From positions 186,001 through 250,000 of the forward strand of contig NZ_JAGPXE010000004.1 in assembly GCF_018070075.1 (NCBI RefSeq): 64,000 nt of DNA, written 5' to 3'. The translations under genes and the position numbers were made by a program. The notes beneath the pieces are model-generated. The model saw only the letters and a program-made list of their open reading frames with translations, had not been told where the DNA came from and searched no databases. Source of the DNA: Saccharopolyspora endophytica. GTDB taxonomy: Bacteria; Actinomycetota; Actinomycetes; Mycobacteriales; Pseudonocardiaceae. How positions within the stretch are numbered: the stretch's first letter is position 1; each line of letters begins with the position of its first letter. Positions 1-64,000 of the stretch are shown here, one piece after another.

Positions 1-881
1 CCGTTGAAGTCGGCCAGCGCGCTGACGGTGATGACCTCGTCGTAGGCGGCCGGGACGCTGTCCTTGGCGTCGGCGGCGTCGTTGCCCGCGGCGACCGCGA
101 AGGTGACGCCGGCCGAGACCGCGCGGCAGATCGCCTGGTGCTCGGAATCGCCGCTGCTGCGGCCGCACTGCCCGTCGTCGGTGCCCTCGCCGCCGAGGCT
201 CATGTTGGCCACGTCGATCTGCCCGGCGTTGGCCGCGACGTAGTCGATGCCGCAGACGACGTCGGCCGTGGTGCCGACGCCCGCGTCGTTGAGGACCTTG
301 ACCGGCCAGATCCGCGCGCCCGGCGCGACGCCGACGACGCCGTCACCGTTGTCGAGCGCGCCGATCGTGCCCGCGACGTGCGTGCCGTGACCGTGGCCGT
401 CCTCCGGAGGCAGTATCGGCAGCGTGCAGTTCTTGCCGCCCACCACGTTGAGGTCGGGGTGGTCGCTGTCCACGCCGGTGTCGATGACCGCGACGTCGAC
501 GTCGGTGCGCTGGTCGGTGCCGTCGATCCCGGCGGTCGGGCTGGCGTCGGCGTTGGCGCGGTCGACGCCGGTGGGCAGCGACTGAGCGGTGCTGCGCACC
601 TGGCGGACCGGCTCCACCCAGGCCACGTCGGGATCGGCCGCGATGCGGTCGCGCGACTGCTCGCTCATCCGGCCGGAGTAGCCCTTCAGCGCCGACTGGT
701 AGAGGTGCCCGACCTTGGCGCCGTTGTCCTGGGAGTGCTTGTTCGCCTTGGCCTTCGCGTCGGTGCCGTCCTTGAGCACCACGATGTAGTCGCCCTCGGG
801 CGCGGGCGCGGCCTGCGCGGTCAGCCCCGTCGCACCCGCTAAAGCGCAGGCCAGCAGGATCGCCGTGGTTCGTCTTCGCAT
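1..881 (-). CDS. Secreted S8 subtilisin-family serine protease (3' end outside window)
   Basis: About 293 residues are visible. A Sec-type signal peptide (MRRR, hydrophobic core, AxA near residue 25) is followed by an inhibitor I9 propeptide (about 30-95, starting GDYIVVLKDGT) and the start of a peptidase S8 domain. The catalytic Asp lies in AVIDTGVD (about D134) and the catalytic His in GHGTHVAG (about H165). The catalytic Ser would lie beyond the window edge. The ATG at 881-879 is preceded by GGAGG (888-892). The role is probably extracellular protein degradation after self-processing of the propeptide. The family call is firm; the substrate is unknown. Confidence 0.9.
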   Translation of the reverse strand, partial: MRRRTTAILLACALAGATGLTAQAAPAPEGDYIVVLKDGTDAKAKANKHSQDNGAKVGHLYQSALKGYSGRMSEQSRDRIAADPDVAWVEPVRQVRSTAQSLPTGVDRANADASPTAGIDGTDQRTDVDVAVIDTGVDSDHPDLNVVGGKNCTLPILPPEDGHGHGTHVAGTIGALDNGDGVVGVAPGARIWPVKVLNDAGVGTTADVVCGIDYVAANAGQIDVANMSLGGEGTDDGQCGRSSGDSEHQAICRAVSAGVTFAVAAGNDAADAKDSVPAAYDEVITVSALADFN

Positions 882-1270
882 CGAAACCCCTCCGTTGATC
901 CGACCTCTCGCCGACCACGACGACGTGCGACATCAACTCACGACGGCAGACCGCCCAGTCGGTACGAGCATGGCTGAAGACCATGACATGCGAGTTGACG
1001 CATGTCCAGATCTCGATCACTCAAAATCGTTGTCGGAGTTGTTATTTCGACACCCACCCCTCCGCTTCTTACGATTCGGCAATAATGTTCGGCCGAACAA
1101 CCGGATGATCTCCTTCCGATACGTGGTTTTCGGAGGAAGTCGACTTCGCATCACGCGGGGGAAGATCTCAGGTGAAGGGCCGGAGAACGCGACCCCGCGG
1201 GTATTGCGCGCGGCGCAGCGACCTGGCGACGCTCTTCGAGTCCGGAGAATTCCTGCGCGAGGAGGGCGTC
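882..1270. other. Divergent intergenic region
   Basis: This separates the protease and the phosphatase-like gene and must hold both promoters. It contains an AT-richer stretch (about 1020-1110) unlike the flanking coding DNA. I see no clear repeat or RNA structure. A reading extending the downstream gene back to an ATG at 1172 is possible but has no good ribosome site. Confidence 0.4.
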
Positions 1271-2203
1271 GTGGTCACGTTAGGCACGTGGAATCTGGAG
1301 AACCTGTTCCGCCCGGGCAGCGACGGCGGACCCGACTCCGCCCAGGAGTACCAGGCCAAGCTGGACTCGCTGGCCGCGACCATCACCTCGATCGCGCCGG
1401 ACGTGCTGGCCGTGCAGGAGGTCGGTGACCCCGAGGCACTCGCGGACCTGATCGGCAAGCTCGAAGGCCGGTGGCACACCGAGCTCGCCGAGCCCGACGG
1501 TCGCGGCATCCGCGTCGGCTTCTGCTCCCGGCACCCGCTGACCGACCTCGCGCAGGTCACCGACTTCCCCGAACAGCTCCAGCCCGTGCAGACCACCGAC
1601 GACGGCGAGACCGTCCGGCAGATGAGCCGTCCCGTGCTGCAGGCCGGCGTCGAGATCGACGGACAGCACCTCACCCTGCTGACCTGCCACCTCAAGTCGA
1701 AGCTGCTGACCTACCCGGGCGGCCGGTTCAACCCGCGCGACGAGGACGAACGCGCCCGCTACGCGGTCTACGCGCTCGACCGGCGGGCCGCCGAGGCCGC
1801 CACCGTCCGCGTCCACGCCACCCAGCTGCTCGAAGGCCGCGGTCAGGAGCGGGCCGTGGTGGTCCTCGGCGACCTCAACGACACCCCCGACGCCGCGACC
1901 ACGACGCTGCTGCACGGGCCGCCCGGATCCGAGATCGGCACGCCCGGGTTCGACCGCCCCGACCAGGGCGACGGAGCGCGGCTGTGGAACCTGGCCGGCC
2001 TGATCCCCGCCGACAAGCGGCACTCCCGGACCTACAACGGCCGCCCGGAGCTCATCGACCACATCCTGGTCAGCCACCGGCTCGTCGGCCGCATCGCCGA
2101 AGCCACCACGATCGACACCGCGGCGACGTCGGTCACCGACCAGCCGCGGCAGCGGCGCAACGAACCGGCCTCCGACCACCGGCCGGTGATCACCCGCTTC
2201 TGA
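1271..2203 (+). CDS. Endonuclease/exonuclease/phosphatase family protein
   Basis: The protein has the EEP fold of DNase I-like metal-dependent phosphodiesterases. Motifs visible in order are GTWNLENLF near the N-terminus, APDVLAVQEVGD (metal-binding Glu), LLTCHLKS, VVLGDLNDTPD (catalytic Asp/Asn) and SDHRPVI at the C-terminus. I chose GTG at 1271 because GGAGG lies five bases upstream; an in-frame ATG at 1172 would add 33 low-similarity residues. No signal peptide is evident with the GTG start. The substrate may be nucleic acid or a phosphoester and cannot be told from sequence. Confidence 0.85.
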   Translation: MVTLGTWNLENLFRPGSDGGPDSAQEYQAKLDSLAATITSIAPDVLAVQEVGDPEALADLIGKLEGRWHTELAEPDGRGIRVGFCSRHPLTDLAQVTDFPEQLQPVQTTDDGETVRQMSRPVLQAGVEIDGQHLTLLTCHLKSKLLTYPGGRFNPRDEDERARYAVYALDRRAAEAATVRVHATQLLEGRGQERAVVVLGDLNDTPDAATTTLLHGPPGSEIGTPGFDRPDQGDGARLWNLAGLIPADKRHSRTYNGRPELIDHILVSHRLVGRIAEATTIDTAATSVTDQPRQRRNEPASDHRPVITRF

Positions 2204-2505
2204 GCCGCACGGCGCCACCAGCCGGGGCGCGGCATGCGGGCGGTTGGGTACCGACCATGATCAATGGTCCTCTTGCCTGATCAGTTCGGACCACAACCGC
2301 CCGCAGCCGCGATGAGACCCTCCCCGAAACCTCGCGGACAGGCCTTTCGCTCCCGGGCGACGTGCGGCCACGGTCACCGAAGTTCACCACTGCCGGACCC
2401 CATGAGGTGGTGCGCGACATCGGCCGAGGCCGGACGCGAGAAGATCAGCGGCATGACCACGAACGATCGCCGCGACGCGACCCGAGTCCGCGAGGAGGGC
2501 CAACC
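2204..2505. other. Intergenic region with a short palindrome
   Basis: The 302-bp gap holds a 6-bp inverted repeat, GACCAT-GATCA-ATGGTC (2253-2269), about 50 bp past the upstream stop codon. It has no T-run, so it may be a weak terminator or an operator for the ArsR-type gene downstream. Nothing else recognisable is seen. Confidence 0.35.
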
Positions 2506-2874
2506 GTGAGCAGGCCCCTCTACCAAGTCAAGGCGGACTTCTTCAAAACGCTCGGCCACCCGGCTCGCATCCGCGTGCTGGAGCTGCTCAGCGAAGGCGA
2601 GCACGCGGTCTCGGAGATGCTGCCCGAAGTCGGTGTGGAGGCCGCGAACCTCTCGCAGCACCTCGCCGTGCTGCGCCGCGCCGGACTCGTGGTCACGCGC
2701 AAGGAAGGAGCGACGGTCTTCTACTCGCTCACCAGCCCTCACATCGCCGAGCTGCTGGCCGTCGCGCGCCGCATCCTCACCGGGGTGCTGGCTGGGCAGG
2801 CCGGCCTGCTCGAAGACCTCCGCATCGCGACGTCCGAGGCCGAGTCCCGGACCAGGCGGGAGGCACCCTCCTGA
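2506..2874 (+). CDS. ArsR-family winged-helix transcriptional regulator
   Basis: A 122-residue protein with a single winged-helix domain: KTLGHPARIRVLELL opens helix 1 and ANLSQHLAVLRRAGLV is the recognition helix, followed by the wing (TRKEGATVFYSLT). No CxC or other clear metal-binding Cys pair is visible, so it may sense something other than arsenic or cadmium. The GTG at 2506 has GAGGAGGG six bases upstream. It is followed by a decarboxylase pair 113 bp downstream in the same direction, which it might regulate (inference). Confidence 0.88.
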   Translation: MSRPLYQVKADFFKTLGHPARIRVLELLSEGEHAVSEMLPEVGVEAANLSQHLAVLRRAGLVVTRKEGATVFYSLTSPHIAELLAVARRILTGVLAGQAGLLEDLRIATSEAESRTRREAPS

Positions 2875-2987
2875 CTGATGCCCGGGCCGCTCCACGGGAC
2901 GCAGCCCTGCGAGGACGAGCCCGCTTCGCGGCTTGACGAGCCGTTAGCATGGCCGCTCGGTGAACGCTGTCGACGAACGGTGGGCCT

Positions 2988-3530
2988 GTGACGACATCGA
3001 GCTATGCCGAGGCCGCTGCGGCGGGCATCTGGGGATCGGGAGCCGAGCGGGTCGGCTACATCCCGTCGGTGACCGTCGCGCCGGTCATCTCCGCGCTGGT
3101 CGAGACCGACGGGGGCGCGGACGGCGTCTCACCGCACGTCACCCCGCTGTCGCGGGAGGAAGAGGCGATCGGGGTCATCGGGGCGCTGCCGCTGGCGGGC
3201 CGCTTCGGGGCGGTCGTCATGCAGGACAACGGTTTCGGCAACGCGCTGACCGCGCTGACCACCTTCTCGATCTCCTACCACCTGCCGCTGCTGATCTTCG
3301 CCAACACGCGAGGCGGACTCGGCGAGTACAACTCGATGATCCACTCGATCAGCCAGCACGCCCCCGCCCTGCTGCGCACCGTCGGGCTGCCGGTGTTCGA
3401 GCTGGACCGCCGCTCGTCCCCGCAGGACTGGCAGGACGCCACCGTCGAGGCCGGCGTGCACGCGCGGATGACCTACCGGCCCGTCGTCGTCCTCGCCTCG
3501 TTCTGGAACACCGACGGGAAGGTCGCCTGA
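2988..3530 (+). CDS. ThDP-dependent decarboxylase, alpha (PYR-domain) subunit, ComD-like
   Basis: A 180-residue protein equal in length to the alpha subunit of split sulfopyruvate/phosphonopyruvate decarboxylases. It corresponds to the N-terminal ThDP-binding (PYR) domain: SREEEAIGVIGALPLAGR carries the conserved Glu that activates the thiamine pyrimidine ring, followed by MQDNGFGNALTAL. It starts at GTG 2988. Its stop codon overlaps the start of the beta subunit (TGATG), so translation is coupled and the two should form one enzyme. The substrate is unknown; the neighbouring aromatic-acid cluster suggests a 2-oxo acid, but the genes are convergent rather than in one operon. Confidence 0.8.
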   Translation: MTTSSYAEAAAAGIWGSGAERVGYIPSVTVAPVISALVETDGGADGVSPHVTPLSREEEAIGVIGALPLAGRFGAVVMQDNGFGNALTALTTFSISYHLPLLIFANTRGGLGEYNSMIHSISQHAPALLRTVGLPVFELDRRSSPQDWQDATVEAGVHARMTYRPVVVLASFWNTDGKVA

Positions 3531-4105
3531 TGCGCCGGATCGAAGCCCTGCGGCAGCTCGTCGAGCTCACCGAGGAGCGCCCGCTGGTGGTGACCTGCGC
3601 GGCGACCAGCCGCGAACTCGCCTCGGTCGCCGATCGGGACAACCACCTGTACCTGCTGGACTCGATGGGGCTGGCCGGTTCCGTGACCACCGGGCTGGCG
3701 ATGGCCGTCGAGGACTCGCCGGTGGAGAAGGTCATCGGGATCGAGGGCGACGGCTCCCTGCTGATGAACCCGAACGTCCTGCCCACCGGCGGTTTCACCG
3801 CGCCCCGGGCGCTGCTGCTGGTGCTGCTGGACAACCGCTCCTACGGGTCCACCGCAGGGCTGCCCACCTACACCGACCGGATCGACCTCGGCGCGATGGC
3901 CGAGGCCAGCGGGTGGACCACCGGCCGCGCCACCGATCCCGAAACGCTGCGCACCGAGTTCACCCGCCTGCTCGGCACTCCCGGCCCGGCGTTCCTGCAC
4001 GTGCGCATCGAACCGGGCAACGCCTCCGACATCCCGAAGCTGCTCGCGGACCCGGTCGCGCTCACCCACCGCTTCCAGACCTGGCTGACCGCGAAGATCA
4101 GCTGA
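3530..4105 (+). CDS. ThDP-dependent decarboxylase, beta (PP-domain) subunit, ComE-like
   Basis: A 191-residue partner of the preceding gene, equivalent to the C-terminal pyrophosphate-binding domain of ThDP enzymes. The signature GDGSLLMN (within GIEGDGSLLMNPNVLPT) is the GDG-x-N motif that holds Mg-ThDP. SMGLAGSVTTGLAMA precedes it as in sulfopyruvate decarboxylase beta subunits. It overlaps the alpha gene by one base and its stop abuts the stop of the convergent transporter gene. Neither half alone has both ThDP-binding sites. Confidence 0.82.
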   Translation: MRRIEALRQLVELTEERPLVVTCAATSRELASVADRDNHLYLLDSMGLAGSVTTGLAMAVEDSPVEKVIGIEGDGSLLMNPNVLPTGGFTAPRALLLVLLDNRSYGSTAGLPTYTDRIDLGAMAEASGWTTGRATDPETLRTEFTRLLGTPGPAFLHVRIEPGNASDIPKLLADPVALTHRFQTWLTAKIS

Positions 4106-5464
4106 TCAGGCGGGGTTCGCCTGAGCCGCCGCGGCTTCTAACCGGAGCTTGCGGGTGGCGGGCCCGAAGACCGCCAGGGCCACGGCGCCCACGATCCAGG
4201 TACCCGCGATGAAGTAGAAGACGGTCATGTAGCCGTAGCCGCTGTAGAGGGCCGCGATGATCAGCGGACCGACGGCGTTGGACAGCCGGCCCACGCCGTA
4301 GGAGATCGAGGTGCCCAGCGAGCGGCCGCGGGTGTCGTAGAGCTCGGGCGAGTAGGCGTAGGCCAGGGCCGTGTAGCCGCGCTCGAACAGGTTGACCATG
4401 AAGCCGAAGACGACCACCAGCACGGGCAGGAAGGTCAACCCGTACAGCAGTCCGGACCCGGCGATGACCAGGCCGAACACCACCAGGCACCACTTGCGCT
4501 CGAAGCGGTCGGTGACCTGCGCGGCCAGGAAGGACCCCAGCGGCGCGCCGACGGTGGTCAGGGCGACGAAGAAGATCGAGTCCTCGACGCTGACGCCCTC
4601 GGCGGCCAGCAATGTCGGGGCCCACGAGGAGAACCCGAAGAAGCCGATGGTCTGGGTGATCCACAGCACCGACAGCAGGATCGTCGGGAACAGGAACTTC
4701 TTCTGCTTGAGCATCGCCAGGCCCGGCTTGGCGACGGGCTCGGCCACCACCGGCTCCTCAGCGGCGGGCAGTTCCCCGTGCTCGGCGGTGGCCTGGGACT
4801 CCAGGTCCCGCAGGACGGCCTCGGCCTCGCCGTGGCGACCGCGGGATTCCAGCCATTGCGGCGATTCCACGAGCCTGCGCAGGAACAGCAGGAACAGCAC
4901 GCCCATCGCGCCCCACAGGTAGACCAGGCGCCAGGTCTGCTCCCCCATCGGCACCACGAACGAGGCGATGAGGTTGGTCGCCGGGGTGCCGCAGATGCCG
5001 ATCATGATCACGTACGCCTGGAACTTGCCGCGCTTGGCGCGCGGGAAGACCTCGTTGAGGTAGACGACGGCGACCACGGTCATCGCGGACAGGCCTGCGC
5101 TGGTCAGGACGCGGAACACGCCCATCGACAGCATGTCCCAGGCGAACACCGTGGCCAGCGACCACACCGAGAACCACATCGTGGTCAGCGTCAGGGTCCG
5201 CTTGCGGCCGAGCCGGTCGGCCAGTCCGCCCGCCACGACCGAGCCGATGAACATGCCCACGAACGACAGCGACGTCACGTAGGCGATGTGGCTGACGTCC
5301 GACCCCCACAGCACGCGCACCTTGGGCGCGGTGATGGCGAAGGTGTTGATGTCGGCGAACTCGAAGAAGTAGGCGAACGCCAGCGCGACGATCGTGGTCT
5401 TGTGGAACTTGGAGATCGGCAACCGGTCGAGCCGGTTCGCCGAGTTCGTAACGGAGTGCGGCAC
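4106..5464 (-). CDS. MFS transporter, probably aromatic acid/H+ symporter
   Basis: A 452-residue major facilitator with about 12 hydrophobic segments. The loop 2-3 signature GGLADRLGRKRTL and its partial repeat in the second half (DRFERKWCL) are clear. It is the last gene of a minus-strand operon for 4,5-cleavage intermediates, 32 bp after the PDC hydrolase gene. Uptake of an aromatic or pyrone carboxylate is therefore the likely job. Substrate identity is inference from context. Confidence 0.85.
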   Translation of the reverse strand: MPHSVTNSANRLDRLPISKFHKTTIVALAFAYFFEFADINTFAITAPKVRVLWGSDVSHIAYVTSLSFVGMFIGSVVAGGLADRLGRKRTLTLTTMWFSVWSLATVFAWDMLSMGVFRVLTSAGLSAMTVVAVVYLNEVFPRAKRGKFQAYVIMIGICGTPATNLIASFVVPMGEQTWRLVYLWGAMGVLFLLFLRRLVESPQWLESRGRHGEAEAVLRDLESQATAEHGELPAAEEPVVAEPVAKPGLAMLKQKKFLFPTILLSVLWITQTIGFFGFSSWAPTLLAAEGVSVEDSIFFVALTTVGAPLGSFLAAQVTDRFERKWCLVVFGLVIAGSGLLYGLTFLPVLVVVFGFMVNLFERGYTALAYAYSPELYDTRGRSLGTSISYGVGRLSNAVGPLIIAALYSGYGYMTVFYFIAGTWIVGAVALAVFGPATRKLRLEAAAAQANPA

Positions 5465-5496
5465 TGCGGTCTCCTACGGGGAATGAGCGCGTTCGC

Positions 5497-6411
5497 TCAG
5501 GCCTGCTCCTCTGGCCAGTACAGGCGCATCGGGTTGTCGACGAGCAGCGCTCGTCGCTGCTCGGGGGTGACGGCGATCTGCGGGACGTGGTCGAGCAGCA
5601 GGCCGTCGTCGGGCATGTGGTCGGTGAGGTTGGGGTGCGGCCAGTCCGTTCCCCACAGGACGCGGTCCGGGAAGGTCTCGACGACCTTCCGGGCGAACGG
5701 GACGACGTCGGCGTAGGCGTGCCGCTCGCCGTCCAGCGCGGGCGGTCCCGTCCTGGTCAGCCGCTCCGGGCAGGACACCTTGACCCACGCGCCGCTGCGG
5801 GCGACGAAGTCGAGGAACCCGGTGAACTCCGGCCCTTCGGGGTCCGCGCCGACGTCGGGCCGGCCCATGTGGTCGATCACGAGGGTGACCGGCAGCGACA
5901 GGAAGAAGTCCCGCAGGTCGGGAAGGTCCGGTGCCTCGAAGTAGAGGACCACGTGCCAGCCCAGCGGGGCGATCTTGGCGGCGATGGTCTCCAGCGCGTC
6001 GGTCGGCGCGGCGTCGACGAGCCGCTTGACGAAGTTGAAGCGCACGCCCCGGACACCCGCCGCGTGCAGGCGTTCCAGCTCCTCGCGCGTCACGTCGGAG
6101 GTCACCGAGGCCACCCCGCGCGCCCGGCCGCCCGAGGCCCGCAGCGCGTCGACCAGGGCGCTGTTGTCGCTGCCGTGGCAGGTGGCCTGCACGATGACGT
6201 TGCGGGACAGCCCGAGGTGGTCGCGCAGCGCGAACAGCTGGTCCTTGCCCGCGTCCACCGGCGTGTACTTGCGCTCGGGCGCGAACGGGAACTCCTCGGC
6301 CGGGCCGAAGACGTGGCAGTGCGCGTCGACGGCGCCTTCGGGCGCGGTGAAGGCCGGTTCGCTCGGGTTCGGGTGCCAGGGCAACCACCCCGGGGTCACT
6401 TCAGTCCACAT
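5497..6411 (-). CDS. ligI: 2-pyrone-4,6-dicarboxylate (PDC) hydrolase, LigI-type amidohydrolase
   Basis: A 304-residue amidohydrolase-superfamily protein. The HxH motif sits in [10 protein letters not shown] near the N-terminus, VIDHMGRP mid-protein, and the catalytic Asp in GTDWPHPN near the C-terminus, a set typical of LigI, which needs no metal. LigI opens the PDC lactone to 4-oxalomesaconate. The gene overlaps the upstream aldolase by 11 bp, indicating coupling. The assignment is strengthened by LigJ-, LigK- and GalD-like neighbours. Confidence 0.85.
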
Positions 6412-7084
6412 AGGTCAGTCCCAGGTCGGCGAGCTTGGGCCGCATGTCGTAGAGGTCCAGGCCGAGCACCCCGTCCTGGAACTTCTCGCGCTTGCCCGCC
6501 TCGTTGGCCTCGCGCGCGGCCGCCGCGGCGGCGACGTCGGCGGCCTTGGCGGCGGGCACCACGACGACGCCATCGGCGTCGGCGACGATGACGTCACCTG
6601 GGTTGACCAGCGCGTTCGCCACCACGACCGGCACGTTGACCGAGCCGAGGGTGGCCTTGACGGTGCCCTTGGCGTTGACGGCGCGCGAGAACACCGGGAA
6701 GTCCATCTCCCGCAGGTCGTCGACGTCGCGGCAACCGCCGTCGATGATCAGACCGCGAGCGCCCCGGGCGCGCATGGAGGTGGCGAGCAGCTCGCCGAAG
6801 AAGCCGTCCTCGCTCTCGGTGGTGCAGCCGGCCACGACGACGTCGCCGTCCTGCACCTGCTCGGTGGCGACGTGCAGCATCCAGTTGTCGCCGGGCTGCA
6901 GGAGTGCGGTGACGGCCGTGCCGCAGAGCTTCGCTCCCTGGTAGACCGGCCGGATGTAGGGGCGCATCAGACCGACCCGGCCCATGGCCTCGTGCACCGT
7001 GGCCACGCCGAACCGGGACAGGGCCTCGACGGCTCCGCGGTCGGCGCGCTCGACGGTGCGGTGGACGACTCCGAGTTCGTGCAC
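6401..7084 (-). CDS. ligK: 4-carboxy-4-hydroxy-2-oxoadipate aldolase / oxaloacetate decarboxylase (RraA-like fold)
   Basis: A 227-residue class II pyruvate aldolase of the HMG/CHA aldolase group. [16 protein letters not shown] and [14 protein letters not shown] contain the conserved Glu and the Arg-Asp pair of the metal/pyruvate site, and [17 protein letters not shown] is the C-terminal signature. It cleaves CHA to pyruvate plus oxaloacetate and usually also decarboxylates oxaloacetate. It lies 29 bp after the hydratase gene in the same operon. The RNase-E-inhibitor annotation RraA often given to this fold is not appropriate here. Confidence 0.82.
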
Positions 7085-7113
7085 GGTGGAGAACTCCTTC
7101 GTTGGTGGCGGGG

Positions 7114-8136
7114 TCAGCGGCCCTGAGTGGTCAGGCGGATGTCCAGGCGCGGGTAGACGCGGCGGGCGTTGCCCTCTTCGATGGCGGCGAGGGATTCGGC
7201 GGACAGGCCGGCGTTCTCGACGTAGCGGCGGGTGTCGTCGAAGTGGTGACCGGTGCGCGGGTCGACGCCGCGGACCGCGCCGATCATCTCCGAGGCGAAC
7301 AGCACCGAGGAATGCGGAATGACGTCCAGCAGCAGGTCGATGCCCGGCTGGTGGTAGACGCAGGTGTCGAAGAAGACGTTGCCCAGCAGCGCTTCCTCGG
7401 GTTCGGGCTTGCCCAGCGCCTGCGCCAGACCGCGAAAGCGCCCCCAGTGGTAGGGAACCGCGCCGCCGCCGTGCGGGATCACCAGTCGCAGCTCGGGGAA
7501 GTCGGTGAACAGGTCACCCTGCAGCAGCTGCATGAACGCGGTGGTGTCGGCGTTGAGGTAGTGCGCGCCGGTGGTGTGGAAGGCCGGGTTGCAGCTGGTC
7601 GAGACGTGCACCATGGCGGGCACGTCCAGCTCGACGAGCTTCTCCCACACCGGGTACCAGTGGCGGTCGGTCAGCGGCGGCGAGGTCCAGTGCCCGCCGG
7701 ACGGGTCGGGGTTGATGTTCACCGCGACCGCGCCCAGGTCCACGACCCGCTCCAGCTCGGAGACCACGGTGGCCGGGTCGACGCCGGGCGACTGGGGCAG
7801 CATCGCGCCGAAGGCGAAGCGCCGCGGGTAGAGCTCGGCGACCCGGTGGCACAGGTCGTTGCAGATGCGCGCCCACGTCGAGGAGGTCTCGTAGTCGCCG
7901 ACGTGGTGCGCCATGAAGGAGGCTCGCGGGGAGAACACGGTGACGTCGATACCGCGTTCGTCCATCTGGCGCAGCTGCTGGGTCTCCAGCGACTCGCGGA
8001 TCTCGTCGTCGCTGATGACCGGCCCCGCCGGGTCGGGCCGCCGGGCCGGGTCGGCGAGTCCGGCCACCTGGGCGTCGCGCCAGCGGCCGAGCGGGGCCGG
8101 GGCGGTGGTGTAGTGGCCGTGGACGTCGATGATCAC
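7114..8136 (-). CDS. ligJ: 4-oxalomesaconate hydratase, LigJ-type amidohydrolase
   Basis: A 340-residue amidohydrolase family 2 protein starting [16 protein letters not shown] (HxH). It has [10 protein letters not shown] and [18 protein letters not shown], characteristic of LigJ. LigJ adds water to 4-oxalomesaconate to form 4-carboxy-4-hydroxy-2-oxoadipate. Its start overlaps the stop of the upstream PrpF-family gene by 4 bp (8133-8136), so the two are translationally coupled. Alternative amidohydrolases such as ACMSD are less likely given the complete neighbouring pathway. Confidence 0.85.
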
Positions 8137-9317
8137 GCGGAGCGCTCCTTCGCGACGGGGGTGAGCGGGGCGGACGGGACGAGCACGTCGCCGGACATCA
8201 GCAGGCGGGCGGTGCGCAGCAGCGCCGAGCGCACGACCCGCTGGGGGTCGGCGGGGTCGAGCCCGAGGGTCACGCTGAACTCGCCGGAGGGGTGCTCGAC
8301 CGACACCGTCGGTTCGGTGCCGGTGATGCCGGTGGCGACGTCGTGGGCGACGCTGCCCTCCAGCACGCAGGCGGTGGCGGCGGTGACGGCCGCGAGCACG
8401 CCGATGGACCGGTGGGCGACCCGGGGGATGAGGCTGCGGGTGGACACGCTGCCGCCGTGCTTCGGCGGCGCCACGAGGGTCATCTTCGGGTAGTTCCTGT
8501 CGGTGACGTCGCCGAGCCCCATGACCCGTCCGCAGACCAGGCGCAGGGCCTCCACCTTGACCTTGAGCGCGTCGTCGGCGTCGATCTCGGCGGGCGTCTC
8601 GTCACCGGTGGCGCCGAGCCGGGCGGCTTCGACGATGACCAGCGGCTGGCCGTTGTCGATCAGCGTCACCTCGACCTGCCCGACCCCGTCGACCTCGACG
8701 GTGTCGCGGACGTTGCCGGTGGGCAGCAGGGAGCTCGCGACCGAGCCTGCGGTGTCGAGGAAGCCGATCTCGATCGGTGCCGCGCTGCCGGGGGCGCCGT
8801 CGATCCGCGCCTCACCTGCGTATTCGACGTGGCGCCGACCGTCGGGTCCGGTGGGCGTGCGGACGGTGATCTCGGCGATCATGCCGGTGTTGCGGGTGAG
8901 CACGCGGGCGGTGGTCAGGTCCCCGGCGGGTTCGACCATGCCGGTCTCGACGGCGAACGGCAGCACGGCGGCCAGCATGTTCCCGCAGTTGGCGGTCACG
9001 TCGACGGCGGTGCCACCGGGCTGCACCTGCCCGAACGTCCACTCGACGTCCACACCGGGCCGCGAGCCGGGGGCGACGATGCCGACCTTGCTCGTCAGCG
9101 GGTGCGCTCCCCCGATCCCGTCGATCTGGCGCTCGTCGGGCGAGCCGAGGGCGGCCAGCAGCACGGCGTCGCGGGCCCGGGCGTCCGCGGGTAGCGCGCG
9201 CTCGTCGAAGAACGGTCCCCGCGAGGTGCCACCCCTCATGAGCAGGCACGGGATCGCGGTCTGCGAACCGCGGCGGCGCGCGGTGTCGGCTGGCATGGCA
9301 GTCCTCCATCGGGTCAT
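8133..9317 (-). CDS. galD: PrpF-family isomerase, probable 4-oxalomesaconate tautomerase
   Basis: A 394-residue protein of the diaminopimelate-epimerase-like PrpF family: IPCLLMRGGTSRGPFF (catalytic Cys region) near the N-terminus, IDGIGGAHPLTSKVGI, and DVTANCGNMLAAVLPFAVE containing the second Cys. GalD converts the keto form of 4-oxalomesaconate to the enol form used by the hydratase. It is the first gene of the five-gene minus-strand operon; a palindromic operator candidate lies about 31 bp upstream of its ATG. Confidence 0.8.
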   Translation of the reverse strand: MTRWRTAMPADTARRRGSQTAIPCLLMRGGTSRGPFFDERALPADARARDAVLLAALGSPDERQIDGIGGAHPLTSKVGIVAPGSRPGVDVEWTFGQVQPGGTAVDVTANCGNMLAAVLPFAVETGMVEPAGDLTTARVLTRNTGMIAEITVRTPTGPDGRRHVEYAGEARIDGAPGSAAPIEIGFLDTAGSVASSLLPTGNVRDTVEVDGVGQVEVTLIDNGQPLVIVEAARLGATGDETPAEIDADDALKVKVEALRLVCGRVMGLGDVTDRNYPKMTLVAPPKHGGSVSTRSLIPRVAHRSIGVLAAVTAATACVLEGSVAHDVATGITGTEPTVSVEHPSGEFSVTLGLDPADPQRVVRSALLRTARLLMSGDVLVPSAPLTPVAKERSA

Positions 9318-9347
9318 CTCGTTGCGAGGAACCTAAACGATGGACAC

Positions 9348-9361
9348 GATTGTTCACAATC
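9348..9361. promoter_or_regulatory. Palindromic operator candidate upstream of the 4,5-cleavage operon
   Basis: GATTGT-TC-ACAATC is a perfect 6-bp inverted repeat 31-44 bp upstream of the first operon gene. It contains TTGT-nn-ACAA, which matches the FadR-type GntR operator style (TTGTnnACAA). No GntR gene is adjacent, so the cognate regulator would act in trans. The other divergent gene is a histidine kinase at 9455. Confidence 0.5.
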
Positions 9362-9454
9362 TTTTCGACAAAATTACTTGCCAGATTGCGCACCACTTCT
9401 GATCAGCCGGACCGCACCGCGGCCGCCTCCTCGCGCACCGCTACCGTTCGGAAG

Positions 9455-10402
9455 ATGCGCGCTCCGGAGAAACGAGCCGTCGAGGCCGTGACCGACCACC
9501 TCGCCCGCCTCGACCTCGACCCCGACGCGCTGTCGCTCGCGCAGGTCATCGGCACCGCGCTCGGGGCGACCGGCTGCGCGCTCACCATCGCCGGCGAACG
9601 GCACCAGTGGGGGCACGGCGCGGAGCGCTGGCTCAGCCGTCCGGTCGAGCACGACGGCGAGGTGCAGGCCGTGCTGGCCGTGGCCCCCGAATCAGCCGGG
9701 CCGGTGGACTCGCTGGCGACCGTCCTCGGACCGCCGCTCACCGCGCTGCGACTGGCCGCCGAGACCGACCGGCTCCGCCGCGACGGCGACGCGGCCGCGC
9801 GCGAGCTCGTCGACGACCGGTGGCGCACGACGGTCGAGATGGAGCAGGAGCGGCGCGGCCTGGAACGCGACCTGCACGACGGGGCCCAGCACCACCTGGT
9901 CGCGCTGAAGATGTCGATGGCGCTGGTCGAGCACACCGGCGCCACCCCGGAACGGCTCGCCGAGCTGGAGTCCAAACTGGACGCCGCCGAGAAGGCGCTG
10001 ACCGACACCGCCGCGGGGATCCTGCCGATCCCGCTGTCCACCCAGGGTCTCGCGGGCGCGCTGGCGGCCGAGCTCGACGCGCACGCCGACGTCTCCCTCG
10101 ACACCGCGGGATTCCACCGCCGCTACCCGCCGCTGGTGGAGTCCACCGTGTACTTCGCGTGCCTGGAAGCGGTCAACAACGGCCACAAGCACGCGCCCGG
10201 CGCGACCATCACCGTCGTCGTCCGCGACACCGCGCGGGGACTCGAATTCGTCGTCTCCGACGACGGGCCCGGATTCGCCATCACCGACCGCAACCCCGGG
10301 CTGCCGAACCTCTCCGCGCGGATGGCCACCGTCGGCGGCACCATCGACGTCCGCTCAGCACCCGGTCAGGGCACCACGATCACGGGCGTCGTCCCGCGCT
10401 GA
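9455..10402 (+). CDS. NarL-system sensor histidine kinase (HisKA_3 / HATPase_c)
   Basis: A cytoplasmic kinase of 315 residues if ATG 9455 is the start (GGAAG just upstream); an upstream ATG at 9350 would add 35 residues. A GAF-like N-terminal region is followed by the dimerisation/phosphoacceptor motif RGLERDLHDGAQHHL, where the His is intact, then the ATPase N box (EAVNNGHKHAPG) and G1 box (SDDGPGF). No membrane segments are evident. Its 3' end overlaps the convergent kinase-like gene by 23 bp. The response regulator at 12311 is the nearest candidate partner. Confidence 0.85.
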   Translation: MRAPEKRAVEAVTDHLARLDLDPDALSLAQVIGTALGATGCALTIAGERHQWGHGAERWLSRPVEHDGEVQAVLAVAPESAGPVDSLATVLGPPLTALRLAAETDRLRRDGDAAARELVDDRWRTTVEMEQERRGLERDLHDGAQHHLVALKMSMALVEHTGATPERLAELESKLDAAEKALTDTAAGILPIPLSTQGLAGALAAELDAHADVSLDTAGFHRRYPPLVESTVYFACLEAVNNGHKHAPGATITVVVRDTARGLEFVVSDDGPGFAITDRNPGLPNLSARMATVGGTIDVRSAPGQGTTITGVVPR

Positions 10403-12206
10403 GCAGGCCCTCGGCGGTGCGCACCAGCGCCTCGCACACCGACGCGTCCCGGCCACCGGTGACGGGCCGGACGGCGTGCGCCCGCCACCGCTCCGCGGCT
10501 CGCTGCGCGGCGACGCGCACCTGCTCGTCGTTGGCCTCCGGCTCCAGGCCGAGGCGGGAGCGCGGGTCGGTGCCCTCCGCGCCGAGCAGCCGCGCGGCGT
10601 CCTCGGACACCCCGCGCAGCAGGCGCGTCTCCCCGCCCAGGAGCTCGTCGAGCAGGTCCAGTTCGGTGATCTCGTGGGCTTCGGCGGCGATCCGGTCCAC
10701 CGACCACCGCAGCGGGTGATCGGCGGGCAACCCCGGCAGCAGCGCGCGCACCGAGACGATCGCGCGCCGGGCCGCGATGACCGGCGCCCAGGTGATCAGC
10801 CTGCGCGCCAGCTCGTCCGCGCTCGCGGTCTCGCTCAGCTCCACCCGGTGCCGGTCGCTGCGCAGCGCCGCCCGGAACCCGGAGGTGGGCGGCACCCGGC
10901 ACAGCACCGCGTCGACCGATCCGCGCGGACCGTCGTCGGCCACGATCTCCTCGGCCAGCGCGCGGTCGGCGGGCACGTCGGCGAACACCACGGTCACCCC
11001 GAGCACGGATGCGCTGTCCACTTCGGACGAATCCGGTCCGCCCGCGTCGGAGACCACGGCCAGGCGCGGCGGCTGCACCAGCCGCGCGGCCACGGCGTCC
11101 CAGCCCGCCCGCGCCGGCCCTGAGCCCGCCGCTTCCTGCCCCTGCTTCACCAGGTCGGTGACCAGCTGGAACAGGGCGCTGGCCTCGCCCCGCGAGGTGA
11201 TGGTGGTCGTCGTCCGGTCCGCGAGGCGCACCGACACCACGGCGGCTCCCCCGGTCACCGAGCACTCCATGGCGCCGCCGAGGACGGCGAGTCGTTCGGC
11301 GTCCTGGTGCAGCGCGGCGCGCAGGTCGGCCGCCGAGAGCTCACCGATCGAGGTCCGCAGCCGCGCGCAGAGGGCTTCGTCGCGCCCGAACTCCACCTCG
11401 ACGGCCGGGTTCTCGCGGTTGATCCCCTCGCCCGCCAGCAGGTTCAGCACGGCCGCGACCCCGTGGTAGAAGCCGGACTCGATCTGCCAGCCGACGCGCC
11501 TGCCCAGGTCGCCGGAGAACCGGACCGGGTGCGGCAACGTCGCCGCCAGCTCCTCCAGCGCAGCCCGCGGTCCCTTGTCCGGCAGCATCGCCGGGTACAC
11601 GCCGCGCACCACGGTGCGGAAGTTGTCGAGCATGTCGTCCACGGCGGTGCCGAGCTCGGCGATCCGCGCTCTCTCGCCGCCCTCGGCGAGGTGCTCGCCG
11701 AAACCGCGCAGCCGCCGCCGGAGCTCGTCGAGGTCGCGCAGCGTCGAGGTGGTGATCGCGCGGACGAGCCGACGCCGCTCCAGATCGCGCACGTGCGCCA
11801 GCCGCTCCCGCGCGGCGGTCACCTCACCGCGCAGCGCGCGGAAGCGCTCCTCGGCGCGGGCGTGGTCCTCGCGCAGCCGATCAAGGTCGGCCGTCACCGC
11901 CAGCCAACCGGCGGTGTCGCGCAACGCCGCCTGCTCCTTGGCGCCCCAGCGCCGGGCACCGGCGACCAGCAGCACTCCCCCGCCGCGCACCGGTTCCCGG
12001 GCGGACTCCTCGACGGGTCCGGTGCGGTCCTCTGCGGGGGACGCGGCGACGACGTCGAAGTGCTCGTGCCGGTCGGCCGCGGGCACGCAGTAGGCGGCCT
12101 GCCCGCCGACGGCGTCGGCCAGCTGGTCGACCAGGGCGCCCGCCAACCGCTCCTGAGGCGCGGACGCCACCACGTCGTGCGCGCGCCGGTTCTTCCGCAT
12201 CACCAC
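10380..12206 (-). CDS. Degenerate histidine-kinase-like protein (phosphoacceptor His missing)
   Basis: A 608-residue protein with a GAF-like N-terminus, a coiled region (about 110-150) and a DHp-like helix pair. Where active HisKA_3 kinases have ERxRIARDLHDG this protein has ERRRLVRAITTS, so the Asp and phosphoacceptor His are gone. A second repeated, mostly helical half follows with no clear ATP-binding boxes. It lies 104 bp downstream of the response regulator gene on the same strand. It probably acts as a pseudokinase, scaffold or phosphatase-type modulator rather than a kinase. This role is inference. Confidence 0.6.
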   Translation of the reverse strand: MVMRKNRRAHDVVASAPQERLAGALVDQLADAVGGQAAYCVPAADRHEHFDVVAASPAEDRTGPVEESAREPVRGGGVLLVAGARRWGAKEQAALRDTAGWLAVTADLDRLREDHARAEERFRALRGEVTAARERLAHVRDLERRRLVRAITTSTLRDLDELRRRLRGFGEHLAEGGERARIAELGTAVDDMLDNFRTVVRGVYPAMLPDKGPRAALEELAATLPHPVRFSGDLGRRVGWQIESGFYHGVAAVLNLLAGEGINRENPAVEVEFGRDEALCARLRTSIGELSAADLRAALHQDAERLAVLGGAMECSVTGGAAVVSVRLADRTTTTITSRGEASALFQLVTDLVKQGQEAAGSGPARAGWDAVAARLVQPPRLAVVSDAGGPDSSEVDSASVLGVTVVFADVPADRALAEEIVADDGPRGSVDAVLCRVPPTSGFRAALRSDRHRVELSETASADELARRLITWAPVIAARRAIVSVRALLPGLPADHPLRWSVDRIAAEAHEITELDLLDELLGGETRLLRGVSEDAARLLGAEGTDPRSRLGLEPEANDEQVRVAAQRAAERWRAHAVRPVTGGRDASVCEALVRTAEGLLSAGRRP

Positions 12207-12310
12207 TGGGTCCTGTTCACGAGTGCGGCGAAGCCGCTGTTCCCGATGCGGGACTCAGCCCGCACCGCCGCGAGTTCTCGGGTTCTGCCACCGCCGAGCG
12301 AGGCGATTCC

Positions 12311-12976
12311 TCAGCCCTCGATCCGGCTGGACCTCAGGTACGCGAGGACCGCCAGGACCCTGCGGTGGTGCATGGCCTGGTCCCGCGGGAGCCCCAGCTT
12401 GGTGAAGATCGAGGCGGTGTGCTTCTCGACGACCTTGGCGGAGACGAACAGCTCCTTGGCGATCGCGTTGTTGGCGTGGCCCTCGGCCATCAGGCGCAGC
12501 ACGTCGACCTCCCGGTCCGTCAGCGACGAGATGGGGCTGTCGGCCCGCCGGGCGGGCGCCTCGACCAGGCGTTTCGCCAGCGTCGGCTCGATCACGATCT
12601 CGCCGGCGGTGATCCGGTCCAGCGTGTCGGCCAGCACCTGGACGCCCGCGACGCGCTCCTTGAGCCGGTAGCCGATGCGCTCGGCACCGATCTCCAGCAC
12701 GCGCATCAGGTAGTGCGTCTCGGCGTAGTGCGACAGCAGCAGCAGGCCCGTCTCGGGGCTGCGCGCCCGGATCTTCTCGGCGGTGGTCAGCCCCCCGTCG
12801 GGTTCCGGGGGCATCCTGATGTCGAGCACCGCCACGTCCACCTTCTCGGTGGCCACGATCCCCAGCAGCGAATCACCGTCGCCGACGCAGCCGACGACCT
12901 CGTGCCCGGCGGCCTGCAGCAGCAGGACCAGCCCCTCCCGGAACAGCGCGCCGTCCTCGGCGATGGCTACCCGCAC
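12311..12976 (-). CDS. NarL/FixJ-family response regulator
   Basis: A 221-residue regulator. The receiver domain has the acidic pair AED, phosphorylatable Asp in VAVLDIRMPPEPDG, switch Ser in LLLLSHYAE and Lys in IGYRLKERV. The C-terminal LuxR-type HTH is LTDREVDVLRLMAEGHANNAIAKELFVSAKVVEKHT (shown in pieces: LTDREVDVLRLMAEG, then NAIAKELFVSAKVVEKH). It overlaps the upstream kinase-like gene by 10 bp. A repeated 15-bp motif at 13571 and 16176 is a possible binding site. Confidence 0.92.
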   Translation of the reverse strand: MRVAIAEDGALFREGLVLLLQAAGHEVVGCVGDGDSLLGIVATEKVDVAVLDIRMPPEPDGGLTTAEKIRARSPETGLLLLSHYAETHYLMRVLEIGAERIGYRLKERVAGVQVLADTLDRITAGEIVIEPTLAKRLVEAPARRADSPISSLTDREVDVLRLMAEGHANNAIAKELFVSAKVVEKHTASIFTKLGLPRDQAMHHRRVLAVLAYLRSSRIEG

Positions 12977-13515
12977 AGCAGCACCGCCCGCAGGTTGCGC
13001 CAGGTCGACGAACCCGGCCGTTGCTCGGTTATGCGCACGCGCACGAACCTCCTGCCTCGCACTCGCACCCGCACGGTCGTACCGGGTTCAAGAGTAGCCA
13101 GGTGATCCGCGACGAGGAGACCGGTCCGCACTCGCGCCTGCGGGCCGAGCGCGTGCTCCGGCAGATCCAGCCGAATCAGCAGGTCGTAGCGCTCGGCGAG
13201 GGACAAGCACGTCGGTTCCAGGCCTTCGGCGAGCACCGGCGGGTGGATCATCCCGCCGAGCTGGCGCAGGTTCTCGATGAGCGAGATGACCGTTTCCCGC
13301 AGCGCCTCGATGCGGGAGGAGACGCGCAGGTCGGCGACCCCGGCGGAGAACAGGTCCAGTTCGACCGCCAGCGCCGACAGGCCCGCCGCGGGGCCGTCGT
13401 TGAGCGCGCGTTCCAGCTCGAACCGGTACTCGGCGGCACCGCGGCCGGGCACGCGCAGCCAGCCGGGCAGCCACCTGCCACCCCGCACGTTGTACCTGCC
13501 CGCACTCCCGACCAT
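12967..13515 (-). CDS. Truncated histidine-kinase-like protein (DHp/ATPase-lead fragment only)
   Basis: About 182 residues from ATG 13515 (GAGG nine bases upstream); GTG 13587 is an alternative with no ribosome site. The middle resembles the second DHp helix and ATPase entry of HisKA_3 kinases: SLIENLRQLGGMIHPPVLAEGL then SLAERYDLLIRLDLPE (each part under 20 residues in match). No phosphoacceptor His box and no N/G boxes are present. It overlaps the response regulator by 10 bp, so it is made with it. A regulator-sequestering or scaffold role is possible. Confidence 0.6.
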   Translation of the reverse strand: MVGSAGRYNVRGGRWLPGWLRVPGRGAAEYRFELERALNDGPAAGLSALAVELDLFSAGVADLRVSSRIEALRETVISLIENLRQLGGMIHPPVLAEGLEPTCLSLAERYDLLIRLDLPEHALGPQARVRTGLLVADHLATLEPGTTVRVRVRGRRFVRVRITEQRPGSSTWRNLRAVLLCG

Positions 13516-13570
13516 CGTCCCAGCCTCGCGCGAGCGGCTGCCCGGCAAAAGGGTGCCAGCCCGTTGCGGT

Positions 13571-13585
13571 GGTAGGGCTATCCCC
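13571..13585. promoter_or_regulatory. Repeated 15-bp palindromic motif, copy 1
   Basis: GGTAGGGCTATCCCC, an imperfect palindrome identical to 16176-16190. It lies between the response-regulator operon (minus) and the Hsp70 gene (plus), about 24 bp upstream of a TTGACG -35 candidate. This is the right place for an activator site. Confidence 0.6.
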
Positions 13586-13608
13586 ACGGTTCTCCGGCTC
13601 GCATAGGG

Positions 13609-13636
13609 TTGACGCGAGCTGAGTTGTGATTATCTT
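13609..13636 (+). promoter_or_regulatory. Candidate sigma-70-type promoter for the Hsp70-like gene
   Basis: TTGACG (13609-13614), 16-bp spacer, TATCTT (13631-13636). The gene's GTG lies 27 bp downstream with AGGGAG as ribosome site. Confidence 0.5.
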
Positions 13637-13662
13637 TTGCTGACGCGAAGGGAGCACACAAG

Positions 13663-15480
13663 GTGCGTTACGGCGTTGGCATCGACCTCGGGACTTCGTT
13701 CACGTCCGCTGCGGTCAGCGGCGAGGGTGGTACCCGCATGGTGTCGCTGTCATCCGAGGTGGTCATCCCCTCAGTTGCGCACCCGGCTCCGGACGGTGCG
13801 CTGCTGACCGGGAACTCCGCGCTGAGCGCGGTGTCCGACCCGGCTCAGGTGGCCCGCAACTTCAAGCGCAGGCTGGGCGATCCCACACCGCTCGTGCTCG
13901 GCGGCTCCGCCTACTCGCCCGCGGCGCTGATGGCCGCGCAGCTGCGCGACGTCCTCGACATCGTGACCCGGGAGATGGGCGCAGCGCCGGAATCCGTCGC
14001 GCTGACCTACCCGGCGATCTGGGGCCCGTACCGGCAGGAGCACTTCACCGAAGTTCCCCGGCTGGCGGGCGTGGAGGACTTCCGCCTGATCACCGAGCCG
14101 GAAGCGGCCGCCACCCACTACTCGACCGAGCGCAGGCTCGAAGACGGCGAGGTCGTCGCCGTCTACGACCTCGGCGGCGGCACGTTCGACACCACGATCC
14201 TGCGCATGCGCGCCGGACGCATGGAGATCCTCGGCACGCCGGAGGGGATCGAGCACCTGGGCGGCATCGACTTCGACGAGGCGCTGCTGGCCCACATCGA
14301 CCAGCGGCTCGACGGCGCGATCAGCCGGCTCGACGCGACCGAACCCCGGGCGGCGTCCGCGCTCGCCACGATCCAGGCGATGTGCGTGCGCGCCAAGGAG
14401 GAGCTCTCCACCGAGCCGGACGTGAACCTCACGATCCCGCTGCCCTCCGGCCCGCGCGGCGTGACCATCACGCGGCTGGAGTTCAACGAGATGATCCGGC
14501 CGTCGGTGCAGCTGACCACCGAGGCGCTGCACAGGACCATGACCTCGGCCGGGCTGCGCGCCGACGACCTCTCGGCGGTGCTGCTCGCGGGCGGTTCGTC
14601 CCGCGTCCCGCTGGTCGCGCAGATGCTGTCCCAGGAGTTCAACAAGCCGGTCCGGGTCACGCTGCACCCGAAGTTCACCGTGGCGCTGGGCGCGGCGCGC
14701 ACCGCGACGCAGCCGAGACCCGCCCCCGCGTCCGAGGTGACTCCGGAACCCGTTGCCTCCCAGGCCGTTCCGGAGGAGCCCGCGCGCAAGAAGAACTGGC
14801 TCGTGCCCGCCGTCGCAGCCCTGGCGGCCCTGGTCATCGGCGTGGGCGTGACCGTGTTCGCCACCACCGGAAGCGATTCCGACGCGGCCCGAGGCGCGGT
14901 CGCCGAGAAACCCGCTCCGCCTGCGGGTCCGCTGCCGGTCTACGACGGCAAGGTGCTCGAACCCTTCGCCGGCTACCTCGGCTCCGACGTCAACTGGGGC
15001 GGTTCCTACATCTTCGACGAGGGCACCGAGCAGGGCTCGGTGATCAAGGCGGTGGCCGACCCCGCCAACGAGGGCCTGCGGGTGTCCTGGATGGAGGACA
15101 AGCCCGCCCAGATGTACTTGCAGACCAACACCCCTCGCGGTCCGCTCGACCTCACGGCCTACTCCGCGAACGACGGGGCGCTGGTCTTCGACGCGATCGT
15201 GCACACCCCGCCGACCGGCGAGACCACGAAGATCGGGATGCACTGCGAGTTCCCCTGCCGCTCCGAGGTCCCGGCCAGCCACCTGTTCGCCGACCTCCCG
15301 CCGGAACACCGCACCACGGTGAAGATCCCGCTGTCGTGCTTCGTCGCCGGCGGGCTCGACCAGCGGCGGGTCAACACGCCGTTCCTGGTGTGGTCCCAGC
15401 GCCGGATGGACATCACCTTCGCCGACGTGCGCATCGAGCCCCAGGTGCCCGACGCGACTCCCTGCGACGCGCTGAGCTGA
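13663..15480 (+). CDS. Membrane-anchored Hsp70-like protein with extracellular ExoP/GH3-type carbohydrate-binding-like domain
   Basis: A 605-residue protein. Residues 1-350 are an Hsp70/actin-fold ATPase: GIDLGTSFTSAAV (phosphate 1), VYDLGGGTFDTTIL (phosphate 2), LLAGGSSRVPLV (adenosine). The Hsp70 peptide-binding domain is missing. A Pro-rich stretch leads to one transmembrane helix (about 383-403, VPAVAALAALVIGVGVTV). The outside part (about 420-605) ends in a beta-sandwich resembling the C-terminal ExoP galactose-binding-like domain of GH3 enzymes (YSANDGALVFDAIVH, PLSCFVAGG, VNTPFLVWSQ, DITFADVRI), with Cys pairs suited to disulfides. An ATP-driven inside-out envelope sensor is a plausible guess. 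Confidence 0.75.
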   Translation: MRYGVGIDLGTSFTSAAVSGEGGTRMVSLSSEVVIPSVAHPAPDGALLTGNSALSAVSDPAQVARNFKRRLGDPTPLVLGGSAYSPAALMAAQLRDVLDIVTREMGAAPESVALTYPAIWGPYRQEHFTEVPRLAGVEDFRLITEPEAAATHYSTERRLEDGEVVAVYDLGGGTFDTTILRMRAGRMEILGTPEGIEHLGGIDFDEALLAHIDQRLDGAISRLDATEPRAASALATIQAMCVRAKEELSTEPDVNLTIPLPSGPRGVTITRLEFNEMIRPSVQLTTEALHRTMTSAGLRADDLSAVLLAGGSSRVPLVAQMLSQEFNKPVRVTLHPKFTVALGAARTATQPRPAPASEVTPEPVASQAVPEEPARKKNWLVPAVAALAALVIGVGVTVFATTGSDSDAARGAVAEKPAPPAGPLPVYDGKVLEPFAGYLGSDVNWGGSYIFDEGTEQGSVIKAVADPANEGLRVSWMEDKPAQMYLQTNTPRGPLDLTAYSANDGALVFDAIVHTPPTGETTKIGMHCEFPCRSEVPASHLFADLPPEHRTTVKIPLSCFVAGGLDQRRVNTPFLVWSQRRMDITFADVRIEPQVPDATPCDALS

Positions 15481-15484
15481 GCCG

Positions 15485-16021
15485 TCACGCGGCTTCCAGG
15501 ACGCGCGGGGCGAACCGGGTGCGCAGCGACCGGATCGCGTGGTGCAGGCGGCTTTTCACCGTCCCGACCGGCACGCCGAGGGCGGTGGCGGCCGACGCGG
15601 TGGTGCGGTCGGTGACGTAGACCTCGACGACCGCGCTGCGGTGCGCCGGGGAGAGGTGGTCGAGCAGCTCGTCGACGACCATCCGGCTCTCGACCTCGTC
15701 GCTGGGCGCGGACTGCACGGCCCGGTTGGCCAGCTCCTCGCTCTCGAACGCCACCTCGGTGGGCCGCGCCTTGCGGCTGCGGTGCTGGTCGACGGCGACG
15801 TTGTGGGCGACGCGCAGCAGCCAGCCGCGCACCGAGCCGTTGCCGTTGCTGAGCCGGTCGGCGTGCCGCCAGGCCCGCAGCCAGGTCTCCTGCACGATGT
15901 CCTCGGCGAGGTAGCGGTCCCCCGTCAAGCGAGTGGCGTAGGAGAGCAGCGCGCCGCCGTGCTCGCGAATGACACCGTCCATGTCGGTGGCTACGGGCCG
16001 AATGGTGCTCGTGGTGTCCAT
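15485..16021 (-). CDS. ECF-type (group IV) RNA polymerase sigma factor
   Basis: A 178-residue sigma factor with region 2 (LTGDRYLAEDIVQETWLRAWRH, matched in parts such as DIVQETWLRAW) and region 4 (HRSAVVEVYVTDRTTASAATALGVPVGTVKSRLH, in parts such as LGVPVGTVKSRLHHA). No anti-sigma gene adjoins it. It is convergent with the Hsp70-like gene, 4 bp between stops. Copy 2 of the 15-bp motif lies about 155 bp upstream of its ATG, linking it to the same regulator (inference). Confidence 0.9.
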   Translation of the reverse strand: MDTTSTIRPVATDMDGVIREHGGALLSYATRLTGDRYLAEDIVQETWLRAWRHADRLSNGNGSVRGWLLRVAHNVAVDQHRSRKARPTEVAFESEELANRAVQSAPSDEVESRMVVDELLDHLSPAHRSAVVEVYVTDRTTASAATALGVPVGTVKSRLHHAIRSLRTRFAPRVLEAA

Positions 16022-16175
16022 TTCGCCGTTCCTCTCTCGACGGATGATCCGGGAAGCCCTACCCGGCCGTGACTAAGAGGAATGCTTTCGCGTTTCGCGG
16101 CAGGAATCGTCGGGTCTGTCCCTCCGTTCCCCGGTGCTGTCCCGCACTTTCGGGGGAGGCTGACCCACTCAAGGG

Positions 16176-16190
16176 GGTAGGGCTATCCCC
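16176..16190. promoter_or_regulatory. Repeated 15-bp palindromic motif, copy 2
   Basis: GGTAGGGCTATCCCC, identical to 13571-13585. It overlaps the 3' end of the IclR gene and lies upstream of the sigma factor gene. Flanking bases extend the palindrome (GGGGG on the left, CCCCC on the right). Confidence 0.6.
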
Positions 16191-16953
16191 CACCCGACGT
16201 CCGGTAGAGCGCCGAGAGATCCCGGGCCGCGTCGGTGACCGCGCCGATGAGATCGTCCACCCTGTCCTCGCCGAAGCGCACGGTGGGCCCCTGGACGACG
16301 ACCGAGGCGATGACGTGCCCGGTCTGGTCGTGCACCGGGGCCGCCACGGCTCGCACGCCGACGAGCCGCTCCTCGTTGTTCAACGCGTGACCCCGCGACC
16401 GGATACGGGCGAGTTCGTCGGCGAGCTCGGCGTGGGTGGTGATCGTGTTCGGGGTGTGGCGCTGGAACGGCTCGGGCATGGTGGCCGGCTCGGTGCCGAA
16501 GGCCAGCAGGGTCTTGCCCATGGCGCAGACGTGGATCGGGTTGCGGGCGCCGGGTTCCTGGTCGTAGCGCAGCGGGTGCGTCGACGGGATCTGCACCAGC
16601 ACCGCCACCTCGTCACCGATGCGCGTGCCGAGGCTGACTGCTTCGCCGGTCCGGTCGCGCAGCGCGGTCAGGACCGGGTGCATGACGGTGGTGCCCATGC
16701 GCTCCAGCGCCAGCCTGCCGAGGATCGCGGTGGTCGGGCCGAGGAAGTAGCGCTCGGTGGCCGGGTCCTGCGCGAGCATGTCGGCGGTGTGCAGGGCGCG
16801 CATGATGCGGTGCGCGGTGCTGACGGTCAGGCCGAGCTGCGTGGCCACGGCGGTGGGGGTCAGCTGCTCGGCCTTCTCGAAGCAGCGCAGCACGGCCATC
16901 GCCCGGTCCACCGACTGCGTGCCCGAGCGCCGTTCCCCGGTCAGCTCTGACAT
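16183..16953 (-). CDS. IclR-family transcriptional regulator
   Basis: A 256-residue regulator starting at ATG 16953. The winged HTH is at 10-75 (SVDRAMAVLRCFEKAEQLT, VATQLGLTVSTAHRIMRAL) and the C-terminal GAF-like effector domain carries PIHVCAMGKTLLAF, HALNNEERLVGVRAVAAPV and ASVVVQGPTVRF. Its start overlaps the cupin gene by 13 bp. IclR proteins often govern aromatic-acid pathways, so control of the 4,5-cleavage operon 7 kb away is possible but unproven. Confidence 0.9.
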   Translation of the reverse strand: MSELTGERRSGTQSVDRAMAVLRCFEKAEQLTPTAVATQLGLTVSTAHRIMRALHTADMLAQDPATERYFLGPTTAILGRLALERMGTTVMHPVLTALRDRTGEAVSLGTRIGDEVAVLVQIPSTHPLRYDQEPGARNPIHVCAMGKTLLAFGTEPATMPEPFQRHTPNTITTHAELADELARIRSRGHALNNEERLVGVRAVAAPVHDQTGHVIASVVVQGPTVRFGEDRVDDLIGAVTDAARDLSALYRTSGGG

Positions 16954-17420
16954 GCGCCGTCGCCCTCGGCGTTCGGGTCGACCTCGGCCCACAGGCTCGG
17001 CAGGTTCACCACGATGCCCTCCTGGGTGCTGCGGGCGATGACCACGACGGCCTCCTCGTCGGCGGAGGGGTTCTCCTCGCGGTGCGGGACGTAGGGCGGC
17101 ACGAAGATGTAGTCGCCCGGCTCGGTCTCGACGCGGACCTCCTCGGGCCCCTCGGCGAAGACGAACACGGGGTGCCCGGAGACGACGTAGATGGCGGTCT
17201 CGGCCTCGCCGTGGTGGTGGTCGCCGGAGTTGGTGGCCGGCCCGACGTGGGTGCGGCCCATCCACAGCTTCTCCGAGCCGACGGTCTTGCCCGAGATGGC
17301 CTCGAAGCGCCGCATCCCGGAGGTCTGGTTGGTGTCGGAGGTGAGCCCGCCGCCGCGCACGTGCTCCAGCTTCTGATGCCAGTCCGCGGTGCCGCCGGGC
17401 CGGTTCTCGTTGCCTGACAA
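16941..17420 (-). CDS. Cupin-domain protein
   Basis: A 159-residue small cupin. The first motif, GDHHHGEAETAIYVVSG, supplies two or three His and the Glu of a metal site; PGDYIFVPPYVPHREEN is the second motif with His. It is probably a metal-binding dioxygenase, isomerase or sensor domain. It is translated ahead of and overlapping the IclR gene, so both share a promoter in 17421-17515. Confidence 0.85.
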   Translation of the reverse strand: MSGNENRPGGTADWHQKLEHVRGGGLTSDTNQTSGMRRFEAISGKTVGSEKLWMGRTHVGPATNSGDHHHGEAETAIYVVSGHPVFVFAEGPEEVRVETEPGDYIFVPPYVPHREENPSADEEAVVVIARSTQEGIVVNLPSLWAEVDPNAEGDGACQS

Positions 17421-17514
17421 GGACTTCTCCTCGCTGTTCCTGCATAGTGGTCGGCCTTGATGTCCAGCCTGCCACGTTCATACCGCGTGGGACGTCAATA
17501 TTGCAATGTGGGAC

Positions 17515-17762
17515 GGCAGATCGGAGAGTGGGCGAGGCGGAACCCGCAGGACTTCGACCGCTGGTACTCGAAGTTCGCCCGCCAACCCCTGGAGGTCGCC
17601 GCCCAGATCCGACCGGAGCAGACCGCCTACCAACGGATCCCGGTCGACGACGCCTTCGCCGCGCAGCTCCAGACGACCTTCGACACCTGGACCCGAGCAG
17701 GAGCCCTCCAAGGCCGAGAGGACCTGCGCGACCACGTCGATCCCACCGTCACCGCCCCCTGA
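17515..17762 (+). pseudogene. C-terminal remnant of an ABC transporter substrate-binding protein
   Basis: The readable segment (QIGEWARRNPQDFDRWYSKF, then AYQRIPVDDAFAAQLQ and DTWTRAGALQGR, ending HVDPTV) resembles the last ~80 residues of nitrate/sulfonate/taurine-type binding proteins. The N-terminal lobes are absent, and the formal ATG at 17457 lies in the promoter region of the divergent cupin gene. It is probably a decay product. It could also be a short novel gene. Confidence 0.45.
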
Positions 17763-17805
17763 TCCCGTGCGGCGACGCGGAAGCCTGGTGACCACCGGCC
17801 GGTTT

Positions 17806-18876
17806 CTACCCGGTCGAGTCAGGATCTCCGGGTTTCCGCAGGTGGAGGCAGAAGCAGGCCCCTCCCTCGTCGTCGTGCTCGTACCAGGCGCTTCCGCCGT
17901 TGGCCTCCGTGAGGCTGCGGACGATCCACAGCCCGAGACCGGTTCCTTCGACTTCCCGCCCGGCGTTGGGCTCGCGGCTGAAGCGCTCGAAGAGGTGGGG
18001 CACGAACTCCACCGGAACTCCAGAACCGCTGTCGCGCACTCGGATCTCCACCCGGCCCGACCGCTCGGTGGCTCGAACCTCGATGGGCGGACTTCCGTAG
18101 ATGAACGCGTTCTCCAGGTAGATGACGAGCATCTCGGAGAGGTCCTGGCGGTCCACGAACGCCACGAGATCCGGGCTGCACGAGACCTTCACGTCCTGGG
18201 CCTTGTCCCCGCAGTCGGCGAGCCGTTCGAGGATGGGCCCGAGCACCGCCACTGGTTTGGGGTACGAGCGGGACTCCTCCGCGTCGATCCGGGACGCGGT
18301 GAGCAGCTTGCGCATGAGCGCCTGGAGGCCTTCCATGCGGTTGATCACCTGGTTGACCACCTCGACGCCGTGCTGATCGCCGTTCGCGAAGAGGTGGTCC
18401 CGCAGGAGGTCCACGAGCAGCTTGATCTCGGCGACCGGTGTGCGGAGCTCGTGGGCGGCGACCGCGACGATCGTCGTCTGGCGCTCCAGGGCGCTTTCGA
18501 GGTCGTGCTCGACCTCCTTGCGGTGCGTGACATCGCGCAGGGCCGCGACGTGGACGCGTTCGCCCTGCCAGGTCGTGGCGGTCACGCGCATCTCGGCCAC
18601 CCGCGGTGGCCTGCCGGGTGAGAGCAGGTCGATCTCGCTGGTCTCGTGGGCGACGACCGGGAAGCCGAACGGTGTCCCGACGAGCTCTCCCGCCGATCGG
18701 CCGAACATCACCTCGGCGGCCGGGTTGCACGAGCGGATGATCCCTCGGTGGTCGACCGCGACGATCCCGTCCGCGGAGGCCGTCGCCAGGCGCTGGTCGC
18801 CCCCGCTCTGGAACGGAGAGCCGGACGTCCGCCCTTCGGCTTCTCCGCTGGATCGAGCGTTCGGCCGGTCGCTCAT
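17806..18876 (-). CDS. PAS-domain sensor histidine kinase of the kai operon
   Basis: A 356-residue soluble kinase: PAS domain (about 30-125, SADGIVAVDHRGIIRSCNPA), HisKA with intact His in VAVAAHELRTPVAEIK, then HATPase with N box (IYLENAFIYGSP), RDSGSGVP and EGTGLGLWIVRSL. It lies 20 bp downstream of kaiC in the same operon. Unlike cyanobacterial SasA it has no KaiB-like sensor domain, so coupling to KaiC would have to use the PAS region. Confidence 0.87.
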   Translation of the reverse strand: MSDRPNARSSGEAEGRTSGSPFQSGGDQRLATASADGIVAVDHRGIIRSCNPAAEVMFGRSAGELVGTPFGFPVVAHETSEIDLLSPGRPPRVAEMRVTATTWQGERVHVAALRDVTHRKEVEHDLESALERQTTIVAVAAHELRTPVAEIKLLVDLLRDHLFANGDQHGVEVVNQVINRMEGLQALMRKLLTASRIDAEESRSYPKPVAVLGPILERLADCGDKAQDVKVSCSPDLVAFVDRQDLSEMLVIYLENAFIYGSPPIEVRATERSGRVEIRVRDSGSGVPVEFVPHLFERFSREPNAGREVEGTGLGLWIVRSLTEANGGSAWYEHDDEGGACFCLHLRKPGDPDSTG

Positions 18877-18895
18877 AGGATCACCGTTCCACCGG

Positions 18896-20395
18896 CTAAC
18901 GCGGCTCTGCCGGCCGTTGCGGCTGCTCGGGGACCAACGGGGTGGCGAACAGGGCGCGGGACGCGCCGTGCAGGGGTTCGCCGATGTGCATGCCGAGGCC
19001 GTCGATGTCCACCTGCCGGATGCGGTGGTCGTGCGCGGTACCCCGGGCCTGGACGACGGCGAGGGCCCGCCGGACCTCGCCTCCGTGCTCGAAGTCGCGG
19101 AGCAGGATCGTGATGTCGGCGAGGCTGGCGATCTCCACGGCGAGGTCGGGTGTGAGCGACGGAGCGAGGCGGGGACCGGCCGCCGACGTGAGCAGCGCGG
19201 TGATCTCGCGGGGACGCAGCACGGCCCCCAGCGCGACGAGGAAGTCCAGCAGCGCCCGCGAGGTGGTGATCCGCTCGAGCGCGGAGAGCGTGTCGATCAC
19301 CATGCGGTGGGGCTCGAACTCGGTGACGTTGCGGCGCAGCCGGATGAAGTGGTCCTCCATCGACGACTCCTCCGGGTACTCCGACACCACCCGCAGCAGC
19401 CCGGTCTCCTCCATCGCGTCCAGGTCCAGGCCCCAGCCCGCGGCGTTGCGCACGAGCTGCTCGCGGGTCTCGTCGAAGGTGTAGAAGAGGCAGCGCTCCT
19501 GGGCGTCGAGCGCGGAGGCGGCGAAGTGCAGTCCGGCCAACGTCTTGCCCGCGCCGGAGGAGCCGCTGAGCAGGGCGATCGCGTCCCGGTAGAAGCCGCC
19601 GCCGCACATCTCGTCCAGCTCGGCGTTGCCCGAGGACACGCGGGCCCGCGAAGCCCGCGCCCGCGTCCCGAGGAACGCCAGGGGCATGACGACGATCCCC
19701 TCCTGCGGGTCGATGGCGAACAGCCACTCGCCGGTGCGGTGGGCGGCGCCGCGGAACTTGACGATCTCGACGGTCCGTCGGCGCTGCTCTTGGCGCAGGA
19801 CGTTGCGGAGGATGATCACGTTGTTGAGCACGAACTCCTCGACGCCCAACCGCGACACGCCGTCGTGCTCTTCCGTCCGCTCAGCGGTCAGCACCGACGT
19901 GACCCCGATCCTCTCCAGGGCTGAAGCGATCCGGAACAGCTCCTGGCGGATGTTCCCGGCCTCGCTGAACCGGGTGAGGATGGCGCCGATCGAGTCGAGC
20001 GCGACGCGCGTCGCACCCGTGCGGCGGACCGCGTGTTCGATGCGGGCGATCAGCGCCGAGAAGTCGTAGTCGCCGACGGTGGAGGTCTCCTCGACGTCGT
20101 CCGAAGCGTCGACGAAGGTCCACTTCTCCTCGCGTTCCCACAGCTCGATGGGTTTGCCCATCGAGCGGGCGTTGCGGCGGATGGCTGCGGCGGTCTCCTC
20201 GAACGTGACGAAGACACCGGCCTGGTCGAGAGCGCGGATGCCGTGGGCGAGGAACTCGACGGCGAAGAGCGTCTTGCCGCTGCCGGTCGTCCCGGTGACC
20301 AGCGTGGACCGCCCGGCGGGCAGCCCGCCCAACGCGACCTGGTCGAAACCGCTGATGCCGGTCGGGAGCCGTTCGATCGCATCGCTGCTGCTCAC
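18896..20395 (-). CDS. kaiC: KaiC-like double RecA/AAA ATPase
   Basis: A 499-residue protein starting at GTG 20395 (GAAGGAGG eight bases upstream). Two RecA-type domains: CI Walker A TGTTGSGKTLF with catalytic EE in FVTFEE, and CII Walker A GSSGAGKTLAG with DE in FYTFDE. In CII the segment aligned to the cyanobacterial phospho-site (S-T before ITD) reads EIASLAD, i.e. Ala-Ser, so only one hydroxyl residue remains. A kaiB gene precedes it by 4 bp. No kaiA is present. Stress or redox timing rather than a full circadian clock is the likelier role. Confidence 0.9.
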   Translation of the reverse strand: MSSSDAIERLPTGISGFDQVALGGLPAGRSTLVTGTTGSGKTLFAVEFLAHGIRALDQAGVFVTFEETAAAIRRNARSMGKPIELWEREEKWTFVDASDDVEETSTVGDYDFSALIARIEHAVRRTGATRVALDSIGAILTRFSEAGNIRQELFRIASALERIGVTSVLTAERTEEHDGVSRLGVEEFVLNNVIILRNVLRQEQRRRTVEIVKFRGAAHRTGEWLFAIDPQEGIVVMPLAFLGTRARASRARVSSGNAELDEMCGGGFYRDAIALLSGSSGAGKTLAGLHFAASALDAQERCLFYTFDETREQLVRNAAGWGLDLDAMEETGLLRVVSEYPEESSMEDHFIRLRRNVTEFEPHRMVIDTLSALERITTSRALLDFLVALGAVLRPREITALLTSAAGPRLAPSLTPDLAVEIASLADITILLRDFEHGGEVRRALAVVQARGTAHDHRIRQVDIDGLGMHIGEPLHGASRALFATPLVPEQPQRPAEPR

Positions 20396-20399
20396 GCGG

Positions 20400-20708
20400 T
20401 CACCCTCCTTCCGAGAACAGCGCATCGGCATCGGGCAGGCCCAGGGCGGCCGTGATGCGGCGATGGTCCGAGAGGTCCCCGATCACCCGGCGTTGCGGCA
20501 ACGGCGCGAGCCTGACCACCGTCGGCGTCGCCAGGATCCGCAGCTCCCCGGCCAGATCGGGGCGTTCCGCGGCGTCGACGACCTCGATCTCGTAGCGGCC
20601 GGGCACCCGGTGTTCGCACACCGCACGCAGGTTGATCTTCGCGGCCTGGGAGCGCTCCGTCCGCCCGACCACGAACAACCTGAACGTAAATTCAGCCACC
20701 TGAAACAC
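20400..20708 (-). CDS. kaiB: KaiB-like thioredoxin-fold protein
   Basis: A 102-residue protein with the KaiB pattern: TFRLFVVGRTERSQAAKINL, YEIEVVDAAERPDLA, ILATPTVVRLAPLPQRRVIG, GDLSD. The cis-Pro region ATPTVVRL marks the thioredoxin-like fold. GTG 20708 is taken as start (GGGAG three bases upstream, close); GTG 20699 is an alternative. It is the first gene of kaiB-kaiC-kinase. Confidence 0.85.
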   Translation of the reverse strand: MFQVAEFTFRLFVVGRTERSQAAKINLRAVCEHRVPGRYEIEVVDAAERPDLAGELRILATPTVVRLAPLPQRRVIGDLSDHRRITAALGLPDADALFSEGG

Positions 20709-20906
20709 GCGCTCCCGCCCACACCGAGCCGAACGGATGTGCGGCCGCGCCTCGCGCCGCCGACCGGCCCATCGTCCCCCAACGCGCCGAACACCGCGCT
20801 CCGCGAACACCCGATCCGGCTGCGAGCTCAGGAGAACGCGCCCACGCCTCCGGGAGCTCGGGAAACCCTTGGCAGCGGCCGGTGTTCTGCGGTTAATCTC
20901 TGGCGC

Positions 20907-21335
20907 ATGGGTGATCAGTGCGTGTTCTGCGGGATCGTGGCCGGTGAGCTTCCGAGCGTGAAGGTGGCCGAGGACGACGCCACGGTGGCGTTCATGGACA
21001 TCAACCCGGCTTCGGACGGCCACCTGCTGGTCATCCCGAAGCGGCACAGCCAGGACCTGTTCGACATCCCGGCCGATGACCTCTCCGCCGTCACGCTCAC
21101 CGCGCAGCGCGTCGCCAAGGCGGCCGCGAAGGAGTTCGGCGCCGACGGGGTGAACCTGCTCAACTGCTGCGGCTCAGCCGCCTGGCAGTCGGTCTTCCAC
21201 TTCCACCTCCACGTCATCCCGCGCTACCGCGACAAGACCAAGGACACGCTGATGCTGCCCTGGAGGCCCGACGTCCCGGGCGACGAGAACACCCTCACCG
21301 ACCTCGGCAACCACCTCGCCAACGCCCTCAACTGA
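20907..21335 (+). CDS. HIT-family nucleotide hydrolase/transferase
   Basis: A 142-residue HIT protein (Hint/protein kinase C-interacting branch). CVFCGIVAGELPSVKVAEDD supplies the N-terminal Cys pair; the catalytic triad is HFHLHVIPR. It should hydrolyse adenosine phosphoramidates or dinucleoside polyphosphates. Single gene; promoter shared region with kaiB, divergent. A terminator-like inverted repeat lies 240 bp downstream. Confidence 0.93.
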   Translation: MGDQCVFCGIVAGELPSVKVAEDDATVAFMDINPASDGHLLVIPKRHSQDLFDIPADDLSAVTLTAQRVAKAAAKEFGADGVNLLNCCGSAAWQSVFHFHLHVIPRYRDKTKDTLMLPWRPDVPGDENTLTDLGNHLANALN

Positions 21336-21464
21336 CCCGGGAGTCCAGAACCCCGACCCCCGCCACGATCAAACCCGGGGCTCGAGGATCGTCCGGCGAG
21401 CGGCGGACCCGGTGCATCCAGCTGGAACCATCACCCGAAGCTCCGCCGCTCCCACCCACAACAC

Positions 21465-21530
21465 GGATTACGGCAGTAATCCGCTCCCTGATTACGGCAG
21501 TAATCCGGCCCCTGATTACGGCGGTATTCC
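21465..21530. repeat. Three tandem palindromic units, period about 24-25 bp
   Basis: Unit 1 GGATTACGGCAGTAATCC (21465-21482), unit 2 GATTACGGCAGTAATCC (21490-21506), unit 3 GATTACGGCGGTATTCC (21514-21530, degenerate). Each unit is itself an inverted repeat (GATTAC/GTAATC). They lie between convergent genes. REP-like element or multi-site operator. Confidence 0.7.
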
Positions 21531-21574
21531 GGGTTGTGGGACCGCCCGGACCCGGGGTGGTCGGCCGGCGTCCC

Positions 21575-21616
21575 GGATTTCAGTGGAAATCAGGGGCCCG
21601 ATTTCCACTGAAATCC
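21575..21616. terminator. Bidirectional terminator-like 17-bp inverted repeat
   Basis: GGATTTCAGTGGAAATC (21575-21591) and its exact reverse complement (21600-21616) with an 8-base loop. It sits between the convergent HIT and hydrolase genes, 5 bp from the hydrolase stop. No T-run is present; terminators without T-runs are common in actinomycetes. Confidence 0.65.
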
Positions 21617-21621
21617 AGGGG

Positions 21622-22938
21622 TCACCGGGGTAGGAGGTCTGGTACGAGCCTGGTGAGATCGGGTAGGACGTCGGTGGTTCCGCTGGGGTGGGTGCTGCAG
21701 GTGGCGCGGTAGGGGTCTGCGTTGGTTCCCGTGGTGCCCAGGGCTTGGTCCGCGAAGTGCGCGATGGTGTCCGCGGCCTGGTGGGAGTTGCGGTGCAGGG
21801 CGATGTTGTGGCCGGCGGCGGGGATGACGGCCGCGCGCAGGCAGGCGTGCGGGTGGAACCCGGGGGCCTCGTAGTCGGCGAGCGCTGAGCCGGCGCGTTC
21901 GAGCGCTTCGGGCGAGTCGTGGACACCGGCGGTGGTGCGGCACGAGGAACCGCCGGGACCGCAGACGAAGGCGTCGTGCTGGCCGTTGATGAGGAACGTG
22001 GGGATGCGGATCCCCTTGTGCGTTCCGTCGTACTCGCGGCTCAGGGCGAGCGGTTCGGTGACCGTCATGGGGTTCTGCAGCCTGTCGTCGACCGCGAGCA
22101 TCGCGGGATCTGCGCCGGGCCCGCGGAAGAAGGGCAGCTGGGCACGCGTTCCCGGGCGCGAGGCCAGGTAGCCGGGGTCGGCTTTCCAGCGCGCTGGGGG
22201 CAGCGCGGGCTGCAGAGCGGCGGGGATCATCGTGGACAGCAGGTTCACGCCTTGTTCGATCCGAAACCTGTTGCTGTATCCCGTTCCGATGACGAGATCG
22301 GCATCGTTGTGGAGCGCGCTCTCCAACCAGACCACGGCCGTGCCGTAGGAATGACCGACGAGACCGACTCGGGGGTACGGCGTTCCGCCGACCTCGCCGT
22401 CGCGGAGCTGGGTGATGAGCTGGTGGACCGTCTCCGCAGCCGCGTTGGGAGTGATGAGCGCGCTGAGCGGGTGGTCGCTGCGGCCCGCCCCGACGCGGTC
22501 GATGTTCAGCGTCGCGTACCCGTGGTCGACCAGGCGGTTGACGGTGGAGTACGTCTCGGGTTGCAAGGGCGAATCCCAGTACCACGTGCCGTAGGTGAGC
22601 CCGTGCACGAGCAGCAGCACGGCGGGCGACTGCCCGGTGGCCGCCGCTCTGGCCCGAGTGGTTTCGCTCATGCACAGCTCGCCGTGGATCGTGCTGGGCA
22701 CGGACGGCTCCGGCAGCGCGGGCAGCGGGGTGTTCGCCGGGACCGCCACCGCCGGGAGCCGCACGGGCAGCTCACCGACGAAGGGGCAGGTCTTGCCCGG
22801 CGACCGGGTCGGTGTGCCGAAGTCCCGCGAGTCCTGGAGAGCAGGACCGGCGGCCGCCGACGGGATGATCATCGGCACGGCCAGGACGGTGGTGATCGTC
22901 GCGAGAGCCCGCCCCCACGACCTTCTCATTGCGCGCAT
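21622..22938 (-). CDS. Secreted alpha/beta-hydrolase
   Basis: About 438 residues from ATG 22938. Signal peptide: MRRSWGR, then ATITTVLAVPMIIPSAAA. The hydrolase domain has the oxyanion region LLLVHGLTYGTWYWDSP, nucleophile elbow GHSYG, an acid in INGQHDAF and catalytic His in IPAAGHNIALHRN. Esterase, lipase or related activity outside the cell is likely. An upstream start at 22992 is formally open but would place a 14-bp inverted repeat inside the coding sequence. Confidence 0.85.
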   Translation of the reverse strand: MRAMRRSWGRALATITTVLAVPMIIPSAAAGPALQDSRDFGTPTRSPGKTCPFVGELPVRLPAVAVPANTPLPALPEPSVPSTIHGELCMSETTRARAAATGQSPAVLLLVHGLTYGTWYWDSPLQPETYSTVNRLVDHGYATLNIDRVGAGRSDHPLSALITPNAAAETVHQLITQLRDGEVGGTPYPRVGLVGHSYGTAVVWLESALHNDADLVIGTGYSNRFRIEQGVNLLSTMIPAALQPALPPARWKADPGYLASRPGTRAQLPFFRGPGADPAMLAVDDRLQNPMTVTEPLALSREYDGTHKGIRIPTFLINGQHDAFVCGPGGSSCRTTAGVHDSPEALERAGSALADYEAPGFHPHACLRAAVIPAAGHNIALHRNSHQAADTIAHFADQALGTTGTNADPYRATCSTHPSGTTDVLPDLTRLVPDLLPR

Positions 22939-22966
22939 GACTCCCCCGAGAAATGAGCGTGACCGG

Positions 22967-23000
22967 GTAGGCGAATGACCGGAGGTGGTCATTCGCCTAC
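22967..23000. promoter_or_regulatory. 14-bp perfect inverted repeat upstream of the secreted hydrolase gene
   Basis: GTAGGCGAATGACC (22967-22980), loop GGAGGT, GGTCATTCGCCTAC (22987-23000). It lies 29 bp upstream of the chosen start codon. It may be an operator for a dimeric repressor, or an mRNA hairpin whose GGAGGT-containing loop lies on the plus strand. Confidence 0.6.
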
Positions 23001-23282
23001 GAGTGATGGGATTCGGCCGCGGAGTGCGGCGAGGGCGGCACCAGGCGTCGCTGCGCCTGGCCGCGTGTCAGCGCCTGGAGATCAGTGCGCGCTCAGCGGG
23101 CGTATGAGGTCGGAGCTGTGGATTCGGAACCTCGTGTTCTTGCGCGGCGCGGCCATGGCCCCTCCCCCTCGTCGTCGCAGTGGAGCCTGGCGCGAGGACG
23201 GCTCCGACTCCGCAACTCCACTGGTGAGCGACATTCTCATGTGGACTCAACCGCGCCGCCACTCGAAGATCGACCAGCTCGG
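23001..23282. other. Intergenic region
   Basis: About 280 bp between the glutaminase stop and the hydrolase promoter. Plus-strand readings here lack codon bias and family similarity. Nothing recognisable. Confidence 0.3.
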
Positions 23283-24194
23283 TCAGAAGATGGACCAGCC
23301 GGTGAGCGTGGTGAAGTGATCGAGCGCGGCGACACCGGCGACGGAGTTGCCTCGGGCGTCCAGACCCGGGCTCCACACGGCGATCGCACACCGTCCCGGC
23401 ACGATCGCGAGGATCCCGCCGCCGACGCCGCTCTTGCCGGGAATCCCGACTCGGTAGGCGAAATCGCCTGCGGCGTCGTAGGTCCCGCAGGTGAGCATGA
23501 TCGCGTTGACCCGCTTGGCCTGCCTGCGGGTGAGCAGCTCCGAACCGTCCCGGCGCACGCCGTGCGCGGCGAGGAACCGCCCGGCCAGGGCCAGGTCGCG
23601 GCAGCTCATCTCGATCGAGCACTGCCGGACGTACTGGTCGAGCACCGTCGCCACCGGGTTGCGCACGTTGCCGTAGGACGCCATGAAGTGCGTCAGCGCC
23701 AGGTTCCGGTCGGCGTGCGCGGCCTCCGAGGCCGACACCTCGGCGTCGACCCGCAGGTCCGGGTTGCCGCTCTCGGTGCGCAGGAACGCCAGCAGCTCGC
23801 CGCTGGCATCGCCGACCTGCGAGATCAGCTCGTCGGTGACCGTCAGCGCGCCCGCGTTGATGAACGGGTTCCGCGGGATGCCCCGTTCGTGCTCCAGCTG
23901 GATCAGGGAGTTGAAGGCGTTGCCCGAGGGCTCCCGGCCGACGCGGCGCCACAGCGCCTCATCGCTGCCGGCGAGCACGAGCGCGAGGGTGAAGACCTTC
24001 GAGATGCTCTGAACCGAGAACGGCATCTGCCAGTCGCCGACCCCGCGCACGCGCCCTTCGAGATCCGCGATGGCGATGCCGAAATGAGCAGGATCGACCC
24101 TCGCGAGCGCCGGGATGTAATCCGCGACCACCCCGCTCCCGCGCAGCGGTGCGACCTCATCGACGATCCGCCCGAGCAACTGGTTCAGCTCCAC
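23283..24194 (-). CDS. glsA: Glutaminase (serine-dependent beta-lactamase fold)
   Basis: A 303-residue glutaminase A. The catalytic S-x-x-K is in PFSVQSISKVF; NPFINAGALTV, MASYGNVRNPVATVLDQY and GDFAYRVGIPGKSGVGGGI are family signatures. It hydrolyses glutamine to glutamate and ammonia in the cytoplasm. Length equals the family norm. Single gene. Confidence 0.95.
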   Translation of the reverse strand: MELNQLLGRIVDEVAPLRGSGVVADYIPALARVDPAHFGIAIADLEGRVRGVGDWQMPFSVQSISKVFTLALVLAGSDEALWRRVGREPSGNAFNSLIQLEHERGIPRNPFINAGALTVTDELISQVGDASGELLAFLRTESGNPDLRVDAEVSASEAAHADRNLALTHFMASYGNVRNPVATVLDQYVRQCSIEMSCRDLALAGRFLAAHGVRRDGSELLTRRQAKRVNAIMLTCGTYDAAGDFAYRVGIPGKSGVGGGILAIVPGRCAIAVWSPGLDARGNSVAGVAALDHFTTLTGWSIF

Positions 24195-24276
24195 GAGCGA
24201 CCATCATGTCATCGAAGCGGTCCACAAGAGACCACGAGGGCGCGAAGAGCCCCGGTCCTCGATCGACCGCGACCGA

Positions 24277-25110
24277 TCAGAGGATGTCCAGCGGTGTCGC
24301 CCGATCCGGCGCCGGGAACTGCGCGTCGAGCTCGGCGAGATCGTCCTCCGACAACCGGATCTCCAGCGCCGCGTGGTTCTCCTCGACGTGGCCGCGGGTC
24401 GCGGCCTTCGGGATCGCGCAGAGACCGTCACCGGCCAGGACCCAGGCGATGGCGATCTGCGCGGGCGTGACCCCGTGGCGCTCCGCGACCCGCCCCAACA
24501 CCGGGTCCCCGAGCAACCTGCCCTGCTCGATCGGTGAGTACGCCATCACCGGCAACTCCCGCTCCCGGCACCACGGCAGCAGGTCGAACTCGATCCCGCG
24601 CCGCGTGAGGTTGTAGAGCACCTGGTTGACCGCGCAGTCGCTGCCGCCGTCCTGGCCCCACAACTCCCGCATGTCGTCGGTGTCGAGGTTGCTGACCCCG
24701 AAATGACGGATCTTGCCGTTGTCGCGCAATTCCTCGAACGCTTCGAGCGTCTCGTCCAACGGCGTTCCGCCCCGCCAGTGCAGCAGGTAGAGATCGAGGT
24801 GATCGGTCCCCAACCGGCGCAGGCTGCGCTCGCACGCCTCGACCGCGCCCCGCCGGTCGGCGTTGTGCGGGAACACCTTGCTGACCAGGAAGACCTCGTC
24901 CCGCCGACCGTCGATCGCCTCGCCGACGACTTCCTCCGCGCCACCGCTGCCGTACATCTCAGCGGTGTCGATCAGCCCGAGGCCGAGGTCGAGTCCGTGC
25001 CGCAGCGCCGCGCTCTCCGCCGCGCGGTCCGAACCGCGCTCGCCCATCCCCCAGGTGCCCTGTCCCAGCACGGGCAGGTCACCGCCGGACGGCAGTCGCA
25101 GGTGTCGCAT
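24277..25110 (-). CDS. Aldo/keto reductase
   Basis: A 277-residue NADPH-dependent reductase with the (alpha/beta)8 fold. Start ATG 25110 has GGAG eight bases upstream. Catalytic tetrad residues are visible: Asp and Tyr in LIDTAEMYGSGGAEEVVG, Lys in FLVSKVFPHNA and His in YLLHWRG. The substrate is unknown; the group resembles YajO/methylglyoxal reductase-type enzymes. Confidence 0.92.
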   Translation of the reverse strand: MRHLRLPSGGDLPVLGQGTWGMGERGSDRAAESAALRHGLDLGLGLIDTAEMYGSGGAEEVVGEAIDGRRDEVFLVSKVFPHNADRRGAVEACERSLRRLGTDHLDLYLLHWRGGTPLDETLEAFEELRDNGKIRHFGVSNLDTDDMRELWGQDGGSDCAVNQVLYNLTRRGIEFDLLPWCRERELPVMAYSPIEQGRLLGDPVLGRVAERHGVTPAQIAIAWVLAGDGLCAIPKAATRGHVEENHAALEIRLSEDDLAELDAQFPAPDRATPLDIL

Positions 25111-25168
25111 CGTTCGCACTCCGTTTCGCGTGGTCGACGAGCAGGCCGTGCCGGGCGCGACGACCAGT

Positions 25169-25870
25169 CTAGGGAACGCGCCGCCCACCGCGCCGCGGTC
25201 CGACGAGCCGCCGTGCCGGCCACCCGGCCACGACCAGCGCTGCCAGCGCGACTGCGAGCCACGTCACGAGTCGCCAGGACTCTCCTGCGACCAGGTTGTT
25301 CCCCACCACGACGTAGACGAGATTGGCGGGGAACGTTCCCACGGCCGTCCCCGCGAGGAAGGGCAGCGGACGCACGCGCGTGATGCCGGCCCCGTAGTTG
25401 ACGACGCCGTAGGGCAGCACGGGCAGCAGGCGGCAGAGCGCGGTGGCGGTGAACCCGCGGCGGGCGAACACCGAGTCCAGCTCCTGCAGGCGTCCCGCGC
25501 GCAGGCGCGGCGCGACCGCCTCGCGGCCGAGCAGGCGCGCGATGCCGAACGCCAGTCCCGCACCCAGCACCGTGCCCGCCACGACCACGGGCAGGGCCAC
25601 CGGCAGCGCGAACAGCGTTCCAGCGATGGTCGACAGCGCGGGCCTCGGCGCGAAGACGAGCGCGGCCGCCCCGAAGACCAGGACGAACAGCAGCGGTGCC
25701 CACGGGCCGCGCTCAGCGCGCCACCGGTCGACGTTCCACAGCTCGGAGCCGAACAGCAGCCCCACGGCGAGGGCGACGGCGAGTCCGACGAGGAGGAGCA
25801 CCAGTCGCAGGTACGGCGAACCGACGGCCGTCGAGGCCTTCCTGATCGCAGAAGTCACCACTGCTCGCAC
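25169..25870 (-). CDS. TVP38/TMEM64-family (SNARE-associated/VTT domain) membrane protein
   Basis: A 233-residue protein with about six hydrophobic segments. The VTT domain shows APRPALSTIAGTLFALP, LGAGLAFGIARLLGR, FTATALCRLLPVLPYGVVNY and GTFPANLVYVVVG. Family members are linked to lipid scramblase or membrane homeostasis functions. It is 58 bp upstream of the aldo/keto reductase start. Confidence 0.88.
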   Translation of the reverse strand: MRAVVTSAIRKASTAVGSPYLRLVLLLVGLAVALAVGLLFGSELWNVDRWRAERGPWAPLLFVLVFGAAALVFAPRPALSTIAGTLFALPVALPVVVAGTVLGAGLAFGIARLLGREAVAPRLRAGRLQELDSVFARRGFTATALCRLLPVLPYGVVNYGAGITRVRPLPFLAGTAVGTFPANLVYVVVGNNLVAGESWRLVTWLAVALAALVVAGWPARRLVGPRRGGRRVP

Positions 25871-26054
25871 CCAGCGCCCGAGGAATCATCGCGTCGACCT
25901 CCTCGACGCCGACCGCCCACTGTAGCCGCGACGCGCGTCGGTCCGACCTCGCGAGGCGCCAGTTCCCCAGCGGGGAAGCCGAATTCCGCACCCTTCGCGT
26001 GAGAGAGGACATACCGCTTCGCAACCACTCGCCGAGCTCTCTAGTCTGGGGCCC

Positions 26055-26528
26055 GTGAACTCAACGGCACAGCACCGCGGAACGAGGAAGTGGCTGGCAC
26101 TTCCTCTTCTCGTGCTGGGCTTCCTCCTGGTTCCCCTCGTGCTCCTGCCTGCGCACGCGCTTCCCGGGCACGCGGCGATGATGTCGCTGTCGACCTCGTC
26201 GAGCGCGCACCACGGCGAGCCGGGCGGGCACCACGACACCCCGGCGCTGTCGAACGACGCCGTGACCAGCCACGAAGGCGGTCAGAACCACGGGGATCCG
26301 CACTGCCACGTCGGTCCGGACTACAGCGCTGTCGCTCTCACCCGACCCCTGAACACCCCGTCTGAGCTGGGATTCCTCCTCCTCGCGCTCGCCTTCGCCG
26401 CAGCGGCGATCGCTGCGCTGCGCACCGAGCCGGCGTGGGCTCGGCGACTTCGGCACTGGTTCTCCCGACCACCGTGGAGAACATCCGGAACCTCATTCCT
26501 CCACTTCGCGTGCATCGCGCGAACCTGA
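26055..26528 (+). CDS. Small His-rich membrane protein of unknown function
   Basis: 157 residues. N-terminal signal/anchor (ALPLLVLGFLLVPLVLLPA), a His-rich exported segment (HHGEPGGHHDTP, HEGGQNHGDPHCHV) and a second helix (ELGFLLLALAFAAAAIAAL). The architecture resembles small actinobacterial proteins suspected of binding metal outside the membrane. It starts at GTG 26055. It lies upstream of a possible metallophore pair, which makes a metal link tempting but unproven. Confidence 0.65.
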   Translation: MNSTAQHRGTRKWLALPLLVLGFLLVPLVLLPAHALPGHAAMMSLSTSSSAHHGEPGGHHDTPALSNDAVTSHEGGQNHGDPHCHVGPDYSAVALTRPLNTPSELGFLLLALAFAAAAIAALRTEPAWARRLRHWFSRPPWRTSGTSFLHFACIART

Positions 26529-26733
26529 TGACCGGATCGGGTCCTCGTCCACCACATCGCGGGTGAATTCCCGATGAACGCGTGCTTGATCCGCGTTCTC
26601 CCCCGCGAATCGCGTTCTCGGACGGGGCCTCCTCTCGCGCGACGGTGACGCCTCCCCGTTGTCGCCGGGTCTTTCCGGCACGCGAGTCGTCGTACGCGCA
26701 TCGGTTCACGCTTTCCGCTCTTCTCATCGCGGT

Positions 26734-26751
26734 GGCGCACCGAAGTGCGCC
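26734..26751 (+). promoter_or_regulatory. Hairpin/operator before the SbnA-like gene
   Basis: GGCGCAC-CGAA-GTGCGCC, a 7-bp perfect inverted repeat ending 9 bp before the GGAGG ribosome site of the gene at 26772. The CGAA loop on a strong stem would fold stably in RNA. Alternatively it is a repressor site. It does not resemble a Zur or IdeR box. Confidence 0.45.
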
Positions 26752-26771
26752 CCGAAACCTGGAGGTTCGCA

Positions 26772-27749
26772 GTGATCCACGATTCGGTGATCGGTTGTGT
26801 CGGATCGACCCCGATGGTGCGACTCAGCCGTTGCTTCCCCGAACCCGAAGTGGAAGTGCTCGCCAAGCTGGAGATGCTCAATCCCGGCGGGAGCATGAAG
26901 GACCGCCCCGCGCGGTTCATCGTCGAGCAGGGCTTGGCCGACGGGACGTTGCGCCCCGGCATGCGGCTGGTCGAGAGCACCTCCGGCAACCTCGGCATCG
27001 CCCTGGCCATGGCAGCCGGACTGCACGGGTTGTCGTTCACCGCCGTGGTCGACCCCAAGACGTCTCCGACGAACCTGCGCCTGTTGGAGCTGTTCGGCGC
27101 CGACGTCGAGATGGTGACCGAGCCGGACGAGGCCGGCGGCTACCTGCACTCGCGCGTGCGCCGGGCCGAGGAACTGGTGCGCTCCATCCCGAACGCGGCG
27201 CAGGTCAACCAGTACGCCAACGACCTGAACTGGCGTTCCTACCACGACACCGCCGGTGCCGAGATCCTCGACGCCGTTGACGGTCCCCTCGACTACCTGG
27301 TGGCCGCGGTGTCCACCACCGGGTCCATCCAGGGCATCGCGCGACGCCTGCGCGAGGACCACCCGAACCTCAAGGTCATCGCCGTCGACGCCGTCGGCTC
27401 GGTCATCTTCGGCGCCCCCGCCGGGGCTCGGCAGATCCCCGGCTTCGGGGCCAGCCGGGTCCCGGAGATCTGCGATCCGGCCGAGATCGACGACGTCGTG
27501 CACGTCGCCGACGCCGAGTCCGCCGCCGGGTGCCGACGGCTGCTGGCCACGGAGAAGGTCTTCGCAGGCGGGTCGTCAGGCGCGGTGATCGCCGGCATCG
27601 AACACCTCGTCTCCAGGCTGGAGGGCCCGGCCCGGATCGTGACCGTGCTGCCCGACCGAGGGGAGCGCTACCTCGATCTGGTCTACGACGACGAGTGGGT
27701 CGCCAACCTGCCCGACCCGTGGCAGGAGCACGAGGCGGTGACACCGTGA
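26772..27749 (+). CDS. SbnA/cysteine-synthase-like PLP enzyme (amino-acid beta-replacement)
   Basis: A 325-residue fold-type II PLP enzyme starting at GTG 26772 (GGAGG six bases upstream). PLP Lys in NPGGSMKDRPA, substrate loop VESTSGNLGIALA, STTGS phosphate loop, and Ser site FAGGSSGAVIAG. These match SbnA, which joins O-phospho-L-serine and glutamate to form an N-(amino-carboxyethyl)-glutamate on the way to diaminopropionate siderophores. Its stop overlaps the start of the exporter fusion by 4 bp (GTGA). No SbnB-type dehydrogenase is nearby. Confidence 0.8.
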   Translation: MIHDSVIGCVGSTPMVRLSRCFPEPEVEVLAKLEMLNPGGSMKDRPARFIVEQGLADGTLRPGMRLVESTSGNLGIALAMAAGLHGLSFTAVVDPKTSPTNLRLLELFGADVEMVTEPDEAGGYLHSRVRRAEELVRSIPNAAQVNQYANDLNWRSYHDTAGAEILDAVDGPLDYLVAAVSTTGSIQGIARRLREDHPNLKVIAVDAVGSVIFGAPAGARQIPGFGASRVPEICDPAEIDDVVHVADAESAAGCRRLLATEKVFAGGSSGAVIAGIEHLVSRLEGPARIVTVLPDRGERYLDLVYDDEWVANLPDPWQEHEAVTP

Positions 27750-30169
27750 CCCGCACCGTGCGCACCCGGCACCCGGCCTCGCCGCAGCAAGCGGATGCCA
27801 CCAGCGGTCACGGGCGCAACCTGGCCCTGCTGTGGGCAGGGCAGTTCGTCAACACCGCAGGGCTGATGATGCTGGTGCCGATCATGCCCTTCTACCTGGA
27901 GCAGATCGGCACCAGCGGAGTCGCCGAGACCCAGACCTGGGCCGGGGTGGCCATCGCCGCGCCGGCCCTGGCCCTGACCGTCGTCACCCCGCTGTGGGGG
28001 CGGCTGGGCGACCGCATCGGCCGCAAGTGGATGGTGGTGCGCGCGCTGCTGGGGCTGGCCCTGGCCATGGTCGTCATGGCCTCGGCGGGTTCCCCCGCAC
28101 TGCTCGTGGTCGGCCGCCTGCTGCAGGGCACGCTCGGCGGTGTCGTCGAAGCCGCCGCCGCGTTCGCCGGCTCCACCGGCTCGGACGACAAGCGCGGCTC
28201 AGCGCTGGGCAAGTCCTTCAGCGCCACCGCAGCCGGTGCGCTCGCCGGGCCGATCGCCGGTGGCCTGCTGGTCGGCTCGGGTGGCCTGCCCCAGCTCATG
28301 CTGGGCATCGCCGGGATCGCGACCGCGATCGCGGTGGCCTGCGCGTGGGCGCTGCGCGAACCCGACCGCACCCCTGAACACCGCACCGAGGCGAAACCGG
28401 CGGAGCGGCAACGCCCTTCGGTCCTGCGGGTGCCGGGTGCGGTGCCGCTGGCCGCGGCCGCCGTCGGCGTCTACTTCGGCGTTTACGGCCTGATCCCGGT
28501 CTACGCCGAGCACGTCGAAGGCATCGTCGCCGAGCAGGGCAGCGCGAGCCTGTGGGTCGGCGTCCTGCACTCGGTGATGTGGAGCGCGACCCTGCTCGGC
28601 TCGTTCTGGTGGGGCAAGCGCAACGACCTCACCGGACGGCCGCTGCGCACCTTCGCCCTCGCCGCCGGTGGGTGCGCGGCGGCCATCGCGGTCGTGTCCC
28701 TGCCGCTGGACCCCTACGCGATGATCCCGGTGCGCCTGGCGCAGGGCTTCTGCTTCGCCGCCCTCGCCCAATCGGTGTTCCTGCACTTCAGCAAGCACGC
28801 GCCCGCCGACCACAAGAGCGGGTTCGTCAGCACCGCCAACAGCTACCTGCTCATCGGTCAATCCGCCGGACCGCTGCTGGCTGGCCCGCTGGTCGCGATG
28901 CTCACGACGCCCGGCACCGTGCTCATCATGGCCGGTGCCTGCGGACTCGGGTGCCTGCTGGCCATCAAGCCGTACCTGGACGAGAAGCGCGCCCACGACG
29001 AGGTTCCGGACGAGACCCGTCCGACCCCGGCCGTCACCTCACCACGCGGAGGCGTCGCGGCGGTTCCGTTCCGCGGCTGGCTCACCGGCTCGCACCACCA
29101 CGCCTCCCGGTGCGCGACACCGTGGGACCGCGGGGAATCCCCGGCCTCCTGGCAGCGCAGCGGCGTGATCACGCAGGACCGGCAACCCGCCTTCTACGCC
29201 TACGAGCAAACCGGACCGCACGGCACCGTCCGCGGTGTCCTGGCCTCCGTGCACCTGGACAGCGGGTTGCGGACGCACGAGGAGATCGTGCCCGAGCGCG
29301 CCACCGCGCTCGCCGGACTCATGGAGCACGGCCGGATGGGGCTCGGCCCGGCCCTGCTCGGCTTCTCCGGTGACGGCCGCACCACCCGGCACCTCGGAGA
29401 CCTCGCGCGGCGGTGCCCGATCACCGAGGTCCAGGCCCACGACGGCCAGATCCACCGGCTCTGGCGCATCATCGACCACCCGAGGCAGGACGAGATCATC
29501 GCCGAACTGGACGAGCGCACGGCCTTCATCGCCGACGGTCACCACCGCTACGCCGCCGCGCGGCAGCACCGGCGCTCGGCCTACGCCGCCGGTCGCGGGC
29601 CCGGCCCGTGGGACTACTTCCCCGGCCTGCTGGTGGACGTCACCGCCACCCCGCTGCGGCTCGCGCCCCTCCACCGCGTCCTGCCCCACCTCGACCCGCA
29701 GCAGGCGCTGCGCGGAGCCTCGGCGCACTTCCGGATGCACCCGCTGCGCGGACCGCTCACGCACTGGCTCACCGTGCTGAAGCGCCACGCCGGAGGTCCG
29801 CCTGCCTTCGTCCTCGCCACCCCGCGCGGCGGCTTCCTGCTCACCGAACCACGACCCGCATTCCTCGAGACCGCGCTCAGCGACTCCCGACCACCGCTGC
29901 GGTCGCTGCACGTGGCAGTCCTCGACTCGGCCGTGATCCGCCACCTGTGGCGGGTCCCGGACGAGCCCCGGCACGTGGCGTGCGAACCGAGCGCCGCCTC
30001 CGCGATCCGCGAGGCCCGACGCACCGGAGGAGTGGCGGTCCTGACCAACCCGCCGACCCAGCACGACCTCGAAACCGCTGCCGCCTCGGGCGTCCGCCTC
30101 CCCCGCGGATCAACCTCGTTCGGGCCCAAACCCCACCCAGGCCTGGTGTTCCGGTCCCTCGACGAGTGA
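27746..30169 (+). CDS. MFS exporter fused to a DUF1015 (possible serine kinase) domain
   Basis: An 807-residue fusion. Residues ~20-430 are a 12-helix MFS transporter of the multidrug/siderophore exporter type (WGRLGDRIGRKWMV, LLQGTLGGVVEAAAAF). After a Pro/Thr-rich linker, residues ~455-807 are a DUF1015-type domain with FIADGHHRYAAARQH and DYFPGLLVDV. From memory, some DUF1015 proteins act as free-serine kinases; that would supply the O-phosphoserine needed by the overlapping SbnA-like gene. I cannot confirm this here. The two domains are in one uninterrupted frame. Confidence 0.75.
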   Translation: MTRTVRTRHPASPQQADATSGHGRNLALLWAGQFVNTAGLMMLVPIMPFYLEQIGTSGVAETQTWAGVAIAAPALALTVVTPLWGRLGDRIGRKWMVVRALLGLALAMVVMASAGSPALLVVGRLLQGTLGGVVEAAAAFAGSTGSDDKRGSALGKSFSATAAGALAGPIAGGLLVGSGGLPQLMLGIAGIATAIAVACAWALREPDRTPEHRTEAKPAERQRPSVLRVPGAVPLAAAAVGVYFGVYGLIPVYAEHVEGIVAEQGSASLWVGVLHSVMWSATLLGSFWWGKRNDLTGRPLRTFALAAGGCAAAIAVVSLPLDPYAMIPVRLAQGFCFAALAQSVFLHFSKHAPADHKSGFVSTANSYLLIGQSAGPLLAGPLVAMLTTPGTVLIMAGACGLGCLLAIKPYLDEKRAHDEVPDETRPTPAVTSPRGGVAAVPFRGWLTGSHHHASRCATPWDRGESPASWQRSGVITQDRQPAFYAYEQTGPHGTVRGVLASVHLDSGLRTHEEIVPERATALAGLMEHGRMGLGPALLGFSGDGRTTRHLGDLARRCPITEVQAHDGQIHRLWRIIDHPRQDEIIAELDERTAFIADGHHRYAAARQHRRSAYAAGRGPGPWDYFPGLLVDVTATPLRLAPLHRVLPHLDPQQALRGASAHFRMHPLRGPLTHWLTVLKRHAGGPPAFVLATPRGGFLLTEPRPAFLETALSDSRPPLRSLHVAVLDSAVIRHLWRVPDEPRHVACEPSAASAIREARRTGGVAVLTNPPTQHDLETAAASGVRLPRGSTSFGPKPHPGLVFRSLDE

Positions 30170-30181
30170 GTCGGTCCCCGC

Positions 30182-30922
30182 TCACCCCGAGGGCCGGACC
30201 GCGAGGAGTTCCACGGCGGGGCTGTTGAACCTCCGCCGACGCACGCGGAGTCCGACCTGCTCGAACCCCGCCCGCAGGGCTTCGTCGCGCAGCACCTCGG
30301 GCTCCACGCCGAGGACGTGCCGGTGGACGCTGATCACCAGCCGTCCGCCGGGTCGCAGCACGCGGAACGCCTCGGAGAACCCCCGCGAGCGCTCCCACAG
30401 CATCACGTTGTTCACCGAGATCACCGCATCGGCGAAGTCGTCGGCGCACCCGGTCCGCTCGGCCGCACCCTCGCGCACCTCCACCAGTCCCCGCGCGATC
30501 TCCTCCGCGCACCTCGACGCGGCCATCTCCCGCATCGCGACCGAGGGATCCACACCCAGCACGTGACCTCCCGGCGCCACTGCCGCAGCGGCCAACCGCA
30601 GGCCCACCCCCGGCCCGTGCCCCACCACGACCACCGCGCCACCGGGGCTCAGCCCTGCCCGCTCCACGGCTCGTCGCTCCTGCTCGGAGTTCCCCTTCAC
30701 CATGAGCGCGCCGCCGAGTCGGCCGACCAACCCGCGCGGATGGCCGAAACCGCGATCGAACACCCACGTCATCAGTCCCGCCATACCGAGAAGCACACCA
30801 CTGGCGAGCCCCGGACGCATCGGGGACGAACCCCGGACCGACCGCGAACCGGTCGTCGGCGTCGAGGCGGTCATCCTCCTGACCTGCACGAACGGAGAAA
30901 CAACCGCAGTCGCCCGATTCAC
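30182..30922 (-). CDS. Class I SAM-dependent methyltransferase
   Basis: A 246-residue protein. The SAM site reads VVVVGHGPGVGLRLA (motif I), GVDPSVAMREMA (acidic loop), FADAVISVNNVMLW and LRPGGRLVISVH. GTG 30922 is supported by GGAGG eight bases upstream, inside the end of the TPR gene, so translation is coupled to it. Inner ATG 30874 is directly abutted by AGGAGG and is less likely. The substrate is unknown. Confidence 0.8.
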   Translation of the reverse strand: MNRATAVVSPFVQVRRMTASTPTTGSRSVRGSSPMRPGLASGVLLGMAGLMTWVFDRGFGHPRGLVGRLGGALMVKGNSEQERRAVERAGLSPGGAVVVVGHGPGVGLRLAAAAVAPGGHVLGVDPSVAMREMAASRCAEEIARGLVEVREGAAERTGCADDFADAVISVNNVMLWERSRGFSEAFRVLRPGGRLVISVHRHVLGVEPEVLRDEALRAGFEQVGLRVRRRRFNSPAVELLAVRPSG

Positions 30923-30925
30923 CGG

Positions 30926-31993
30926 CTACGCCTCCGCGAACCACCGGCGGTCGAGGAGCGCAGCGTGGTGCCCGGTCCCGTTGCGGACGTCGTAGGCGCG
31001 GGCCCGCTCGTAGGCCTCGGCACGCCGCCGCTCGCCGCGGGTCCGGTCCCCGCGCAGCAGGTGGAACCGCGCCACCGCGGCGACGTCCTCGACCGCGTCC
31101 AGGGAGGTGGTGTCGATGTTCTCCTCGGCCGCGGCGACGATCTCCCGCGCGGTCGGTGAGCCGCCGAGGTCCGCGGGCGCGCCGTCCGCCGCGCGCACCA
31201 TCGCCCACAACGCGCACCGCTCGGCGACCGCGTCGAGCTCCTGCCAGTTGATGGCCGCCGTCAACGCCTGCCACGCCTCGTCGTGCTTGCCGCACACCGC
31301 GAGGTATCCCGCGCGGTCGACCCTGATGCTCATGACGCGGTGCGGTGGACCCACCATCCCGGGGACGCGCAGATCGAGCTCGCGCAACGCTTCTCCGGCG
31401 TCGAACGTTCCGATGATGGCGCTGAGCAGCCCGATGGTCATCGTCTTCTCCGGCGCCCACCAGTGCGAGCCGTCGGCGAGCCACCGGTCGGTCCAGTCCT
31501 CGGCGGCGTCCCGCTCACCCGTGTGCGCGTGCCAGTACGCGCGCGCCACGGCGAGTTCGGCCGCGCCGTGGCCGGTTCGCAGGGTCTCCTGCTCGAGCTG
31601 GTTCAGGAACCCTTCGACGGTCGTTCGCGGCACCGCCGGATCGTCGAGCAGCACGGACAGCGGTTGGAACACCATCGAGGACATCGACTCGGTCGCGCTC
31701 TCGGGAATCTCGTGCCTGCGCTGCTTCAGCAGCTCCATGGTGGGCACGAACAGCCGGAAGCCCTCGGCGTGCTCACCGCGCTGGAACACCGAGAACAGCT
31801 GGAACATCCGCGCCAGCACCATGTGCAGGGCGGAGTCGAGCTTCGCCGCATCGGTGTACAGCGCGTCGAGGATCTTCTCCTGCTCGATCCCCGGCTCCAT
31901 CGCCACCGCCGCGACGTAGTTGTCGTTCACCCTCTCCAGCTCGGCGATCTCGTCCTCGCTGAACCGCGCGATGTACTCGTCGAAGGCGTTCAT
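30926..31993 (-). CDS. TPR-like helical repeat protein, partner of the Hsp90-like protein
   Basis: A 355-residue all-helical protein with no signal peptide. Paired amphipathic helices with Ala/Leu/Tyr spacing (RAYWHAHTGERDAAEDWTDR, ECGKHDEAW-like AVCGKHDEAWQALTAAI) suggest tetratricopeptide-like repeats. It overlaps the Hsp90-like gene by 4 bp and precedes the methyltransferase by 3 bp. Tight coupling to an Hsp90 parallels TPR co-chaperones of eukaryotic Hsp90, but here this is inference. Confidence 0.65.
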   Translation of the reverse strand: MNAFDEYIARFSEDEIAELERVNDNYVAAVAMEPGIEQEKILDALYTDAAKLDSALHMVLARMFQLFSVFQRGEHAEGFRLFVPTMELLKQRRHEIPESATESMSSMVFQPLSVLLDDPAVPRTTVEGFLNQLEQETLRTGHGAAELAVARAYWHAHTGERDAAEDWTDRWLADGSHWWAPEKTMTIGLLSAIIGTFDAGEALRELDLRVPGMVGPPHRVMSIRVDRAGYLAVCGKHDEAWQALTAAINWQELDAVAERCALWAMVRAADGAPADLGGSPTAREIVAAAEENIDTTSLDAVEDVAAVARFHLLRGDRTRGERRRAEAYERARAYDVRNGTGHHAALLDRRWFAEA

Positions 31994-33831
31994 GACCTGC
32001 CCTTCGATGTGCCGGTACCGGTGGCCGCGGTGATGAGCGCGCTGAGGCTGTCCCCCAGCAGCAGGTGATCGTCATCGGTCAGCGTCTGACCGGCGTGCAG
32101 GCGTCCCAGCACGTGCAGCGCCCGCACCGCCTGCGCGGCGACGTCGTCCGGCAGCGCACCGTCGAGGGCCCGGACCGCGGGCGAGGCCACGTTGAGCACG
32201 AGGCGCGGGCCCGCGGGCTCCCAGGGCGCCGCGATCCCGCCGAGAACCGATCCCCAGCCGCTGGTCCCCGACGCCTCCGGGTGCCATTCGTCGTCCGCGC
32301 CGAGTTCGAGGGCGGCCACGGACTCCACGCCGAGATCGACGACCTGCGCCCGGTGACCGGGCAGCACACCGGCCACGAGCCCCTCGATCGACGCGGCCAA
32401 CCGCCGGTCGCTGGCGGGCGCGGCGGCATCGACGAACGTCTCCAGGTCGAGGTGCCGCACCACCACGTCCACATCGGACTCATCGAGCCTGGCCAGCAAC
32501 TGCGGTTCGTGGACGTGGGAGGCGTCGATCAGGACCAGGTCGTGGTGCCGGGCGAGCGGGGCGAGCGCCCGGAACTGCCCGGGCGACAGCACCGGGTGCA
32601 CCACGCGCGCCGGCGGCTCCGCGTCCGTGCCCGCGACCAGTTGCCGCAATGTCCGCTCACCCCGGGACGTGCCGAAGCGCAGGTGGTCGTACATGAACGC
32701 GAACATCGACGGGTCGGTGAGCGCCATCGCCCGCAACCCCACGGCGTGCGCCCCGACGAAGAGCCGGAAGGTGTCCGGGTGCGAGCGGGCCAATTCCTCG
32801 ACGTGCCGCTGGATCTGCTCCCCGACGGCCGCGGCGGCCTCGCGGGTCAGGTTGGTCTCCTGCAGCGACTCCCGCGACGCGGTCAGCGGCAGCGTCCCGG
32901 CGTCGACGATCAGGCGGGCGAAGTACGCCCAGTCCGGCGCGAGCTGGGTGTTGTCGTTCGCCACGAGCATCCCGCGGCTGTGGACGACGTCCCCGCCGCG
33001 GCGCGCCGAGGAGGTTTCCTCCGGGGTCACGAACGCGACGCCCCGCACGCCCAGCAGCGGCACGTCGATCCGCACCGTGGTGAGCGGGTCGAAGCCGAAG
33101 GTCTCGGCGCACAGCCGCGCCCGGGTCTCCGCGTCGAGGGCTTCCGGCGGGGTCGCGGTGCTCACGCGTAGCGGGACACCCGCGGTGTCGACGTCGATCG
33201 GTGTGTCGAGGTACCGGGCGAACTCCCGCGCCACCCGCGTCAGACGCCGCGGGTTCGCCCACGCCCGTTCCTCGGGCCGCGGCCGGACGACGACCCGCGA
33301 ACCCGGGCGGCTCAACGGTTCCGGCGCCGCGGTGATCTCGTAGGTGCCGTCGCTGGCTCCGACCCAGCGCACCGTCGGGGCGTCCTCGGTGCGCGCGCTG
33401 CGCGAGACCACCTCGACGGTATCGGCGATCAGGAAGCACGAGAGCAGCCCGATGCCGAACCGGCCGAGGAAGTCCTCCTGAACCCGTTCCAGGTCGGCGC
33501 GCTTGGACGACGCACCGATCGTCGCCAGCAGCGCCCGCATCTCGCCCGCGTCGAGCCCGATCCCGTTGTCCTCGACCACGATAGCCTCGTCCTCGACGGC
33601 CACCCGGATCAGGCCGCGGGGAGCGGAATCCGCCGCCGCGCCGTCCCCGGCACGCGCCACGATCGCGTCGCGCGCGTTCTGCAACAGCTCCCGCAGGAAC
33701 ACGCGCGAACTGGAATACAGGTGCTGCGACAGGATTTCCACCACACCGCGCAGATCGACCTGGAAAAGCTCGGTCCTAGCGCCCGCACCGGGCCCCACCT
33801 GATTCACAGCGCAAGCGTAGATGTCCCCCAC
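31990..33831 (-). CDS. Hsp90/HtpG-like GHKL ATPase
   Basis: A 613-residue protein. The N-terminal GHKL domain has LRELLQNARDAIV (N box Glu/Asn), VVEDNGIGLDAGEM and FGIGLLSCFLIADTVEV, and the Hsp90 middle domain supplies SRGMLVANDN and TASRESLQE. The Hsp90 C-terminal dimerisation domain is weakly conserved. Homology starts about 24 residues in (FQVDLRGVVEILSQHLYS); GTG 33807 is an alternative start. It belongs to the actinobacterial short Hsp90-family group, not canonical HtpG. Confidence 0.82.
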   Translation of the reverse strand: MGDIYACAVNQVGPGAGARTELFQVDLRGVVEILSQHLYSSSRVFLRELLQNARDAIVARAGDGAAADSAPRGLIRVAVEDEAIVVEDNGIGLDAGEMRALLATIGASSKRADLERVQEDFLGRFGIGLLSCFLIADTVEVVSRSARTEDAPTVRWVGASDGTYEITAAPEPLSRPGSRVVVRPRPEERAWANPRRLTRVAREFARYLDTPIDVDTAGVPLRVSTATPPEALDAETRARLCAETFGFDPLTTVRIDVPLLGVRGVAFVTPEETSSARRGGDVVHSRGMLVANDNTQLAPDWAYFARLIVDAGTLPLTASRESLQETNLTREAAAAVGEQIQRHVEELARSHPDTFRLFVGAHAVGLRAMALTDPSMFAFMYDHLRFGTSRGERTLRQLVAGTDAEPPARVVHPVLSPGQFRALAPLARHHDLVLIDASHVHEPQLLARLDESDVDVVVRHLDLETFVDAAAPASDRRLAASIEGLVAGVLPGHRAQVVDLGVESVAALELGADDEWHPEASGTSGWGSVLGGIAAPWEPAGPRLVLNVASPAVRALDGALPDDVAAQAVRALHVLGRLHAGQTLTDDDHLLLGDSLSALITAATGTGTSKGRS

Positions 33832-34004
33832 CGCGCCTGGGTGCGGTTCACAACAATCGCGGGATGCGGGGCGACTACGAGCAGAGGACCAACGCCGTGG
33901 TCACCGAGACCCAACAACAGCGAAGGCGCGACGTGGCACCTTCCAGGAAGGCTCGACGGCCGCAGGGCTTTTCGCCATCACGCGTGCGGCCGTGGTGGGC
34001 GTGG

Positions 34005-34181
34005 TCAATCGACGTCGGCGAGGAACACGCGTCCTCCGCCGTAGGCGGCGAGCTGGTGGTGGGCACGGGCGAGCGCATCGTGCTCGGTGCCGACGATTCG
34101 TGCGGTGTGCTGGCCTTCGGCATCGGTGATCTGCCAGCCATCATCGGACAACGTCCGCGTGACGTGGCGGGAGTGCCGCAT
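34005..34181 (-). CDS. 58-residue DUF2188-like protein
   Basis: The product runs MRHSRHVTRTLSDDGWQITD and ends YGGGRVFLADVD. The pattern of GW-x-V/I-x-D, then a helix with AHHQL, then an aromatic and RV, resembles DUF2188-type small proteins. Its ATG overlaps the STAS gene stop (TGATG), so the two are co-translated. Role unknown. Confidence 0.6.
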   Translation of the reverse strand: MRHSRHVTRTLSDDGWQITDAEGQHTARIVGTEHDALARAHHQLAAYGGGRVFLADVD

Positions 34182-34534
34182 CAGGCCATCACCATCGCGG
34201 CGCCGTGCCGAGTCGCCGGGTTCACCTCGGTGCGGCGGTTGCAGGCCGGGACAACGCTCACCGCCGCCGTGCGCAGCACGCGGTGCACGCGGGGCGCCGT
34301 GTTGATGAGGTGCAACGAGATGTGCCGATGAGCCGCGTAGGTGTGCGCGGCGACGAGGAGGTCGAGCCCTGCGGCATCGAGGGTGGTGGCCTGCGCCAGG
34401 TCCACGAGCGTCTCCGGTGGGGCGGTCAGCAGATGCGGCCAGAGCCGCTCGGCCAGCCGGGTGACTTCCACATCGACGAGGTCACCGTCCACCGCGAGAA
34501 CGGTGGGCAGGGTCGGGCTTTCGCTGGCCCGCAT
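34181..34534 (-). CDS. STAS-domain protein (anti-sigma-factor antagonist type)
   Basis: A 117-residue single STAS domain: VLAVDGDLVDVEVTRLAERL, LVDLAQATTLDAAGLDLLV, HISLHLINTAPRVHRVL. The phosphorylatable residue position reads LDAAGLD, with Ala where classic antagonists have Ser/Thr, so regulation by an anti-sigma kinase is doubtful. Start ATG 34534 with GGAG four bases upstream. Confidence 0.75.
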   Translation of the reverse strand: MRASESPTLPTVLAVDGDLVDVEVTRLAERLWPHLLTAPPETLVDLAQATTLDAAGLDLLVAAHTYAAHRHISLHLINTAPRVHRVLRTAAVSVVPACNRRTEVNPATRHGAAMVMA

Positions 34535-34811
34535 CGGGCTCCAATCACGTGGGAGGATCCGGCGGCCTGGCGCGACGCGGAGCGTCGCGGCTTCAGACCG
34601 CAGGTGGGGGAACAAGATTCCGGGAACCCGGGGCCCGCGGAAGCGGACTCGGCTCAAACCGGGGGAACGGTGTTGCAGCAGCGGCGGCCGGTTGCGCGCC
34701 CGGTGGTGGGCAGCGTCGTCGCGGCGACCAGCGCGCTGCTGGGCAGGTCGGTTCGGCAGGCCTCAACCGCACCCCGAGAGCGGGTGCGGGAGTTGTGCCG
34801 ACGAACCGCAG
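34535..34811. other. Intergenic region
   Basis: About 280 bp between the cold-shock gene terminator and the STAS start. High-GC readings in several frames but no recognisable gene or RNA. It should hold the STAS promoter. Confidence 0.3.
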
Positions 34812-34844
34812 TTCCCGGCCCGCACACGAGGTGCGGGCCGGGAA
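34812..34844 (-). terminator. Terminator hairpin of the cold-shock gene
   Basis: TTCCCGGCCCGCA (34812-34824), 7-base loop, TGCGGGCCGGGAA (34832-34844). A perfect 13-bp stem 18 bp past the csp stop codon. No T-run. Confidence 0.75.
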
Positions 34845-34862
34845 GGAGAGCTCAGCGGAGTC

Positions 34863-35066
34863 TCAGGCCACGCGGACGACGTCGGCCTGCGGGCCCTTGG
34901 GGCCCTGGCTGACGTCGTAGGTCACCTGCTGGTTCTCTTCGAGGGTGCGGAACCCGGCCGCGTCAATGGCCGAGTAGTGCACGAACACGTCCGGCCCGCC
35001 CTCGTCCGGGGCGATGAAGCCGAAGCCCTTCTCCGAGTTGAACCACTTCACGGTTCCGTTGGTCAT
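34863..35066 (-). CDS. Cold-shock protein (CspA family)
   Basis: A 67-residue single CSD protein: [15 protein letters not shown] (RNP1), DVFVHYSAI (RNP2), then [13 protein letters not shown]. It binds single-stranded RNA/DNA and acts as an RNA chaperone. ATG 35066 has GGAG upstream. Confidence 0.96.
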
Positions 35067-35397
35067 GACAGTCTCCTTCGGGAGCTGGGGTATGACGGGC
35101 ATCCGCACCGCGCGGAGGCCCGGGCCGGGGGATCTCAGACGGCGGCTCACTCCAGCTACGACCAAAGAAAGAAGCTCGCCCGCATCAACATCCTGCGAGC
35201 ATGCGCAAAACACGAACCCAGAAGTACAACGACCACCACTCACCCTACACGCGCACCCGCGTGCCGTCACCCTCTGCGCGCTGCTGCTCCGGCTCAGCTC
35301 AACTGGAGATCGTTTCTCGCAGCGCCCGCCGGACCAGTGCCATCAACGGATGACCATCCGGGAAGATCACCTTCTCCGGAACGGCTCCCACAACAGC
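35067..35397. other. Long leader region upstream of the cold-shock gene
   Basis: 330 bp without a gene between csp and the tRNA terminator. A long 5' UTR typical of csp genes may occupy part of it; I see no strong structure other than short G/C repeats. Confidence 0.35.
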
Positions 35398-35436
35398 GAG
35401 AGCCCCAATCGATGGATTCCATCAATTGGGGCTCTC
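35398..35436 (-). terminator. Terminator of the tRNA array
   Basis: A near-perfect 18-bp stem (one C-A mismatch) with a 3-base loop: left arm starts GAGAGCCCCAAT, right arm ends ATTGGGGCTCTC. It starts 18 bp downstream of tRNA-Val(GAC). Confidence 0.8.
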
Positions 35437-35454
35437 GCCTGGGAATTGCAATGG

Positions 35455-35526
35455 TGCGCGATACTGGGATTGAACCAGTGACCTCTACCGTGTCAAGGTA
35501 GCGCTCTCCCACTGAGCTAATCGCGC
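35455..35526 (-). tRNA. tRNA-Val (GAC anticodon)
   Basis: 72-nt cloverleaf. Acceptor GCGCGAT/ATCGCGC, anticodon stem CTACC/GGTAG, loop TTGACAC giving anticodon GAC, T-arm with GGTTCAATCC. CCA is not encoded. Its 3' half is close to that of tRNA-Val(CAC) at 37681 but it carries no integrated element. Confidence 0.95.
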
Positions 35527-35527
35527 G

Positions 35528-35599
35528 AGGCGGAGGCGGGAATCGAACCCGCGTACAGGGCTTTGCAGGCCCTTGCCTAAGCCACTCGGCCACTCCGCC
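35528..35599 (-). tRNA. tRNA-Cys (GCA anticodon)
   Basis: Acceptor GGCGGAG/CTCCGCC, anticodon loop CTGCAAA (GCA), T-loop GGTTCGATTCC. One base separates it from tRNA-Val(GAC). Confidence 0.95.
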
Positions 35600-35645
35600 G
35601 GACTCCGCATCCACACCGAAGCCGGCTGGAACGCCAGAGAACCAG

Positions 35646-35718
35646 AGCGGATGACGGGACTCGAACCCGCGACCCTCACCTTGGCAAGGTGATGCGCTAC
35701 CAGCTGCGCTACATCCGC
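35646..35718 (-). tRNA. tRNA-Gly (GCC anticodon)
   Basis: Acceptor GCGGATG/CATCCGC, anticodon loop TTGCCAA (GCC), T-loop GGTTCGAGTCC. First gene of a Gly-Cys-Val array. Confidence 0.95.
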
Positions 35719-35854
35719 CTGCTGCGACATCTCGGCCCGGTGTCCCGGGCCTGTCCGCCGCGTTGCAATGAACTCTAGACCACGCCCAAGATCGGGATCA
35801 AAGGGGGGTCCCCGCTCCGCCTGGTCGCAACCGGGCAGAGCGCTTCTGACCTGA

Positions 35855-36280
35855 TCAGCCCATGTCGAAGGGCAGCAGGCGGGTGAGCGCGTCGTCGACG
35901 TCGACCCACAGGTTCTCGTTGCCCGGGACCACCACGTCGTAGGTGCGGTCCAGGAAGTCGGCGAGCTCCTGCGCCGAAGCCTCGAACACCGCGTGGCCGG
36001 ACGGCGAGCTCAGCTCGATGGCGACGACCTCCGGGTCGTCGACCGCCGGGCGGATCGTCACGTCGCCCTCGCCGGCGTGCGCGATCAGGCCGTCGGCCAG
36101 CAGATCGCGGGCGAAGACCCATTCGACCCATCCGGCGCGGCCGGTGCGGAACGCGGCCACCACGGCGTAGGGGTCCTGGGTGTCGTAGCGGAGTTCGACC
36201 TGGACCGGCACTGCGGGCGCTTGCGGAGCCAGCAGATCGAACACGGCCGTAGAACGGAGTGTCACGTGATCATTACGCAT
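35855..36280 (-). CDS. SsgA-like (SALP) sporulation/cell-division protein
   Basis: A 141-residue protein of the SsgA/SsgB family found only in sporulating and some other actinomycetes: LRYDTQDPYAVVAAFRTG, WVFARDLLADGLIAHAGEGDV, DDPEVVAIELSSPSGHAVFEA, FLDRTYDVVVPGNE. SsgB-type members help recruit FtsZ to septum sites. ATG 36280 with GGGGAGG three bases upstream. Single gene after the tRNA array. Confidence 0.9.
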   Translation of the reverse strand: MRNDHVTLRSTAVFDLLAPQAPAVPVQVELRYDTQDPYAVVAAFRTGRAGWVEWVFARDLLADGLIAHAGEGDVTIRPAVDDPEVVAIELSSPSGHAVFEASAQELADFLDRTYDVVVPGNENLWVDVDDALTRLLPFDMG

Positions 36281-37071
36281 TGTCCTCCCCTTCCTGCTCC
36301 CTCCCGGTCCGTTTATCGACCGAGCAACACAGTTGTGACGCCTCATCGGGCAGATTTACTCGCGACTCCCGCATAGATCACCCGGTCGGGCCATGCCCGA
36401 ATTCGCTGGGCGACCAAGCGAGTGCACTCCGTGGTCGAAATCCCGGGGTCGGAGTGGTCGCCGGTTCCGGCCGATCCCCTTCCGATCGGACGGGCCCGTC
36501 GCCCACGCCGGAGACTCGATCCGTCGCGAACTCTCCCGATCAGAGCGGCCGGCCCAAGGGACCCGCCTCGCCCAGTGACCCACGTCGTTACGTTCTGTAA
36601 CTAGGTCGACTGTGTCCGAGCCCGGTCTGCAGATCGGTCGCTCACGCCCGGTGAATCCCGCCTCCGCGTACCGGCTGACCACCGGGTTCACGCTTCGTCG
36701 GGTTCGCCTGACGTGACTCAAGAATAAGCGACGAAGGGCCTTCGCATTTTCCCGAAAATGCCTTGGATGAGACGTCCACCACGAGATGTCACCGGTTCGG
36801 GCTAATGGTTCTCACCGCGTCGGTTACAGCGCACGCACGGCACCGAACGCGCGGTCGAGAGGCGGCTCACAGTGTGACCAGGATCGAAGGCTCGCCACAG
36901 GGCCCAAAGACCCGGCTTCCGACGAACCGGACAATGATCCCAGTCACAATTCAGTCACAGCATCGTGCGGCGAGCACCCGTCTGTCCGCTTGACAGCAAA
37001 CCGCTGTTCACCGGGCCCGGGAACAATGGTCGGTTACCGACTCGTCGGCGCTGTGACCCACTGCACCACGG
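36281..37071. other. 790-bp non-coding stretch
   Basis: No credible gene. It holds two small palindromes: GTTAC-GTTCT-GTAAC (36587-36601) and GCATTTT-CCCG-AAAATGC (36745-36762). Base composition is less G+C rich than coding DNA around 36700-36980. Likely the ssgA-like promoter region and the promoter of the gene at 37072. Confidence 0.4.
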
Positions 37072-37623
37072 GTGGCCCACTGCGACCGTATCCTGAGCAC
37101 GCGAGCCCGACGAACAGCCTTTAGGTGGAGAGCCCTGAACGATCACACCGAGCCGGAAGCCCGACAGACCGGTGCGGAACCGGGCGACCACGAGCACCCC
37201 AAGCACCCGCGCCTGCACGCGCTGCGTGAGCGCCTGCGCGCTTACCGCGCGTACGTCCGCCGCCGCCGGACCCTGAACATCACCTACCGCGTCGTGCTCG
37301 GCGCGTTCGGCACGGCGGTCCTCATCGCAGGGCTCCTGATGATCCCCTACCCGGGCCCGGGATGGCTGGTGGTCTTCGCCGGCCTCGGCATCCTCGCCAC
37401 CGAGTTCCACTGGGCGCACCGGGTCAACATGTTCGCCAAGCGGCACTACCAGCGGTGGGTCCACTGGCTCGGCCGCCAGAACCTCGCCACCAAGCTCACG
37501 ATCATGGCCGCCACCGGCCTCGTCGTCGTGGTGACGCTGTGGCTGCTGGGCATGTTCGGCACGATCGGCGGCTGGCTCGGCCTGCGCTGGACGTGGTTGG
37601 CCTCCCCCCTGTTCGGCCCCTAG
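37072..37623 (+). CDS. TIGR02611/PGPGW-type small membrane protein
   Basis: 183 residues from ATG 37072, or about 162 if the CTG at 37135 (AGGTGGAG upstream) is used. Basic N-terminus, then helices LNITYRVVLGAFGTAVLIAG, the YPGPGWLVVFAGLGILATEF signature, and LTIMAATGLVVVVTLWLLG. Function unknown; conserved in actinobacteria. It lies 57 bp upstream of tRNA-Val(CAC). Confidence 0.8.
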   Translation: MAHCDRILSTRARRTAFRWRALNDHTEPEARQTGAEPGDHEHPKHPRLHALRERLRAYRAYVRRRRTLNITYRVVLGAFGTAVLIAGLLMIPYPGPGWLVVFAGLGILATEFHWAHRVNMFAKRHYQRWVHWLGRQNLATKLTIMAATGLVVVVTLWLLGMFGTIGGWLGLRWTWLASPLFGP

Positions 37624-37680
37624 AAACGATCGTGTATTGTTCTTCTCGTCGCCGGGAACGGTGAACGAACAACAGAACAA

Positions 37681-37752
37681 GGGCGATTAGCTCAGGGGGA
37701 GAGCGCTTCGTTCACACCGAAGAGGTCACTGGTTCGATCCCAGTATCGCCCA
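37681..37752 (+). tRNA. tRNA-Val (CAC anticodon), integration target
   Basis: Acceptor GGGCGAT/ATCGCCC, anticodon stem CTTCG/CGAAG with loop TTCACAC (CAC), T-loop GGTTCGATCCC. CCA not encoded. The 3' part from the anticodon arm is replaced by the identical element-borne copy after integration, so the gene stays functional. Confidence 0.95.
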
Positions 37753-37754
37753 CA
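37709..37754. repeat. attL: 46-bp core inside tRNA-Val(CAC)
   Basis: CGTTCACACCGAAGAGGTCA is the first 20 bases of a 46-bp sequence repeated exactly at 59550-59595 and 61471-61516. It runs from the anticodon arm to two bases past the tRNA end. Confidence 0.9.
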
Positions 37755-37758
37755 TTCA

Positions 37759-37801
37759 GTAGATGACCCTGACCAGCATGTTCAGGGTCATCTACTTTTT
37801 T
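37759..37801 (+). terminator. Element-supplied rho-independent terminator after tRNA-Val
   Basis: GTAGATGACCCTGA / TCAGGGTCATCTAC (perfect 14-bp stem) followed by a run of T. It differs from the terminator after the other two att copies, so it comes from the element's attP flank. Confidence 0.9.
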
Positions 37802-37852
37802 GTGGATGCCCGTAATGCCCTTTTGGGCATCGCTCAGTACCTAAAGTGGTGC

Positions 37853-39340
37853 CTATTCGGCGTCCTCCGACTGCCGTTCCCGCTCTAGAAGCACCTGCCG
37901 GTACTGAGCCGGCAGAGCTCGTAGGAACTGCACGATCGCTTCCTCGTTTCGCGTTTCCGGTTCTCCCCCAGCTCCCGGCACGACAGCCTGCTCGCCCGGG
38001 GCCTTCGGGAGGAAGAGTCTCCCGATGTCCTCTGCGGCGTCTCGATCGAGCTCGGGAACGTCCTCGGCGTAGGTGTCCAGGGTGAAGGCGACCGTTGCGT
38101 GACCGAGTCGACTGCTGACGACCTTGGGGTGCACGCCAGAGCGCAGCGCGATGGTCGCGTAGCTGTGCCTCACGCCGTGCAATGTGATCAGCGGAAGGCT
38201 CACCCTGTCCACGAGCGCGTTGAACTTCTCCGTGATGGTGTCCGGGTAGATCCGACCTCCGTTCTCCCAGCAGAAGACCAGCCCGTTGTCCTGGTACCCG
38301 CTGCCAAAGGCCGCGCGCTCAGAATCGAGGCGTTCCAGGTGTTCAGTCAGGACGGCCGTGGTGTAGCGGTCGAGGGCGACAGGACGTCGACTCTTCTTGC
38401 TCTTACCTCCGCCCGAGACGACTTTGCCGCCGGCGACCACGCTCGTGACGTTCATACGCAATGTGGCGCCGCCTGAGGCACTCAGATCGAGCCCGTCGCG
38501 GGTGAGTCCGCACAACTCCGAACGCCTCATGCCTGTCGAAGCCACCAGGACCCACAGGGCGTAAAACCGATCGGCACGGGCGGCTTCGAGGAACCGCGCC
38601 ATTTGTCCCGGACTCCACGTCTTGTGCGGGCGGCGAACCTGCGAGGGGGCCTTCACGCTCTCCATCGGGTTCGCCCCAACTACGCTCCATGCCTTTGCCG
38701 TGCTGAATGCCGAGCCAAGCATGATGTGGACGCTGTGCACCGTCTTCGGGGCATAGCCAACCTGTGGCTCGGCAGGAACGCGGCCAACCTCGTATCGACG
38801 CACGGCCTTACGTGCTCCGGCGTAGGTGACGCCTGTCTTCTCAGCGATCTCGCGGATCCTGAGGTTCTCCTTCCGTTCCTGTGCGCCCTTCCACAGCTGG
38901 TACATCTCCCAGTTGGTGTTGGGCTGATCGAGCCGTGCCTTAGTAAGCAGGTGCTCGTAGAGCGCCGCTACAACGGACGGCGTGATGTCCTGCATTCGCC
39001 GATTACCAATGATCGGCAACACGTAATAGCGCGCCAAATTCTCGTAGTTGGCCGCCGTCGTGGCTTCCGTGGTGGTCCGGACGTACGAGAACCACGATTC
39101 GAAGAAGGTCGACACGGTTTGCCGTGACGGCTTCACGTACGTTTCCGTTGCCAATGCCCCACGTGCGATGAGCATCGCTTCCCAAGCGTCATCTTCGGTT
39201 TCGAAGCCGCTCTGGCGGATCTCGGGCCGTTCACCCGTCAGGATGTCTGGCGGGCCGTAGAACTTGTAGGCCCATTTCCTGCCACGCGGGAAGACGCTGC
39301 CGGGAACCCGGCGGCCGGACTTCTTCTTTCGTTCTGTCAT
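37853..39340 (-). CDS. int: Tyrosine recombinase (integrase) of the AICE
   Basis: A 495-residue integrase adjacent to attL. The catalytic residues are visible: R272 in TGMRRSELCGL, HxxR in LHGVRHSY (H388, R391), H414 in RLGHATV and nucleophile Y424 in LDTYAED. The N-terminal arm-binding domain begins KWAYKFYGPPD. The core-binding domain seems to be interrupted at about 136-200 by an insertion containing an HTH-like segment (RIREIAEKTGVTYAGARKAV). Length is 100 residues above typical 380-400. It overlaps xis by 4 bp. Confidence 0.95.
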   Translation of the reverse strand: MTERKKKSGRRVPGSVFPRGRKWAYKFYGPPDILTGERPEIRQSGFETEDDAWEAMLIARGALATETYVKPSRQTVSTFFESWFSYVRTTTEATTAANYENLARYYVLPIIGNRRMQDITPSVVAALYEHLLTKARLDQPNTNWEMYQLWKGAQERKENLRIREIAEKTGVTYAGARKAVRRYEVGRVPAEPQVGYAPKTVHSVHIMLGSAFSTAKAWSVVGANPMESVKAPSQVRRPHKTWSPGQMARFLEAARADRFYALWVLVASTGMRRSELCGLTRDGLDLSASGGATLRMNVTSVVAGGKVVSGGGKSKKSRRPVALDRYTTAVLTEHLERLDSERAAFGSGYQDNGLVFCWENGGRIYPDTITEKFNALVDRVSLPLITLHGVRHSYATIALRSGVHPKVVSSRLGHATVAFTLDTYAEDVPELDRDAAEDIGRLFLPKAPGEQAVVPGAGGEPETRNEEAIVQFLRALPAQYRQVLLERERQSEDAE

Positions 39341-39690
39341 GCAGCATCAGCCTCTGTCGAATCGGTGGGATCGGGCTTGACGAAGTCGGCGAGCTGGGCG
39401 CGCACGATGTACACACGCCGACCGAACCGTTTGACCGGCAGCTTTCCCTCAGCTGCGTAGCGGTACGCGGAAGCACGACTCAACCCCAGCTCGCGTGCCG
39501 CTTCGGGAATCGAGATCAGTACTGGCCCGCTCGCGGCCGATTCGGTGGCTGGGCGCGAGTTCTGGATGGAGGAAAGGTTCCCGGTTTCGAGGGCCGCCGC
39601 AGCGAGGGAAAGGGCCGTGGTCAACAGCGCGGCCATCTGCTGGTTCGGATCGCCGGCGGGTGTGCCGGCCGTGCTTTCGAGACGAGACAT
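39337..39690 (-). CDS. xis: Excisionase, MerR/HTH_17-type
   Basis: A 117-residue protein with a low-complexity Ala/Ser N-terminus and a DNA-binding domain: ISIPEAARELGLSRASAYRY, GKLPVKRFGRRVYIVRAQLA. This is the helix-turn-helix 17 pattern of AICE excisionases. It overlaps int by 4 bp (39337-39340), so both are co-translated; the order xis-int is as in pSAM2. Confidence 0.9.
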   Translation of the reverse strand: MSRLESTAGTPAGDPNQQMAALLTTALSLAAAALETGNLSSIQNSRPATESAASGPVLISIPEAARELGLSRASAYRYAAEGKLPVKRFGRRVYIVRAQLADFVKPDPTDSTEADAA

Positions 39691-39824
39691 CGACGCTCCT
39701 CGGTTCGACGGGTACGGGTTTCCCGCGCCAAAGTGACTACGCAATGTGTCCTTTCGGTCCGGCCTACAGAGGCTGGAACAGTGGGGGGGTCGTGGGCTGG
39801 GCTGGGCTGGAGCGGTTTTCCGAC

Positions 39825-40032
39825 CCGCAAACCCGCAAACCCGCAAAACGGGGTTTGAGCTGGGGTTTTGGTTGCGGGTTTGGTGCGGGTTTGCGGGTTT
39901 GGAGTGCTGGTTCTTGCGGGTTTGCGGGTTTGGCGGTGGACGTGGCGGGTTTGGTCCCCGTCCCTGCCCCGGCTTCTTTTTCCTGGTGAACTTGGGTGGT
40001 TGCTGGGTTTGCGGGTTTGCGGGTTTGGTTTG
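39825..40032. repeat. GCGGGTTT repeat block, possible replication origin (iterons)
   Basis: Three inverted copies (AAACCCGC in tandem, 39828-39847) face about eight direct copies of GCGGGTTTG/GCGGGTTTGG clustered at 39873-39950 and 40004-40028. The block fills the gap between xis and the replication gene. The spacing is irregular (about 8, 11 and 20 bp). It fits a replication-initiator binding region but could also be a transcription terminator or spacer. Confidence 0.65.
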
Positions 40033-40037
40033 GGGGG

Positions 40038-41636
40038 TCATGAGGTTTGGGTCTGGCGCTCGACCCAGTAGACGCGGCTGCCGGTGTGGCTGTTGGTGAC
40101 GCTGCGTAGAACGATGTCGCCGCGCCACCGTCCGATCTGGCCGGTGAGCTTGCGTCCGAGCGACTTCGCGGACAGGAGCTTTCCGGCGCCGGTCGTGGGG
40201 AAGTTGCCCTGCCACGGGTCGAGGCCGGAGTCGACTTCGGCGGTGGCGCGCAGGTCGTTGGCGGAGACTTCCTTGCTGCCGTGGAGTTGGTGCCAGCGCA
40301 GCAGGAAGCCTCGCCACTCGGCGGCGTCGTCGTCGAGGTCGCGCGAGGTTTCGGCGTTGCCGAGGAAGCCGCCGATGCCGTGGTGTTCGAGGAATCCGCC
40401 GAGGTACTGGGCCCAGCGGGTGAACTGTCGCATCTGCGGAACCGAGCTGGAGGTGGGTGCGCCGGCCGCGGTCCAGTCGAGGATCAGCACCAGCAGGTGT
40501 CGCAGCACGACCGCCTGGTTGACCGGGTCGAGGATCCAGGTGTCGAGGTTCGGGATCGTGAACCCGCCACGGGCCTCGGGGCGCGGGCAGTCGGGATCGA
40601 GGCGAACCCACACGCTCCGGGAGGCCATGTCGCCGCCGACGCGCAGGTTGTTGCCGGTGGCCAGCCACAACCGGTCGTTGGGGAACGTGGAGGCGGCGTT
40701 GGTGCCCAGCTTGCGGTCGGTCCAGGTCCGCTCGGTCACCAGCCGCGCCAGAACGGCGGAGTTGATGACCGCGCCCTCTTCGAGGTTGTCGAAGACCACG
40801 ACGCCGACCTGGTCGGCGAGCACGGTGGTGATGGCCTTGCGCAGTTCTTCCTCGGAGTCGGTCCACGTCAGAACTCGCTGCCCGACCAGCATCCCCACGC
40901 AGCCGGACAGGATGGTCTTGCCGCTGCCGGGCATGGTCGCGTCGATGACCCCAAACGGCGAGAGCGCGCGGGTGAACGGGCGGATGATCGGCGTGACGAG
41001 CATGCCGAGGTAGTTGGCGCGATCGGCGTTAGACACCCACGGGAAGTCCCGCAAGAACGTCTCCAGCAGAAACGTCTTGGCTTCCTCGACCTGCTGCTGG
41101 CTGGGCTGATCGGGCACCGGTTCCAGGTGGCTGCGGCCGGCGAGCAGGTACCCGGTGGCCGGGTCGTAGCCGGGCTGCTGCAGCAGCGTCCCGTCGGGGC
41201 GCAGGACCGGGGTGGAGATGATCCGGCGCAGCACCGGCAGGTCCGGCCAGGAGCGGCGCGAGAGCACCGATCCCAGCACCGACAGCGCCGGGGACTTCTC
41301 GACCTCGACGTGGTTGCCGTGCTTGTCCACGTCCGGGGCGACGACGTTGAGGTGTTCGGCCATGAGGCTGGCCAGCAGCGGGGGTTTGAGCTGCACGGCC
41401 GACAGCGGCAGGGCGACGTCGTCATCGCCCGCGGTCGGGTCACCGGATCCGGAGACGGCCTCGACCAGCACCGGGGCGCCGTCCTGGACGTAGGTGTCGG
41501 GCAGCAGTCGGGAGCCCACCGCGGTGGTGAGCACGCGGATGGCGTCGGGGTTGGTGCTGATGCGTACCTTCGGGCGTCCGTCGTCGCCGACCGGCCACAT
41601 CGACGGCCGGGAGGGGGTGGCGTGGGCTTCGGTCAT
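40038..41636 (-). CDS. AAA+/helicase-like replication protein of the AICE
   Basis: A 532-residue protein. Walker A is ATMPGSGKTIL (about 233-243), Walker B VGVVVFDNLEEG (about 278-289), sensor-like LWLATGNNLRV and arginine-finger candidate SRSVWVRLDPD. It resembles the helicase half of plasmid/phage primase-helicases. It overlaps the prim-pol gene by 4 bp (41633-41636). Together they are a RepAM-style replication pair. The repeat block just downstream is the likely target. Confidence 0.85.
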   Translation of the reverse strand: MTEAHATPSRPSMWPVGDDGRPKVRISTNPDAIRVLTTAVGSRLLPDTYVQDGAPVLVEAVSGSGDPTAGDDDVALPLSAVQLKPPLLASLMAEHLNVVAPDVDKHGNHVEVEKSPALSVLGSVLSRRSWPDLPVLRRIISTPVLRPDGTLLQQPGYDPATGYLLAGRSHLEPVPDQPSQQQVEEAKTFLLETFLRDFPWVSNADRANYLGMLVTPIIRPFTRALSPFGVIDATMPGSGKTILSGCVGMLVGQRVLTWTDSEEELRKAITTVLADQVGVVVFDNLEEGAVINSAVLARLVTERTWTDRKLGTNAASTFPNDRLWLATGNNLRVGGDMASRSVWVRLDPDCPRPEARGGFTIPNLDTWILDPVNQAVVLRHLLVLILDWTAAGAPTSSSVPQMRQFTRWAQYLGGFLEHHGIGGFLGNAETSRDLDDDAAEWRGFLLRWHQLHGSKEVSANDLRATAEVDSGLDPWQGNFPTTGAGKLLSAKSLGRKLTGQIGRWRGDIVLRSVTNSHTGSRVYWVERQTQTS

Positions 41637-42619
41637 GCCGCATCACCCCGGACACCGATCGTGCGGGGGTTGCGTGCCGCGCACCGGAACCCGGAGGTGA
41701 TCGTGGCGTCGATCTGCGCCGGGGTCCACGGCTCGTTCGGTCGGGTCAGCGGCAGCCGGGACATGGCGTGGTGCAACGCCTCCCGCACCACGGTCTCCTC
41801 GACCGCTCCCCCGGCCACCAGCCGCCCCAGCGCGAGAGCGGCGGTGAACAGGGCCTGGTTCTGCGCGCCTGTACCGGTCGCTGCGAGCCGGTCGCACTCG
41901 TTGCGGACAGCGGCGGCCACGTAGCGGGAGGCACGCACAGCGGGGATCTCACGAGGCGCTGAGACCGCCGCTGGTGGCTTGGGAGCAAGTGCCTGGACCA
42001 ACCAGGCGGGCAACTCAACCGGTTCGGAGTCGTTGATGAGCTCGTAGATCCCGTCGGGGGTGATCGAGCCCGGGGCGACGACGTAGCCGCCCCCGGCGCG
42101 GGTGTCGATCAGCGGCCCGAGCCCACCCTGGTGGCCGTTGGTGTTGCGCAGCCGCATCCCGGCCGGGGCGCGGAAGTAGAAGTGCCGTCCCCCGCTTGGA
42201 GTCGCCACCGTGTAGGTCGCCGGCACCGTCGCCCCGGCCTGGTCGGCGAGCACGGTCAGGACATCGAGGCCGCAAGCGACCCCCCTGCTGTTCCAGCCTT
42301 CTGGCCAGACCCAGCCGGGCTTGGGCTGGTCGCAGTCCACGACCAGCAGCCCCGAGGGGCCGGTGGCGACCGCGACGTTGAACGCCGCGGTCGACCAGCA
42401 CGCCCACACCCGCGAGGCATCCGAGGTCGCGCGCTGCTCCCAGCCCTGGTGTCCACCGGCGCAGATGCCGGTGGCGGGGCAGTCTTTCCGGCCGTGCAAC
42501 GCGGGGCTGCGCTTCGTGCGCGGCCTCAGCGGGAACACCTTCCAGCCCCGCCGTGCCAGCAGCAGCGCCTGATCACGCAACTGCCCGGCAACAGCGCTGG
42601 GGGCCTGGTGTGTGGTCAC
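41633..42619 (-). CDS. Bifunctional DNA primase/polymerase (prim-pol) of the AICE
   Basis: A 328-residue protein with the archaeo-eukaryotic primase-like domain PF09250: LARRGWKVFPLRPRTKRS, NVAVATGPSGLLVVDCD (metal-binding Asp pair region), TPSGGRHFYFRAP, and IDTRAGGGYVVAPGS. It makes primers and extends DNA on the element. It lies upstream of and is coupled to the AAA+ gene. Confidence 0.9.
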   Translation of the reverse strand: MTTHQAPSAVAGQLRDQALLLARRGWKVFPLRPRTKRSPALHGRKDCPATGICAGGHQGWEQRATSDASRVWACWSTAAFNVAVATGPSGLLVVDCDQPKPGWVWPEGWNSRGVACGLDVLTVLADQAGATVPATYTVATPSGGRHFYFRAPAGMRLRNTNGHQGGLGPLIDTRAGGGYVVAPGSITPDGIYELINDSEPVELPAWLVQALAPKPPAAVSAPREIPAVRASRYVAAAVRNECDRLAATGTGAQNQALFTAALALGRLVAGGAVEETVVREALHHAMSRLPLTRPNEPWTPAQIDATITSGFRCAARNPRTIGVRGDAA

Positions 42620-42667
42620 GAGAGCTCACCTCCACAAAGGACATTGATCGGAAAGGGGTGTGCAGCG

Positions 42668-43456
42668 TCAGCCCTGCTGGTAGAGGGGGTGGCAGTACGG
42701 GCACAGCCACCGCCGCGCGTCGATCTGCCGCCACTCATCGGCGGTCGCCATCTCCTCCAGCACGGCTCGGTCGGCGAGCCGGACCGGGCCGATGGGATCG
42801 TCGTAGGCCAGGACCTCCGGGCATGCGGGGTGAGCACAGATCAGTTCCCACTCGCTGTCCGCGCCGCGCTCGACGGTGACCTCGACGACCACACCCCGGG
42901 GTTGCGACGGGTCGTGCAGGCCGTGTGCCATGCCCAGCTCGACCGCGACGTCCTCGGCCTCGGCGTAGGTGAGATCGGTGTAGACCTCGACCTCGTCGCC
43001 GTGGATGTCACGCAGGACGACCTGCCATGCCGGTTTGCAGCATCGCCAGCTGCTCTCCTTCGGGCACAGCGGCCGGCCTTCGTGGACCGCCATGGCCAGC
43101 TCAGTAGCCACAGCCCGAACGGTTTCCCAAAAGCCGTACTGGTCGCAGAGCTCAGCGGTCGGCAGCGTCCAGTCGATGCCGTACTTACCGAGGAACACCG
43201 CGGCATCGCGGACGTGCCCCGGAGCGCCGCCGGTGGGGCCGCTGAAGACCTCGCATCCGGACGCGACGTGGAACAGCCCCCACTGGCCGGTGAACCGCCA
43301 CTGCCCGGTCACGATGTCGCGGCCCACGCGCGGCGCGACCACCAGGCCAGGAACCGGGGTCGGCTCCACGATCCCGACGATCTGGTTCTTGCCCAGCTGC
43401 AGCGGAATCCGGTCCGGAACCTCGGGACAGGTGCAGGGTTCGGTGTAGGTGTGCAT
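42668..43456 (-). CDS. AICE protein of unknown function with Cys motifs
   Basis: 262 residues from ATG 43456 (GGGAG eight bases upstream). A C-terminal zinc-ribbon candidate is formed by CAHPACPE and RWLCPYCHPLY. N-terminal CTCPEVPDR adds two more Cys. No enzyme motif recognised. It is 48 bp upstream of prim-pol in the same operon and may serve replication or transfer. Confidence 0.65.
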   Translation of the reverse strand: MHTYTEPCTCPEVPDRIPLQLGKNQIVGIVEPTPVPGLVVAPRVGRDIVTGQWRFTGQWGLFHVASGCEVFSGPTGGAPGHVRDAAVFLGKYGIDWTLPTAELCDQYGFWETVRAVATELAMAVHEGRPLCPKESSWRCCKPAWQVVLRDIHGDEVEVYTDLTYAEAEDVAVELGMAHGLHDPSQPRGVVVEVTVERGADSEWELICAHPACPEVLAYDDPIGPVRLADRAVLEEMATADEWRQIDARRWLCPYCHPLYQQG

Positions 43457-43526
43457 CGTGGGTACTCCCTTCAACATGGCCGATGGCCTCATGCGGCGGT
43501 CTTTTCGGTGCTGGTGTCGGTGGGTT

Positions 43527-43688
43527 TCAGTCGCGCTCGTCGATGGGTGTGACCATCGGCAGCGCCTCGGTGACGATCTGGGTCGCGGTCCAGCGGTCGT
43601 GCTGGTCGTGGAGCTCGTTCACGAGGTCCTCGACCTGGGTGGGGGTGGTGGTCTGGTTCATCCGGCGGGCGAACTCGGCGGCGTCCAC
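43527..43688 (-). CDS. Small AICE protein, 53 residues
   Basis: Starts at GTG 43688 with GGAG five bases upstream; sequence begins VDAAEFARRMNQTTTPTQ and ends VTPIDERD. Acidic, helical, no known domain. Coding supported by ribosome site and position in the operon. Confidence 0.55.
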   Translation of the reverse strand: MDAAEFARRMNQTTTPTQVEDLVNELHDQHDRWTATQIVTEALPMVTPIDERD

Positions 43689-43906
43689 AACGTCTCCATT
43701 CGTGACAGTGCGTAGCTGTTTTGGGGCGTGTTGGGGGAAGGGAACGGCGAGGGAGGCGGGAGGGAATTCGGGTGGAGCAAGGGAGAATTCCCTGCGGCGT
43801 TCTCTTGGGCCGTTCCCTGGGGTTGAGCTGGCGGTTTGAGCTGGAAGGGAGTCAGTGAGTCCGGTCTTGCCGACTGGCTGGCGCCGCCTGTGGGGAGGTG
43901 TTTCGG

Positions 43907-46162
43907 CTAGCTGGGCTCGTTCTCTCCCTCGCGGGCGGCGAGGGCGGCGTGAACACGGTGCGTGGTCACGGTGGGGATGCCGTCGATCTTCTTGACGTCG
44001 ACGCCGAGCGCGGCGAGCTGGGCCTTGAGCTTGCCGCCGTCGAGGGCCTGGTAGGCCCGGTGGTTGGGGGCGAGCTTGCGCAGGCGGGCGACGACGTCGG
44101 TGGCCTTGACCTTGTCGGCGTCCTCTAGCACGGACGCGACGTCCTCGAGCAGGTCGCGCTGCTCGGGGGCCTGTTCGGTGCGGCGGAAGCGGGTGCCGGC
44201 GCGCAGGATGCGGGCGCGTTCGGCGATCTGCTCGGCGCTGCTGCCGTCGATGAAGTTGGTGCGGACGGTTTCGATGGTGTTGTCGGCGTCCTTGACCACC
44301 AGCACGCCCTTGTCCTTGCCCTGTCGCAGCTCGTGCGGGGCGGCCCCACCTGCGTCAACGGCGGCGTCGCCGAGGGCCATGCGGGACTGGGACTCGGTGG
44401 CCACGACCAGCGAAGCGCGGATGTGGGCACCGTTGCGGGCGCGGATGGGGAGGTTTTCGTTGGTGGGGTCCTGGGTGCCCTGCCAGAACGTCACGTTCAC
44501 TGCCCGGCCCTGGTTCTGGATCTTGCGCACGGCATTGAAGAACCGGCTGTTGGCCTTCGACCCGCCGTAGGGGATGCCGTCCTCGTCCCGGGCGGGGCAC
44601 TCGTAGGCCACCTGGGCCTCATCGACGACCAGGACGATCGGGGGGAAACCGCTGGTCACGTCGCGCGAGAGCGCCGCGGTGATGCCGTTGGGGTAGGCAT
44701 CGGCGTTGGCCTCGATCTCGGTGATGCGGCGGTTCATCTCGTAGACGGCCCACTCCAGCATCTCGGTGGCCTCGGCGACGTGTTCGTCGGTGGGTCCGGC
44801 GATGTAGGTGCTGACCAGGGGCTTGAGCATGTTGTAGTCGCCGACGCCCTTGAGGTCGGCCAGGTGCACCTCGACCGAGGCATCCAGCAGTAGCCACAGC
44901 AGCAGCGACCGCAGGGAGGCGGTCTTGCCCTGGTTGGACAGGCCGGTGATCAGCAGGTGGCACTGCCAGAGCTTGAGCAGGAACGCGTCCCCGCGCAGGG
45001 TCACACCCCACGGGGCCTTGCCCGAGAAGATGTCGGCCTTGTCGAAACCGTCGTTGACCAGCGGAGATTCACCGATCGGCTCGTCGAGGGCGCCGGAGTC
45101 GGCGATCCAGAACCGCACCGTGCGGGCGGCTTCGGCCTTGGTGATGAACACCTCGTGCTCGTGACGCCCGAGGCCTTCGGCCAGCGCGCGGCGCTTGGCG
45201 CGGATCTGCTCGGTGGTCACCGTGGTGTCCCCGCTGGAAGGCAGGGTCACGTCGACCTCGACACCGCACCCCGCGAGCCGGATCGGGGAGAGCATTGCGG
45301 CACGCTGGTGCTCGTCCATGTGCTCGATCGCCCGCCGCAGCGCCGGAATCCCCGCCCTGCGCAGCGCCGACACCACGACGCTCGGGGTGACCTCGACCTC
45401 GCCGACGCCGCTGCCCGGGGCGGCCAGGAACGCCGGCACGGCCTGGCGGTGGCGGCGCTTGTTGTAACCCGAGCCCAGCACCCCGAGCAGCACGGCGAGT
45501 CCGGCCCACGGCGACCACTCCGCAGCCCAGGCAACGAACTCGAAACCGCTGTTCAGAGCCGAGAAGAACCCCGACCAGACGTCGGTGAAGCCCATCCCGC
45601 CCGGTGAGCAGGCGGCGATCAGGGAGGCCACCAGCACGATCCCGAACACCGCGCCCACGAGCCCGGCCAGGCCGATGGGCAGGTGCTTGAGGAACTGGCC
45701 CCAGACCTTCAGGCGCTCCAGGAACAGCTTCTTGCTGTCAGCGCGCTGACGCAGCAGGTCAGCGGCCACAGCGTGTTCACCAGCGGCCTGCGCCGCGGCG
45801 ATCTGGGCGTCGATGTCGCGACCGGTCCAGCGCCCGTAGGTGGTCGAGAAGGTGTCCCACGCCCCGGCCACCAGGAAGTACGAGTGGCGAAGGGCGGTCA
45901 GGCCAGCGGTTTTCACCACCGGAGCCGCCTCGCGAGCCTTACCGGCCAGGGCCGGGGGCACCACGGGCTTGCGCGGGACAACCTCGGTCGACGGAGCGAC
46001 AACCTCGGCGTCCACGACCTCATCGGCGCTGTTCACGTCGTCGGCGAGGCGTTCGGCGGTGGCGTGCACCGTGGCCGGTTCGGTGTCGGCCTGGTGGCGG
46101 TGCGGGAAGTTCAGGACCTCGCCCATGGGGGTCTCGATCTCCTCATGTGGTTGCATCGTCAA
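43907..46162 (-). CDS. FtsK/SpoIIIE-type conjugative DNA translocase (TraSA/TraB-like)
   Basis: A 751-residue protein. Two membrane helices (about 165-190 and 220-240) precede the motor: Walker A TGLSNQGKTAS, Walker B PIVLVVDEAQV, then VTFWQGTQDPTNENLP. The C-terminal ~80 residues form a winged-helix-like domain (LGVDVKKIDGIPTVTTHRVH) suited to recognising transfer-site repeats. Such proteins move double-stranded DNA between mycelia alone. ATG 46156 is an alternative start. Confidence 0.92.
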   Translation of the reverse strand: MTMQPHEEIETPMGEVLNFPHRHQADTEPATVHATAERLADDVNSADEVVDAEVVAPSTEVVPRKPVVPPALAGKAREAAPVVKTAGLTALRHSYFLVAGAWDTFSTTYGRWTGRDIDAQIAAAQAAGEHAVAADLLRQRADSKKLFLERLKVWGQFLKHLPIGLAGLVGAVFGIVLVASLIAACSPGGMGFTDVWSGFFSALNSGFEFVAWAAEWSPWAGLAVLLGVLGSGYNKRRHRQAVPAFLAAPGSGVGEVEVTPSVVVSALRRAGIPALRRAIEHMDEHQRAAMLSPIRLAGCGVEVDVTLPSSGDTTVTTEQIRAKRRALAEGLGRHEHEVFITKAEAARTVRFWIADSGALDEPIGESPLVNDGFDKADIFSGKAPWGVTLRGDAFLLKLWQCHLLITGLSNQGKTASLRSLLLWLLLDASVEVHLADLKGVGDYNMLKPLVSTYIAGPTDEHVAEATEMLEWAVYEMNRRITEIEANADAYPNGITAALSRDVTSGFPPIVLVVDEAQVAYECPARDEDGIPYGGSKANSRFFNAVRKIQNQGRAVNVTFWQGTQDPTNENLPIRARNGAHIRASLVVATESQSRMALGDAAVDAGGAAPHELRQGKDKGVLVVKDADNTIETVRTNFIDGSSAEQIAERARILRAGTRFRRTEQAPEQRDLLEDVASVLEDADKVKATDVVARLRKLAPNHRAYQALDGGKLKAQLAALGVDVKKIDGIPTVTTHRVHAALAAREGENEPS

Positions 46163-46217
46163 TCACCTTTCGGCCGTAGCCGGGTCAGGAAGGAAGCTCT
46201 GGGGTGTGTGCAGGGGG

Positions 46218-47519
46218 TCAGGCGGTGGTGTGCTTGCGCCAGTCGTCGACGAACTCGCGGGCGTTCTCCCAGCGGGTGTTCAGGCGCTTGGCGATCGCGT
46301 TGACCTTCTCGGTGGCGGGGTCCAGTGCGCCGGTGTTGACCATCTGCCAGAACTGCTCCCGTGCCCGGGTCTTGGAGCCGTAGCGGGAAGGGTTCTCCGG
46401 CTTCACCGGAGAGGTCTCGCCGTCCTTCTCCCGATGCAGCTCAGGCACGGTGGAGAACCCGGTTTCCCCGGGTGTCTCGTCCCGGGTGGTGAGGCGGTTC
46501 TCGGCGGCGGCGACCTCTCCGGCGAACGCTGCCGTGAGGCGAGTGGAGACCGCCGGAACCAGGGCCATGGAGATCAGCAGCCCAAGCGGGACGAACAGCC
46601 ACACCAGCGGGCCGATGTCGCCGGCCGGGTCGGGGCCGATGTAGTGGATGCCGATCTGGAGCACGAGGGTGGCCACGAACAGCAGCAGCTCCATCAGGAA
46701 GAACCCGTTGCCCGCGGCGGCCCGAAGTTTCGCGCCGAGGCCGTGGACCTGGCCGGCCTGCTTGAGCGAGTGCAGCGCGGAGGGCACCGCGCCGAACCAC
46801 TGGGCCATCAGGATCACCAGCACGCCGACGCTGAACATCGGCTCGATCAGCCAGTTCACCAACCGGGTGTCCGGCGAGATCACGTTCAGGCGGCTGCCGG
46901 CGTTGACCGTGCCCAGCACGACCGAGGCCAGGCCGGGCAGCAGCGCGGCCAGCGGCAGCCAGGTCCGCAGCCGGTTGAGCAGCACCAGCCGGTAGGACGG
47001 GTCGGTCGCGCGGTGCTGGCGCTCCCGCGCTTCGGCGATGCGTTCCTGGGCCTGGCGGTGGCGCTGGCGCATGGCCTGTTCGTGCTTTGCAGCTTCCTGC
47101 TCTTCGGCGAGGTCGGCAGTGAGCATGTCGTGCTCGTGGCCGCGGCGGGCTTCCCGCCGCCGGCGGCCCAGGGCGCGGGCTTCGGCGAGCTCGTCCTCGG
47201 TCATGGCCTCGATGAGCACGTCGTCGTCCTGCATCGACACCACCCGGTCGGCCACCCGCCGGATCGCCGCCAGGCGGTCGGGGTCCGGGATCGCCGACCG
47301 CGTGCCGCGCCGGCCGGTGCCGGTGGCCCAGATGTCGCTGTCGGCGGCGGTGTCGTAGTCACCGGGGCTGACCTCGGCCACCGGGTCGATGCCGGCCGGG
47401 TCGGTCTCCAGCTGGTTCTCGGTGGTCCAGTGATACCCCTGCATTCCGCTGCCCTCGCTCGTGTCGTTGCTGGTCAGGTAGGCGTCGATCACGTCGCCGC
47501 CGCTGGGTCGCGTGCTCAT
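46218..47519 (-). CDS. SpdB-like spread membrane protein
   Basis: A 433-residue protein. A charged coiled-coil (about 120-175, EEQEAAKHEQAMRQRHRQAQ) precedes four hydrophobic helices (LPLAALLPGLASVVLG, MFSVGVLVILMAQWFG, FLMELLLFVATLVLQIG, LVWLFVPLGLLISMALV), then a basic C-terminal DNA-binding-like tail (RARHQFW-style REQFWQM, WENAREFVDDWRKH). Spd proteins spread the element within recipient mycelium. It overlaps the next upstream gene by 4 bp. Confidence 0.75.
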   Translation of the reverse strand: MSTRPSGGDVIDAYLTSNDTSEGSGMQGYHWTTENQLETDPAGIDPVAEVSPGDYDTAADSDIWATGTGRRGTRSAIPDPDRLAAIRRVADRVVSMQDDDVLIEAMTEDELAEARALGRRRREARRGHEHDMLTADLAEEQEAAKHEQAMRQRHRQAQERIAEARERQHRATDPSYRLVLLNRLRTWLPLAALLPGLASVVLGTVNAGSRLNVISPDTRLVNWLIEPMFSVGVLVILMAQWFGAVPSALHSLKQAGQVHGLGAKLRAAAGNGFFLMELLLFVATLVLQIGIHYIGPDPAGDIGPLVWLFVPLGLLISMALVPAVSTRLTAAFAGEVAAAENRLTTRDETPGETGFSTVPELHREKDGETSPVKPENPSRYGSKTRAREQFWQMVNTGALDPATEKVNAIAKRLNTRWENAREFVDDWRKHTTA

Positions 47520-47785
47520 GCCGCCACCGCCTTTCGCGCACGTCGTGCCGCCACGTCACGCAGGTGCTGCAGGACGTGGATCAGCAGGTACAGGCCGGAG
47601 ATCAGCCGGGGCTCGGCCGCCGCGAGCACGCGAAGGAGTGCGCGGCCCAGGGTTTGCAGGCTGAACAGCACGGCAGGCAGAACGGCCCGCCTGGTCACCA
47701 TCACGGACGCGAGCAGCAGCAGACCGGCCAGACCGACCAGCATCAGGACGCCGCGCGCACCGTGGTTGAGGAAGCTCTCTAGCAT
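47516..47785 (-). CDS. Small Spd-like membrane protein
   Basis: 89 residues with one or two hydrophobic helices (GVLMLVGLAGLLLLASVMV; LISGLYLLIHVLQHL) and a basic tail. It overlaps the SpdB-like gene by 4 bp. Probably a transfer/spread component. Confidence 0.7.
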   Translation of the reverse strand: MLESFLNHGARGVLMLVGLAGLLLLASVMVTRRAVLPAVLFSLQTLGRALLRVLAAAEPRLISGLYLLIHVLQHLRDVAARRARKAVAA

Positions 47786-47873
47786 CGGAGTTCTCCATCC
47801 GGTTCTCGGATCGGTTCGGGAGACCCGGCCCAGCAGGTGTTCTTGGCGGAGTGACTGCTGGGCCGGGGCGGAG

Positions 47874-48050
47874 CTACTTGCCCTGCTTCTTCAGTGCCTC
47901 GCAGGCGTCGCAGTTTGGGCCGGTGCGGGGCAGGTACCAGGTGTCGGTCTCGCCGCGCCCGCTCGGGATCTTCTGCCCGCAGAGGGTGATCATCGAGCCG
48001 TCCCACCAGGACTTCTTGACGATCGTGTGCCAGGGGTTGCTCTTGCTCAT
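47874..48050 (-). CDS. Small Cys-motif protein, 58 residues
   Basis: Begins MSKSNPWHTIVKKSWWDGSM. Zinc-ribbon candidate: ITLCGQKIPSG with CDACEALKKQGK (one Cys plus CxxC and a His). GAAGGAG lies eight bases before ATG 48050. Common type of accessory gene in actinomycete plasmids. Confidence 0.65.
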   Translation of the reverse strand: MSKSNPWHTIVKKSWWDGSMITLCGQKIPSGRGETDTWYLPRTGPNCDACEALKKQGK

Positions 48051-48063
48051 CGCTGCTTCTCCT

Positions 48064-48195
48064 TCAGTCCTGGCCCAGCAGGCCGCAGGTGGTGCAGCCG
48101 CAGCACGCGCAGCCGCCCTGGTCGTCGCACTCCGGGCACGGGTCCTCGTCGATGACTTCGCCTTCGATGACCGGGCCCACCAACTCGCTGCTCAT
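48064..48195 (-). CDS. Small Cys-rich protein, 43 residues
   Basis: Acidic N-terminus (MSSELVGPVIEGEVIDEDP) then eight Cys in PCPECDDQGGCACCGCTTC within 20 residues. The CxxC repeats imply zinc or iron-sulfur binding. Its ATG overlaps the upstream small gene by 4 bp. Confidence 0.6.
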   Translation of the reverse strand: MSSELVGPVIEGEVIDEDPCPECDDQGGCACCGCTTCGLLGQD

Positions 48196-48353
48196 CGGCG
48201 CAACCAGGAGACGTTCTTGGCGGCCTCGGCCACGGCGTCGTTGGCGGCGAGGTAGTCGTCGGTCTCGGTGCGGTCCCGGCGGGAGACTCGCTCCAGCTCG
48301 GCCTTGGCTTTGTTGTAGGTGTCGTTGGCCTGCTGCCGGTCTCGCTTGCTCAT
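48192..48353 (-). CDS. Small charged helical protein, 53 residues
   Basis: MSKRDRQQANDTYNKAKAEL then a heptad-like helix ending VSWLRR. Start overlaps the upstream stop (ATGA) and its own stop overlaps the downstream start (ATGA), so it is part of a coupled chain. Confidence 0.6.
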   Translation of the reverse strand: MSKRDRQQANDTYNKAKAELERVSRRDRTETDDYLAANDAVAEAAKNVSWLRR

Positions 48354-48508
48354 CGCTGACCTCCGTTGTTCTCGTCGGTGACGTCGTCGGATCCGATCTC
48401 GACGGGGGTGTTCTCGGGCAGGACGGTGCGGGTCACGACCTGGCCCTTGTCGTTGACGTTCTCGATGACGAGGTGGCCGTTGCCGTCGTTGTAAGTGCGC
48501 GTCTGCAT
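48350..48508 (-). CDS. Small AICE protein, 52 residues
   Basis: MQTRTYNDGNGHLVIENVND, then beta-strand-rich sequence ending DDVTDENNGGQR. No known domain. First of four ultra-short genes with 4-bp overlaps or short gaps (48508 to 47874). Confidence 0.55.
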   Translation of the reverse strand: MQTRTYNDGNGHLVIENVNDKGQVVTRTVLPENTPVEIGSDDVTDENNGGQR

Positions 48509-48525
48509 CGCGGTCGTCTCCCGGT

Positions 48526-48786
48526 TCAGCTGTGCAGCGAGGCCGCGTAGCCCTCGGTCAGGTCGGTGGCGTGCTGCACCATCTGCAGGGCCTGCTGCAC
48601 CTGCTCGACGACCTGCTGGTAGGTGTTGGCGATCTCGGTTGCCGTCTGCGACTCCTGCGAGACCTGGCTCAGCAGAACGACGTTGGCTTCCGCGTCCAGC
48701 ACCGCCTGGGCCAGCGCGCCCCGGATGTGGGTGGCCTTCTCGTCGGCCTGGCCCAAGCTCTCGCGCGCCTGGTCGATCAGCGACAT
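48526..48786 (-). CDS. Possible separate 86-residue product from an internal start in paralogue 1
   Basis: In-frame ATG 48786 is preceded by AGGAGG (48794-48799) with ideal 7-base spacing. The predicted product begins MSLIDQARESLGQADEKATH and ends TEGYAASLHS, a helical bundle of about WXG100 size but without a WXG motif. The same arrangement is found at 50339. Confidence 0.5.
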   Translation of the reverse strand: MSLIDQARESLGQADEKATHIRGALAQAVLDAEANVVLLSQVSQESQTATEIANTYQQVVEQVQQALQMVQHATDLTEGYAASLHS

Positions 48787-49593
48787 TCCTGTTCCTCCTG
48801 TGTTCGGTGTGGTGGACGTGCCCGCCCCGGCCAGTGCCGGAGCTGCCTGTGGCGTGCCGGTGGTGGTGTCGTCACTGGTCTGGGGTTTGTTCGTGTTGCT
48901 GGGTGCCGGCGGGGTGCGTCGGTGTGCCAGATCCATTGCCGCGGTGATGGCCTCGGCACCGAGGTGCTGGTGGCGGATCAGCTCGTCTTGCACGGCGCTG
49001 ATTTCCCGCTCGTGCTCCCGAACCAGCTCGTCGGCCTCCCGCTTCGCATCGAGGTAGACGTCCATGGGCGCGTTCTGCCCGAACAGCAAGTCCATGTCGA
49101 TGCCGGAACTGGCGGCGGCAGCGAGCTCGGCGGCCCGATTGCCCTGAAGACCCTGGGCTTTCAACCACACGCGGTCAGCGGCCCAACCTGCGAAGGCCAT
49201 CGCAGCGACGTCCGCCAACAGGTGCCCGGCGAACGGTTCGAAATCAACCCCGCCGCCTCGGGCCATTGACCTCCCGCCGAAGATCTCGACTACGTCGTCA
49301 CCGACCCACGCCGAGTTGACAACGAGGCCTCGGTGCTTGCCGACGACCGCGTGCGCGGCCTCATGCCCTGCCTTCTGCTCAACCCCCAGCGCCTGCGGCA
49401 CACCAACCCAGGGGAGGACCTTGATGTGACCGTCCGGGGAAGGGATGCGCCTCACCTTGGCGAGGCAGTCCTCGCAGTCCGGCTTGCTGTGAATCCACCG
49501 CTCATACAGCGGGGCCCAGCCCAGTTCCAGCACGTCGTCGCCGTGCCGCTGGCAGAGGATTTGATCCAGGTTGGCTACCGGACTGGCTTCCAT
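48526..49593 (-). CDS. HEAAH metallopeptidase-like AICE protein, paralogue 1
   Basis: 355 residues from ATG 49593. Order: CxxC (CEDCLAKVRR) near residue 40; zincin motif GHEAAHAVVGKH (about 77-88); helical FtsH-M41-like core with AFAGWAADRVW and an acidic candidate third ligand in SSGIDMDLL; helix with REHEREISAVQDELIRH; a Thr/Pro/Gly linker; and a C-terminal 86-residue helical module. The paralogue at 50079 has the same plan. The role may be processing of a transfer or host protein (inference). An internal start is annotated separately. Confidence 0.65.
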   Translation of the reverse strand: MEASPVANLDQILCQRHGDDVLELGWAPLYERWIHSKPDCEDCLAKVRRIPSPDGHIKVLPWVGVPQALGVEQKAGHEAAHAVVGKHRGLVVNSAWVGDDVVEIFGGRSMARGGGVDFEPFAGHLLADVAAMAFAGWAADRVWLKAQGLQGNRAAELAAAASSGIDMDLLFGQNAPMDVYLDAKREADELVREHEREISAVQDELIRHQHLGAEAITAAMDLAHRRTPPAPSNTNKPQTSDDTTTGTPQAAPALAGAGTSTTPNTGGTGMSLIDQARESLGQADEKATHIRGALAQAVLDAEANVVLLSQVSQESQTATEIANTYQQVVEQVQQALQMVQHATDLTEGYAASLHS

Positions 49594-50066
49594 CACGCAC
49601 CCCCGACCACAGCCGTCAGCAGGGCCGCGACGAACAGCCACGCCCAGTGCCAGGACTGATCGAGCACGTAGGCCCCGGTGCCCAGGGAGGGGTTGTCGTC
49701 GTGGCCGGTGCGGGGTGCGCCGAGGCGGTAGAAGCCACCGTTACCGGTGATCTCGGCGAGTCGAGCGAGGGTGTGGCGACGGTCGGCCCAGTAGTGCGTG
49801 ACCGCGCTGACCACTTGGCCGGCGGTGAACGCGGCGGGGTGGATGGGCAGGTCGAGCACGGCCCACACCAGGCCGACCGCGATGGCTGTGGTGGCGGTGT
49901 AGGTGGCCACGTGCTTGACGCACGCCCAACGCCCGGACCAGTCCGGCAGGCCCTTGGTGGCCGCCTGGTGGGAGGTCTGCACCCAGTGGTCGGCCACGTG
50001 GTGGGCCACCAGCAGCGTCGGGAGCACGACCGCGAACACCAGCGCGGCAACGAGAGTCGAAGGCAT
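49593..50066 (-). CDS. DUF3307-like membrane protein
   Basis: 157 residues with four hydrophobic segments. LLVAHHVADHWVQTSHQA and CVKHVATYTATTAIAVG supply His in or near the membrane, as in DUF3307; later VVSAVTHYWADRRH. Stop overlaps the start of the HEAAH gene (TGATG). Frequently found in AICE and plasmid transfer regions. Confidence 0.65.
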   Translation of the reverse strand: MPSTLVAALVFAVVLPTLLVAHHVADHWVQTSHQAATKGLPDWSGRWACVKHVATYTATTAIAVGLVWAVLDLPIHPAAFTAGQVVSAVTHYWADRRHTLARLAEITGNGGFYRLGAPRTGHDDNPSLGTGAYVLDQSWHWAWLFVAALLTAVVGGA

Positions 50067-50078
50067 GTCCCCTCCTGT

Positions 50079-50339
50079 TCAGCTGTGCAGCGAGGCCGCG
50101 TAGGCCTCGGTGGACTCGGTGGCCTGCGAGACCAGACCCATGACCTGCTCGATCTGCTCCATCGCCTGCCGGTAGACCGCCCCGATCTCGAGTGGCGTCA
50201 TCGCGTCGGCGCTGACCCCGGAGACCTCCGTCGCGTTGGCCTCGAGGTCGAGCTGGGCCTGGCGCAGCGCGCCCAAGATGTAGTTGGCTCGCTCGTTGGT
50301 GCCGGCCAGCGTGGTTCGCGCCTGATCGATCAGCGACAT
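50079..50339 (-). CDS. Possible separate 86-residue product from an internal start in paralogue 2
   Basis: In-frame ATG 50339 follows AGGAGG (50347-50352) at 7 bases. The product begins MSLIDQARTTLAGTNERANY and ends TEAYAASLHS, exactly as long as its counterpart at 48786. Confidence 0.5.
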   Translation of the reverse strand: MSLIDQARTTLAGTNERANYILGALRQAQLDLEANATEVSGVSADAMTPLEIGAVYRQAMEQIEQVMGLVSQATESTEAYAASLHS

Positions 50340-51161
50340 TCCTGTTCCTCCTGTGCTCGGTGTGCTGGTTGCACCCGCCGCGGCGGCGGGCATGTTCGTG
50401 GTGGTGCCGGCGCCCCCGGTGGGCGGCTCGGCGTCAGGGCGGGACTGCTGGGTCCGGCGTGGACGGTGAGCGAGGTCCATCGCGGCGTGGATCGCCTCGG
50501 GCCCGAGGTGGCGGTGGCGGAGCAATTCCTCGTGGACCGCACGAATCTCTGCCTCGTGCTCACCCACAAGCTCGTCGGTCGCGGCGATGGCCTGGGTGTG
50601 CAGTTGCGGGACGTCCCAGCCGTGCGGGGCTGCCATGTCGGTCAAGCCCTTCATGTCGCCGGCCGAGGCGCAGGCCGCATCGATCTGCAACGCGGGGTCC
50701 TCCGCGCGGCCGATCGCCCGCAGCCACATGCGGTCGGCGGCCCATCCGGCGTGGGACATGTTGGCCACCGCCTCCAGCGACGCGCTGTCGACGTGGAAAT
50801 TGACCCGACCACCGCTAATGCCTTCGGACACGCCATAGGACAGCGATTCCGTGCCGATGTAGGCCTCGGTGACCCGAATCCCCTCGGCTCGAACCGCCGC
50901 CACCGCGTGCGCGGCCTCGTGCATCGCGATATCGGCGTCGGTGCGTTCCACCGGGCTGTAGTGCCATCCGCGGAGCTCCAGGCCCCCGGTCTCGCTCACC
51001 TGCCGGTTGATCAGTTCCGCGCAGTCCCAGCAGTCGATCTCGCTGCCGTTCTCGTCGCTCCCGCGAAACCGCACGTTGTACCGCGGGTGCCACCCATGCG
51101 CGATCACATCCCGAGCACAGGACTCGCAGAACACATCAACCCAGCCCCGCACCGCACTCAT
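50079..51161 (-). CDS. HEAAH metallopeptidase-like AICE protein, paralogue 2
   Basis: 360 residues. N-terminal zinc ribbon (FCESCARD with IDCWDCAEL), zincin motif AMHEAAHAVAAV (about 79-90), core with HAGWAADRMW and SAGDMKGLTD (candidate third ligand Asp), REHEAEIRAVHEELLRH-like helix (GEHEAEIRAVHEELLRHR), Pro/Thr linker and the 86-residue C-terminal helical module. It overlaps the WhiB-like gene by 4 bp. Paralogue of 48526-49593; about one third identity by eye, higher at the C-terminus. Confidence 0.65.
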   Translation of the reverse strand: MSAVRGWVDVFCESCARDVIAHGWHPRYNVRFRGSDENGSEIDCWDCAELINRQVSETGGLELRGWHYSPVERTDADIAMHEAAHAVAAVRAEGIRVTEAYIGTESLSYGVSEGISGGRVNFHVDSASLEAVANMSHAGWAADRMWLRAIGRAEDPALQIDAACASAGDMKGLTDMAAPHGWDVPQLHTQAIAATDELVGEHEAEIRAVHEELLRHRHLGPEAIHAAMDLAHRPRRTQQSRPDAEPPTGGAGTTTNMPAAAAGATSTPSTGGTGMSLIDQARTTLAGTNERANYILGALRQAQLDLEANATEVSGVSADAMTPLEIGAVYRQAMEQIEQVMGLVSQATESTEAYAASLHS

Positions 51162-51718
51162 GCCGCGATCTCTCCAGGAACGTCCTGCGTGTTCAGCCAG
51201 TCGATCTCGGGCTGCACCAGGCGCATCACGGCGGCGGCCTGCTGGTCGGCTCCGTCGCCCCGCTGACGTGCCTGGTACAGCGCCTGCCTGACCTGCTTGC
51301 GCAGCAGCGGCAGCCGCTCGCCCCGCACCTGCTCCAGGTCGTCGAGCACCCGGCCAGCGCCGGCGGAAACCTCGCGGGCCGTCAGCGGCTCGACCTGTCG
51401 GCGACGCTTGCCGGACAGGCCACGCTCGCGGCGGATCTCGGCTCGCTCGGCGGTCGTGGTTGCGCCCCAGATGCCCTCGCTGCCGCGGTTGATCGCGTTC
51501 TCCCGGCAGGTCGCCATCAGCGGGCACTGCTCGCAGATCGCCTTCGCCCGCTCGACCTGCTCGCGGATCAGCGGCACGGACACGTCTTCCGAGACCGGGA
51601 AGTGCAGGTCCGGGTCCTCGTCCGCGCACAGCGGGTGCGCCCCGAAGTCCTCCCCCGGCACGTGCGTCATCAGCGTGTACAAGTCATCGCCCCGCGCGAT
51701 GCGCTCCTGCGTGGTCAT
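51158..51718 (-). CDS. WhiB-like iron-sulfur transcription factor
   Basis: 186 residues. Four Cys: one in HPLCADEDPD, two in AICEQCPLMATC (CxxC plus third), matching the WhiB C-xn-C-xx-C-xxxxx-C pattern; then GIWGATTTAERAEIRR, the Wbl G[VI]W turn and basic segment. A ~75-residue C-terminal helical extension is unusual. Coupled by 4-bp overlaps to both neighbours. Confidence 0.85.
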   Translation of the reverse strand: MTTQERIARGDDLYTLMTHVPGEDFGAHPLCADEDPDLHFPVSEDVSVPLIREQVERAKAICEQCPLMATCRENAINRGSEGIWGATTTAERAEIRRERGLSGKRRRQVEPLTAREVSAGAGRVLDDLEQVRGERLPLLRKQVRQALYQARQRGDGADQQAAAVMRLVQPEIDWLNTQDVPGEIAA

Positions 51719-51933
51719 GCGATCGCCTCCTCGCTCGGAATCTGGGTGTTCAGCAGCCGGTTAGCGTCGGCGCGTCGAGCCCGCCGCGCTGCGCGCTTCA
51801 GCTGAACCTCGTCCAGGCCGGGACCGCCCAACACGCCGTTGGCGTGCGCATCCATCGCTTCCTGAAGCGCCTGGGCCAGCAGCTGCTTGTTCGACAGCTC
51901 GGACTCGTTGACCTGCTCCGACGTGGTTCGCAT
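51715..51933 (-). CDS. Small AICE protein, first gene of the transfer operon
   Basis: 72 residues, charged and helical (LSNKQLLAQALQEAMDAH, LKRAARRARRADANRLLN). No known domain. Its start lies 49 bp from the -10 candidate of the operator-controlled promoter. Confidence 0.65.
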   Translation of the reverse strand: MRTTSEQVNESELSNKQLLAQALQEAMDAHANGVLGGPGLDEVQLKRAARRARRADANRLLNTQIPSEEAIA

Positions 51934-51949
51934 CGTTCAAAGTTCCCTT

Positions 51950-52028
51950 CTGAGTTACGTCAGTTCGTTCTGACTTAAGTCAGATTAAGGACACGTGTTC
52001 CCTCATGTCAAGCACTGGCTTAAGTCAG
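51950..52028. promoter_or_regulatory. Three palindromic operators of the GntR (KorSA-like) repressor
   Basis: CTGAGTTACGTCAG (51950-51963), CTGACTTAAGTCAG (51970-51983, perfect) and CTGGCTTAAGTCAG (52015-52028). They lie in the divergent promoter between the transfer operon and the GntR gene. Centre spacings are 20 and 45 bp. Confidence 0.8.
51982..52011 (-). promoter_or_regulatory. Promoter of the transfer/replication operon
   Basis: On the minus strand: TTGACA (52011-52006), 18-bp spacer, TAATCT (51987-51982). The -10 overlaps the perfect operator, so repressor binding would block transcription. Confidence 0.7.
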
Positions 52029-52061
52029 ATGTAGGCTTGCTATACGACCGAAAGGGGTTTC

Positions 52062-52418
52062 ATGGCTCTGGACCGGACCGAAATCGCAGATCAGCTACGG
52101 GAAGCCATCACGTCTGGCGACTACTCCCCCGGCGACAAACTCCGCCCACAACGGGAACTCGCCAAGCAACTGGGAGCCGCGCCGAACACCGTCGGAGCGG
52201 CGCTCAAGATCCTGGCCGGCGAAGGGCTCGTCACGTTGCGGGAAAAGGCTGCCGCCGTCGTGAGAGATCCAGCAGAGGCATCGGCGGCAGCCCCCATCGA
52301 AGCGGAGCTGGCCGAAGTCCGTACCGAGTTGCAGGATCTCCGAGGGCGACTTTCCGAGGTAGACCAGCGCGTCGCCGACCTCATCAACCGCGTCGCCACT
52401 GATCAGCCTCCGACCTGA
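52062..52418 (+). CDS. GntR-family repressor, KorSA-like
   Basis: 118 residues: winged HTH (about 1-70; IADQLREAITSGDYSPGDKL, ELAKQLGAAPNTVGAAL) and a short coiled coil (AELAEVRTELQDLRGRLSEV) instead of a ligand domain. KorSA of pSAM2 represses transfer and activator genes; the same role is likely given the three operators just upstream. AAAGGGG is the ribosome site. 3' end overlaps the next convergent gene by 16 bp. Confidence 0.85.
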   Translation: MALDRTEIADQLREAITSGDYSPGDKLRPQRELAKQLGAAPNTVGAALKILAGEGLVTLREKAAAVVRDPAEASAAAPIEAELAEVRTELQDLRGRLSEVDQRVADLINRVATDQPPT

Positions 52419-52606
52419 TTCGCGAAGGTCGTCAAGCTCTCCGCGCCCCCGCTGAACGCGGCCCCGACCACCTTCACCAGTTGGGCCGCCTCGGCGGGGG
52501 CCTTGAGGACCAGCGCCACGAACCCCACCAGGAGCAGTAACCCAACGAACTTCGCCGGGCCGCCCCCGGATTTCGGCAGAACCGGAAGTGACTGCTTCTT
52601 CGCCAT
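52403..52606 (-). CDS. Small single-span membrane protein
   Basis: 67 residues: basic MAKKQSLPVLPKSGGG then helix FVGLLLLVGFVALVLKAP and an Ala/Gly-rich tail. Similar tiny proteins occur in AICEs. Lies convergent to the GntR gene. Confidence 0.6.
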   Translation of the reverse strand: MAKKQSLPVLPKSGGGPAKFVGLLLLVGFVALVLKAPAEAAQLVKVVGAAFSGGAESLTTFANQVGG

Positions 52607-52752
52607 CGCTTTCTCCCTCGCTCGCTGTCGTTTTCTGCGATGGCACTAGTTCACCTCCGCACCCCCCGGGGAGCGGCAGTGAGCGAAGGGGGAGCGCAAA
52701 GGCGTGCGGGGGGAGCGCGCGGAATGCGAAGATGCGCTCAGGAGGAGATCAC

Positions 52753-54159
52753 GTGGACGAGTCGCACAAGAACCCGCAGCTCAAGGCCGTTATGGACGCG
52801 GCCAACATGAGCAGCAAGGGGCTCGCTTCACGGATCAAGGCACTCAGCGAACAACGTGGTGACGACCCTCCTGCACGCCCGGACCACAACCGAGTCCGTC
52901 GCTGGTTTCGCGACGGTGAGGTCCCCAAGCTCCAGACCCAGCGGTACATCGCAGAGGCTTTGCGTTCGAAGCTGGGCCGCGCGGTCACGCTGGCCGAGAT
53001 CGGTTTCCCGTCGGACCCCACCGACGCCGAGGGCGAGGCCGTCGACATCGCCGAAGACGGGGCTCGCTACCCCGAAAGCACCGAAACCTCAATCCAGATT
53101 CTCACCAGGCTTGTCGAGGCCGATCAGCAGAACTCGCAGATCGGCCCCGATTGGAACTCCGACACGACGGCGACGACGATCACCGGCTACCTGTTCGCGC
53201 AGCCTCTGGTGGTCGCAGAACCCCTGGACAGCTACGGGAATGGCATCGCTGCGCCGATCCGCGCGACGACCGCCAGCTTCATGCAGCTCGACTTCCAGTA
53301 CGGCGGCGGACATCTCCGGGACATGCTGCTCGCGTTCTTCCAGAGCAACGTGCTGCCGACGCTCAAGCAGTCACACCCGGACGCAACGAGAAAGGAGCTG
53401 TTCTCCGCTGCAGCGGAGGTGGCGCAGCTCCTCGGGTGGACCTCGTACGACGTCGGCAGGCACGCTGCAGCCAGCAGGTACTTCAAGCAAGGTCTGCGAC
53501 TCGCTCGGGAAGCCGGCGACCACATGCTCGGCGGACGCCTCTTCGCGAACCTGAGCCACCAGGCGAACTACCTCGGGAAGTTCAAGGAAGCGACGGAGTA
53601 CGCCCGGGCAGCGCAGCATGCCACGCGAGGCATCGCGACGCCCACCGTCGAAACGCTCTATCTCGCACACGAAGCCCGCGCTCTGGCGAGCGTCGGAGAG
53701 AGCTCCCTGTGCGCTTCAGTTATGGGCCGCGCCGAGAGCTTGCTCGACAAGGGCAATCCCGGTGCTGAACCCGCATGGGCTTCGTACGTCGATGCACCGG
53801 AAATCGCAGGTGAATGGGCACATGTCTTCCGTGACCTCGGGCAGCCCGATCGAGCCCTGTCATTCGTCGAGACTGCGGTGCAGGCAACCCCGACCCGTAC
53901 GCAGGCCTTCTTGCGGATGGTCAGCGCCGCCTCGACGCTTCAGGCTGGCGACTCCGATGCGGCTGTGTCGATCGCGCACCAAGCGGTTGACCTCGCGGGA
54001 CCCCTCAACTCAGCCCGATATCACCGCTACCTGACGGACTTCCGGGCCGATCTTGTGGAACGCCACGGGGAGGGGGACGCCCGCGTCAGGTCGTTCACCA
54101 CGACCCTTCGCGAGCGTTACCCCCAGTTCGATGTGCCGAATCCACGCTCAGCGCGGTGA
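52753..54159 (+). CDS. HTH/TPR-type transcriptional regulator
   Basis: 468 residues from GTG 52753 (GGAGGAG nine bases upstream). N-terminal helix-turn-helix-like region (about 1-75; MSSKGLASRIKAL, HNRVRRWFRDGEVPK) and a long C-terminal TPR-type array (AAEVAQLLGWTSYDVGRHAA, ARYFKQGL-like SRYFKQGLRLAREAGD, HEARALASVGE). This is the common actinobacterial regulator resembling signal-peptide-sensing RRNPP proteins. It may control transfer or cargo. Confidence 0.8.
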   Translation: MDESHKNPQLKAVMDAANMSSKGLASRIKALSEQRGDDPPARPDHNRVRRWFRDGEVPKLQTQRYIAEALRSKLGRAVTLAEIGFPSDPTDAEGEAVDIAEDGARYPESTETSIQILTRLVEADQQNSQIGPDWNSDTTATTITGYLFAQPLVVAEPLDSYGNGIAAPIRATTASFMQLDFQYGGGHLRDMLLAFFQSNVLPTLKQSHPDATRKELFSAAAEVAQLLGWTSYDVGRHAAASRYFKQGLRLAREAGDHMLGGRLFANLSHQANYLGKFKEATEYARAAQHATRGIATPTVETLYLAHEARALASVGESSLCASVMGRAESLLDKGNPGAEPAWASYVDAPEIAGEWAHVFRDLGQPDRALSFVETAVQATPTRTQAFLRMVSAASTLQAGDSDAAVSIAHQAVDLAGPLNSARYHRYLTDFRADLVERHGEGDARVRSFTTTLRERYPQFDVPNPRSAR

Positions 54160-55044
54160 CCAGGTCGAGGAGAGACCATCACGGATCGTCCGCATTCGGG
54201 CGTCGTACTCGTCCGCGATGTCCTGGCTTTCTTGCACGTTCTGCATGATCCAGGTGGTCATCTTGAGCTGATGGACGGCTTGAACGGTCTGGAACCCAGA
54301 CCACTGGGTGACGTCGAACCCGTACGCATCAACGAACGTCTGGTACTGAGCGTCTGACCACCAGCCCGCGGTCCTGGTCTCGGTGGCGGTCATGCCGAGA
54401 TCCCACTCCGGCTGCCCATACGCGAACCGTTCGAAGTCGATGAGCACCGGCGCACCGTCGTCCGCAATCATGACGTTCCCGATGTGAGCATCCCCGTGCA
54501 CCGCACAAGCAGGCAAAACGTACTCAAGGGCCGCCACCTCATCGGACAGCTCATCAAGTCGACGAAGCAGGAACCGACGGTCAGACTCCGCAATCGGAGC
54601 CTTCTCGATCCGCGGCTGGACACGGTCGAGGATGTCTTCGTTGGGCAGCTGCAGCGCCGCTGGCGGCTCAAGGGCATGCAGCCGGCGAAGCAGGGACCCG
54701 AGGTCGCCGATGCGGGAGTACGGGGCGGGGTCGCCCGAGATGAAGTGCCAGAAGGTCACCGGGTGTCCATCGACTGCAAGCGGCTGCCGAACGGAATCTA
54801 CTACTTGAGCTGCAGAAATACCGGCTTGGTGCAGCCACTTCGACACGGCGACTTCGCGAACGACATCGGCCCAGTAGTCCATCGTGCGGGCGATTCGCAC
54901 AACGACGCTGCAAGACGGGATGTGAAAGAGGGCGTTCTCTCCAAGCCTCATCAGGCGCGCGTCGTCGGATGGAATCCCGGCTTCGGCGCACGCCGCCTCG
55001 GTGACGGCGCGCGTCGTATCGGCACTGAACGAAGCAGTCGTCAT
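54148..55044 (-). CDS. Aminoglycoside-phosphotransferase-like kinase (APH/CHK fold)
   Basis: 298 residues. Brenner-type catalytic loop AVHGDAHIGNVMI and metal-binding DFERFAYGQPEWDLG; the nucleotide loop is RLGENALFHIP with VVVRIAR as Lys/Arg substitute. Members next to AICE regulators are widespread; substrate may be a small metabolite rather than an antibiotic. Its 3' end overlaps the HTH/TPR gene by 12 bp. Confidence 0.85.
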   Translation of the reverse strand: MTTASFSADTTRAVTEAACAEAGIPSDDARLMRLGENALFHIPSCSVVVRIARTMDYWADVVREVAVSKWLHQAGISAAQVVDSVRQPLAVDGHPVTFWHFISGDPAPYSRIGDLGSLLRRLHALEPPAALQLPNEDILDRVQPRIEKAPIAESDRRFLLRRLDELSDEVAALEYVLPACAVHGDAHIGNVMIADDGAPVLIDFERFAYGQPEWDLGMTATETRTAGWWSDAQYQTFVDAYGFDVTQWSGFQTVQAVHQLKMTTWIMQNVQESQDIADEYDARMRTIRDGLSSTWSPR

Positions 55045-55217
55045 CAACAACCCTTCCGACGGAGTCGACTCCACAGGCTACGGGGTTGTGCATCGAAGAC
55101 CAGCGGCTTTGAGATGCCGCGCGGCCTCGCGTGACCAGTCGGCCACCTGATGTTCAGCCACCCTCGCCGCTGGCCGCTAAGACCGTTTCATAGCGCCCTG
55201 ACGTCGCCATACAGGGG

Positions 55218-55430
55218 CTAATGCTCTGACCTTGGGGCGCCGGACCCAGCCGATCCTTCTTCGCTCTGCAAGGTGAGCGCCTCCAGCGCGTACGCGAGCT
55301 CCCGCAAGCTGCAAACGAGCTGAGTTCGCTCTTCTTCGGTGATCTCACCACGAGGAAGCCCGAACGCGACGTGGTCCAGTTCCCACTGCGTCTGACGAAG
55401 CACGACGGCCAACCCAACCCGTCCCGTCAT
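55218..55430 (-). CDS. Small protein, 70 residues, divergent from GntR gene
   Basis: MTGRVGLAVVLRQTQWELDH, then LVCSLRELAYALEALTLQ; helical and acidic. ATG 55430. Shares a promoter region carrying 10-bp tandem repeats with the GntR gene. No known domain. Confidence 0.55.
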   Translation of the reverse strand: MTGRVGLAVVLRQTQWELDHVAFGLPRGEITEEERTQLVCSLRELAYALEALTLQSEEGSAGSGAPRSEH

Positions 55431-55464
55431 CGCACGCCCCTCTCGATAGACATGCAGGTCAGCA

Positions 55465-55504
55465 TAGGACGCGGTAGGACGCGGTGGACAGCGGTAGGGC
55501 GCGC
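55465..55504. repeat. Four tandem 10-bp repeats in a divergent promoter
   Basis: TAGGACGCGG, TAGGACGCGG, TGGACAGCGG, TAGGGCGCGC (55465-55504). One repeat per helical turn on one DNA face, which suits cooperative regulator binding. Confidence 0.7.
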
Positions 55505-55547
55505 TCTCATCCGGCAGGGTGCGCCCGGCCGCTCTAGCGTCCGCTTC

Positions 55548-55799
55548 ATGAGCGAGGGCTTCACACCCGACCCGGCCTCCGGCTACATCTACATGCAGCT
55601 GGCCGACTACCTCGAAGGTCAGGTCAAGAACGGCGCGCTCGAACCGGGAACGCGACTCCCCGCCGAGCGCGACCTCGCCGCGGAGTACGGCGTGTCGCTG
55701 GGCACGGCCCGACGGGCGACCGAAGTGCTGCGCGAACGTGGCATCGTCGTCACCTTCGCCAGCACAGGCACGTTTATCGCGCGCGAGCAAAAGAAGTAA
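55548..55799 (+). CDS. Short GntR-family regulator
   Basis: 83 residues, only the winged-helix domain: YIYMQLADYLEGQVKNGALE, LPAERDLAAEYGVSLGTARR, LRERGIVVTFASTGTFI. No effector domain. ATG 55548. Probably autoregulated through the upstream 10-bp repeats. Confidence 0.85.
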   Translation: MSEGFTPDPASGYIYMQLADYLEGQVKNGALEPGTRLPAERDLAAEYGVSLGTARRATEVLRERGIVVTFASTGTFIAREQKK

Positions 55800-55861
55800 G
55801 CGGGCCGCAGCGATAGCCTGCAGCGCCTAGAAGCCCCCAGAACGAAAGGCGTGGTCGCAGC

Positions 55862-56092
55862 TTGTCCATCCACGAGATCCACATCGGGATCCCCAGCCTT
55901 GACGACGTGAAGTACGAACCACCGGAACGCGTCGTCAACGTCGCAATCGCGGGGGAATACGCGTTCCTACAGGTTCAGCCCTGCGACGAAAAGGGCAGCC
56001 TCGGCGAGATCGAATCCGAGATCCGCGTTCCCGCCAAGTCGCTCGTACGCGCTCTCCAGACCCTCATCGAGGACCAAGAGGCCGAGGGCTGA
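55862..56092 (+). CDS. Small acidic protein of unknown function
   Basis: 76 residues: IHIGIPSLDDVKYEPPERVV, then YAFLQVQPCDEKGS and a C-terminal acidic helix (LVRALQTLIEDQEAEG). It would start at TTG 55862. Lies 62 bp downstream of the GntR gene, possibly in its operon. Confidence 0.5.
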   Translation: MSIHEIHIGIPSLDDVKYEPPERVVNVAIAGEYAFLQVQPCDEKGSLGEIESEIRVPAKSLVRALQTLIEDQEAEG

Positions 56093-56125
56093 CAGCCCCA
56101 AGCTGCACGAGGGGCCGTCGGCACT

Positions 56126-56497
56126 CTATTCACCACCGGATGGCTCGGAGCGAGATTTCTGGGTCACAGCGTGCGCCGGCACCCACCACACATGCCTCAT
56201 CCCTCCCGCACCTGGGTTAGCACCACGGTGCACGCGGAGGCGGACCTCACCCCACCAGCGACCAGCAGTGTCCCGCCGCCAAGCGAGCAATTCAGCGTCG
56301 GTGGTGGCAGTCATGTCCCACCCATCGGGGAGCTCCACACGCGGCGACGTCGGCTGGACCGCGAACACGGCGGAGAGGTCCACGCGCACCGGAACAGCCG
56401 GGCGCCGCTCCCGGTCGTCACCCGGCTGTGCAGGCGGATGCGCTTGAACGTTATCGAACACGTGGTCTAGTATTGCTGATGCGTGCCTCGACAGCAC
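56126..56497 (-). CDS. Hypothetical protein, 123 residues
   Basis: Contains DGWDMTATTDAELLAWRRDT and RWWGEVRLRVH, giving a small beta-rich domain of unknown type, then HVWWVPAHAV. No strong ribosome site. Coding bias is consistent. Confidence 0.5.
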   Translation of the reverse strand: MLSRHASAILDHVFDNVQAHPPAQPGDDRERRPAVPVRVDLSAVFAVQPTSPRVELPDGWDMTATTDAELLAWRRDTAGRWWGEVRLRVHRGANPGAGGMRHVWWVPAHAVTQKSRSEPSGGE

Positions 56498-56606
56498 GCC
56501 CGTTCACCGAGGTAGGGGAAGTGCCGACGGTGGACACGACAGCGCCCCGCGCCGCCTGAGCAAGGCGGTGCGGGGCGCTTCGTCGTCCGAATCGACCATG
56601 CTGCTG

Positions 56607-57407
56607 TCATCCGGTTCCACGTTGCCCAGCGGTGCGAGCCTGGCGGGCTTGGTCGAGGCTGACTCGCAGCGCCTCTTCGAGGTCCGCGGTCTCCTGGGTG
56701 CGGGGCTCCGGAACGGCGATCTGGCGGTGGGTGAGCTTGGCATCGATCAGCGCCTGCAGGGCCTCGCGTGAGTGGTCGCGGTAGCCGGTGGGGTCGAAGG
56801 TCGTGCTCGACAGCGACAGCACCAGCTGTTCGGCCATCCGCTGTTCCTGCTCGCGGGGCTGCGGGGCCTGGTCGGTGAGCCATCCGAAGTCCGGTTCCCG
56901 CACCTCATCCGGCCACAACAGCGTGACCAGGCTGATCCCCGGCCCATAGGGCCGTAGCAACGCCAATCTCTCCCGGGTCCGGATCGCCACCCGCCCCAGC
57001 CCGACGCGGCCGGTGTCGGTCATGGCGTCGCGCAGCAGGCTGTAGGCACCAAGTGCGACCTGGTGCGGCTGCAGGAAGTACGAGCGGTCGAACAGGATCG
57101 GATCCACCGCGCCGGCCGGGACGAACTCGGCCACCTCGATGCTGTGCGCACTGGGCAGCGGCAACTCCGCCAACTCGTCCTCGGTCATCACGACCATCCG
57201 GCCGTCGGGCAGCTCGTAGCCCTTGACGATCTCCTCCCACGGCACCCGGCGGTCCTCTGCGGTGCAGACCCGCTCGTGCCGGACCCGGGCCCCATCAGAC
57301 CGGTGAACCTGCCGAAAGCTGATCGACCTCGACTCCGTTGCCGCCACCAACCCGACCGGGATCGCCACCAGCCCGAAACTGATCACACCGTTCCACAGCG
57401 TCCTCAC
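56607..57407 (-). CDS. ku: Ku protein (bacterial NHEJ)
   Basis: 266 residues, the normal size for bacterial Ku. Signature start RTLWNGVISFGLVAIPVGL, then VHRSDGARVRHERVC, EIVKGYELPDGRMVVMTEDE, IEVAEFVPAGAVDPILFDRSYFL (in parts), GLGRVAIRTRERLALLRP. It binds DNA ends and recruits LigD. No ligD is within the element, so it would use host LigD or protect the element's ends. Start GTG 57407. It is cargo in the AICE. Confidence 0.92.
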   Translation of the reverse strand: MRTLWNGVISFGLVAIPVGLVAATESRSISFRQVHRSDGARVRHERVCTAEDRRVPWEEIVKGYELPDGRMVVMTEDELAELPLPSAHSIEVAEFVPAGAVDPILFDRSYFLQPHQVALGAYSLLRDAMTDTGRVGLGRVAIRTRERLALLRPYGPGISLVTLLWPDEVREPDFGWLTDQAPQPREQEQRMAEQLVLSLSSTTFDPTGYRDHSREALQALIDAKLTHRQIAVPEPRTQETADLEEALRVSLDQARQARTAGQRGTG

Positions 57408-57579
57408 AGCGCCAGCCTGCGCCCAGCTGGCAGGCCCACCCAAGGCCCTTCGACCCTTCACCCCCGACGACATCCGCCGACCCTGGATCCCACCTGCCTG
57501 GGCGGGCGGAAGGACGACCAGGCCGCTGGCCGCCCGCCAGTCCACTGACATCGACGATGACCCGCCCCAGGCAGGCCCA
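57397..57579. repeat. Ku upstream region, copy A of a duplicated block
   Basis: Includes the Ku start codon region and 5' flank. Shares an exact 35-bp stretch (57538-57572, starting CAGTCCACTGACATCGACGA) and a longer imperfect match with 58472-58589. Copy A has about 60 bp extra in the middle. Confidence 0.75.
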
Positions 57580-57687
57580 CAATGCGTCGGGCATCCGTTA
57601 GGAAGACACACGTGACGACCAGCGGAAACTCCACGCGCTGGCGACTTGTGGACCCAATTAATTGGCTTCATCGCGAACACAAGAAGA

Positions 57688-58446
57688 TCATTCCCGTATA
57701 TCGAAAGCGCATTCATCTTCAGGCTTGTCTGCTTCTTGTTCCATAACAGCCTCTTCATTCAGAGCATCAGCACACAACTTTCCAAAAGTTGTGGTTTTTA
57801 GCCCCGATTTATAGACGACCCCGTGCCAGCTTCGCGCACTGTCTGGGTCACTGATTAGACCCAATGTCTGCAAGCGTGCAACTACGGAATCAATCAGCGA
57901 ATCCAGTCCTGGCTCGGCTTCAAGAAGTACACCAGTCCCCACACTGGGGCCACTCTGACTGGGGCGCTTTATCCAGCCATTCTTGTCGTCGTGCGCCATC
58001 ATTACGAGGACTCGTGCGTCCACCGGCTCGAGGGCAGCAAGTGTCGACACAATTCGTCGTTGCTCATCGACACGGGCATCGTCCATCCCGCGTGCGATTG
58101 CACGGCCAAGTGTTTTAATCTTGCGAGCATCCTCTGCCATAGACGCAGCATGCAGAGCCTGAGTAAGGAGCTCCAGCTTACGATCGTCCCCAATGGCCTG
58201 CTCAATGAGGTCCTCGAATGGACACCCTGCAGCTCGGCTGGCAGCGTCACCAGCCTCTTGCACCTTCTCAAATCTCCGTCGAGCTATGCGCGCGAGCTCC
58301 TCCAGCCAAGGTGCCGTGCCTCCAGAAATAGCCGCCGCAGCGTCCGGCCCCAGGTAAGCTGCTGCCAAAAAACCAACGGCAGTGCCGCCGATATTCGCAA
58401 GCGTTTTGTCGAACGCGGCACCCACCCGCCGGTTATCGTTATCCAT
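57688..58446 (-). CDS. Hypothetical protein, about 252 residues, atypical composition
   Basis: Starts ATG 58446. N-terminal hydrophobic patch (IGGTAVGFLAAAYLGPDAAA), then helical region (RIARRRFEKVQEAGDAA, DDRKLELLTQALHAASMAED, GRAIARGMDDARVDEQRRI) and a winged-helix-like C-terminus (VVARLQTLGLISDPDSAR). G+C is visibly lower than in neighbours, notably 57650-57850. No family recognised. A toxin, abortive-infection or phage-response protein is possible but unsupported. Confidence 0.55.
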   Translation of the reverse strand: MDNDNRRVGAAFDKTLANIGGTAVGFLAAAYLGPDAAAAISGGTAPWLEELARIARRRFEKVQEAGDAASRAAGCPFEDLIEQAIGDDRKLELLTQALHAASMAEDARKIKTLGRAIARGMDDARVDEQRRIVSTLAALEPVDARVLVMMAHDDKNGWIKRPSQSGPSVGTGVLLEAEPGLDSLIDSVVARLQTLGLISDPDSARSWHGVVYKSGLKTTTFGKLCADALNEEAVMEQEADKPEDECAFDIRE

Positions 58447-58471
58447 TCCTGCCCCCACTCAATCTGGAACC

Positions 58472-58589
58472 AGCGTTCTCACAGAGCAAGCCTGCGCCCG
58501 GCTGGCGGGCACGCCCAAGGTCCTTCGACCCTTCACGCACCCACGCCCAGTCCACTGACATCGACGATGACCCGCCCCAGGCCGGCCCA
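58472..58589. repeat. Ku upstream region, copy B of the duplicated block
   Basis: Matches 57397-57579, including the exact 35-bp stretch (58548-58582) and the first few Ku codons (GTGAGAACGCTGG against GTGAGGACGCTGT). It now lies just upstream of the hypothetical gene at 57688-58446, as if a second ku gene had been lost or replaced. Confidence 0.75.
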
Positions 58590-58696
58590 TGCAGCGGGAA
58601 CAGCCACGCGACCCGTATCGCGCCGTCGACGAGTCGTCCTCTCGCAGCAGCTTGGTAGCTCGTTCGGTAGAACGGCCCCTGCCGGAGGATGGCTGC

Positions 58697-58897
58697 ATGA
58701 ACGAGGTCGAACGGGGCCGCCTGCGAGCAGCAGCAGCGTCCGATGGATTGAGCGCACACCAGCGATCCGACGCAACAGACGAGTCGGAGACGGAGGCCGC
58801 CCGCCACAACCTGGCCGATGCTCTCGCTAGCTACCGCCGAGCCCTCAACGCCCGGCCGAAACCGCCACGGGACGCCACAGCCCCTGAGAGGACGTGA
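58697..58897 (+). CDS. Small hypothetical protein, 66 residues
   Basis: ATG 58697 has GGAGG eight bases upstream. MNEVERGRLRAAAASDGL then a charged helix ETEAARHNLADALASYRR. No domain recognised. Confidence 0.5.
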   Translation: MNEVERGRLRAAAASDGLSAHQRSDATDESETEAARHNLADALASYRRALNARPKPPRDATAPERT

Positions 58898-58936
58898 TGG
58901 GCTTACCCTTCTCTCCGCATGGCCATTCAGAATGGG

Positions 58937-58971
58937 GTTGTTCATTTTGAACAACATGGGTCATAATGACC
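58937..58971 (+). promoter_or_regulatory. Two palindromes overlapping a candidate leaderless promoter
   Basis: GTTGTTC-ATTTT-GAACAAC (58937-58955) and GGTCAT-A-ATGACC (58959-58971). TTGTTC (58938) and CATAAT (58962) form a -35/-10 pair 18 bp apart, placing the transcript start at about the ATG at 58974. Confidence 0.5.
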
Positions 58972-58973
58972 AC

Positions 58974-59405
58974 ATGAGCAACCGCATCAATGCCATCGCC
59001 CGGATCGCACACCCCCACCCGCGCCAAGGCGAAGTCACTCCCGACGAGTCCTACGACGACGCCGCCATCCAGGCGCAGGAGAACCGCGAGGACTACGCCG
59101 AGAACCTGCAGGTGCTGGTGGATGGCACCGACGAGGACGCGCTGCTGCTGGCACTGAGCACGGCGGCCGACCAACGCGACCAGGCCGAGCGGCTCATCCG
59201 CGAACTGCTCGCCTACGGCCGGCACTTCACCGGTGGGACCCAGCCCGGCTACAGCTGGCAGACCCTGGCCAACGCCGCCCGCTTGCCCTACGCCACCGCC
59301 CGGCGCCAGGTGAGCGACGGGGACATCGCCGCAGTGCGCGACGCGCTCGGGTCGACGAACCACGAACCGGCACGCGCATCCGGCGCGGATGAGGACCCCC
59401 AATAA
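58974..59405 (+). CDS. Small HTH-like regulator candidate
   Basis: 143 residues from ATG 58974. Acidic helical centre (DAAIQAQENREDYAENLQVL, LLLALSTAADQRDQAERLIR) and a C-terminal helix-turn-helix-like stretch (YSWQTLANAARLPYATARRQ). Earlier in-frame ATGs at 58932 and 58956 would bury both palindromes. No ribosome site precedes any start; leaderless translation fits. Probable autoregulator (inference). Confidence 0.55.
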   Translation: MSNRINAIARIAHPHPRQGEVTPDESYDDAAIQAQENREDYAENLQVLVDGTDEDALLLALSTAADQRDQAERLIRELLAYGRHFTGGTQPGYSWQTLANAARLPYATARRQVSDGDIAAVRDALGSTNHEPARASGADEDPQ

Positions 59406-59549
59406 CGAGCACGGAGGTCGGCGTGGTGCCTTAAGCAGTGCCCGAGACGCCGCGAAACGGGCTGTGACAGCTGAGACGAATCGGGGCGCGACGTCACCGA
59501 ACAACCAGGTCAGCGCGACGCAGTGAGAGCCCAGAGACGTACCCGGCTC

Positions 59550-59595
59550 CGTTCACACCGAAGAGGTCACTGGTTCGATCCCAGTATCGCCCACA
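59550..59595. repeat. attR of the AICE / left boundary of the decayed element
   Basis: Exact 46-bp copy of the tRNA-Val 3' part. The identity with 61471 continues for 59 bp more (to 59654), including the terminator. Confidence 0.9.
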
Positions 59596-59601
59596 GAACG
59601 A

Positions 59602-59647
59602 AGACCCTGGTCAGAACTCCAACCGGAGAAATGACCAGGGTCTTTTT
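59602..59647 (+). terminator. tRNA-Val terminator, second copy
   Basis: AGACCCTGGTCA / TGACCAGGGTCT (12-bp stem, inner CTCC/GGAG pairing) followed by TTTT. Identical to 61523-61568. Confidence 0.85.
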
Positions 59648-59691
59648 CATTCACTCGTTAGGCCGGAAGTCAGCAGAAAGTCAGCATCGGA

Positions 59692-60291
59692 TCAGCGGGC
59701 AATCAACGAGCCGATTCCGCCTTCTTCGTCGCCGTCATCTCGGAGGGCGTCCAGCATTCGATCTCCCCCATCGGTTCGCCGGGTGTAGAGATCCAGCGTG
59801 GTCGACGACCGCTCGTGCCCGAGCACGCGCTGAACCATGTTCACCGGAACCCCGTCGTCGACGAGCCAGGTGGCGTAGGAGTGACGGAGGTCGTGGAACT
59901 TCAGCCCACCGGAGGCCAGCCGCGCCACGGCCGTGACCGCCTGCGTCTCGGTCGCGAACTTCTGCCGCTGCCGCTCCCCCGTCAGGTCCTGCCAGCTGGC
60001 CCAGATCGAGCCATCAGACTCCTTGGTGATCCCACCGAGCAGGCCCGCGCGGACTAGCGCAGGCCGCCACACCCGCGCTCGGAAAAGCGTCCGGCGATGT
60101 GGGTTACCCGCCATGTTCGCGAAGACGGGCGACTGGTCGTCGAGCGTCGGCCACTCATCGAGGTGCTTCCTGATGATTCGGAGAACCCAGGGCGGCAACG
60201 GCACCGCACGCCGACCGGCAGCGCTCTTGAGGAACGCCTTGAACGAGGTATTTCCACTGACTTCTACCACTGTCCGGACGACCTTCGAAAC
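59692..60291 (-). pseudogene. Truncated tyrosine recombinase
   Basis: About 200 residues of catalytic domain survive: VVRTVVEVSGNTSFKAFLKS, AGRRAVPLPPWVLRII, HxxR in FHDLRHSYATWL, GH in RVLGHERSSTTLDLYTRR (His and Tyr). The N-terminal domains and the first catalytic Arg (normally GLRxGE) are missing. Upstream of about 60291 the reading continues in unrelated low-quality sequence. It cannot be an active integrase. Confidence 0.8.
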
Positions 60292-60460
60292 GCTAGGCAA
60301 CACTGTGCCGCACCTGCACACTCGCCTGTTGCCGCGCTTCGTCGAGGATCCAGCACCAGGACGGCCGTTCCCCCTCTTGCCACAGGACGGTTCCGAAACC
60401 CAGATCACCCAGGCCCAGCTAGCCGAGGATGCGGCTGCCCTTCGGAACCTCCTGAGCTGA
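60256..60460 (+). pseudogene. C-terminal remnant of a HIT-like protein
   Basis: Reading TLGNTVPHLHTRLLPRF, then DPAPGRPFPLLPQ and AQLAEDAAALRNLL to TGA 60458. This matches the tail of actinobacterial HIT-like hydrolases (GN-VPHLHTHxVPR), but the last His of the triad is Arg. No start or N-terminus exists; about 60256-60291 overlaps the end of the integrase remnant on the other strand, marking the fusion point. Confidence 0.55.
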
Positions 60461-60541
60461 CCCAGCACGACGCCACGGCAAGAGGCCCGACTCGCTTTTG
60501 AGCCGCTGCGCGTGTGTTCAGAGTTTCTTTTCTTCATCAAG

Positions 60542-60562
60542 GGCGGCCCCTGCGGGGCCGCC
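60542..60562 (+). terminator. GC-rich hairpin after the HIT remnant
   Basis: GGCGGCCCC-TGC-GGGGCCGCC, a perfect 9-bp stem with 3-base loop, 81 bp past the HIT remnant stop. Typical of actinomycete terminators without T-run. Confidence 0.6.
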
Positions 60563-60818
60563 TGCCCGCTGTTTCCCTGGCCGGGGCAGCGGGACCCCGG
60601 GCATGCGTCCTGGCGGCCGGTCCCGGCGCCCGCGCCCCGGCCACACGGGAAGGCAGGCGGCCCCGCACCGCCAGAAGGAGCCCACGCTCAGGCGCAAAGA
60701 GATGTCCTCGCCGGACGGGCAGGCCAACAGGATGAGGGGGAAAGCCACATCGGCTGCGGTTCGGTCGTGGCTGCTCTGTCCTCACCCCATCGACCTCCAC
60801 AGGGGCTATCAGCCCGCG

Positions 60819-60878
60819 TCAAGGGGGCAAGCTTGAGTGCCGGCATGTCCCGCTGACATCGCCGGTTGCCCCCCTTGA
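60819..60878. repeat. Separated inverted repeat
   Basis: TCAAGGGGGCAA (60819-60830) and TTGCCCCCCTTGA (60866-60878), 12-13 bp arms differing by one G/C, 35-bp spacer. May be a leftover binding site for the lost replication or transfer machinery. Confidence 0.55.
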
Positions 60879-61076
60879 CACGAGCTGATGAGGGCTACGC
60901 CAGGTCGACGGGTGAGGACAGAGGCCCTCCCTTGCAGGAGACAGCGCCAGGCGTCTCGACGTTTCGGCCGTGGCCTCGCGCACAGGGCGTGGGTGACGCA
61001 GTTGCTAGCGATCAGGAAAATCGTTCACGATGCTCGCCATGTCCGGAACGGCGGTGTCTGATAAAAGCAGGGTGCG

Positions 61077-61322
61077 ATGACTGGACTTTCCCCCGAGTGG
61101 GTTATCGTGGCGGGGATGCTCGGCGGAGCTGCATTTGTCGCATTTAGCAAGCCCCTTGCCAAGATCAGCGCTCGAAATGCGAAGAGCTACTACAAAAACA
61201 TGTCGTACCAGCAGGCCGACCGCTGGATGCGCACACACCAGTACGGCTTCATCGTAGGGGGATCCCTATTTGTTGCCCTTGGAGTCCTGTACTTCTCCGG
61301 GCTCTTGCCCGAACCCGGGTAG
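61077..61322 (+). CDS. Small two-helix membrane protein
   Basis: 81 residues: helix 1 EWVIVAGMLGGAAFVAF, a basic/aromatic middle (ARNAKSYYKNMSYQQADRWM), helix 2 YGFIVGGSLFVALGVLYFSG. G+C is lower than surroundings. No family recognised. The only intact gene in the decayed element. Confidence 0.6.
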   Translation: MTGLSPEWVIVAGMLGGAAFVAFSKPLAKISARNAKSYYKNMSYQQADRWMRTHQYGFIVGGSLFVALGVLYFSGLLPEPG

Positions 61323-61470
61323 GACTCAGGCAGTGGCGGTCCCAGGAAGCAGCAAAAAGTAAGCATCACGACCACCAGCGGCCGACATCCAGCGACACAG
61401 AACAGCAGGTAAGCCGCACCAGGCGACACGGGCTAACACAAGAAAACCCCAGGTCAGCGGCCGATCACGC

Positions 61471-61516
61471 CGTTCACACCGAAGAGGTCACTGGTTCGAT
61501 CCCAGTATCGCCCACA
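61471..61516. repeat. Distal att site (attR of the decayed element)
   Basis: Third exact copy of the 46-bp core. With its flank it is a 105-bp exact repeat of 59550-59654. Confidence 0.9.
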
Positions 61517-61522
61517 GAACGA

Positions 61523-61568
61523 AGACCCTGGTCAGAACTCCAACCGGAGAAATGACCAGGGTCTTTTT
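61523..61568 (+). terminator. Original chromosomal tRNA-Val terminator
   Basis: Same 12-bp stem and T-run as 59602-59647. Being at the outer chromosomal junction, this copy is most likely the native one. Confidence 0.8.
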
Positions 61569-61654
61569 CATTCACCGTCCCGGATCAGCGAATCCATTTC
61601 GCCTTCTCGGATGGGGGTTCGCGGAATCCGATCTCACCGCAGGAATTGCGAGGT

Positions 61655-62065
61655 CTAGCGCGTGGTGGTGGACGTTCTCACCGCGCGCAGCATCAGTCGG
61701 ACCGCGGCGACGTGGCCGCCCGAGGCGAGCAGTGCGGCGCGGTAGGCGCGCCCGGTCAGTCCGTGGAAGTTCGCGTACGAGCGTGCGACGAGCACCGTTG
61801 ATCCGTCCTGCTCCGGTGGGGCGGTGAGCTCGAAGCGGAGCAGATAGGTCGCGAACCGGTGCCGCCCCGCGAGATCCAGTCGCTGGTGCGGCTCTTCGGC
61901 CGTCACGGCGAAGCCGTTCGGCGGGTTCGCACCGAGGACCCACGCGATGGGCTTCCCCCGGCGGAGGATCTTCTCCGACTGGTCCAGCACGGCCTGCCAC
62001 ACCCGGTCCCGGGACGCAGGGATCAGGACGTGGTGGTCGTCGAGGTGCGCGGGCTCCTGCGTCAT
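61655..62065 (-). CDS. SRPBCC-like (polyketide cyclase/START fold) protein
   Basis: 136 residues from ATG 62065. IPASRDRVWQAVLDQSEKIL begins the fold as in SRPBCC proteins, then FATYLLRFELTAPPEQDGST and the C-terminal helix (GLTGRAYRAALLASGGHVAA). Binding of a hydrophobic ligand is usual for the fold. Ligand unknown. Confidence 0.65.
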   Translation of the reverse strand: MTQEPAHLDDHHVLIPASRDRVWQAVLDQSEKILRRGKPIAWVLGANPPNGFAVTAEEPHQRLDLAGRHRFATYLLRFELTAPPEQDGSTVLVARSYANFHGLTGRAYRAALLASGGHVAAVRLMLRAVRTSTTTR

Positions 62066-62325
62066 GCACCGAGTATCGCGCGAAGCCTCCCGCGGCCGTG
62101 GGCAGTCGTGGGTCTGAACCGACCGGGCACAACGAACATCGATCCTGAACGGTTCGGACCACAACCGTCCCGTGGGGCTCAACCGAGAATCGTGAACTTC
62201 TCGCGGGTTTCGCGTTCTGATGCCGCACGAAGCAGAACGCTTCCGTGTCGCACGCCGTAACACGGACTTGTGAACATGGAACTCTGCCCGCGCCGCCGCT
62301 GAGATCAGTGCGGATCATCGCGGGC

Positions 62326-63825
62326 ATGGTCCAGGCGAGCGCTGAGCGGCAAGCAGGAACGACGACCCGCACCTGGTCGAAGCACGCGCGGTTGACCGCG
62401 GTCGTGCTCATGTCCGCGTTGGCCGGGGGGCTGCTGTTCCTGATCGCACGTCGCGGGCTCGGTGACGACGCGTACATCACCGTCGATTACGCCCGCAATC
62501 TCGCCTTCTTCGGGCACTGGGGGGTCATCCCGACCCAGACGGCGAACACCGCCACGTCACCGCTGCAGGTCTGGTCGCTCGCGCTGCTCACGGCCGTCTC
62601 CGGTGCGCCGGTCACGGCGGTGGGGTTGCTGCTGGTGATCACGACGGCCGCCTCGGGCTTCTGGCTCCACCGGATCGCGGAGCTGACCGGGCTGCCGCGA
62701 CGGGTCCTGCCCCTGCTCGGCGTGGCGCTGCTGGTGTCGAACCCGCTGCTGGCCTCGACGGTCGGCATGGAGACCTATCTCGGGATCGCCCTGCTGATCG
62801 GGTTGGTGCGGCACGCCCTGGCGGGGAACTGGGTCGCCACGGGTGTCGTCGCCGGTGCGATGGTCTTGACCCGCCCCGATTTCGCGATCATCGACCTGGC
62901 CGTCGTGCTGACCATCCCCGCGTCTCGTCGTCGCGTCCTGCGCAGTGCACTGGTGGCTTCAGCGATCGCCCTGCCGTGGCACGTGGTGAGCTGGTTCGCC
63001 CTGGGGTCGGCGCTTCCGGACACGCTGCTGACCCGGATGGGCGAGTCCTGGGGAGCGACCTACGCCACCGGTCTCGCCTGGTACTTCCAGCACTGGAAAG
63101 CGGCGATCGGTGTGACCGTCCTGCTCCTGCTGTGCGGGCTCGCGGCTGCCTGCTGGGCGTGGTCGGCGAGGACGAACCCGCGCAGCACCGGTCCTGCCCA
63201 GGCGACGTTGGGCTTCGCCGCCGGCGGTGCCGCCCACGCGATGGCGTTCGCGCTGCTCGCACCGCCGCCTGCCCACTGGTACTACGGTCCGGTGATCGCC
63301 GGGTTCGGCCTCGCTTCAGCGGTCGCGGTGTCGGCTCTCGTGCGCCGACGCGGAAGCCTCGTGCTCGCCGCCGCGACGCTGCCCGTGCTGTTCGCGCTCA
63401 GCGTCGACATCGGGCACGGGCTCCCGTGGAGCACGGCGCCCATCAACGGCAACTGGGCCACCGCGACCCAGTACCAGCGCATGGCCGAATCCATTTCCGC
63501 TGAGAAACCCGGGGCGACGGTCGTGAGCCCCGCCGAGGTGGGAACGCTCGCCTACTTCTGCGAATGCCAGATCGTCGATGACCTGTCCGACCCCGGCCGC
63601 ACCGCGAAGTACATCTCCGAGCAGCTCGACCGGGCCGGGCCGTTGACCCGGACCCTGCTGTCGCTCAACTACCTGCATCGAGCCCCGGCTGAACCGATTC
63701 CCGCCGAGTACCACATGGAGTGGGAGAACCAGCGCGCCGACGGGCCTGATCAGTGGCCGGCGCGGTTGCCCACCGACCCGGACGCGCAAGTGCGAATCCG
63801 GCTCGTGCCCTTCCACGTTCAGTGA
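62326..63825 (+). CDS. Multi-spanning membrane protein, GT-C glycosyltransferase-like
   Basis: 499 residues from ATG 62326 with about ten hydrophobic helices. The first periplasmic loop has GLGDDAYITVDYARNLAFF, the Asp-rich pattern of GT-C lipid-linked sugar transferases, and TATSPLQVW follows. A C-terminal periplasmic domain of about 130 residues (GATVVSPAEVGTLAYFC, IVDDLSDPGRT) resembles actinobacterial mannosyl/arabinosyl-transferase relatives. Acceptor unknown. Confidence 0.7.
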   Translation: MVQASAERQAGTTTRTWSKHARLTAVVLMSALAGGLLFLIARRGLGDDAYITVDYARNLAFFGHWGVIPTQTANTATSPLQVWSLALLTAVSGAPVTAVGLLLVITTAASGFWLHRIAELTGLPRRVLPLLGVALLVSNPLLASTVGMETYLGIALLIGLVRHALAGNWVATGVVAGAMVLTRPDFAIIDLAVVLTIPASRRRVLRSALVASAIALPWHVVSWFALGSALPDTLLTRMGESWGATYATGLAWYFQHWKAAIGVTVLLLLCGLAAACWAWSARTNPRSTGPAQATLGFAAGGAAHAMAFALLAPPPAHWYYGPVIAGFGLASAVAVSALVRRRGSLVLAAATLPVLFALSVDIGHGLPWSTAPINGNWATATQYQRMAESISAEKPGATVVSPAEVGTLAYFCECQIVDDLSDPGRTAKYISEQLDRAGPLTRTLLSLNYLHRAPAEPIPAEYHMEWENQRADGPDQWPARLPTDPDAQVRIRLVPFHVQ

Positions 63826-64000
63826 GCGTCGGTCTTCGATCATTGGAGCACCACTGTCCTCAGGGGACGATGACTGCACCAGAAAACGTGAATGTGTCGG
63901 AGTTTTCGCGTTCTGCGGGTGAAGGCGATCACCTTTCGCGTGGTTGTTGATCGAAATGCCGCGGGCATACGAATGCCCGAGCGGTCGGTCGCCACCTGCG
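63826..64000. other. Intergenic region with a hairpin
   Basis: CGGGCAT-ACGA-ATGCCCG (63962-63979), a 7-bp stem about 135 bp past the GT-C stop, possible terminator. Nothing else recognisable before the window edge. Confidence 0.4.

What the first reader, a model, noticed from the sequence alone, without database searches (positions are those of the whole stretch)
48526..51161. Twin HEAAH proteins each carry a strong internal start for an identical-length 86-residue module
Both paralogues (49593-48526 and 51161-50079) have an in-frame ATG preceded by AGGAGG at exactly 7 bases, at 48786 and 50339. Both give 86-residue products beginning MSLIDQAR and ending with AASLHS. The site sits at the end of a Thr/Pro/Gly linker. 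Conservation of ribosome site, spacing and length suggests each gene makes a fused peptidase-like protein and a free helical protein. The HEAAH motif plus AGWAADR core resembles FtsH-type M41 peptidases; pairing with a small helical module inside a conjugative element is not something I recognise.
Basis: partly seen in the sequence, partly recalled or inferred. Interest (0 to 1): 0.78.

Follow-up and report, generated by a model that had tools for sequence, protein, structure and literature searches.

The report
Fused genes with conserved internal start
In a family of mobile DNA elements of soil actinobacteria, genes that join a peptidase-like (or other) front part to a small helical back part keep an in-frame ribosome site between the two, so each gene probably makes both the joined protein and the free helical part.

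Summary
It is not chance. I collected 21 fused copies, 20 of them beside other genes of actinomycete conjugative elements (AICEs). The module follows four front domains: M41-like zincin, Cys-His-Asp domain, DUF4097, Cys-rich. The in-frame Shine-Dalgarno (SD) match is strong in 17 of 21 against 15 of 281 control codons. All 17 Gly-Gly linkers use GGA first (8.4% elsewhere). The mRNA is less folded than the mean of synonymous recodings in 20 of 21. The internal ATG aligns with the likely initiator of stand-alone chromosomal homologues, which precede an EccC-like FtsK ATPase gene in 22 of 23 loci read. The same domain heads several DddA-like deaminase toxins. AlphaFold2 gives a helical hairpin. 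Best reading: dual-product genes by internal initiation (about 0.85); the hairpin probably pairs with itself and docks the front domain on an FtsK-family ATPase (about 0.4, inferred). No initiation was shown in cells; the front-domain fold was not obtained (job unfinished). The M41 assignment rests on weak profile matches plus invariant residues. New variant of a known kind.

The parts
48526..49593 (-). Fusion gene 1: Cys-rich knuckle + M41-like zincin (HEAAH at residues 77-81, Asp 166) + Thr/Pro/Gly linker + helical module, 355 aa
48526..48786 (-). Internal in-frame gene: free 86-aa helical module from ATG at 48786
48787..48801 (-). Internal ribosome site ACAGGAGGAACAGGA before ATG 48786; SD duplex -10.3 kcal/mol
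50079..51161 (-). Fusion gene 2: Cys-rich knuckle + M41-like zincin (HEAAH at residues 81-85, Asp 169) + linker + module, 360 aa
50079..50339 (-). Internal in-frame gene: free 86-aa helical module from ATG at 50339
50340..50354 (-). Internal ribosome site ACAGGAGGAACAGGA before ATG 50339; SD duplex -10.3 kcal/mol
49593..50066 (-). DUF3307 membrane protein gene lying between the two fusion genes
   Evidence: PF11750, E 2.3e-6; phrog_2470, E 3.4e-15
51158..51718 (-). WhiB-family gene overlapping the start of fusion gene 2
   Evidence: PF02467, E 2.6e-15
43907..46162 (-). FtsK/SpoIIIE-type DNA translocase of the element (the name TraB is recalled)
   Evidence: PF01580, E 3.6e-6
37681..61516 (.). 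AICE context: tRNA-Val(cac) 37681-37753, integrase-like gene 37853-39340 (named by eye), 46-nt att-like repeat at 37709-37754, 59550-59595 and 61471-61516

Best explanation
Each gene is a two-product gene. Ribosomes starting at the upstream start make a front domain (here an M41-like zincin with a Cys-rich knuckle) joined by a flexible linker to an 86-aa helical hairpin. Ribosomes starting at a conserved in-frame Shine-Dalgarno/ATG at the end of the linker make the hairpin alone. The hairpin belongs to a family found, as far as searched, almost only in Pseudonocardiaceae. Its stand-alone chromosomal members lie upstream of an EccC-like FtsK/SpoIIIE ATPase gene, often with a second small ORF between; a related version forms the N-terminus of DddA-like deaminase toxins. 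The hairpin is therefore most likely a docking/trafficking domain: the free hairpin pairs with the fused one (as WXG100 proteins pair) and together they bring the exchangeable front domain to an FtsK-family motor, either the host EccC-like ATPase or the element's own translocase, so that the peptidase-like part acts at or across the mating contact. Shown by sequence: fusion, internal signals, conservation, homologues, gene order. Inferred: actual initiation (about 0.85), pairing and docking (about 0.4), export (about 0.3).
For: SD and start: 17 of 21 strong, against 15 of 281 controls. GGA at the first Gly in 17 of 17 Gly-Gly linkers, against 46 of 546 other Gly codons. Recoding tests. Low mRNA structure: median -8.1 against -16.0 kcal/mol; 20 of 21 weaker than the mean of their recodings, 11 of 21 with individual p<0.05. 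The longest exact run between the paralogues covers SD+ATG. The same junction follows four front-domain types and, in L203, another C-terminal module. The internal ATG aligns with the likely initiator of stand-alone homologues. EccC-like ATPase gene downstream in 22 of 23 chromosomal loci. Module-type N-terminus on deaminase ORFs: search with AICE modules only, E 5.4e-9 and 1.1e-8, both with Pfam PF14428. Hairpin model, pLDDT 85.8. The host genome has two EccB and two EccC genes above the curated cut-offs.
Against: No expression data. SD is weaker than -9 in 4 of 21 copies and in 2 of the 3 fusions with other modules (L202 -7.0, L205 -5.9). The recoding p of one window copy is 0.057. Codon identity in the linker of related pairs is not significantly above the rest of the gene in any of 11 pairs. 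No W-x-G at the loop and no YxxxD/E export signal in the module (alignment; motif from passages of PMC3935865). Foldseek against PDB gave no hit at E<=0.001; CFP10-ESAT6 is rank 37 among many helical hairpins. In the profile search against PDB, designed helical bundles (E 6e-6) outrank the ESAT-6-like entry (E 0.0032). The element's translocase shows only a weak P-loop match to the EccC-like ATPase (E 0.041). No docking or export was tested.
Confidence: 0.6

Rival explanations
1. The internal start makes free hairpin, but the hairpin is a self-association and regulatory domain: the short product competes with or caps the fused protein (dosage or inhibitor control of the peptidase), with no role in export or docking on a motor.
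For: In-frame short products on plasmids are known to modulate the long one (pIGRK RepR', R6K pi30.5; passages of PMC6854812). The hairpin shape suits homotypic pairing.
Against: Stand-alone homologues sit with an EccC-like ATPase and the same domain heads DddA-like toxins; neither needs a peptidase inhibitor. The module is kept with four unrelated front domains.
Confidence: 0.25
2. The internal ribosome site is a relic: a stand-alone hairpin gene with its own ribosome site was fused behind different front domains by loss of the stop, and the site is no longer used.
For: Stand-alone homologues with their own start exist, also inside elements (L014:10156, L049:9520). SD is degraded in L048:9047, where mRNA structure is also not reduced. 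The linker codon comparison of related pairs is not significant.
Against: SD pairing, GGA codons and low structure persist in diverged copies (13 clusters at 60% identity), which a disused relic would lose. L062:7654 keeps an SD (-8.6, p 0.0045) although its linker reads GR instead of GG.
Confidence: 0.12
3. The AGGAGG is a translation-pausing element that lets the front domain fold before the hairpin is made; the ATG after it is incidental.
For: It lies exactly at a domain boundary.
Against: It does not explain the start codon at that place (20 ATG, 1 GTG in the 21 copies), its alignment with the likely initiator of stand-alone homologues, or the low mRNA structure around it.
Confidence: 0.03

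Closest known systems
Plasmid genes with in-frame internal starts (RK2 trfA, R6K pir, RSF1010 repB/mobA, pIGRK repR)
   Same: One reading frame on a mobile element gives a long and an N-terminally truncated protein (PMC6854812, passages; the separate RSF1010 RepB' product from its reference list and recall)
   Different: Those are single replication or transfer genes; here one linker/start/hairpin unit is found behind at least four unrelated front domains
CRISPR type I internally translated small subunit Cas11
   Same: A small subunit made from an internal start inside a larger gene (PMC11899642, abstract start in search listing)
   Different: No shared family was looked for
WXG100/ESX proteins and LXG targeting factors Lap1/Lap2
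   Same: Helical hairpin of about 86-100 aa, FtsK/EccC-type ATPase gene nearby on the chromosome, association with polymorphic toxins (PMC9600955 abstract)
   Different: No W-x-G, no YxxxD/E; C-terminal position on the AICE fusions; no decisive profile or fold match
FtsH family M41 peptidase domain
   Same: HExxH, an invariant Asp 88-89 residues after the first His, C-terminal helices, order as in FtsH
   Different: No AAA ATPase part; N-terminal Cys-rich knuckle; below Pfam cut-off or unmatched

Membership tests
Dual-product gene by internal initiation | In-frame SD and start codon at a domain boundary, conserved beyond the amino-acid sequence | tested here: met
   exceptions L048:9047, L062:6239, L065, L062:7654; pairwise codon test not significant
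Dual-product gene by internal initiation | Short protein detected in cells | not testable with these tools
   no expression data
M41 (FtsH) peptidase domain | HExxH zinc motif and downstream Asp ligand | tested here: met
   H81, E82, H85 and D169 invariant in 7 of 7 aligned (L065, with Glu at the Asp place by eye, was not in that alignment); that D169 binds zinc is inferred
M41 (FtsH) peptidase domain | Significant profile match | tested here: not met
   Pfam: none for the window proteins (P0002 had M50 at E 0.42); for two relatives M41 at E 0.066 and 0.084, 13.5 and 13.2 bits against 29.9, with M50B at E 0.028 in one. PDB profile: FtsH best, E 0.0015
M41 (FtsH) peptidase domain | Zincin fold in a structure model | tested here: inconclusive
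WXG100 (ESAT-6-like) | Two-helix hairpin of about 100 aa | tested here: met
   helices 3-42 and 48-85
WXG100 (ESAT-6-like) | W-x-G in the loop | tested here: not met
   alignments, by eye: no W-x-G at the loop
WXG100 (ESAT-6-like) | C-terminal YxxxD/E | tested here: not met
   the invariant Tyr (Y80) is followed four residues later by L or F in 14 of 14
WXG100 (ESAT-6-like) | Significant profile or fold match | tested here: inconclusive
   no Pfam match above cut-off; ESAT-6-like 12fa E 0.0032 but behind designed bundles; 3fav_C TM 0.76, Foldseek E 0.65
AICE of actinomycetes | tRNA integration, tyrosine integrase, PrimPol/Rep, FtsK-type Tra | tested here: met
   att-like repeats and tRNA-Val; FtsK/SpoIIIE; PrimPol and Rep homologous to pCM32 genes; the integrase was named by eye from its translation and place

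The most novel reading that the evidence does not exclude
AICEs of Pseudonocardiaceae carry a cassette of effector-like proteins: exchangeable front domains (zincin, Cys-His-Asp peptidase-like, DUF4097, Cys-rich) on a hairpin targeting domain, with the needed free hairpin partner made from the same gene by internal initiation. The hairpin is a divergent ESX-like signal read by an FtsK-family motor, so a conjugative element delivers or positions peptidases during mating, sharing its address tag with DddA-like toxins of the host.
Probability: 0.25. Interest if true: 0.85.

Novelty: new variant of a known kind. Interest (0 to 1): 0.62.

Why it matters
It would be a compact way of supplying a partner subunit: the targeting domain and its free copy come from one frame, whatever cargo is attached. 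It links AICEs with an EccC-like chromosomal operon widespread in one actinobacterial family and with DddA-like toxins seen in its genus. In the gene table held for pCM32 (which may be incomplete) only the long ORF is listed, so such short proteins are easily missed. The prediction can be tested with one silent-mutation construct.

Tried and rejected
Rejected: chance SD. The idea that the internal site belongs to zincins as such: the wider family search listed 12 strong matches to the zincin with knuckle, and all 12 are fused copies read elsewhere. Of 20 loci of weaker zincin relatives given to a script, 18 gave an HExxH frame; 2 of these had an SD <= -8 before a later ATG/GTG. A module profile run over 24 such loci hit only L194, which lies beside the stand-alone module of the L049 element. 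DUF3307 as a bait: of 71 loci (58 + 13), module genes were found in L062 and L065 (which left out L052) and in L052, which repeats L049; so the module belongs to a subset of DUF3307 elements. Viral-contig scans with both fusion proteins and with the Cys-His-Asp alignment found no relatives. With fusion protein 2, phage records gave none and plasmid records pCM32 only. PHROGs gave nothing better than E 0.024 for fusion proteins or modules; PADLOC nothing at E<=0.01 for them, but FtsK/HerA-type models for the EccC-like ATPase (SspH E 3e-17) and the element's translocase (E 7e-5). Pairwise synonymous-codon comparison in the linker was not significant. PDB search for the Cys-His-Asp domain found nothing; its peptidase nature is only a reading of an invariant Cys and His and a mostly conserved Asp.

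Rows left out of the 21: L150 (near-identical second copy of L062:7654), L016 (pCM32, same as L011 there), L052 (same region as L049), the stand-alone modules L014:10156 and L049:9520, and L202/L203/L205 (other C-terminal modules, tested apart; that these are helical is judged by eye). L013 is counted although its front domain has an in-frame TAG. L155 shows no other element gene within its 16 kb.
Full report
Observation. The two minus-strand genes are as described: 355 and 360 aa, each with an in-frame ACAGGAGGAACAGGA-ATG (48786, 50339) and an 86-aa downstream product. They share 45% identity as proteins and 59% as DNA; the longest exact stretch between them is 30 nt, -16 to +13 of the internal ATG.

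Context. The genes lie in an AICE: tRNA-Val(cac) at 37681-37753 with 46-nt att-like repeats at 59550 and 61471, an FtsK/SpoIIIE translocase, WhiB and DUF3307, PrimPol and Rep homologous to pCM32 genes. The names TraB, SpdB and integrase for window genes are recalled or read by eye from translations; the SpdB-like protein had no Pfam match. The same genome carries a second element on contig C22; its Cys-His-Asp and DUF4097 genes match plasmid pCM32 of S. endophytica at 98-100%.

Relatives. With a profile at E<=0.001 the module has matches in 333 of 390 family genomes; with another profile at E<=1e-5, in 7 of 296 genomes spread over the class, two of them from the family and five marginal. Fused copies came and were read. 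Of the 21, 12 have the zincin, 6 a domain with conserved Cys, His and mostly Asp (CHWLAGAI...HTAV..P.G..LDI), 1 a DUF4097 domain and 2 a small Cys-rich domain (by eye). 20 of 21 have other element genes (translocase, SpdB-like, WhiB, DUF3307 or PrimPol) within the locus; L155 does not. Three more Cys-His-Asp fusions end in other modules (L202 and L205 alike, L203 different); L203 keeps ACAGGAGGAACACCC-ATG, the other two have weaker SD.

Internal start. SD duplex energy is <= -9 kcal/mol in 17 of 21, against 15 of 281 other in-frame ATG/GTG codons of the same genes. Among linkers with a Gly-Gly pair, 17 of 17 use GGA for the first Gly; elsewhere in these genes GGA is 46 of 546 Gly codons. Random synonymous recoding of the linker reaches the observed SD rarely: p<0.05 in 14 of 21, with the window copies at 0.0315 and 0.057. 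Taking the worst p of each of 13 clusters at 60% module identity plus the three other-module copies, Fisher's p is 5.8e-8. mRNA from -30 to +20 is weakly folded (median -8.1 against -16.0 kcal/mol at 5,491 other codons of the same genes). Part of that may come from the Thr-rich linker, so it was compared with recodings of the same protein: 20 of 21 are weaker than the mean of theirs (Wilcoxon 2.4e-6), 11 of 21 with p<0.05. The one exception, L048:9047, also has the weakest SD. Relatedness among copies inflates these numbers, hence the clustering; a pairwise codon test was not significant in any of 11 pairs. The internal ATG aligns with the likely initiator of stand-alone homologues.

What the parts are. 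Front domain: Pfam gave no M41 match for the window proteins and sub-threshold M41 and M50B matches for relatives. The profile's best PDB matches are FtsH chains (E 0.0015-0.003), with the HExxH and C-terminal segments in order; the Asp segment aligns in one of the three printed, with a negative score. H81, E82, H85, D169 and three Cys of the knuckle are invariant in 7 of 7. An M41-like zincin is likely, not proven; the structure job was unfinished. Module: AlphaFold2 gives two helices, 3-42 and 48-85, pLDDT 85.8, pTM 0.64, from 7 sequences. Foldseek found no PDB hit at E<=0.001; CFP10-ESAT6 3fav_C (rank 37) has TM 0.76 but is one of many hairpins.

Link to secretion-type systems. In 22 of 23 chromosomal loci read (the 24 loci L019-L042, top matches, less one element copy; several are near-identical) the stand-alone module is followed by a homologue of an ATPase whose best NCBIfam match is EccCa (E 4e-25, below its cut-off) and which has FtsK_SpoIIIE (E 7e-22). 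A second small ORF between them matches by BLAST in 13 of the 23. The window's host has this ATPase behind a module (L162), and a module gene directly before a DddA-like deaminase gene with Imm1 (L043); that toxin's own N-terminus matched a module profile which had been trained with it. A search with AICE modules only hit the N-termini of other deaminase ORFs (E 5e-9 and 1e-8); PF14428 was found in three of four such ORFs scanned. The host has two EccB and two EccC genes over the curated cut-offs. These facts support a docking/trafficking role but do not prove it; W-x-G and YxxxD/E are absent, so it is not filed as WXG100.

Known or new. In-frame short products are known on plasmids (PMC6854812, passages) and in Cas11 (PMC11899642, search listing). 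PMC3482391 (passages) treats FtsK-dependent ESX export of polymorphic toxins; the passages seen do not describe this family. The passages seen of PMC3218068 on AICEs do not mention it. Searches listed no paper whose title or abstract start describes this arrangement; most subscription papers are not held.

Verdict. Observation confirmed; interpretation supported by sequence and widened: a conserved linker/start/hairpin unit behind exchangeable front domains.

Noticed in passing
L204, L206, L207, L214 (G533, G111, G360): The Cys-His-Asp domain also lies inside open frames reported as 13,359, 22,621, 26,230 and 4,483 aa, with other sequence around it.
   Followed up: partly
window 59550-59595 and 61471-61516: The att-like repeat occurs a third time, within a 106-nt exact repeat (59549-59654 and 61470-61575), suggesting a 1.9-kb tandem accretion or remnant beside the AICE.
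   Followed up: no
L043:5036-6813 (own genome contig C2): Row of an 88-aa ORF, a module gene, a DddA-like deaminase whose N-terminus is module-like, and Imm1.
   Followed up: partly
L046:9136 and L152: A small Cys-rich domain takes the front place of the zincin in two copies, with the same internal start.
   Followed up: partly
L013/L198: The Cys-His-Asp front domain in this genome has one in-frame TAG, while the module and its ribosome site are intact.
   Followed up: no
window 48764-48831 / 50317-50384 and 48521-48622 / 50074-50175: The two long DNA repeats between the paralogues are at the internal start (88%) and at the 3' end of the gene (76%); the second may reflect the start region of the next gene.
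   Followed up: no
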